This document shows, in pieces, positions 1 through 23,741 of a stretch of DNA of 23,741 nucleotides (positions within the stretch are counted from its first letter, which is position 1; each line of letters starts with the position of its first letter). Source of the stretch: a virus; IMG/VR virus record IMGVR_UViG_3300034073_003078, positions 1-23,741 of that record, one strand, 5' to 3'. Below the pieces are notes generated by a model. The model saw only the letters and a list, made by a program, of their open reading frames with translations, was not told the origin of the DNA and searched no databases. The position numbers and the translations under genes are program-made.

Positions 1-204
1 TTTCAGGGAAGACAAGGCCCGCAGGGCAACCAAGGACCACAAGGTCTTACGGGTAATCCAAGTTCCGTAGCGGGACCGCAAGGAAACCAAGGACCACAAG
101 GTAATCAGGGACCTAGCATAACAGGACCACAAGGTTTTCAGGGAAGACAAGGACCACAGGGGATACAAGGTACAGTAGGTACACAAGGTTTTAGAGGCGC
201 ATCA
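1..204 (+). repeat. Gly-X-Gln collagen-like repeat block 1
   Basis: In-frame triplets encode Gly-X-Y with Y mostly Gln; X is Pro, Phe, Arg, Ile or Asn. One interruption (GNPSSVAG) and one GPSITG break the pattern. The block probably forms a trimeric stalk before the globular domain. Confidence 0.9.
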
Positions 205-1257
205 GAGTGGACTCCCGTATTTGCCGGAGGAGTTGACTATGGTTCCGACAGTACAACATTTATAAAATCAAGTGGTACTAATAGTTCTTGGAGTGCTCAA
301 GTATATTCAATTCAAGGATATACAAATGGTGCTTATGCTACCGCAAGAGCCACATCCACAAATCAATATGTAATGTGGGGTTTAAACAATGATCCAACAA
401 CTAACGCTAGTTATACAAGTATTAATTATGCTTGGTACCTTAATGTAGGTAATCTATCCATATACGAAAATGGTTCAAGTGTAGCTTCTTTTGGCACATA
501 TACAACATCTACATTATTGTCAATTACTTACGATGGTACATCATTGATTTATTGGAAAGATGGTGTAGCACAAAGGACACTTACTGTAAGCATAACAGTG
601 CCATTATATTTTGACTCTTCTTTTTATCTTGTGAATAGTCAAGGAATAACAAATGTTGGATTTGGCCCGATGGGTTCAAGAGGTGCAACAGGCCCACAAG
701 GTTTTCAAGGCAACCAAGGACCACAAGGTAATCAAGGACCTAGCATAACAGGACCACAAGGTTTTCAGGGAAGACAAGGACCACAGGGGATACAAGGAAT
801 ACAAGGTTTTCAGGGAAGACAAGGACCACAGGGGATACAAGGTGCAACGGGAGCAAGTGCAGGTATAACATCATATACAAATCCGGCAGACAATAGGGTA
901 ATAACATCAGTATCAGCAACAACTATAAATGCAGAAGCAAATTTAACATTTGATGGTAGCACATTAACAGTTACAGGTACTATCACAGAAACATCCACGG
1001 CAAAGGTAAAAGAGAATGTAGAAAATATAACAAATGCATTAGATATTATAAAAAAATTGAGAGGAGTACAATACAATAAAATAGGAAACAATAATATAGA
1101 AATAGGTGTTATAGCAGAAGAGGTAGAAGAGATATTACCTCAGATAGTTACAAGAGATAAAGAGGGTAATCCAAAATCGGTATCATACGGTAGATTAACT
1201 GCCTTATTAATAGAAGCAGTCAAAGAATTAGATAACAAAATAAATGAAAAAAAATGA
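1..1257 (+). CDS. Collagen-like phage tail fibre/spike with C-terminal S74 chaperone domain (5' partial)
   Basis: The frame is open from base 1, so the true start lies upstream; 418 codons are visible. Residues 1-66 and about 225-286 are Gly-X-Y collagen-like repeats in which Y is almost always Gln ([15 protein letters not shown]). Between them, residues about 67-224 form a Gly/Ser/Thr-rich beta domain; the stretch [16 protein letters not shown] resembles lectin-like sandwich folds. The last 90 residues match the peptidase S74 intramolecular chaperone, which trimerises fibres and then cuts itself off. The expected catalytic Ser (residue 332, in [10 protein letters not shown]) has a Lys five residues later, the spacing of the Ser-Lys dyad known for this family. 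LRGVQYN and [16 protein letters not shown] are typical of the domain. The role as a receptor-binding fibre is inferred from the architecture. The final codons overlap the next gene by 4 bases. Confidence 0.9.
85..170 (+). repeat. 86-bp direct repeat, copy A (copy B at 712-797)
   Basis: Bases 85-170 recur at 712-797 with one difference (base 108 versus 735). The offset is 627 bases, a multiple of three, so the copies lie in the same frame and bracket the globular domain. A 42-base part is present a third time at 801-842. Confidence 0.9.
673..858 (+). repeat. Gly-X-Gln collagen-like repeat block 2
   Basis: This is the second run of Gly-X-Gln triplets, before the S74 part. It includes copy B of the 86-bp repeat (712-797) and a third, partial copy (801-842) shifted by 45 bases, which gives two [13 protein letters not shown] units in tandem. 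Confidence 0.9.
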
Positions 1258-1496
1258 AAAAATATTATCAGGTAGAGAACTACGGAAATGGTTTTATAAC
1301 TCACCAGGAGAATGAAACAGCACACATTGCAGGATTTCCGGGTAACATTTGGGTGACAGAAAACACAGCATGGGCTCAAAGAGTAAATGCTGTAGAGAAA
1401 ACAAAAGAAGAAGCACAGATTATCGTTGATGCTGCTGTTGCTGCTTCGTATGTTCCACCCAATAGCACAACACCTCCCCAAATTGTATTACCTTAA
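1254..1496 (+). CDS. Small protein translationally coupled to the fibre gene, unknown function
   Basis: An 80-residue protein whose ATG lies within an ATGA overlap with the fibre stop, which suggests coupled translation. The N-terminal half is rich in aromatic and polar residues ([11 protein letters not shown], then IWVTENTAW). The C-terminal half has a short helix ([18 protein letters not shown]) and a proline-rich tail. There is no signal peptide or membrane segment. No family is recognised with confidence. The position straight after a fibre gene suggests a fibre accessory or assembly protein, but that rests on context alone. Confidence 0.7.
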
Positions 1497-1505
1497 AAAA
1501 TAATT

Positions 1506-2189
1506 ATGAAACAAGAGTTGCAGATTACAGAAGATTTACGAGAAATTGTAAATGTTTTAAATGAAGAAGATGCTAATACTATTTTATCTATAAGAGATGA
1601 ACTAGTTGATAATTGGCAAAAAAAACAGATTTTTAGGACGGAGACAGAAATGAGAGTCTCTGTTCTAAATGACGCTAAACATCCTACTAATGCTTCTAAA
1701 TATTGGCAATCAGTTAGAGAGATGTCGGCACATTTTGATGCATTGATGAATTTAACTTTTGATTTGAGAAAGAACACAGTAGATAAGTTAAGACTTGATA
1801 AGAAGATTGAAGATTTGAGTAAGGACGAGCAAGAGAATCAATTTGATATCATGGAAGCTAAAATAGACATTGACAGAAATTTGTATGATAGATCTTGCAT
1901 GTTACAGGTTGCTAGAGATAGAGTAAGAGAGTTAAGTTTATGGAGTAAGATTAAGAAAGAGTTAGATGATAATTCCTTCGATACTCAGGACGTAAATGTT
2001 CACCAAGCGGAATCTTTGCATAGGTATTTTGAGAATAGGGTTAAGTCCTTGAATGACTCATCCGCTCCCGGGGAAATCATGAATGCCATGGGCCCGTACC
2101 TATCCCTCAACCGTATGAAAAATGAGGAAGGAAAGTTATTAAATTTTTTGGGAGAAGTACCCGAAGAAACTAAAAAGAAGTTAAACTAG
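1506..2189 (+). CDS. Helical phage protein, unknown function
   Basis: This 227-residue protein is strongly charged and predicted mostly helical. It has long coiled-coil-like stretches around residues 85-150 (LRLDKKIEDLSKDEQENQ and following) with heptad-like Leu/Ile spacing. It has no signal peptide, no transmembrane segment and no catalytic motif. The gene starts 9 bases after the preceding stop and ends 4 bases before the oxygenase cluster, so it is probably cotranscribed with both. A structural or assembly role is possible, but nothing in the sequence names one. Confidence 0.75.
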   Translation: MKQELQITEDLREIVNVLNEEDANTILSIRDELVDNWQKKQIFRTETEMRVSVLNDAKHPTNASKYWQSVREMSAHFDALMNLTFDLRKNTVDKLRLDKKIEDLSKDEQENQFDIMEAKIDIDRNLYDRSCMLQVARDRVRELSLWSKIKKELDDNSFDTQDVNVHQAESLHRYFENRVKSLNDSSAPGEIMNAMGPYLSLNRMKNEEGKLLNFLGEVPEETKKKLN

Positions 2190-2193
2190 TTTT

Positions 2194-2778
2194 ATGACTA
2201 ATTTCATTTATGCTAAAAAAAATGCTATATCAATTAATACATGTTACAATCTGATAAAAGCATTTGAAGAATCTGATTTAAAACAAGCAGGAGTCTTATA
2301 CGGCCCAAACGGAATATCCTCAGACAGTGATAAGAAATCTACAGACATTACATTTGACCCATCATTCCTAAAAAAAGAACCATGGTCAATGTTATTAGAA
2401 GAAGTTATCGTATCAGTAAAAAATGCAGCATTAGATTATTTGAATAGACATTTCACAGCCATGAGTAAAATGGATGCAATAGATTTGTATACCTATTTTA
2501 ACATGCAGAAATATGAACCTAATGAAGGATTCTTTGGATGGCATTGTGAAAGAGCGGGAAATAAACATTCAGATAGATTGTTAGTTTGGATGATATATTT
2601 AAATGATTTAACAGACAGAGGAGAGACGGAATTCTTTTATCAGCAGCATTTTGAGACACCGGAAAGAGGAAAGCTATTGATATGGCCCTCTGATTGGACT
2701 CACCTGCACAGAGGAGTTCCGTCTCAAACTCAAACAAAGTATATATTAACAGGTTGGTTCACTCATGTAAATAACTAG
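2194..2778 (+). CDS. Fe(II)/2-oxoglutarate-dependent dioxygenase, prolyl-4-hydroxylase-like
   Basis: A 194-residue protein with the double-stranded beta-helix signature of 2OG-Fe(II) oxygenases. NMQKYEPNEGFFGWHCE holds the proximal metal motif H117-x-E119, an HxE in place of the usual HxD. The segment RGKLLIWPSDWTHLHRGVP carries the distal His (H172 by comparison with prolyl hydroxylases), and K182 in TKYILTGW is the likely 2-oxoglutarate anchor. Such enzymes hydroxylate proteins or small molecules using O2, Fe(II) and 2-oxoglutarate. Phage members of this type are known, with few substrates established. It is first of three adjacent oxygenase-like genes with 3-4 base gaps, directly downstream of the fibre region. 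Family call is good; substrate unknown. Confidence 0.85.
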   Translation: MTNFIYAKKNAISINTCYNLIKAFEESDLKQAGVLYGPNGISSDSDKKSTDITFDPSFLKKEPWSMLLEEVIVSVKNAALDYLNRHFTAMSKMDAIDLYTYFNMQKYEPNEGFFGWHCERAGNKHSDRLLVWMIYLNDLTDRGETEFFYQQHFETPERGKLLIWPSDWTHLHRGVPSQTQTKYILTGWFTHVNN

Positions 2779-2781
2779 GTT

Positions 2782-3378
2782 ATGGAATTTAGCATCCATC
2801 AAGAGAACTGGTTTTCCACTCCAATATGGGAATCCGAGGTAAAGAATATAAACAATCACGAAATTAAAGATTACTGTTTATATTTGAAAGACAATACTAA
2901 AGGCGTTAATATTTCAAATAGGGGGGGATGGCATAGTAATGAGATATTACTTCCTATGCCGCAAGATTTGAGAAGTTTGTTTAGCAATCTTGAAGTCTTT
3001 GTAAATGAGCATTGTTTTAAAGAAATGGGAGTCCCTAATTTAAAGTTTGGTAATTTTTGGATAAACGTAAATTATCCAGGAGCATATAATGTACCACACG
3101 ATCACCAAAAAAGTATTCTATCAGGAGTCTATTATGTATCTGTACCTTTCGATAATATGGGAGACTTAGTTTTACACAGAGGAGATAATGCGGAATACTT
3201 TTTACAGTCAGATATAGAAAGGATAAGCACTAAGTCAAATTCTTTAGTAGCTGTCAAAAAACCTATAGAGTCTGTATTTTATATATTTCCATCATGGGTT
3301 AAGCATCATGTGGAATCAAATAATTCGCAGGGAGATAGAATATCAATAGCATTTAATTTCATCCAAAATAATAAATAA
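2782..3378 (+). CDS. 2OG-Fe(II) oxygenase-like protein (TIGR02466/2OG-FeII_Oxy_5 type), paralogue 1
   Basis: A 198-residue protein with the family pattern: an N-terminal TPIWESEV strand, then FWINVNYPGAYNVPHDHQ followed by SILSGVYYVSVP. The tail FPSWVKHHVESN leads to R186 in DRISIAFNF. Candidate metal ligands are H106/D107/H108 and H175 or H176; R186 probably binds 2-oxoglutarate. The fold is clear but the exact facial triad is uncertain because of the HDH cluster. It shares architecture (not near-identity) with the next gene. The start is 3 bases after the preceding stop, consistent with one operon. The substrate is unknown; in this context a virion or glycan target is inferred. Confidence 0.82.
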   Translation: MEFSIHQENWFSTPIWESEVKNINNHEIKDYCLYLKDNTKGVNISNRGGWHSNEILLPMPQDLRSLFSNLEVFVNEHCFKEMGVPNLKFGNFWINVNYPGAYNVPHDHQKSILSGVYYVSVPFDNMGDLVLHRGDNAEYFLQSDIERISTKSNSLVAVKKPIESVFYIFPSWVKHHVESNNSQGDRISIAFNFIQNNK

Positions 3379-3382
3379 AGTT

Positions 3383-4021
3383 ATGAATGCACAAGTATAT
3401 CCTATATTTCCAATACCATTATATGTTGCAAACTATGATAAAGATTTAAAAGAGGTCATAGAATATTTTGATAATTGTGAAATGCAAGATACTAAAGCAG
3501 GATACGGAATGATATCAAATAATAGTTACATCTTAGATAATCCTATATGTAATGAAATAAATGAATTCCTTATGTCATGTTTTAAAGATTTTGCAACAAA
3601 CATCATGAGATATAGATATGAGGAATTACAATTTGCACAATCATGGTTAACATATAAGAATCCCAACCAAATTCATAAGGCACATACTCATCCAAATACA
3701 TTATTGGCGGGGGTATTTTACTATGATGCACATGAGGATGATGCTGCTATATGTTTTTCAAAAGATGTAAAATCATTTAATAGATCATACTTTGAACCAT
3801 CTTTACATGACGATTATCAAAGCCATGTATTCTCGCAGGAAGAGATTTATTACATGCCAAAGAAAAATGATTTCCTCATATTCCCATCATGGTTGACACA
3901 TGGAGTACCTCCGAATAGAACAAATAGGGTAAGAAAAGCCCTGGGAGTAAATGCACTAACAAAAGGAACATTAGGAGATAAAGAAACTATTTCGGAAATT
4001 ATATTTGGAAGATATGCGTAA
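3383..4021 (+). CDS. 2OG-Fe(II) oxygenase-like protein (TIGR02466 type), paralogue 2
   Basis: A 212-residue relative of the preceding gene. It begins with IFPIPLYVANY and continues through SWLTYKNPNQIHKAHTHP, LLAGVFYYDAHEDDAAI and NDFLIFPSWLTHGVPPN. Putative metal ligands come from H98/H101/H103 and H173; R184 is the likely co-substrate anchor. The segment between the two metal motifs is longer than in paralogue 1 and rich in His, Asp and Tyr. It overlaps the following sulfotransferase by 8 bases. Substrate unknown. Confidence 0.82.
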   Translation: MNAQVYPIFPIPLYVANYDKDLKEVIEYFDNCEMQDTKAGYGMISNNSYILDNPICNEINEFLMSCFKDFATNIMRYRYEELQFAQSWLTYKNPNQIHKAHTHPNTLLAGVFYYDAHEDDAAICFSKDVKSFNRSYFEPSLHDDYQSHVFSQEEIYYMPKKNDFLIFPSWLTHGVPPNRTNRVRKALGVNALTKGTLGDKETISEIIFGRYA

Positions 4022-4835
4022 ACAGAAGATATTTTTTAATTCCACATTGCCTAGAAGTGGAAGTACATTATTACAAAACATAATGGGACAAAATCCTGAA
4101 TTTCATGTAACACCAACGTCAGGTCTTATTGATTTAATGTTAGGAGCTAGAATAGGATATAATCAGAACCATGAATCAAAGGCAGGAGATACAGAAATGT
4201 GGAAAGAGGGATTCTATAAATTTTGCGGGGAAGGAATAAAAGCATATATAGCATCTCAGACATCTAAAACATATTACCTAGATAAAAATAGAGTATGGGC
4301 ATTCTACTATAACCTATTATCAAATATGGTAGAAAATCCAAAAGTATTATACATGGTCAGAGATTTACCATCCATATTTGCATCCATGGAGAAGAAATTT
4401 AGATTAAATCCTGACAAAGATGATGGTACAATGGATAACATTAAAATGAAAGGAACATCAACACATAAGAGAGTTGAATTATGGGCACAAACTCATCCAA
4501 TAGGTTATTCATTAGAGAAATTACAACAAACATTACTAGACGGTACAGCAAAGAACTTTTTATTCATTAGATACGAAGATTTATGCAACAATCCTGAAAA
4601 TGTAATGAAAAGCATCTATCAATATTTAGAAGTAGATGATTTCAAACATGACTTCCAACATATAAGTCAAGTTACAGTAGAGAATGATAGCATACATGGA
4701 ATATATGGAGACCACATCATAAGAAATAGTTTAAACATGTTACCAAATGATTCAAGAGATGTACTAGGTACATATACAGTAGATTCCATAAAGACATCGT
4801 ATAAATGGTACAATGACTTCTTTGGTTATAAATGA
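4014..4835 (+). CDS. PAPS-dependent sulfotransferase
   Basis: A 273-residue soluble protein. The 5'-phosphosulfate-binding loop is at the N terminus (STLPRSGSTLL, residues 10-20). The 3'-phosphate-binding motif is VRDLPSIFASMEKK, with R116 and S124. FLFIRYEDLCNNPENVMKSI is the family's conserved 'RYEDL' helix region. The enzyme should transfer sulfate from PAPS to a hydroxyl on a sugar or tyrosine. ATG 4014 is preferred; a TTG at 4005 would add three residues with no family match. It overlaps the upstream oxygenase by 8 bases. It is followed by a 29-base gap that holds the TATTTATA motif. A hydroxylated or glycosylated phage structural protein is a plausible acceptor, but this is inference. 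Confidence 0.87.
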   Translation: MRKQKIFFNSTLPRSGSTLLQNIMGQNPEFHVTPTSGLIDLMLGARIGYNQNHESKAGDTEMWKEGFYKFCGEGIKAYIASQTSKTYYLDKNRVWAFYYNLLSNMVENPKVLYMVRDLPSIFASMEKKFRLNPDKDDGTMDNIKMKGTSTHKRVELWAQTHPIGYSLEKLQQTLLDGTAKNFLFIRYEDLCNNPENVMKSIYQYLEVDDFKHDFQHISQVTVENDSIHGIYGDHIIRNSLNMLPNDSRDVLGTYTVDSIKTSYKWYNDFFGYK

Positions 4836-4846
4836 TAGGATGTAGA

Positions 4847-4860
4847 TATTTATAATAAAA
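4847..4860 (+). promoter_or_regulatory. TATTTATAATAAAA motif, candidate phage late promoter or translation signal (site 1)
   Basis: The 14-base block TATTTATAATAAAA ends 4 bases before the first Kelch gene. It is identical to the block at 15520-15533 and one base longer than those at 12631 and 17967. All four sit in the larger plus-strand intergenic gaps. Confidence 0.55.
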
Positions 4861-4864
4861 GAAT

Positions 4865-5821
4865 ATGGCTAAATTACAGAGTAGTGAGATAGTGGGTGTT
4901 GCAAATAGACCTGCGACAATATGCGCTAATACTATGTGCATTTGGTTTGACACAACTAATTTAAAGACAGTTATTTCGTATTGTGGATATACTGGTGCAG
5001 GAACTTGGTCAGCAGGTGGTGCATTAATAACAGTAAGAAGCTGGTTAGCAGGGACCGGAACACAGAATGTAGGACTTGCAATGGGAGGTTGTCAAGCAGG
5101 GTATTTTTCATGTACTGAAGAATATAATGGCACATCATGGGCCGTGGGAGGTAATTTAATATATGCTCGTTGCTCTCTAGCAGGAGCAGGTACACAAAAT
5201 GTAGGACTTGCAGCAGGGGGTTTTGGGGGTCTAGGCCTTACAAGTTGCACAGAGGAGTATAATGGAACATCTTGGTCATTAGGCGGTAATTTAATCAACT
5301 CAAGGAGACAATTAGCGGGCGCAGGAGCACAAAACGAAGGACTTGTTATGGGAGGCCAAGGTAATACTTTTGCTTGTTGTCAGTGTACTGAAGAATATAA
5401 TGGCACATCTTGGTCAACAGGAGGTGCATTGGCAATAGCAAGATACGGTTTAGCAGGAGCAGGTACACAAAATGAAGGACTTGCAGGAGGAGGGGGAACA
5501 AATTTAACAGAGGAGTATAATGGTACATCTTGGGCAGCAGGAGGGGCTTTGATAACCTCAAGATTTTGCCTAGTAGGGGCAGGAACTCAAAATGCAGGAC
5601 TTGCTATCGGAGGTTGTTCAGGAGGAGTTGTGTCATGTACAGAAGAATATAATGGTATATCTTGGTCAACAGGAGGTGCATTGGCAATAGCAAGGTCTAG
5701 TTTAGCAGGAGCAGGAATACAAAGTGCAGGACTTGTAGCAGGAGGCTTTGGTGGAGCTACAGGAACAAATGCAACGGAAGAATATACTAAACCCTTAGTA
5801 ATAATAGACTCAATACAATAA
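4865..5821 (+). CDS. Kelch-repeat beta-propeller structural protein, copy 1
   Basis: A 318-residue protein. Residues 1-46 are a conserved head (MAKLQSSEIVGVANRP, IWFDTTNLK) shared almost word for word with the next gene. Six Kelch blades follow from residue 47, each about 40-46 residues, with consensus TSWSxGGALxxAR, LAGAGTQNxGLAxGG, CTEEYNG. This fits a six-bladed propeller. The tail is EEYTKPLVIIDSIQ. Residues between 'GLAxGG' and 'TEEYNG' vary in sequence and length, as exposed loops would. Kelch/galactose-oxidase-like propellers of this kind occur in viral metagenomes and are usually taken as virion or receptor-binding proteins; no oxidase active site is evident. The shared head may be the virion anchor. 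Confidence 0.85.
   Translation: MAKLQSSEIVGVANRPATICANTMCIWFDTTNLKTVISYCGYTGAGTWSAGGALITVRSWLAGTGTQNVGLAMGGCQAGYFSCTEEYNGTSWAVGGNLIYARCSLAGAGTQNVGLAAGGFGGLGLTSCTEEYNGTSWSLGGNLINSRRQLAGAGAQNEGLVMGGQGNTFACCQCTEEYNGTSWSTGGALAIARYGLAGAGTQNEGLAGGGGTNLTEEYNGTSWAAGGALITSRFCLVGAGTQNAGLAIGGCSGGVVSCTEEYNGISWSTGGALAIARSSLAGAGIQSAGLVAGGFGGATGTNATEEYTKPLVIIDSIQ
5003..5785 (+). repeat. Six tandem Kelch repeats in copy 1
   Basis: Repeat units are about 120-140 bases. Bases about 5408-5442 and 5660-5694 (blades 4 and 6) share a nearly identical run encoding SWSTGGALAIAR, which points to duplication of blades inside the gene. Confidence 0.85.
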
Positions 5822-5822
5822 T

Positions 5823-6785
5823 ATGGCAAAACTACAAAGTACAGAAATAGTAGGAGTTGCAAATAGACCTGCAACAATATGTTCAAATAGTGTTTGTATG
5901 TGGTTTGATACAACAAATTTAAAACCTATGGCATCTTATTGTGGGTATGGAACAGGTATTTGGTCAGCAGGCGGTGCATTAATAACGGCACGAAGATATT
6001 TAGCAGGTGCAGGGTCACAAAACGAAGGACTTGCAGCAGGAGGTTTTACAACTGTGGCCCTAACATGTACCGAAGAATACAACGGCACATCTTGGTCGGC
6101 AGGTGGTGCATTGATAGTAGCTAACTATGCACATGAAAGTGTTGGTACACAAAATATAGGTCTTGTAATTGGTGGTTATAACGGAAGTATTAATTTAGCT
6201 TGTACCGAAGAATACAACGGCACATCTTGGTCAGCAGGTGGTGCATTGATAACGGCAAGAAGGGCATCTGCAAGTGGAGGTGTGCAAAATGAAGCCTTTG
6301 TCGCAGGAGGTCTTACAAGTGTTGGTGTATCTAATACAGAGGAATACAATGGTACTTCATGGTCAGCAGGTGGTGCATTAATAACAGCAAGATTTGTTTT
6401 AGCAGGAGCAGGAACGCAGAATGCAGGACTTGCAGCAGGAGGTTATATAAATGCAAATGTAGCTTGCACCGAAGAATACAATGGTACATCTTGGTCAGCT
6501 GGGGGCGCAGTAATAGTAGCGAGGTCAAATTTAGCAGGGGCGGGTACACAGAATGCAGGACTTGCTATGGCAGGTGAATCACCTACTGTAGTAACATGTA
6601 CCGAAGAATACAACGGCACATCATGGTCAGCAGGGAGTCTATTGATAACAGGGAGAACCCACATCCCTGCAAGTGGAGGTTCTCAAGTTGCGGCATTTTT
6701 GGCAGGTGGATGGACAGGATTTGATACCCTAACTTGCACCGAAGAATATACTAAACCATTAGCAATAATAGACTGCGTCTTATAA
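5823..6785 (+). CDS. Kelch-repeat beta-propeller structural protein, copy 2
   Basis: A 320-residue paralogue of the preceding gene, starting 1 base after its stop. The head (residues 1-45) and tail (EEYTKPLAIIDCVL) match copy 1. The six blades are more regular (TSWSAGGALITAR repeated), but the loops differ completely: blades 2, 3 and 6 replace LAGAGTQ with HESVGTQ, SASGGVQ and PASGGSQ. Nearly every blade boundary reads CTEEYNG. There is no signal peptide. The tandem arrangement and loop diversity suggest two receptor-binding or decoration proteins with separate specificities, or subunits of one hetero-oligomer. Confidence 0.85.
   Translation: MAKLQSTEIVGVANRPATICSNSVCMWFDTTNLKPMASYCGYGTGIWSAGGALITARRYLAGAGSQNEGLAAGGFTTVALTCTEEYNGTSWSAGGALIVANYAHESVGTQNIGLVIGGYNGSINLACTEEYNGTSWSAGGALITARRASASGGVQNEAFVAGGLTSVGVSNTEEYNGTSWSAGGALITARFVLAGAGTQNAGLAAGGYINANVACTEEYNGTSWSAGGAVIVARSNLAGAGTQNAGLAMAGESPTVVTCTEEYNGTSWSAGSLLITGRTHIPASGGSQVAAFLAGGWTGFDTLTCTEEYTKPLAIIDCVL
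5958..6749 (+). repeat. Six tandem Kelch repeats in copy 2
   Basis: Blades repeat at 132-138 base spacing. The stretches starting at 6066 and 6201 agree over about 50 bases apart from single changes, so the DNA identity is higher than function requires. Recent intragenic duplication or gene conversion is likely. Confidence 0.85.
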
Positions 6786-6804
6786 AAATAAAACATAAAA
6801 TTAC

Positions 6805-7698
6805 ATGACTAATAGTTATTTCAAAGAAAAGTTTTTAGTTTGGCACATTCAGGGAGGTTTAGGAAAAAATGTGGCAGCAACAGCACTACCCCAATATATC
6901 AAACAAAAGTATCCCGATAGAAAACTTATAATGGTTGTATCCTATCCCGAAGTTTTCCTAAATAATCCTTACATTGACAGAGTATATCCGATAGGTAACT
7001 CACCCTACTTTTATGAGGATTTTATAGAGAATAAGGATACGCTTGTTTTTAGACATGAGCCTTATAATCAAACAGGACACATTTTAAAGCATAAGCATTT
7101 AATTAATAATTGGTGTGACTTACTCGGAATAGAATACAGCAATCAAACACCTCAATTATATCCTAATTACTCAGAGAAAATAAATGCGAAGAAATGGTTT
7201 AGAGATAAGCCTGTCGTAGTATTACAAACATCGGGCGGTGAATTAGAATCAAATAATATATATTCTTGGTGTAGGGATATGCCACAAGATATAGCACAGT
7301 TAATTGTAGATAAATATAAAGATTCATTTCATATATTTCATGTATCAAGACAAGGAGGTTATGCTTTAAATAATGTAGAGAGGATTGATACAAAGTTATC
7401 TAATATGGAACTATTTAGCATGTTGACTGTTTCATCTAAAAGATTTTTAATTGATTCATCTTTGCAACATGCGGCAGTTGCTATTAATTTGCGGTCAACG
7501 GTGTTTTGGGTTGGAACATCGCCCAAGGTTTTTGGGTATGACTTGCATAATAATATTGTTGCAAATCCACCCAAAAACAAGAACCAGTTAATTGGTTCAT
7601 ACTTGTTTGATTATCAATTTGATTATAATGTGCATGAATGTCCTTATAGCACATTGGATGAAATGTTTGATATTAATTTTATAGTAAATAACATATAG
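6805..7698 (+). CDS. GT9 (heptosyltransferase-like) GT-B glycosyltransferase
   Basis: A 297-residue protein with the GT9 layout. The N-terminal Rossmann half opens with LVWHIQGGLGKNVAATALP and continues with KLIMVVSYPEVFLNNPYIDRVY. The C-terminal half has VVVLQTSGGE and then RFLIDSSLQHAAVAI followed by TVFWVGTSPKVFGY, the family's nucleotide-sugar-binding region. GT9 enzymes usually transfer heptose in lipopolysaccharide core synthesis; the donor and acceptor here cannot be read from sequence. It lies 19 bases after the Kelch pair and abuts the next glycosyltransferase with no gap. Phage members without a transmembrane segment probably act in the cytoplasm. Confidence 0.78.
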   Translation: MTNSYFKEKFLVWHIQGGLGKNVAATALPQYIKQKYPDRKLIMVVSYPEVFLNNPYIDRVYPIGNSPYFYEDFIENKDTLVFRHEPYNQTGHILKHKHLINNWCDLLGIEYSNQTPQLYPNYSEKINAKKWFRDKPVVVLQTSGGELESNNIYSWCRDMPQDIAQLIVDKYKDSFHIFHVSRQGGYALNNVERIDTKLSNMELFSMLTVSSKRFLIDSSLQHAAVAINLRSTVFWVGTSPKVFGYDLHNNIVANPPKNKNQLIGSYLFDYQFDYNVHECPYSTLDEMFDINFIVNNI

Positions 7699-8619
7699 AT
7701 GAAATTTTGCATAGCTACCCTAACTCACAATGATACTAGCAGAGATGTTTATTTAAAAAGAACAATAGATAGTTTCATTAATAATACAGAATTTGATGGC
7801 ATCATTGATTGGTATATTCATTGTAATGGTAAAAATGAATTGATTGACGATGTGGTAAAAGAATGTATTGAAAATTATAAAGATGTAATTAATTTTACAT
7901 ACTCATTTTCTGAAAAAAACATGGGATGTGGAGTAGGGATAAACTACCTTAATTCGTTAGTTAAGGATTATGAATATGTTTTATTTTTAGAAGGAGATTG
8001 GATTTGTTTGCCCCGCGATATTTCTGGTCAAGAGGATTGGTTAAGAGATTGTTTAAATTACATGGAGCAGAACAAAACCATTAGTCAAGTGTTATTAAGA
8101 AGATATATTAGTGATTATGATGATAGGCAGTACGGTTTAGGATATTGGATAAAGGAAGACAATATAAAAAATATAGTACAACTTAAAAACAAATATCTCG
8201 AATTAATAAAAAAGGAGTATGTAAATAATCCTCACATAAGACGAACTAAAGATTTTTATGATGCCGGAGTTTTACCTTTGAAAGAATTCTATGACGACGA
8301 AGGAAATCCGGCTGAATTAAAAGGTTTACCTATGTGGGGTCAAGCCGAGATAGATGCTGAGTCTAGGGCATTTGTTCTTAATTCGGCTTACCTCTTACTC
8401 GGAAATATGGTACATTGTGAATCATGGAATTACTATGAAAAATATGAAAATCTTTGTAGTGAAATAAAAACATGTAGAAAATATCTTGAAACAGGATGTG
8501 GGGGATGTAAGTATGGCTATTTTTTCCCGGAAGAGTTATTTTGTAAATTATGTGACCATTCTAAAAATTATACCGATATGGAAAGACATGGACACGATTA
8601 TGTAGCAAATTTAGGTTGA
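7699..8619 (+). CDS. GT-A family glycosyltransferase with C-terminal Cys4 knuckle
   Basis: A 306-residue protein beginning MKFCIATLTHNDTSRD, the GT2-type nucleotide-binding strand. NMGCGVGINYLNSL follows, then a metal-binding E98-G-D100 in YEYVLFLEGDW in place of DxD. Near the C terminus C267, C270, C282 and C285 form CxxC-x11-CxxC, a likely zinc ribbon not usual in GT2 enzymes, followed by HGHDYV. It might sit on a protein acceptor or stabilise the fold. It starts immediately after the GT9 stop. The sugar and acceptor are unknown. Confidence 0.75.
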   Translation: MKFCIATLTHNDTSRDVYLKRTIDSFINNTEFDGIIDWYIHCNGKNELIDDVVKECIENYKDVINFTYSFSEKNMGCGVGINYLNSLVKDYEYVLFLEGDWICLPRDISGQEDWLRDCLNYMEQNKTISQVLLRRYISDYDDRQYGLGYWIKEDNIKNIVQLKNKYLELIKKEYVNNPHIRRTKDFYDAGVLPLKEFYDDEGNPAELKGLPMWGQAEIDAESRAFVLNSAYLLLGNMVHCESWNYYEKYENLCSEIKTCRKYLETGCGGCKYGYFFPEELFCKLCDHSKNYTDMERHGHDYVANLG

Positions 8620-8632
8620 TAAAAAGTGAAAT

Positions 8633-9181
8633 ATGGTAAATGATTTATTTCAAATGCGTGATCAGACATATACGCAAGGACTTGTTGATCTAATTAATTA
8701 TATTAGACAGTATAAAAAGCCTGAAGAAATGTCAATGATTGAAATTGGATCTTATGCTGGTGAATCTACTAGGATTTTTTCTGAAAATTTTAAACAGGTA
8801 ATTTCAATTGACCCGTTTATTAATGATTATGATCCAAATGATATTACATGTCAATTTATGCCATTGGATAAGGTTTATGATATTTTTAAAGAAGTTATAA
8901 ACAGTCATCCTAATATAAAACACATAAGAATGACATCTGATGATGCTATAAAGGAACTAAAAGATGAAAAATTTGATTTTATATATATAGATGGACTACA
9001 TACCTACGAACAGATAAAAAAAGACATAACTAATTATCTCCCTCTATTAAATAAAGATGGATTAATAGGTGGACATGATTATCATTTAAATTGGTATGGA
9101 GTTGTAAGAGGGATAAATGAAATACTAGGAGAACCGGATAAAACATTCATGGACACTAGTTGGATTAAAAAAATAAAGTAA
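8633..9181 (+). CDS. Class I SAM-dependent methyltransferase (Methyltransf_24 type)
   Basis: A compact 182-residue Rossmann methyltransferase. Motif I is MIEIGSYAGEST (residues 35-46), motif II is VISIDPF, the acidic strand motif is FDFIYIDGLHTYEQIKKD, and motif VI is GLIGGHDY. This subgroup often methylates sugars or small hydroxylated compounds and is frequently found beside glycosyltransferases, as here. There is no target-recognition domain, so a DNA methyltransferase is unlikely. Gaps to the neighbours are 13 and 6 bases. Confidence 0.85.
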   Translation: MVNDLFQMRDQTYTQGLVDLINYIRQYKKPEEMSMIEIGSYAGESTRIFSENFKQVISIDPFINDYDPNDITCQFMPLDKVYDIFKEVINSHPNIKHIRMTSDDAIKELKDEKFDFIYIDGLHTYEQIKKDITNYLPLLNKDGLIGGHDYHLNWYGVVRGINEILGEPDKTFMDTSWIKKIK

Positions 9182-9187
9182 AAAGCT

Positions 9188-10117
9188 ATGACACATAAAA
9201 GTAATTTTGAGAATGTTTTTTGGCATATAGATAGTATGCGATTATTTGACAATGATTTGTACGAGGTAAGCGGTTGGATTTTCAGTACAGAGGGAAGTAT
9301 TAAAAAAATAATTATAGGAGACGTAGAATATACAAATCTACAAAATGGATTGTACCCTAGAAAAGATGTTAAGGATGTTTACCCGGATTTACCTAATGAT
9401 TTAGTAGGTTGGACTTTTATGGTTAAACCTTCTAATGTAAATGCTCCTATAGATATTATTTTGGATAATGGAGTTGAAATTTTAAATATAGGTACTTTAG
9501 ATTCCTGGCATGTGTTTAATTCAGGTTTTAATCCTTACGCTTCTAAAGACATTATTGTTGTAGATAATTTTTACATGCAACCTGATTTAGTCAGAAGCTA
9601 TGCAATTCATAATCTAAAGTACTCTGAATCTGATTACCATAGAGGAAAAAGAAGTGAGACCTCTTTTATACTAAATGGAACACTAGAAAGATTTGAGGAG
9701 ATATTAGGAAGGCCCATATACAATTGGAACAATCCTAATTATGCTAATGGTAAATTCCAGTATTGTATATCGACAGATCCAATTGTTTATCATGTAGATT
9801 CTCAAAACTACGCCGCCATGGTTTACTTAACTCCGGACGCACCTTTACAGAGTGGTACAGCAACTTATAAAAGTATCTATACAAATAAGACAAAGTTTGA
9901 AGAAGCACAGGGGGGAGATTATGAGAAGACATTCAAAGGAAGAAGTAGCGGATTAAATTTTTATGATAAGACATCTTTTGAACTCGTAGATAATATTGCA
10001 AATGTATATAATAGATTAGTTTTATTCGATGCTAAAAATATACATGCTGCCGTAAATTACTTTGGAGACACAAAAGAAAATAGCAGATTTTTTCACTTAT
10101 TCTTTTTTGATATATGA
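9188..10117 (+). CDS. Two-domain protein: N-terminal beta-sandwich plus DUF6445-type 2OG oxygenase-like domain
   Basis: A 309-residue protein. Residues 1-105 form a beta-rich module (YEVSGWIFS, KKIIIGDVEY, YPRKDVKDVYPDLP, VGWTFMVKP) of the kind attached to phage and bacterial sugar-modifying enzymes. Residues 118-309 match DUF6445: DIIVVDNFYMQPDLVRSYAI, then IVYHVDSQNYAAMVYLTP, then SGTATYKS. The H202-x-D204, H286 and R300 pattern fits an Fe(II)/2-oxoglutarate site. It overlaps the next gene by 4 bases (ATGA). This is the fourth dioxygenase-like protein in the island, separate from the first three. Activity is inferred; the substrate is unknown. Confidence 0.75.
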   Translation: MTHKSNFENVFWHIDSMRLFDNDLYEVSGWIFSTEGSIKKIIIGDVEYTNLQNGLYPRKDVKDVYPDLPNDLVGWTFMVKPSNVNAPIDIILDNGVEILNIGTLDSWHVFNSGFNPYASKDIIVVDNFYMQPDLVRSYAIHNLKYSESDYHRGKRSETSFILNGTLERFEEILGRPIYNWNNPNYANGKFQYCISTDPIVYHVDSQNYAAMVYLTPDAPLQSGTATYKSIYTNKTKFEEAQGGDYEKTFKGRSSGLNFYDKTSFELVDNIANVYNRLVLFDAKNIHAAVNYFGDTKENSRFFHLFFFDI

Positions 10118-11973
10118 AGATTAGATTCCATGTTATAACCAGATGTACAAGACCTCAAAATCTTTTACAGATATATGATAGTTTTAATTACACAGAAAAT
10201 GATCAATATTGTGTACTTTGGCATGTCTTATTCGATACTTCATCTTTGATTGATATTGATTCCAAATTGCTCTTAGATTTAAGTAAGTTAGACGCTCACT
10301 TACATTTTGTGGAAAGTGATGGTACAGATTATTTATATCCTCAAATAAGCGATGTTGTAAGTAATCTTAATACAGGATGGGTTTTAATTATGGATGATGA
10401 TAATGTATGTTATCCTAATTATTTTGATGTCTTTAATGACGAAATAAGAGCTAGTAAAAAGGCTGCTTACGCGTATGAACAAGAAGTCAATGGTAGGGAT
10501 TTTACCGGGTTAGATATAAGGAAAGTCGGACCGGAGCACATGAAGTTAAAACATATTGATTCCGCACAATATATCATACACACGGAATTACATCAAAAAT
10601 TAAAATACGAATCCGGATATGATGCTGACGGTAAATTCATAGAAAAATTATATGATGAATATCCTGATGACTTTGGCTTCATAGAAAAAACACTATGCTA
10701 TTACAATGCTTTAACAAGTGAGCCGAAAGCTAGAGTTCCAAAAGTATTATATTTAGGACCCGATAAACCCGAATTAAAAAGTATAAAGTACGCGGATTAT
10801 GAAGACGATTCTTTAAATGTGAAATATATTGAGAACGACGAAAAAATAAGCGAAATATTATCTTCCTTTAATCCAGACTCTATCATAAGCATTTCCGACG
10901 ATTATTATGACCAATACAGAAATCTATGCAATCAGCCTTCCTATGTGAGAAATAGATGGATAAACTTAAATCTTCACCAGGATAAGGAAACAGGGATAGC
11001 TTATAATACGGGAGAGATAGCGTATAATTGTGCAATGAATAGCATACTTAGGTCTGACTATGATTCTGTGGTTTCTTTCTTCACACCGATATATAATACA
11101 GGAGAAAAACTTTGGAGAACCTATGAATCAGTTAGAAGTCAAACTTATCCGGATTGGGAGTGGGTTATAGTAAATGATTCTTCTGATGGAGGTAAAACGA
11201 TAAAGATTGCTTTGGAGATAGCGTCACAGGATCATAGAGTTAGAGTGTATGACTTTAGAGAAAAATCAGGCGGTATTATAGGCGAATCTAAGTACAGGGC
11301 AGCTACGCTCACTAAAGGCAGATGGTTAGCAGAATTAGACCACGATGATTATTTAATGCCGGATTGTGCTAAGTATATAATAGAAGCGGCGAATAATTTT
11401 CCGGATGCAGGATTTATATATACGGATAGTGCAGAACTAGATGAGTGGCATAACTCTATGAAATACCCAGATGGTTTTTGTTTTGGGTATGGAAAATATA
11501 GGAAAGAGTATCACCACGATTATGAAAAAACCTGGGACGTAGTAGATACACCTAATATCAATCCGAAAACAATTAGACATATCGTAGGAGTACCCAATCA
11601 CATAAGAACATGGAGGAGAGATGTATATTTTTCGGTGGGAGGGCACAATAGAAATCTATCCATCGCAGATGATTATGAACTTATTGTTAGAACATTCCTA
11701 AAAACTAAATTTGTAAAAGTACCAAAATTAGGATATCTTCAATACATATACAATAATTCAAATGGAAGAAATACACATGACTTAGCTAGAGCAGATATCC
11801 AGAGAAGAGTTAGATCAATCATGTATTTCTATAATGATGCAATAAATGAAAGATTTAAAGAATTAGGAGTTATTGATTATGCATATAAGGAGAATAAAGA
11901 CAATCCCTTAAATGTAGAAAGTAGATTTGGAAAAGATGAAAATCATGTAAACTTTATATACAATGACATATAG
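10114..11973 (+). CDS. Double glycosyltransferase (two GT-A domains)
   Basis: The largest gene here, 619 residues. Domain 1 (1-210) begins KIRFHVITRCTRPQNL and carries D94-D95-D96 in GWVLIMDDDNV. Residues about 210-310 form a connecting domain (PKVLYLGPDKPELK, FNPDSIISISDDYYDQY, VRNRWINLN). Domain 2 (about 315-560) is a classic GT2 domain: VVSFFTPIYNTGEKLWRTYE, WVIVNDSSDGG, GRWLAELDHDDYLMPD (D409-H-D-D), then a Trp-rich acceptor segment. The enzyme probably adds two sugars in sequence or polymerises a disaccharide. It is cytosolic, with no membrane segment. It overlaps the next glycosyltransferase by 11 bases. Confidence 0.85.
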   Translation: MKIRFHVITRCTRPQNLLQIYDSFNYTENDQYCVLWHVLFDTSSLIDIDSKLLLDLSKLDAHLHFVESDGTDYLYPQISDVVSNLNTGWVLIMDDDNVCYPNYFDVFNDEIRASKKAAYAYEQEVNGRDFTGLDIRKVGPEHMKLKHIDSAQYIIHTELHQKLKYESGYDADGKFIEKLYDEYPDDFGFIEKTLCYYNALTSEPKARVPKVLYLGPDKPELKSIKYADYEDDSLNVKYIENDEKISEILSSFNPDSIISISDDYYDQYRNLCNQPSYVRNRWINLNLHQDKETGIAYNTGEIAYNCAMNSILRSDYDSVVSFFTPIYNTGEKLWRTYESVRSQTYPDWEWVIVNDSSDGGKTIKIALEIASQDHRVRVYDFREKSGGIIGESKYRAATLTKGRWLAELDHDDYLMPDCAKYIIEAANNFPDAGFIYTDSAELDEWHNSMKYPDGFCFGYGKYRKEYHHDYEKTWDVVDTPNINPKTIRHIVGVPNHIRTWRRDVYFSVGGHNRNLSIADDYELIVRTFLKTKFVKVPKLGYLQYIYNNSNGRNTHDLARADIQRRVRSIMYFYNDAINERFKELGVIDYAYKENKDNPLNVESRFGKDENHVNFIYNDI

Positions 11974-12628
11974 CGTAATCATTCCTACATTATGGAAATG
12001 CAATTTAGAAAACTTTTATAAGACCATGCTAATTTTCTGCGGGGAACCTCAAATAAAAGAGATCATATTAATAGACAATGACATAACATTCAAACAAACA
12101 ATAAAATCTAACATTCTAAATCTAAGTCCTAAAATAAAATACTATCCACAAGATGAAAATATATATGTAAATCCGGCATGGAACTTAGGCGCATTAGAAG
12201 CCCAAGGGAAACACTTAATGATAGTAAATGATGACTTCCATATAACATCTAAAAAAACATTAAAGAACATAATAAAAACACATCAAGATAATAAAGACAT
12301 ATATACTAGTATCTATGGTATATCAACATCATGTTATATAGAAGAACCAACATCCAATAAAATATACTTAACAGACAATGAAGGTAGAGGAACCGGGTGG
12401 GGATGCTTCTTCATATTACATAGATATACATGGACAGATATCCCAAATGAATTAAAGATATGGTTTGGAGATGACTACCTAACAAAACATGTACTAGAAA
12501 ATGGAGGAAAAGTCTATACATTCAAAAACATAAAAGCATCACCATTCTCACAGACACTATCATCATCGACATTTAATAGCATCCTGGATAATGATACTAA
12601 AATATACATGGAGAAATATAATAACTAA
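11963..12628 (+). CDS. GT2 family glycosyltransferase
   Basis: A 221-residue single-domain GT-A enzyme. TYSVIIPTLWKCNLENFYKT opens the fold; IKEIILIDND and VNPAWNLGALEAQGKHLMIVNDDF carry the donor-binding strand and the metal-binding N89-D90-D91. The later GTGWGCFFILHR and WFGDDYLTKHVLENGG correspond to the acceptor half of GT2 enzymes. The ATG lies 11 bases inside the preceding gene, so expression is probably coupled. It is the last gene of the enzyme island; the next start follows a TATTTATA block. Confidence 0.83.
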   Translation: MTYSVIIPTLWKCNLENFYKTMLIFCGEPQIKEIILIDNDITFKQTIKSNILNLSPKIKYYPQDENIYVNPAWNLGALEAQGKHLMIVNDDFHITSKKTLKNIIKTHQDNKDIYTSIYGISTSCYIEEPTSNKIYLTDNEGRGTGWGCFFILHRYTWTDIPNELKIWFGDDYLTKHVLENGGKVYTFKNIKASPFSQTLSSSTFNSILDNDTKIYMEKYNN

Positions 12629-12630
12629 GC

Positions 12631-12643
12631 TATTTATATAAAA
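12631..12643 (+). promoter_or_regulatory. TATTTATATAAAA motif (site 2)
   Basis: This 13-base version of the shared block ends 9 bases before the DUF3008-like gene, just after the stop of the glycosyltransferase operon. It is identical to the block at 17967-17979. Confidence 0.55.
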
Positions 12644-12652
12644 GCCAATAAT

Positions 12653-13186
12653 ATGCCATCAAAATCAGAAAAACAGCAAAAATTCTTTCAGATAGTGAAA
12701 GCCTACAAAGATAAGAAAATGTCCGCAGCAGATGTAGGAAAGAATGTAGAAGATGCAGCTAAAGACATGTCAGATAAGGAAATTGACAAATATACTAAAT
12801 TGACAAAAGAGGATATTGAAGAACTAAGAGAATTATTAAAGATGAAAAAAGAAAATGTAATGCCGGATGTAAAACCTAATGATGCAGAAAATGCAGAAGA
12901 AGGTAGCATGGCAAAAAATCAAGCTAAAGACATTATGAAATATGCTTTAGAGATTCACAAGATGATAAATGAAAGAGATGATTTACCGGAATGGGTTGAA
13001 TCTAAAATAACTAAAGCTCACGATTACATGACAACCTTATGTCAATACATGTCAAATGAATTAGAGAATGATCCTAATGCATTTAAGAAGACAGATGAAG
13101 GATTTTATAGTAGAAAACCTAAGAGTGGAAAAGTTGGAGGTATTGGCAGATTAGTTGGTGCTGCCATGTCGATAGGAAAGAGATAA
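12653..13186 (+). CDS. DUF3008-like phage protein
   Basis: A 177-residue basic, helical protein. Residues 1-55 (MPSKSEKQQKFFQIVKAYK, then AADVGKNVEDAAKDMSDKEI) resemble the short DUF3008 proteins that begin MPxKSxxQQ. Residues about 102-128 (LPEWVESKITKAHDYM, then YMSNE) form a second helical motif that recurs in large phages. The end is Gly/Lys-rich (SGKVGGIGRLVG). There is no enzymatic motif. The function is unknown; a structural or DNA-binding role would fit the charge. It starts a new unit behind the site-2 motif. Confidence 0.75.
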   Translation: MPSKSEKQQKFFQIVKAYKDKKMSAADVGKNVEDAAKDMSDKEIDKYTKLTKEDIEELRELLKMKKENVMPDVKPNDAENAEEGSMAKNQAKDIMKYALEIHKMINERDDLPEWVESKITKAHDYMTTLCQYMSNELENDPNAFKKTDEGFYSRKPKSGKVGGIGRLVGAAMSIGKR

Positions 13187-13227
13187 GATGTTGTATCTAT
13201 TTTTTGGGATTAAAACAATGTAATAAA

Positions 13228-14112
13228 ATGCAAGACATGGATTTAATAAAAAGAATTCAAGAGTATTTTGGATTTAGTAAAACTGGACAATATGATCCTT
13301 TGACAGAAGCTGCGGTAAAGAACATTCAAAGAAATAATGAAATTTACCCCGACGGAAAATTAGATAATTATACGGTTAATCTTATTTTTGAAGGAGAGCT
13401 AACTACCGATTTTTTAAGTAGAGTAGAAGTATCTGGAGATTTAGTTATTGACCGGAGACACATGCCTGACAAAGAGTATATAAAGACAGAAACAAAAAAA
13501 GAGTATATATTCCTACATCACACAGCAGGTTGGGATAATCCGTATAATGTTATTAACGGATGGGCTACGGATACTAGAGGTAGGATAGGAACTCAATATG
13601 TTATCGGTGGGCAGAATGTTACAGATGTTTCACATAAATACGACGGCGTAATAGTGGAGGCCTTTCCTAAAGAATACTACGCATATCATTTAGGAATCGG
13701 AGCTACTTACATGCACTTAAGATCCGTGGGTATAGAACTTTGCAACTTCGGATATTTAACAAAAGAAGGTACTAAATTTTATACCTACACAAAAAGAGAA
13801 GTACATCCTAGTCAAGTAGTAACATTGAAAAAAGACTTTAGAGGGTTTAGACATTTCCATAGGTATTCTGACAATCAAATATCTGCATTGAAAAAATTAC
13901 TTATAAAAATATCTAATGACCACTCTATAGATTTAAAAGGAGGATTACACACTTACTTTAATTCACAAGACCCATTTGTTGCATTAGATTACAAGGATGA
14001 TGTAAAGAAAGGTCTTGTAAAGGGTGTATTCTCTCATACAAACGTTATCATGTCCGGCAAATGGGATATTTTCCCGCAGGATGAGATAATTGATATGATA
14101 AGAAGCATTTAA
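13228..14112 (+). CDS. Endolysin: N-acetylmuramoyl-L-alanine amidase (Amidase_2) with N-terminal peptidoglycan-binding domain
   Basis: From ATG 13228 the protein has 294 residues. Residues 1-60 look like a PG_binding_1 fold (IQEYFGFSKTGQYDPLTEAAVKNIQ, here split: IQEYFGFSKTGQYD then PLTEAAVKNIQ). The amidase domain follows: YIFLHHTAGW (H97/H98), GTQYVIGG, YYAYHLGIGA, SVGIELCNFG, and FSHTNVIMSGKWDIFPQ. His 270 and Asp 280 are ten residues apart, as in the AmpD zinc site; T7 lysozyme has Cys there. It cleaves the bond between MurNAc and L-Ala in peptidoglycan at lysis. There is no signal peptide, so a holin is needed. A TTG at 13204 would add eight residues without support; ATG 13237 is also possible. 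Its stop overlaps the convergent YopX gene. Confidence 0.9.
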   Translation: MQDMDLIKRIQEYFGFSKTGQYDPLTEAAVKNIQRNNEIYPDGKLDNYTVNLIFEGELTTDFLSRVEVSGDLVIDRRHMPDKEYIKTETKKEYIFLHHTAGWDNPYNVINGWATDTRGRIGTQYVIGGQNVTDVSHKYDGVIVEAFPKEYYAYHLGIGATYMHLRSVGIELCNFGYLTKEGTKFYTYTKREVHPSQVVTLKKDFRGFRHFHRYSDNQISALKKLLIKISNDHSIDLKGGLHTYFNSQDPFVALDYKDDVKKGLVKGVFSHTNVIMSGKWDIFPQDEIIDMIRSI

Positions 14113-14687
14113 ACAACCGGATCATACGTCTCTGATTTTTTTGGATTTCTAATCTTTTTACTTGGCGGTAGGTAGAAGTTATCTTCTTTACCGTCTATAT
14201 CTTTTGACTGGTCATAAATATTTCCCATGACTTCAAAAGGGCATATTAAATTAGTTAAATCTTCATTGGAGAAATTATGCCCTATTATTTTTTGTATCTC
14301 ATTTAGTTTATCTTTTGTTATGTTACTAATGATATTTAATCTTTTGATTTCTTGATATCTATATAATGGGTAGTCCCCGCAGAAAAATTGTAAAGTGACC
14401 GGATTCCACCTTACCCTTTCTAGCCTCATATATAACTTGTAATCGTCTCCAAGGTATCTACTGAGTATGTTATCATTTTCATAGATCCGATTTCCCAGAG
14501 AGTCTCTAAAGCCCGTCCATGCATCACAGGACTCAAGAGAAAATCCTCTAGGTGTACCAGCATAAACATAGCCCAAGTCCTTATTGTCTGTATCGAATAT
14601 GTTTTCAAATACTTCAATAATTTCACCTTTCTTTAATTCCACAAAACTTTTTTCTGCTCTAAACCTCAGTCTAAAAATAGTCTCCAT
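14109..14687 (-). CDS. YopX-family protein
   Basis: From the ATG at 14687 the product has 192 residues; an upstream TTG would add 17 residues including a hydrophobic run, but the predicted promoter lies inside that extension. Residues 57-74 (WTGFRDSLGNRIYENDNI) match the YopX core pattern 'TGxkDkxGxxIYExDii', followed by a basic beta-strand segment (ERVRWNP). YopX proteins are widespread in phages, with no settled function. The C-terminal half (helical, then Lys-rich) is not recognised. The gene runs against its neighbours, and its stop codon overlaps the endolysin stop by 4 bases. A host-type promoter lies about 35 bases upstream, so it may be expressed early. Confidence 0.75.
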   Translation of the reverse strand: METIFRLRFRAEKSFVELKKGEIIEVFENIFDTDNKDLGYVYAGTPRGFSLESCDAWTGFRDSLGNRIYENDNILSRYLGDDYKLYMRLERVRWNPVTLQFFCGDYPLYRYQEIKRLNIISNITKDKLNEIQKIIGHNFSNEDLTNLICPFEVMGNIYDQSKDIDGKEDNFYLPPSKKIRNPKKSETYDPVV

Positions 14688-14720
14688 AGTATGTTCATGT
14701 TTAAAAATAAATAATAAGCG

Positions 14721-14751
14721 CAAATATAGTAAAAACAATTCACTTACGCAA
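14721..14751 (-). promoter_or_regulatory. Bacteroidota-type promoter for the YopX gene
   Basis: On the minus strand TTG (14749-14751), 20 bases, then TATATTTG (14721-14728) fits the -33/-7 consensus of the Bacteroidota primary sigma factor. It would start RNA near 14714, about 27 bases before the ATG. Confidence 0.65.
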
Positions 14752-14799
14752 CTATTTTTTAATTTTTACGTTAAATAATTGTTTATAGCTCTGTATGTC

Positions 14800-15477
14800 A
14801 TGATTATATCTCATAAATATAAATGTATTTTCATAAGAATTCCCAAAACTGGTTCAACTAGTGTAGAGACCTATTTAAAAGAAGTCGACCCGGACTGTAT
14901 CTCATCAGGGGATAAACCTCCGTATGGACACGATACATGTTCGCAGTTATTAGAAGAACATGGTCACACAGTATGGAACTCTTATTATAAATTCACCTTC
15001 ATACGAGAACCTTATCAGTGGTACAAATCCTACTACTCGGATCTTTTGAATTATTCATGGGATAAAGATAGTGAACTAGCAAAAAAAAGTTTAGGTTTGA
15101 TTTTGACAGATTCTAATACTTTGCCGGAACCTGTAAATGGAACGTTGCACGAAAAGCACATAATGATAATCCAATTGCTTAATGATTTTTGGTTCTATCC
15201 TGCTATAAATGATAGTAAAATGGATAATCATGTAACGCAAATATCATGGATAGATAAGCCCATTAATTTTATAGGACGTACAGAATTTTTAGATGAGGAC
15301 TTCAAGGATGTATGCAATAAATTAAATATACCATTTACCGAAATAAAGAGATTGAATACATCTGATTCTCATAAATTAAGTCATAGTGAAGGAGCTAGGA
15401 GATTAATTAAATGTTTAGCAAATGAAGACTTAGAATTATATTACAACATAAAATCGATAACAAATAATCGTTATTAA
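14800..15477 (+). CDS. Sulfotransferase (Sulfotransfer_2/carbohydrate type)
   Basis: A 225-residue protein from ATG 14800: MIISHKYKCIFIRIPKTGST holds the PAPS loop (PKTGST, residues 15-20). FTFIREPYQWYKSYYSDL is the 3'-phosphate motif (R69, S77). IGRTEFLDEDFKDVCNKLNI is typical of the family's C-terminal half. It differs clearly in subtype from the sulfotransferase at 4014. A TTG at 14779 would add seven residues and is less likely. It lies outside the main enzyme island, beyond the endolysin and YopX genes, and is likely to act on a carbohydrate. Its promoter is not evident. Confidence 0.87.
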   Translation: MIISHKYKCIFIRIPKTGSTSVETYLKEVDPDCISSGDKPPYGHDTCSQLLEEHGHTVWNSYYKFTFIREPYQWYKSYYSDLLNYSWDKDSELAKKSLGLILTDSNTLPEPVNGTLHEKHIMIIQLLNDFWFYPAINDSKMDNHVTQISWIDKPINFIGRTEFLDEDFKDVCNKLNIPFTEIKRLNTSDSHKLSHSEGARRLIKCLANEDLELYYNIKSITNNRY

Positions 15478-15519
15478 TGTGTAATTATATAAAAAAGTAA
15501 GTTTATAGCAAAATAACAC

Positions 15520-15533
15520 TATTTATAATAAAA
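15520..15533 (+). promoter_or_regulatory. TATTTATAATAAAA motif (site 3)
   Basis: Identical to site 1; ends 10 bases before the ATG at 15544, in a 66-base gap between genes. Confidence 0.55.
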
Positions 15534-15543
15534 CGCTGTAATT

Positions 15544-15930
15544 ATGGGCAGACCTAGGAAAACAGAGATAGATTCGCAAAAAGAAGTAAAGACGGATCAA
15601 GAAGTTAAAAATAAAAAGAAAGCATCTCCTGTAAATAAGACAAGAGAGGACGCTTCGGGATTTAGAACTACAATCCCTTCAGAGCACGTGTATAAACTCA
15701 ATCTAAATACTTCGCAAGGAGACCGAGTTATAGTTACCGACAGTGTATCAAGGATAGTTCAAGCAATTAAATATGAAAGACAAAATTCATGTAATGTTAA
15801 AATAGATCCGGATAAAGTTATCAAAACTAATCCAAGAATGATTCAGGAAAACTTTTACAAGGGAGAGAAATCCATATTACAGAAATTAAAAGACGCTACA
15901 CTAAGTTTTTTCAGAGGATTTAAAAAATAG
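15544..15930 (+). CDS. Small basic phage protein, unknown function
   Basis: A 128-residue protein. The first 35 residues are Lys/Glu-rich and probably disordered, opening with MGRPRK, which resembles an AT-hook core (GRP flanked by basic residues). Residues about 45-85 (HVYKLNLNTSQGD, RVIVTDSVSRIVQAIKYE) look like a small alpha/beta domain. The end is a basic helix (LKDATLSFFRGFKK). DNA binding is possible, but no family is recognised. It is first in a run leading to the ParB-domain genes, with site 3 in front. Confidence 0.7.
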   Translation: MGRPRKTEIDSQKEVKTDQEVKNKKKASPVNKTREDASGFRTTIPSEHVYKLNLNTSQGDRVIVTDSVSRIVQAIKYERQNSCNVKIDPDKVIKTNPRMIQENFYKGEKSILQKLKDATLSFFRGFKK

Positions 15931-15936
15931 TTTTAC

Positions 15937-16461
15937 ATGAGTGGTATTATCATTACCGATTATTTGAGAAGATATTTACGAAAAGATTTAGATAACTTTC
16001 ATAAATACTTGCAGATTATAGCAGAAGAAGGTGCTGATTATAGTGATAGGTTAATTCGTCGCAGGGATAAACTACATCTAAATGCTATTAAAGGATTGTT
16101 TGCATTTGTCGTAGATTCTAAAACATTTAATGACATATCTTCCGCAGATAGAATTTATTTTCTAATTGATGCCATGTATTATTATTTCCCATTCGGAAGA
16201 CATGAAAAAATGAAAAAAGATGAAGCATTTATTTATGATGTCTTTATCAAGGAATGTAGGAAAGAGGATGTATTGAGGAGGCCGGAGTATGAGAAATGGC
16301 TAGTCAAAAAAAAGGGCGGGGATTATTGGAAATGGATGCATCAGATACTAGGAGCACAATGGGAAGAATCAAAGAATGAATCAATGAAAATGAAAAAAGC
16401 GTATAAAGAAAGAGTAAAGAACAAAGATTTAAGAAACCAATCCATAAACCCAGAAACATGA
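15937..16461 (+). CDS. Helical phage protein, unknown function
   Basis: A 174-residue, mostly helical basic protein with a hydrophobic central part (KGLFAFVVDSKTFNDISSAD, then RIYFLIDAMYYYFPFG) and a very Lys/Arg-rich C-terminal helix (MKMKKAYKERVKNKDLR). It has no signal peptide and no clear transmembrane segment. It starts 6 bases after the preceding gene and overlaps the next by 4 (ATGA). It belongs to a compact unit with a possible small-terminase-like protein and two ParB proteins. No family recognised. Confidence 0.7.
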   Translation: MSGIIITDYLRRYLRKDLDNFHKYLQIIAEEGADYSDRLIRRRDKLHLNAIKGLFAFVVDSKTFNDISSADRIYFLIDAMYYYFPFGRHEKMKKDEAFIYDVFIKECRKEDVLRRPEYEKWLVKKKGGDYWKWMHQILGAQWEESKNESMKMKKAYKERVKNKDLRNQSINPET

Positions 16462-16775
16462 ATTTTAATGATGAAGACTTTCTAAGAAGAATAGTAGGCG
16501 TAGGAACATTAGGATACTCATTAGAAAAAATAATGAATGTATTAGATATTCCTACATCTGATATGAAATCATTTACAGATGAATTTTACAATAAGAACAG
16601 TGAAGTATATAGAGCATACAAGAAAGGAATAGATAAAGCAGACTACGTCATAGACATGAAACTATTTGAAGAAGCTAAAAGTGGAAACATAAGAGCTTTA
16701 AAAAAATATGAAGAAAGAAAAGATAAAGAAATATATAGACAACGGAGAGCCCAAACATTAAAAGATGAAGAATAA
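16458..16775 (+). CDS. Small helical protein, possibly terminase-small-subunit/HTH-like
   Basis: A 105-residue all-helical protein. Residues about 15-45 (LGYSLEKIMNVLDIPTSD and following) could be a helix-turn-helix. VYRAYKKGIDKADYVIDMKL followed by FEEAKSGNIRALKKYEERK resembles the conserved helices of phage small terminase subunits, which bind packaging sites. The length is at the short end and no large terminase is visible in the window, so the assignment is tentative; a transcription regulator is an alternative. It overlaps both neighbours (4 and 11 bases), which argues for coupled expression with the ParB genes. Confidence 0.6.
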   Translation: MNFNDEDFLRRIVGVGTLGYSLEKIMNVLDIPTSDMKSFTDEFYNKNSEVYRAYKKGIDKADYVIDMKLFEEAKSGNIRALKKYEERKDKEIYRQRRAQTLKDEE

Positions 16776-17379
16776 GATTGAATATATAGATGTAAATAGG
16801 TTATCAGAGAATCCAAGAAACAGTAAGATACATCCGGATGAACAGATAGCAAAATTAATGAAGAGCATCACAGAGTTCGGATTTAACATTCCTATCCTGA
16901 TTGATAAGAAAAACATGATTATTGCTGGACATGCTCGATTCCTGGCAGCTAAAGCATTACATATAGATTCTATTCCATCTATCCGCATCGAAAATTTAAC
17001 AGATGATCAAATAAGAGCCTACTCCATAGCGGATAACAAGCTAACAGAATTAGGGGAATGGGATTATACAAAATTAAGCGATGAATTAGAATATCTTAAT
17101 TCTGTCGACATAGATGCAATGGCCATGGGATTTGATTATGAGGATTTTGAAATGTTAAATGAATCTTTTCAAAATGATGATGACATCTTATCTGCAACTA
17201 AATCTGAATCTTCTCCTGCATCTAAAAATAAAAAAAGCATTGTCTTCTCATATAACATAGAAGATTATACAAACATGATGAAGAAATTCAAGACGGTAAT
17301 GAATGAGAACGATATAAAAGCTAACGCAGAAGTTATAAGATTATTGATTGAACACTATAATGAAAGACATCATGAGTAA
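16765..17379 (+). CDS. ParB/sulfiredoxin-domain protein, paralogue 1
   Basis: A 204-residue protein. Residues 1-110 are a ParB N-terminal (ParB/Srx) domain: NPRNSKIHPDEQIAKLMKSI, FGFNIPILIDKKN, IIAGHARFLAAKAL (G55-H-A-R58), LTDDQIRAYSIADNKLTELG. Ser/Asn-rich residues about 135-155 link to a C-terminal module (IVFSYNIEDYTNMMKKFK, EVIRLLIEHY) that is also present in the next gene. There is no HTH or partition-type dimerisation domain, so plasmid-style partition is unlikely. In phages this domain is often joined to DNA methyltransferases or lies near packaging genes; here it stands alone. CTP binding or nuclease activity is possible but not shown. Confidence 0.85.
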   Translation: MKNKIEYIDVNRLSENPRNSKIHPDEQIAKLMKSITEFGFNIPILIDKKNMIIAGHARFLAAKALHIDSIPSIRIENLTDDQIRAYSIADNKLTELGEWDYTKLSDELEYLNSVDIDAMAMGFDYEDFEMLNESFQNDDDILSATKSESSPASKNKKSIVFSYNIEDYTNMMKKFKTVMNENDIKANAEVIRLLIEHYNERHHE

Positions 17380-17947
17380 ATTAAATATAGAAATTGTTGA
17401 CATTGAGGAAATAAAAGAATCAAATTATAACTCGAGAATACATAGTGAAGCTCAAGTAGAGAAAATTGCCAATAGTATAGAAGAGTTTGGCTTTGTTAAT
17501 CCGATTATTATAGATGAGGAAAATGAGATTATAGCTGGACATGGAAGATTTATGGCAGCTAAACATTTAAATCTTGAAGAAGTTCCTACAATACGGCTTA
17601 CTCACCTTACTGATGATAAAAAAAGAGCTTTCATCATAGCAGACAATAAGATAGCGCTTTCTGGAGAATGGGATTACGATATGCTAAAGGAAGAGTTCGA
17701 TATTATCCTAAAAAGTGAAATGGATATCGACTTGCTAGGTTTTAATAGAAAGTTCATAGACTCCATGTTTAAAGAAAAAGATCCGGATGCCATGGTCGTA
17801 CATAAGTTAAAAACGCTAAAAATAAACTTTGATGCCGATGATTATGATACTACAGTAGATTCAATGAACAGTATAATGGATAAAGAAGCATGTGTAGATT
17901 ACGAAGAAGTATTGGTTAGGTTGTTAGATTTTTATTTGAGAAGTTAA
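17372..17947 (+). CDS. ParB/sulfiredoxin-domain protein, paralogue 2
   Basis: A 191-residue protein from ATG 17372, the start that lines up with paralogue 1; ATG 17360 and TTG 17348 are longer options. The ParB domain is clear: SNYNSRIHSEAQVEKIANSI, EEFGFVNPIIIDEENEIIAG, HGRFMAAKHL (H57-G-R59), LTDDKKRAFIIADNKIALSG. The C-terminal module (LKINFDADDYDTTVDSMNSI, YEEVLVRLLDFYL) corresponds to that of paralogue 1. The genes overlap by 8 bases and arose by duplication, but they are well diverged, so each probably has its own DNA site or partner. Confidence 0.85.
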   Translation: MSKLNIEIVDIEEIKESNYNSRIHSEAQVEKIANSIEEFGFVNPIIIDEENEIIAGHGRFMAAKHLNLEEVPTIRLTHLTDDKKRAFIIADNKIALSGEWDYDMLKEEFDIILKSEMDIDLLGFNRKFIDSMFKEKDPDAMVVHKLKTLKINFDADDYDTTVDSMNSIMDKEACVDYEEVLVRLLDFYLRS

Positions 17948-17966
17948 TTTTTATAATAAAACAGAA

Positions 17967-17979
17967 TATTTATATAAAA
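17967..17979 (+). promoter_or_regulatory. TATTTATATAAAA motif (site 4)
   Basis: Identical to site 2; ends 4 bases before the ATG at 17984. A weaker relative (TTTTTATAATAAAA, 17948-17961) lies just upstream. Confidence 0.55.
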
Positions 17980-17983
17980 AGCT

Positions 17984-18349
17984 ATGATAAACGAATACAT
18001 CGGATTTTTACTACATTCTAGCACCCAAACAAGAATCTACCATTTACAAACATCTTCTTTTGCTAAGCATAAAGCTCTGCAATCTTATTATGACAGCATT
18101 CTTGATTTAGTTGATACATTAGCAGAATCATATCAAGGTAAATATGGAATAATAAAGGATATAAAAGTTCCGGGTAACATCAATAATATAAAAACAGACG
18201 AAGATATTATAAAATATTTTGATTTACTAAGCAAATATGTAGAAAGTAAAACTAAAAGTCTCCCAAAAGATACTTATTTGATGAATACCTGTGACGAAAT
18301 AGCAAGTTTAATATACCAAACGACTTACTTGCTTAAGAATCTTGATTAA
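17984..18349 (+). CDS. DUF5856-like helical phage protein
   Basis: A 121-residue all-helical protein. LLHSSTQTRIYHLQTSSFAK, then HKALQSYYDSILDLVDTLAE and SYQGKYG match the pattern of DUF5856 proteins from large phages. The spaced His, Glu and Asp residues across the helices recall ferritin-like four-helix bundles, but metal binding is unproven. It is the last plus-strand gene; its 3' end overlaps the convergent minus-strand gene by 17 bases. Site 4 stands directly before it. Confidence 0.7.
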   Translation: MINEYIGFLLHSSTQTRIYHLQTSSFAKHKALQSYYDSILDLVDTLAESYQGKYGIIKDIKVPGNINNIKTDEDIIKYFDLLSKYVESKTKSLPKDTYLMNTCDEIASLIYQTTYLLKNLD

Positions 18350-18584
18350 ATAGGGATTCATAGTAGTGGCTGCCTCTACCATTTCCTGTTTTACCGTCTT
18401 CATAAGCATTTTCAATCATTTCTTTTTCTTCCGGTAGTTTTTTATAGATTAAAGCTACTAATTCTAACATTACGTCTATTCTACCTAAGTGAAAGGAAGG
18501 ATCATTAGACACCTCTGACAAAGCACTATACTGATCTTTCTTTGTCTCCGCCCAATATAAAATCTGTTCTAGGGGTGTTTGCAT
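18333..18584 (-). CDS. Small acidic helical phage protein, unknown function
   Basis: An 83-residue protein from ATG 18584. An upstream in-frame extension to 18722 would run through the terminator hairpin and is rejected. The N-terminal helices (TPLEQILYWAETKKDQY, DVMLELVALIYKKLPEEKEM) lead to IENAYEDGK and SHYYESLF, a C-terminal pattern seen in many small phage proteins of unknown role. It lies downstream of the hairpin terminator, with no recognisable promoter, so it may depend on read-through or an unseen promoter. Its stop lies inside the end of the convergent gene. Confidence 0.65.
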   Translation of the reverse strand: MQTPLEQILYWAETKKDQYSALSEVSNDPSFHLGRIDVMLELVALIYKKLPEEKEMIENAYEDGKTGNGRGSHYYESLFNQDS

Positions 18585-18599
18585 AAAAGTTAAATTGAA

Positions 18600-18623
18600 A
18601 AGGCCCGCTAAAAAGCAGGCCTT
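18600..18623 (-). terminator. Rho-independent terminator after the secreted-protein gene
   Basis: As RNA from the minus strand, AAGGCCUGC pairs with GCGGGCCUU (one G-U pair) around a U-rich loop and is followed by UU and then an AU-rich tail. It lies 4 bases after the stop of the gene at 18628. Confidence 0.75.
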
Positions 18624-18627
18624 AGTA

Positions 18628-19071
18628 TTATTTAAAAATAATCTCACTAGAAAAACCCGCCCCTTCCGGAAAAAACGAGAATCCTCGCATATCAAAAGGA
18701 GCGGCTGCAATAAACGCATCACAAAATCCGGCCTTCTTTAATTTTTCTAAATCAATAGCAGCCTTCTTGTAAGAATTATACATACGTGCATAATAGTAAT
18801 AATTCTGTATCCCCAACTTTATTTTAATGATTTCGGGACCTGACTTTATAGCCCTATCATAAAGGCCGACTCTAATCATATAAATAGGTACCTCATAAGT
18901 ATCCATTTCAATACTACAAGGAGCTGGAGCTCTTTTTTTGTATTCAATCGTAATACATACAATACTGTCAATTGATTTTCTAACAGGATTATTAAGACTG
19001 AAATACTGAGAAAAACTCTTTACAGTAGATAACAATAACACAAAAACAAATAATCTTTTCATTTTAATCAT
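18628..19071 (-). CDS. Secreted or periplasmic phage protein with Bacteroidota signal peptide
   Basis: A 147-residue protein (144 if the second ATG at 19062 is used). MKRLFVFVLLLSTVKSFSQ is a Sec signal peptide with the FSQ end common in Bacteroidota. The mature part has two Cys (CITIEYK, APAPCSIEM) that could form a disulfide and a third in AGFCDAFIAA. It ends in LEKLKKAGFCDAF, which resembles the close of an SPOR-type domain ('L..aGf.dA'). Peptidoglycan or envelope binding is therefore possible, but weakly supported. It is the last gene of the thyX unit, just before a hairpin terminator. Confidence 0.7.
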   Translation of the reverse strand: MIKMKRLFVFVLLLSTVKSFSQYFSLNNPVRKSIDSIVCITIEYKKRAPAPCSIEMDTYEVPIYMIRVGLYDRAIKSGPEIIKIKLGIQNYYYYARMYNSYKKAAIDLEKLKKAGFCDAFIAAAPFDMRGFSFFPEGAGFSSEIIFK

Positions 19072-19357
19072 TTTTTAACATATACAAATAAGCGCTATCA
19101 AAATTTGGCACTTCTGTTTTAACACGAACATAAGAACCCGAGGCATATAAATTTACCGCATCTTCCTTCGACTCCCAATTTTTATCCCCCCACCTTTTCG
19201 CCAATCCGGTTAATTCTTCTAGCCCGCCTGATTTTACTATTTTAGGGAATCCTCCCATGTCCTCTGCTTCAAATATAAATGTTTCTTGTGCTAAGTAAGA
19301 AGTAGAAGCAATAATAAATTTAGGTAAATCCCTTTTTAAATCTGGTGATTGTAACAT
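19064..19357 (-). CDS. Small protein, possibly SPOR-like, unknown function
   Basis: A 97-residue protein with no signal peptide. TSYLAQETFIFEAEDMGGFP, then KIVKSGGLEELTGLAKRWG and WESKEDAVNLYASGSYVRVK show alpha/beta alternation. The family is not recognised. The gene overlaps its upstream neighbour by 22 bases and its downstream neighbour by 8, which supports its being real and cotranslated in the thyX unit. Confidence 0.6.
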   Translation of the reverse strand: MLQSPDLKRDLPKFIIASTSYLAQETFIFEAEDMGGFPKIVKSGGLEELTGLAKRWGDKNWESKEDAVNLYASGSYVRVKTEVPNFDSAYLYMLKND

Positions 19358-19839
19358 AGTAAATTTAAGTTTGTGAATTTATAACAGTCTTTTACTTTTA
19401 GAGAACTATCCATAAATAGACGAAGGTACTTTGAATCAAAGAATAGTAAATCATCTATATCGTCCGGATCTTCTGAATCTAAATACTTAAAATCAAAAAT
19501 GACTTGTTCAACTTCCCCCTGCTCATCTAAATGTATTTCGCTATCATACCAACCCGTAGGAGGATATAGGAAGTAAACATTTTCTATTTTATCTGAAACA
19601 AGTCCAATTTTTGAGATCCCTTTCTTGTCAAACTCATTTTGCTGAATTATCTTAGCATCTTTTCCTGGATAGACTAAAGACTCTATTCTTATCTCTCCAT
19701 CTATTTTATGCATGATTTCATCAAAAATTATGGTTTTATCATAATTCTCTTTTCCGTACAAATTTTTTCTAAATAAAGAAGCATATACTTCGCTTCCTAT
19801 AACTCCCTCGATGTAAAAAATACCTTTAGATCTCTTCAT
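19336..19839 (-). CDS. Unknown phage protein in the thyX unit
   Basis: A 167-residue soluble, acidic protein with beta-rich segments (GIFYIEGVIGSEVYASLF, then IDGEIRIESLVYPGKDAK, then NVYFLYPPTGWYDSEIHLDE) and a very acidic stretch (DSEDPDDIDDLLFFDSKYL). No motif or family is recognised. It overlaps thyX by 14 bases and the next gene by 22, so it is likely to be translated in sequence with them. Confidence 0.65.
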   Translation of the reverse strand: MKRSKGIFYIEGVIGSEVYASLFRKNLYGKENYDKTIIFDEIMHKIDGEIRIESLVYPGKDAKIIQQNEFDKKGISKIGLVSDKIENVYFLYPPTGWYDSEIHLDEQGEVEQVIFDFKYLDSEDPDDIDDLLFFDSKYLRLFMDSSLKVKDCYKFTNLNLLCYNHQI

Positions 19840-20689
19840 AACTTCCGTCTAATCCCATTTTAGTAATAAATAATGTTTTCAAATTATTCTGCAAAGATAA
19901 GGAAGTTTTATCAAAAATCCAACCTTTATTCAAGAAATGTTTTTTTAATTTTCTTAGGCTAGTAAATACAGATATAATATCTCCGCTATTGTTTGTCACA
20001 ATAAAAGCCTCTTCTTTTCTTTCCAAGAGTTCTAAAGACTTCTTAAAAGGATTACCCGGCATGTTTTTTACTTGTTCCAACATATCTGCAACTAAGTCTC
20101 TAGTTTCTTTTTGTACATCTTTCTTGATTCTTAATTTAACTAAGTGTATGAAAGCTAAAAAACTCATAGTCCAAATAAAAGTTGTCTCCAAGGATAATGG
20201 AAGTACCGATCTAGCCTGCTCTTTACTTGTTCCTAGTTCAAGTAACTTTTCATAAGCTGTTTTAGCATTCTCTATTATTTCATCTTGAGTAATATTTGCT
20301 ATTACATTACTTAATTTATTTAGATCTTCACCACTACCTTGTTTTGAATCTTTCGACTGGGACCTAAATGTTTGAATAGTATAGTAAGAATCTGAGAAAT
20401 CTACATATCTCCCCGATATTGAGTTTACAGACATATTCTCCATTGGTAAATTCACTTCAACGCCAATTTCATGCTTTCTAAGCTGCCTTTCTACATATAT
20501 TGGACATGACAACCGAAATTGTAATTGCGCATGTCTGAAGGGAGATACATGCCCTTCTTCCCATAGAAATTCTAATAGATTCTCATTTTGACTGTCGGGA
20601 TAATTCGAGGCTTCCTTGTCATAAGAAACTCTAGCGACATTTGCAATCTTGAGGTCACTTCCCATAAAATCAATTAATTCTGCTTTCAT
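19826..20689 (-). CDS. thyX: FAD-dependent thymidylate synthase ThyX, variant with insertion and C-terminal extension
   Basis: A 287-residue protein; the usual length is about 220-250. ThyX methylates dUMP to dTMP with methylene-tetrahydrofolate, FAD and NADPH. It has GHVSPFRHAQLQFRLSCP (residues 46-63) and YVERQLRKHEIGVEVN, aligning with the phage-type 'RQLxKHxxG' form of the ThyX motif. NSISGRYVDF (residues 89-98) holds the conserved S-G-R-Y. About nine residues (81-89) are inserted inside the motif. EQARSVLPLSLETTFIWTMS and HLVKLR are the usual C-terminal signature. Residues about 226-287 (EAFIVTNNSGDIISVF, LKKHFLNKGW) form an extra domain of unknown role. A host-type promoter lies about 60 bases upstream. 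It suggests the phage supplies its own dTMP. Confidence 0.92.
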   Translation of the reverse strand: MKAELIDFMGSDLKIANVARVSYDKEASNYPDSQNENLLEFLWEEGHVSPFRHAQLQFRLSCPIYVERQLRKHEIGVEVNLPMENMSVNSISGRYVDFSDSYYTIQTFRSQSKDSKQGSGEDLNKLSNVIANITQDEIIENAKTAYEKLLELGTSKEQARSVLPLSLETTFIWTMSFLAFIHLVKLRIKKDVQKETRDLVADMLEQVKNMPGNPFKKSLELLERKEEAFIVTNNSGDIISVFTSLRKLKKHFLNKGWIFDKTSLSLQNNLKTLFITKMGLDGSYEEI

Positions 20690-20747
20690 TGTTTGAAACT
20701 TTCTAGTAAACTAAATTTTGTGTAATAAACCAATTAAGTTTGTTGTG

Positions 20748-20777
20748 CAAATATAACTATATTATTTTGTATTTCAA
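20748..20777 (-). promoter_or_regulatory. Bacteroidota-type promoter for the thyX unit
   Basis: On the minus strand TTG (20775-20777), 19 bases, then TATATTTG (20748-20755). It would start RNA near 20741, with a leader of about 52 bases before thyX. The -33 part lies inside the end of the PAP2 gene. Confidence 0.7.
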
Positions 20778-21410
20778 CATTAATTTGAACAATTCTTCAC
20801 TTCCATCCCCATCCGACGGATAATGAACTCCTGATAACTCTCTAACATCCTTTATTTTATTGTAGAGATCTACAAAATATTTTCTCGAGGAGGGTTTCAA
20901 TTTCATTAATTGGTAAATCATAACTAGAAAATCCATGGTATGTCCGGAAGGGTAAGCAGCTGAATTTGCATCGGTTCTAGTTATAGGATGTAGCTTAATT
21001 CCGTACTCTCCGGCTAGTTCGTTTGGCCTAGGTCTATTGAAGTAATCTTTAAGGTAGTACACTATAGGAAAAGCCTCACCAGCCCAGGAGTTAACTTTTT
21101 TCCGGTCTACACCTTTAATACCCAATTTTTCCGCCGTTTTCACGAAGAAATCTAAATGATGATGCTCCATATAAAAACACATACTTTTTTCTTTATCCGT
21201 AACATTATCAGAAATTTTTTTAAGATGTTCAAGTTCTTTCTTTGCGGTATCGGAAGAATTCTTTGGAGGAGGAAACTTTTTTATAAATTCATCTATCATA
21301 CCGGAATCTTTTGCTTTTTTAAGAGTTCCGTATTCATCTTTCTCAATCTTTCTTACATACTCTTCTCGTTGATTTCCAAATTTAACCGAGTCTATTTTCT
21401 TAGAATCCAT
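20757..21410 (-). CDS. PAP2-superfamily phosphatase
   Basis: A 217-residue protein with the complete PAP2 signature: K121-x6-R128-P129 (KDYFNRPRP), P154-SGH157 (YPSGHTMDF) and R190-x5-H196-x3-D200 (RELSGVHYPSD). Members remove phosphate from lipids, nucleotides or other esters through a phospho-histidine. There is no signal peptide and no clear set of membrane helices, so it resembles soluble acid phosphatases but seems cytoplasmic. The N-terminal 70 residues are charged and helical. It stands between the hairpin terminator upstream and the thyX promoter downstream. The substrate is unknown; a nucleotide role beside thyX is only a guess. Confidence 0.88.
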   Translation of the reverse strand: MDSKKIDSVKFGNQREEYVRKIEKDEYGTLKKAKDSGMIDEFIKKFPPPKNSSDTAKKELEHLKKISDNVTDKEKSMCFYMEHHHLDFFVKTAEKLGIKGVDRKKVNSWAGEAFPIVYYLKDYFNRPRPNELAGEYGIKLHPITRTDANSAAYPSGHTMDFLVMIYQLMKLKPSSRKYFVDLYNKIKDVRELSGVHYPSDGDGSEELFKLMLKYKII

Positions 21411-21427
21411 AATATCTTTTAAATAAA

Positions 21428-21455
21428 TATGAGGCCTTTGTAAAAAGGCCTCATA
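21428..21455. terminator. Hairpin terminator between the small membrane protein and PAP2 genes
   Basis: A perfect 12-bp stem (TATGAGGCCTTT with its complement) around a 4-base loop, with T-rich sequence on both sides. On the minus strand it follows the stop of the gene at 21469 and precedes the PAP2 start by 17 bases. Confidence 0.75.
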
Positions 21456-21468
21456 CTTGTTTATTTTA

Positions 21469-21690
21469 TTAGTCCTTATCAGACTGATCCGTTGCCTCTA
21501 TCTTTATAGGATTGTCTAGGATAATTCTTAACATGACATAGAATCCAAAAGATTGAAGGAAGGATAAATCTTTCAATTCAAAATAATCAGCAATTGAAAA
21601 ATTCCAACACACCATAACCATAAAAGACCCAATACAAGTTGTTATTAAGAAGAACAATAAAACCAATAAATTAACAAAAACTTTTCTCAT
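21469..21690 (-). CDS. Small inner-membrane phage protein
   Basis: A 73-residue protein with two hydrophobic segments: residues about 4-30 (VFVNLLVLLFFLITTCIG, then SFMVMVCWNF) and about 44-58 (LQSFGFYVMLRIIL). The charged tail (EATDQSDKD) is probably cytoplasmic. The VCWNF then LSFLQSFGF layout resembles small two-helix membrane proteins found in other large phages. A membrane-remodelling, holin-like or exclusion role is possible but not shown. It lies 24 bases after the RNA ligase gene and before a hairpin terminator. Confidence 0.7.
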   Translation of the reverse strand: MRKVFVNLLVLLFFLITTCIGSFMVMVCWNFSIADYFELKDLSFLQSFGFYVMLRIILDNPIKIEATDQSDKD

Positions 21691-21714
21691 ACTTTGTGAT
21701 ATAATTGTGATTGA

Positions 21715-22845
21715 TTAATGTGAATCCCCGACATTATTTTTTTCGCTGTATATTAAGTAATCCGGGTTTATTACTTTAGCTACTTTCGATCTATTTCCAT
21801 CAACAGCTTTTATAACAATACCTTCGTGAGGAACTTTAGTGTTGTTTATAAAATTATTGAACACGAATGAATTTCTTACTTCCTCTGAATAAAGTCCTTT
21901 ATATAAGACTTCAACGTAGGGTAGATTTAAATATTCTTCAGTCATATATTGAGCTGCGGACAAATTGAAATACTTTTTATCTAATTCAATATCGAAAATA
22001 CATAGCTGTATATCATCTAATCCATACTCATAGTTTTTCTGGATTCCTTTCCCATATATTTCGCCGTAGATTATAAAACCAGAGCTCATGCGAGAATAAC
22101 CACCAAAATTTTTCTTAACAAGATTCCAGAGCTTATTTTTAATATCATATTTTTTCTCAATATCATACCAAACATTAGTATCATAGAAACCTTGACTATC
22201 AGATCCTTTTTCTACGTTATGAGAACCTACCACGAATTCATATTCATCCCAACCTGTCTCAAAACCAAAGAATTTTTTAATTTTAATCCACAGAGATAGC
22301 TTATTTTTCTTAACAATCCCGTATCTTGCATTTGTTCCATGTATTTTCCTAGTAATTTCGACATAATCATTTTCATCAAAAATATTAGGAACATTTTTAA
22401 AATTAGGGAATTTGTAGTAAATAGGGAAATTAGGATTTTCATGGTATTTTCTTTTTTTACCATTGGCTAATCTAATCATTTTAACCGCAGGTTCATACTT
22501 AGATATTTTAAGAATATCCATTACATCCTCCCATTTTTTCCTCTTATTTTCCGGAATCAAATCAATCGGCATTATCAAGCATTCACTGTAAACACTTCTT
22601 AGCTTAATTGTCCTAACTCTTTCTTTGTTACGGAGATAATTAGTGATACCTAATTTCTCTGAAATTTCTAAAGGTATCATAGCATCTGTAGTAGCGCAGA
22701 TAACTAAATCTCCAATTGAGTGAGAACCTTTTTTTACAACACATTGCCAGCCATTTATAACAGCTAGTTCTATATTGTCAGCATCCGGAATAGATTGAAT
22801 ATCATTTATCACGGACACGAAACAAACACTGTTTTCATTTTTCAT
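21715..22845 (-). CDS. RNA ligase, DRB0094 (Rnl5) family
   Basis: A 376-residue protein with both parts of this family. The N-terminal OB-like domain (residues 1-110) has SIPDADNIELAVINGWQCVV and GDLVICATTDAMIPLE. The adenylyltransferase domain follows: motif I is TRKIHGTN with nucleophile K167 (D. radiodurans ligase uses K165); FVVGSHNVEKG, then YGEIYGKGIQKNY (E262), motif IV HEGIVIKAV (E341), and motif V VAKVINPDYL. It seals nicked or broken RNA using ATP and would let the phage repair RNA cut by host anticodon nucleases. No polynucleotide kinase or tRNA gene is visible here. A host-type promoter lies just before it. Confidence 0.9.
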   Translation of the reverse strand: MKNENSVCFVSVINDIQSIPDADNIELAVINGWQCVVKKGSHSIGDLVICATTDAMIPLEISEKLGITNYLRNKERVRTIKLRSVYSECLIMPIDLIPENKRKKWEDVMDILKISKYEPAVKMIRLANGKKRKYHENPNFPIYYKFPNFKNVPNIFDENDYVEITRKIHGTNARYGIVKKNKLSLWIKIKKFFGFETGWDEYEFVVGSHNVEKGSDSQGFYDTNVWYDIEKKYDIKNKLWNLVKKNFGGYSRMSSGFIIYGEIYGKGIQKNYEYGLDDIQLCIFDIELDKKYFNLSAAQYMTEEYLNLPYVEVLYKGLYSEEVRNSFVFNNFINNTKVPHEGIVIKAVDGNRSKVAKVINPDYLIYSEKNNVGDSH

Positions 22846-22864
22846 AAACTATGATTTAATGACA

Positions 22865-22896
22865 CAAAGATAACTTATTATTTTGTAACTTCCAAA
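22865..22896 (-). promoter_or_regulatory. Bacteroidota-type promoter for the RNA ligase gene
   Basis: On the minus strand TTTG (22893-22896), 20 bases, then TATCTTTG (22865-22872), 19 bases before the ATG. The -33 part lies in the end of the preceding gene. Confidence 0.7.
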
Positions 22897-23177
22897 CTAA
22901 TTAAGGACTTTTTTAATTCTTTTTCTCTCTCCCTTTTATTTCTAGCGTATTCTACATAAATTTCCCTGTTTTTCGCATAGTATTCTCTTTGTCTTTCTCT
23001 TAACTTCTCTTTGTTTTTTATGTAATATTGTTGTCGTCTTTTCACTTCTTTTTGCCTAGCATACTCAGACATGGAGTGGTAATCAGCCAATCTTTTTCTC
23101 CTATGCTCCTCTTTCTTTTCCTCCGATAAATTAGCAAACCTATTTCTAAGATATTCTTTTCTTTTTTGCGTAATCAT
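22878..23177 (-). CDS. Highly charged Arg/Lys/Glu-rich helical protein
   Basis: A 99-residue protein composed largely of Lys, Arg, Glu and Tyr. It has imperfect repeats of the type YYIKNKEKLRERQ, EYYAKNREIYVEY and EYARNKREREKE, about 14 residues apart, and probably forms one long helix. Such sequences accompany HNH endonucleases in some phages, but no HNH motif is present, so it may be a nucleic-acid-binding or truncated relative. It starts 1 base after the preceding stop. Low-complexity composition makes any homology guess weak. Confidence 0.6.
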   Translation of the reverse strand: MITQKRKEYLRNRFANLSEEKKEEHRRKRLADYHSMSEYARQKEVKRRQQYYIKNKEKLRERQREYYAKNREIYVEYARNKREREKELKKSLISLEVTK

Positions 23178-23178
23178 A

Positions 23179-23736
23179 TTAATAAGCCTCTAAATGTGGA
23201 TCAATTAATTTTTCAAGTTTTGTTAATTCCTCGTCAACCTCTTTAGTAAAATAACCATAAACTCTTATTGTTCCATACTTTACTTTTATGTCAGTTATTA
23301 ACAATCCACCAGTAATATTTCTAAAAGCGAATGCTAAATGTTGATTCCTACATCTAACAATCGAGTTATCATTAGCAAATAAATTAAGGAGATTCAGCAC
23401 AAATGTAGGACACCACCAAGGTTTAGCTTTCTTTGCAACAAACATAATAAAGTCCTCTAGGTATTCATGCAAATCAGTACCTTCTTTAAATATATTCCAA
23501 GAAATGCCTATATATTTATATCTATCTTCTCTGTGGTTGGAGAAACATAGTAGAATATCTCTGAAAGCTACGGGAGGAAATTTGTATCTCGCACTTTTGC
23601 TTGACATTGAACCAAACTTCTTCTCTAGCTTACGCAATCCTATTTTGTAAGACACATAGGATTTAATATAGTAATAGAGAATTATTGCGGGGATATACCC
23701 AATTATAACAATGAATAAAATAATTAAAATGTACAT
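23179..23736 (-). CDS. Membrane-anchored phage protein, unknown function
   Basis: A 185-residue protein. Residues 1-25 (MYILIILFIVIIGYIPAIIL, then YYYIK) are a strong N-terminal transmembrane anchor. The remainder is a soluble domain with a basic linker (KIGLRKLEKKFGSM), KPWWCPTFVLNLLNLFA, and a beta-rich end (GLLITDIKVKYGTIRVYGYF). Orientation is uncertain. No family recognised. It seems complete, with the ATG 5 bases from the window edge, but a longer upstream start cannot be excluded. Confidence 0.65.
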   Translation of the reverse strand: MYILIILFIVIIGYIPAIILYYYIKSYVSYKIGLRKLEKKFGSMSSKSARYKFPPVAFRDILLCFSNHREDRYKYIGISWNIFKEGTDLHEYLEDFIMFVAKKAKPWWCPTFVLNLLNLFANDNSIVRCRNQHLAFAFRNITGGLLITDIKVKYGTIRVYGYFTKEVDEELTKLEKLIDPHLEAY

Positions 23737-23741
23737 AGTAA

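Follow-up and report, generated by a model that had tools for sequence, protein, structure and literature searches.

A conserved oxygenase, sulfotransferase and glycosyltransferase island beside fibre and Kelch genes of an aquatic phage: a candidate cassette for tailoring virion adhesins

What do the enzymes encoded behind a phage fibre gene act upon? The T4-like phages of aquatic habitats encode numerous 2OG oxygenases, along with some flavin halogenases, that to our knowledge have no known substrates; such genes are usually filed under host metabolism. We addressed this question in an aquatic phage sequence, IMG/VR record IMGVR_UViG_3300034073_003078, positions 1-23,741, and refer to this whole stretch of 23,741 nt as the window; the island occurs in T4-like phages whose hosts are probably Bacteroidota. 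A first-pass annotation had described positions 2194-12628 as an oxygenase, glycosyltransferase, methyltransferase and sulfotransferase island and a candidate system for decorating the virion.

As annotated, the open reading frames (ORFs) of the island all lie on the + strand and are close-packed, a few overlapping by a few bases. The island had been placed behind a fibre gene, and such a gene is present upstream (1..1257, +; 5′ end cut by the window edge), encoding collagen-like GXY runs (Pfam Collagen, 1.4e-14) and a C-terminal S74 chaperone (Peptidase_S74, 5.1e-13), but two small conserved genes intervene: g1254 (1254..1496, +), which lies 5′ of g1506 in 22 of 25 g1506 clusters, and g1506 (1506..2189, +; phrog_1409), the conserved marker gene of the locus. 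Within the island, Pfam gave no hit for flippases, polymerases, nucleotide-sugar enzymes, or membrane or lipid-carrier families, and no scaffold-building enzyme or exporter was matched. In a simple hydropathy scan no island protein rose above the membrane-segment threshold, which we counted in favour of adhesins as the substrates. A scan of 20 proteins of the window matched neither a carbamoyltransferase nor a halogenase.

Four 2OG-type oxygenases had been proposed, and three of them score above the curated Pfam cut-off, which is 27 bits for both PF13640 and PF13759. The product of oxA (2194..2778, +) matches 2OG-FeII_Oxy_3 (PF13640, 1.7e-11, 45.4 bits), and those of oxB (2782..3378, +; 2.1e-22, 79.8 bits) and oxC (3383..4021, +; 6.1e-18, 65.5 bits) match 2OG-FeII_Oxy_5 (PF13759). 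2OG-Fe(II) oxygenases share a conserved HxD/E...H...R/K set. This is found in oxA as HxE, H and K (H117-x-E119, H172, K182), with the motif residues kept in at least 95% of 23 aligned sequences, whereas oxB (H106-x-H108, H175, R186) and oxC (H101-x-H103, H173, R184) have HxH where HxD/E is expected and retain the H and R. The fourth is a DUF6445 protein (9188..10117, +; PF20043, 2.3e-08) with an additional N-terminal part of ~115 residues. Since its HxD..H..R residues (H202-x-D204, H286, R300) are invariant in 9/9 aligned sequences, one of them from a marine relative, it is reasonable to regard it as a fourth 2OG-like enzyme on the basis of this motif. A search for a solved homologue of this protein found none; a single ORF of the marine locus AG-345-L05 matches PF20043 and also, weakly, PF13759.

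The one sulfotransferase annotated, ST1 (4014..4835, +), matches Sulfotransfer_3 (PF13469, 6.3e-17) above the cut-off; we chose ATG 4014 as its start from homologue starts, the program's ORF beginning at TTG 4005. The 5′ phosphosulfate loop (PRSGSTLL; P12, R13, G15, S16, T17) and the 3′ phosphate motif (RD..S; R115, D116, S123) are invariant in 24/24 sequences, and these motifs, together with the Pfam match, mark ST1 as a PAPS-dependent sulfotransferase. Among solved sequences, protein-tyrosine sulfotransferases come nearest to ST1 (E 3.6e-7 over the whole sequence, but only 0.005 for the best single stretch), an observation counted in favour of protein acceptors on the virion. Protein-tyrosine sulfotransferases have their catalytic Glu in an EETR segment. 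HMMER aligned this segment of TPST1 opposite a tptsG segment of ST1; the absence of EETR was counted on the opposite side, and the family name is not claimed for ST1. A second sulfotransferase, ST2 (14779..15477, +; PF03567, 8.9e-10), lies outside the 2194-12628 range first described and is a candidate island member; the island is wider than that annotation had it. Directly after the sulfotransferase, an APS-kinase-like gene is found in 20 of 29 sulfotransferase clusters. APS kinase was present in 1/12 relative contigs tested and in none of the ten among them that belong to the window's clade, these contigs being fragments, and its rarity there was also counted against modification of adhesins.

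Two Kelch propellers had been annotated, K1 (4865..5821, +) and K2 (5823..6785, +), both likely virion adhesins, and neither has a Pfam match. The best of five AF2 models of K2, which alone is of high confidence (pLDDT 91.6; other four 83.5 to 34.9), matched Kelch domains in Foldseek with E down to 1.9e-17, and this fold, taken from the best model, together with repeats of ~45 residues bearing GG, Y and W predicts a Kelch beta-propeller. K1, with repeats of 40-46 residues, is 63% identical to K2. The repeats vary between N and D at YNGTSW and thus contain no fixed sequon, and a crude count found no sulfotyrosine site in K1 or K2. In the window fibre, none of the 30 collagen-like triplets has Pro at the Y position and the collagen-like runs contain no Lys. 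Across all six-frame ORFs of the loci, non-genes counted too, Y-position Pro occurs in 31 of 2281 triplets; 16 of the 26 loci listed have no collagen-like run. The lack of Y-position Pro, of a fixed sequon and of countable sulfotyrosine sites was in each case set against these proteins as acceptors.

At least four glycosyltransferase genes with five catalytic domains had been annotated, of which three domains are supported. Two belong to GT2: residues 321-475 of a two-part protein (10114..11973, +; PF00535 1.4e-23; chondroitin synthase 2.8e-11), and the product of 11963..12628 (+; PF00535 1.3e-07, 32.2 bits; cut-off 23.3). The count fell from five because support as a glycosyltransferase was gained neither by g7699 (7699..8619, +), for which Pfam, NCBIfam and PDB searches gave no such signal and profile comparison with the other glycosyltransferases gave no match, nor by residues 1-318 of the two-part protein. 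The third domain is that of g6805 (6805..7698, +), which has no Pfam match above cut-off. Its AF2 model (pLDDT 88.6, pTM 0.87) aligns with 3tov (E 2.9e-10, Z 20.3, rmsd 3.5, 265 aligned; clearly different enzymes begin at about Z 10), which predicts a GT9-type GT-B fold. TibC, a heptosyltransferase that modifies an adhesin, was matched at Z 18.8 and LPS heptosyltransferases at Z 18.5 and 18.3, a tie, with WaaF/WaaC among the matches; the presence of TibC was counted for an adhesin substrate and the tie against it. LPS heptosyltransferases have a catalytic Asp in an N-terminal GD loop. g6805 could be inactive, since a nearly invariant GGLGKN loop (G17, G18, G20 and K21 identical in 34/34) apparently stands where this Asp would be and plant photosystem-complex proteins match the same fold; the loop was likewise counted against. 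The annotated SAM methyltransferase (8633..9181, +; Methyltransf_24, 1.3e-17) is above its cut-off but accessory, seen in one of the nine relative contigs that cover this position, and is not a stable island member. The proposed order of hydroxylation, glycosylation, methylation and sulfation is conjecture, given that the methyltransferase is rare and the GT2 block that would carry out extension is missing or replaced in relatives.

The annotation had named genes scattered and never together in relatives as a result that would count against it. This was not what we found: g1506 gave 46 related loci, and across relatives with 50-84% g1506 identity the core stays together. Of 25 g1506 clusters from IMG/VR, 24 have oxB and g6805 within 9 kb, shortly 3′ of g1506, and when four clusters found solely by the sulfotransferase scan were dropped, 20/21 kept the order. 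The clusters contain up to five 2OG genes, and three of the 25 have a tryptophan halogenase within the cassette. A recognised fibre or Kelch gene lies within 4 kb upstream in 16/25 clusters and a Kelch gene within 9 kb downstream in 12/25; none was recognised downstream in the other 13. A Pfam-detected tail sheath gene lies within 9 kb downstream in 6/25, the island directly preceding the sheath in some contigs. Pairwise dN/dS of the enzymes was 0.03-0.23, with synonymous sites of oxA near saturation, and by this sequence measure the island enzymes are under purifying selection. The fibre context and dN/dS were counted for an action on adhesins, the 13 clusters without a downstream Kelch gene against it. 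All five detected 2OG ORFs of a 182,846-base relative lie inside one 2.7-kb stretch, and in three large contigs all detected 2OG ORFs fall inside the island (5/5, 4/4 and 3/3). The conserved order, the low dN/dS and the clustering in the 182,846-base relative make the island a real gene set, more than chance.

A late-promoter-like motif, TATTTATAATAA (4847..4858, +), lies 18 nt 5′ of K1, and the next (12631..12642, +) precedes g12653. The window contains four exact copies of TATTTATAWWAA, each 17-24 nt 5′ of an ATG, a number reached in 0/100 shuffles; none occurs from K1 through to where the GT2 block ends. Of 37 copies in 30 relative loci, 30 are positioned 18-36 nt 5′ of an ORF start, versus 1/37 in reverse orientation, and the ORFs they precede include Kelch (9), g1254 (4) and tail tube (4) genes. 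This strong positioning suggests that the Kelch and glycosyltransferase genes may form one late unit. With one mismatch allowed there were 13 copies versus 7.6 expected, barely over chance (5/100 shuffles reach 13). The exact motif was counted for adhesins as substrates and the near-chance result against.

Related arrangements occur elsewhere. AG-345-L05 contains, in order, a 955-aa ORF, DUF6445, a sulfotransferase, a 968-aa ORF that matches Kelch weakly and below cut-off, two ORFs without assignment, a DUF6445-like gene, a LamG fibre of 916 aa, a 2OG gene whose product also matches the DNA-acting family Tet_JBP weakly and below cut-off, a sulfotransferase, an unassigned ORF, a GT9 homologue (44%) and a carbamoyltransferase. 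In cyanophages Syn1, S-SSM7 and S-SCSM1, 2OG-family genes lie directly beside tail fibre genes, and in Syn9 they come after fibre and fibre-assembly genes; many 2OG genes of S-SCSM1 are away from fibres, with replication genes or nucleotide-sugar genes as neighbours. AG-345-L05 and the cyanophage fibre neighbours were counted for modification of adhesins, the dispersed S-SCSM1 genes against.

We consider it an even prospect that the island is a late tailoring cassette modifying the phage's own host-binding proteins, the collagen-like fibres and Kelch propellers. This is favoured because two phage groups carry such enzymes in among their fibre, Kelch or LamG genes, because a promoter-like motif common to virion genes precedes the Kelch and glycosyltransferase block, and because the island gave no match to a membrane, lipid-carrier or nucleotide-sugar family. 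The virion-decoration proposal is thus partly supported, and is the best supported of the options put forward with it; we infer the virion proteins as acceptors, the reaction order and the effect on host binding. Modification would precede or accompany virion assembly and take place in the host cytoplasm. There, 2OG oxygenases would hydroxylate side chains, the GT9-like enzyme, plus GT2 enzymes in the window's clade, would attach sugars, and sulfotransferases would attach sulfate from PAPS, supplied by the adjoining APS-kinase-like gene in most sulfotransferase relatives and, in the window's clade, presumably by the host. The outcome could be altered receptor binding or shielded adhesins.

The main rival, which we judge rather unlikely, is that the enzymes act on the surface of the infected cell, glycosylating or sulfating its LPS core, O-chain or capsule, which might block superinfection or keep released virions from rebinding to debris. 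The GT2 and GT9 families are common in LPS and capsule synthesis, WaaF/WaaC are among the g6805 matches, relatives lack the GT2 block or have another in its place, as often happens in glycan loci, and passages of published reports interpret glycosyltransferases near pelagimyophage fibres as modifying the host O-chain (PMC7029224) and offer a host-glycan reading of cyanophage clusters too (PMC7824862). However, the missing Pfam matches to a flippase, polymerase or nucleotide-sugar enzyme and the missing predicted membrane segments argue against this, as does the glycosyltransferase block sharing an apparent late unit with two Kelch genes; a late surface change to a cell near lysis is of limited value, and oxygenases and a halogenase are untypical LPS tools. 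It is improbable that the genes are independent auxiliary genes, near fibres only because that region is a hot spot of gene gain, with the oxygenases consuming 2-oxoglutarate or acting on host proteins or nucleic acids. Such host reprogramming is the interpretation given to phage 2OG oxygenases in passages of Sullivan et al. 2010 (PMC3037559) and the S-SCSM1 paper (PMC9602691), and the fibre-distant S-SCSM1 genes and the Tet_JBP match agree with it, but in the window's lineage the set is syntenic and apparently under purifying selection, not a shifting sample, and the 2OG ORFs of the three large contigs all fall in the island. Still less probable is a hydroxylated, halogenated, glycosylated or sulfated metabolite or peptide acting on competitors or the host; a section of Iyer et al. 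2021 (PMC7824862) takes the S-SSM6a halogenase/2OG/carbamoyltransferase cluster as possibly making a secondary metabolite, and the halogenase in 3/25 clusters fits, but the island has no matched scaffold-building enzyme or exporter, and its constant position at fibre genes would be left unexplained.

If modification of adhesins is correct, host range would be partly set by protein modifications invisible in the genome sequence alone, and new sulfo- and glyco-protein enzymes would become available. The link to fibres and propellers, the motif common to virion genes and the sulfation branch together make it a testable claim that the enzymes act on virion adhesins. More tentatively, and doubtful as yet, phages in general might practise adhesin tailoring, with fibre-linked cassettes whose enzymes hydroxylate, halogenate, glycosylate, carbamoylate and sulfate receptor-binding propellers and fibres, many members supplying their own PAPS. 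This would explain why T4-like aquatic phages are so rich in 2OG oxygenases and halogenases, long a puzzle, and would make post-translational chemistry an added layer of host-range control.

Among known systems, the Mimivirus lysyl hydroxylase/glucosyltransferase acts on collagen, which is hydroxylated and then glycosylated. The proposed scheme is alike in hydroxylating and then glycosylating a viral structural protein, but the enzymes differ, and the window fibre's collagen-like runs contain neither Y-position Pro nor Lys. TibC and the autotransporter heptosyltransferases share the GT9-type fold and a gene adjoining an adhesin, although structural alignment gives 12% identity. Mycobacteriophage virions bear glycans on capsid and tail proteins (Freeman et al. 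2023, cited in PMC12619734), with no oxygenase or sulfotransferase set mentioned in the relevant passage. The pelagimyophage host-recognition cluster likewise has glycosyltransferases within the tail-fibre region of T4-like phages, and the passage describing it (PMC7029224) does not tell of oxygenase and sulfotransferase sets. To call the island an undescribed pathway was too strong, because the cyanophage halogenase/2OG/carbamoyltransferase clusters are already in print with other readings (PMC7824862). These similarly combine 2OG, DUF6445-type and tryptophan halogenase genes near fibre genes (S-SSM7, Syn9), between the tail fibre and neck/sheath genes in S-SSM7 and without a carbamoyltransferase in the stretch of Syn9 examined. 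The window was not assigned to these metabolite clusters, their carbamoyltransferase and halogenase core being unmatched among the 20 proteins scanned, and no sugar synthesis was matched in it. Unlike them, the window's lineage combines a sulfotransferase, GT9 and Kelch arrays, probably in a Bacteroidota host, with an APS-kinase-like neighbour in most sulfotransferase relatives.

The window covers an entire IMG/VR record of 23,741 bases, which is itself only a fragment, its first gene being truncated. Along the plus strand, a collagen-like fibre ending in an S74 domain is followed by the small conserved genes g1254 (1254-1496) and g1506 (1506-2189), three 2OG oxygenases (oxA, 2194-2778; oxB, 2782-3378; oxC, 3383-4021), the sulfotransferase ST1 (4014-4835), the two Kelch proteins K1 (4865-5821) and K2 (5823-6785), and the GT9-fold protein g6805 (6805-7698). 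Downstream of g6805, and again all on the plus strand, are the unassigned protein g7699 (7699-8619), a methyltransferase (8633-9181), a DUF6445 protein (9188-10117), a bipartite protein carrying a single GT2 domain (10114-11973; residues 321-475) and a further GT2 gene (11963-12628). The Pfam scan took in 20 window proteins, up to position 16775. The DUF6445 protein carries approximately 115 extra N-terminal residues (9188-9540) that are missing in a marine homologue, and two neighbouring paralogous proteins at 16765-17947 look ParB-like by eye.

The related loci were all gathered by scans that used the island's own genes as seeds, which returned 46 loci for g1506, 15 for the GT2 gene at 10114 and 51 for ST1, mostly on fragmentary contigs. 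The g1506 proteins from all loci, clustered at 95%, gave 25 clusters with 76 members, although these clusters are not independent lineages. Both oxB and g6805 lay within 9 kb downstream of g1506 in 24 of the 25 clusters, and in 20 of 21 when the four clusters holding sulfotransferase-scan loci only (L080, L094, L101 and L107) were set aside. Within the same distance we found oxC in 21/25, oxA in 20/25, an extra oxygenase, oxA' (PF13640), in 16/25, a sulfotransferase in 12/25 and a tryptophan halogenase in 3/25 clusters (Pfam E 1.2e-66 for the single halogenase scanned); the halogenase sits within or beside the oxygenase run at L022 13070-14545, at L025 12708-14162 and in L033. Eleven clusters carried five 2OG genes each, four carried four, six carried three, one carried two and two carried a single gene; the one cluster without any was the distant relative L049 (41% identity), whose 4.7 kb of available sequence contained no cassette gene. 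In three related contigs, every 2OG ORF detected by family search falls in the island (G006, 5/5; G004, 4/4; G001, 3/3). A tail sheath gene was located at most 9 kb away in 6 of the 25 clusters.

The window's own clade is distinguished by a shorter oxygenase set and by Kelch arrays placed between the sulfotransferase and g6805. Its GT2 block is absent or replaced in other relatives; the one replacement scanned was a GT1-FkbM-GT2-CmcI fusion, and fusions of this type sit behind g6805 in relatives without the window's GT2 block. In L027 (14935-18264) the fusion comprises 1109 aa with GT1, FkbM methyltransferase, GT2 and RMNT_CmcI methyltransferase domains. Among nine relative contigs covering their place, the methyltransferase was present in one and g7699 in eight. 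Pairwise dN/dS was 0.03-0.23 for the enzymes, whereas the Kelch genes gave values of 0.18 and 0.34.

When the ST1 profile was compared with solved structures, protein-tyrosine sulfotransferases ranked first. ST1 lacks their EETR segment, however, and is therefore not filed as a protein-tyrosine sulfotransferase; at best, it may work like a protein sulfotransferase. The gene directly behind the sulfotransferase, in 29 clusters, was APS-kinase-like in 20, Kelch in 4, tail sheath in 2, a nucleotidyltransferase in 1 and nothing recognised in 2. Pfam supported the single APS-kinase-like gene scanned (E 1.2e-18), while NCBIfam APS kinase models matched it at scores below their cut-offs. It adjoins an HxGH nucleotidyltransferase closest to NMN adenylyltransferases and then, in many relatives, DUF2061, with genes of this succession behind the sulfotransferase lying at L082 10816-12092 and L102 3206-4023. 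We rejected ATP sulfurylase as an identity for this nucleotidyltransferase, since its profile matches NMN adenylyltransferases. The second sulfotransferase, ST2 (14779-15477), belongs to Sulfotransfer_2, a Pfam family other than that of ST1, and is conserved with an amidase neighbourhood in relatives; comparison with solved structures gave no convincing match.

Among the predicted structures, the best K2 model reached a pLDDT of 91.6, with Kelch domains as its top PDB matches, although the remaining four K2 models scored 83.5, 77.2, 51.5 and 34.9. The g6805 model reached 88.6, with GT9 enzymes as its best structural matches. For g6805, 3tov led with a Z of 20.3, followed by TibC (18.8) and LPS heptosyltransferases (18.5 and 18.3), then by plant photosystem-complex proteins near 16 and other enzymes at approximately 10 and below. 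Because g6805 matches both TibC and the LPS heptosyltransferases, its fold is undecided between an adhesin and an LPS acceptor. Furthermore, where GT9 enzymes carry a GD loop, g6805 has a nearly invariant GGLGKN loop, and it may thus be inactive.

The motif TATTTATAWWAA occurs as four exact copies in the window (4847, 12631, 15520 and 17967), all on the plus strand and 17-24 nt upstream of the ATG of K1, g12653, g15544 and g17984, respectively. Shuffled windows held a mean of 0.49 copies, and none of 100 shuffles reached four; with one mismatch allowed, the window count is weak and barely exceeds chance. Thirty relative loci (534,423 bases) contained 37 matches, which are not independent of each other, and 30 of the 37 lie 18-36 nt upstream of a same-strand ORF start, compared to 1/37 in the reverse orientation. 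The genes behind these sites include Kelch (9), g1254 (4), tail tube (4), g15544 (4) and g17984 (2). The core of TATTTATAWWAA is the reverse complement of the T4 late promoter, and we read the motif as a putative late promoter. By this reading, 4865-12628, from the start of K1 through the final GT2 gene, would be a single predicted late unit. For the oxygenases further upstream, transcription may start at the predicted promoter that precedes g1254 in four relatives, a site without a counterpart in the window. The T4 late promoter in its usual orientation, TATAAATA, was counted at chance level, as were the sigma-70 and terminator scans.

The Gp23 capsid was matched in 3 of the 17 contigs tested and tail sheath and tube genes are present in relatives; these features indicate T4-like myoviruses. 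GGAG, GAGG or AGGA lies at most 20 nt upstream in 1 of 27 gene starts inspected, a rarity expected of Bacteroidota, and a Flavobacteriaceae MAG holds a contig with the fibre, g1506, oxA, oxB, g6805, ST1 and Kelch-containing long ORFs. Judged from such sequence features, a Bacteroidota host is likely. A cyanobacterial host for the relatives was rejected, the psbA family being found in 0 of 12 contigs, mostly fragments.

We give roughly even chances to the possibility that the island enzymes modify virion adhesins. In such a pathway, an oxygenase would act on an adhesin side chain, GT9 and GT2 enzymes would extend the modified side chain, and a sulfotransferase would add the cap. Kelch repeats, collagen-like runs and a sulfotyrosine count revealed no acceptor site on the adhesins. 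Classic collagen prolyl hydroxylation was rejected as a general target, with proline at the Y position in 0/30 triplets of the window fibre and 31/2281 across loci. N-glycosylation at NGTSW of the Kelch repeats is not favoured because N and D alternate at this motif, and a crude acidic-context count for tyrosine sulfation gave 0 in K1 and 0 in K2. As for DNA hypermodification, there was no Tet_JBP match among the 20 window proteins scanned against Pfam; the 2OG protein of AG-345-L05 (Kyanoviridae per its record) gave a weak one, below cut-off.

Genes of this kind appear in PMC3037559 (Sullivan 2010), PMC9602691 (S-SCSM1), PMC2984593 (Clokie 2010) and PMC7029224 (pelagimyophage mining), where the readings range across 2-oxoglutarate control, host reprogramming, DNA repair and host O-chain change. 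The accessible text of PMC12619734, PMC10611076 and PMC12965618 describes no comparable system. Full-text search found no paper treating oxygenase, sulfotransferase, glycosyltransferase and fibre together, which is weak evidence of absence as it covers open-licence literature only; the one paper returned for a phage sulfotransferase with adenylylsulfate kinase looks unrelated, judged by its title and the opening of its abstract. Iyer 2021 (PMC7824862) describes a cyanophage cluster of halogenase, 2OG and carbamoyltransferase genes and suggests that it either decorates the capsule or makes a secondary metabolite.

Against named phages, g1506 had no match and the Kelch search gave one weak match with the low-complexity filter on. 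LR756501, a 735-kb uncultured huge phage, holds the top phage-collection match for the GT2 protein (35%) and likewise for oxA' (40%). Similar enzymes are found near fibres elsewhere, in genomes (Syn1, S-SSM7, Syn9 and S-SCSM1) that were chosen after they surfaced in halogenase or sulfotransferase searches. In S-SCSM1, one 2OG group has tail fibre genes on either side, other groups occur in the midst of replication genes or adjoin sugar genes, and the sulfotransferase adjoins an exonuclease gene. Behind its fibre and fibre-assembly genes, Syn9 carries a pair of halogenases together with a stretch of 2OG-type genes. In Syn9 (L123) and among PHROG names, the labels "minor coat protein", "DNA endonuclease V" and "ferrochelatase" attached to proteins with 2OG or DUF6445 matches (phrog_1644, 274 and 3531) look like annotation errors. 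The short tail fibre genes of Syn1 are bordered on both sides by 2OG genes, and its halogenase sits among metabolic genes and tRNAs. In S-SSM7, a 7-kb tail fibre gene is flanked by 2OG genes, and a second 2OG set, with a halogenase and carbamoyltransferases, lies between fibre and neck/sheath genes. The enzymes of AG-345-L05 comprise DUF6445, a pair of sulfotransferases, one 2OG enzyme, a carbamoyltransferase and a homologue of g6805 (44%); they alternate with long genes resembling fibres, of which one is LamG and another has a Kelch match that falls below cut-off, and with a few unassigned ORFs.
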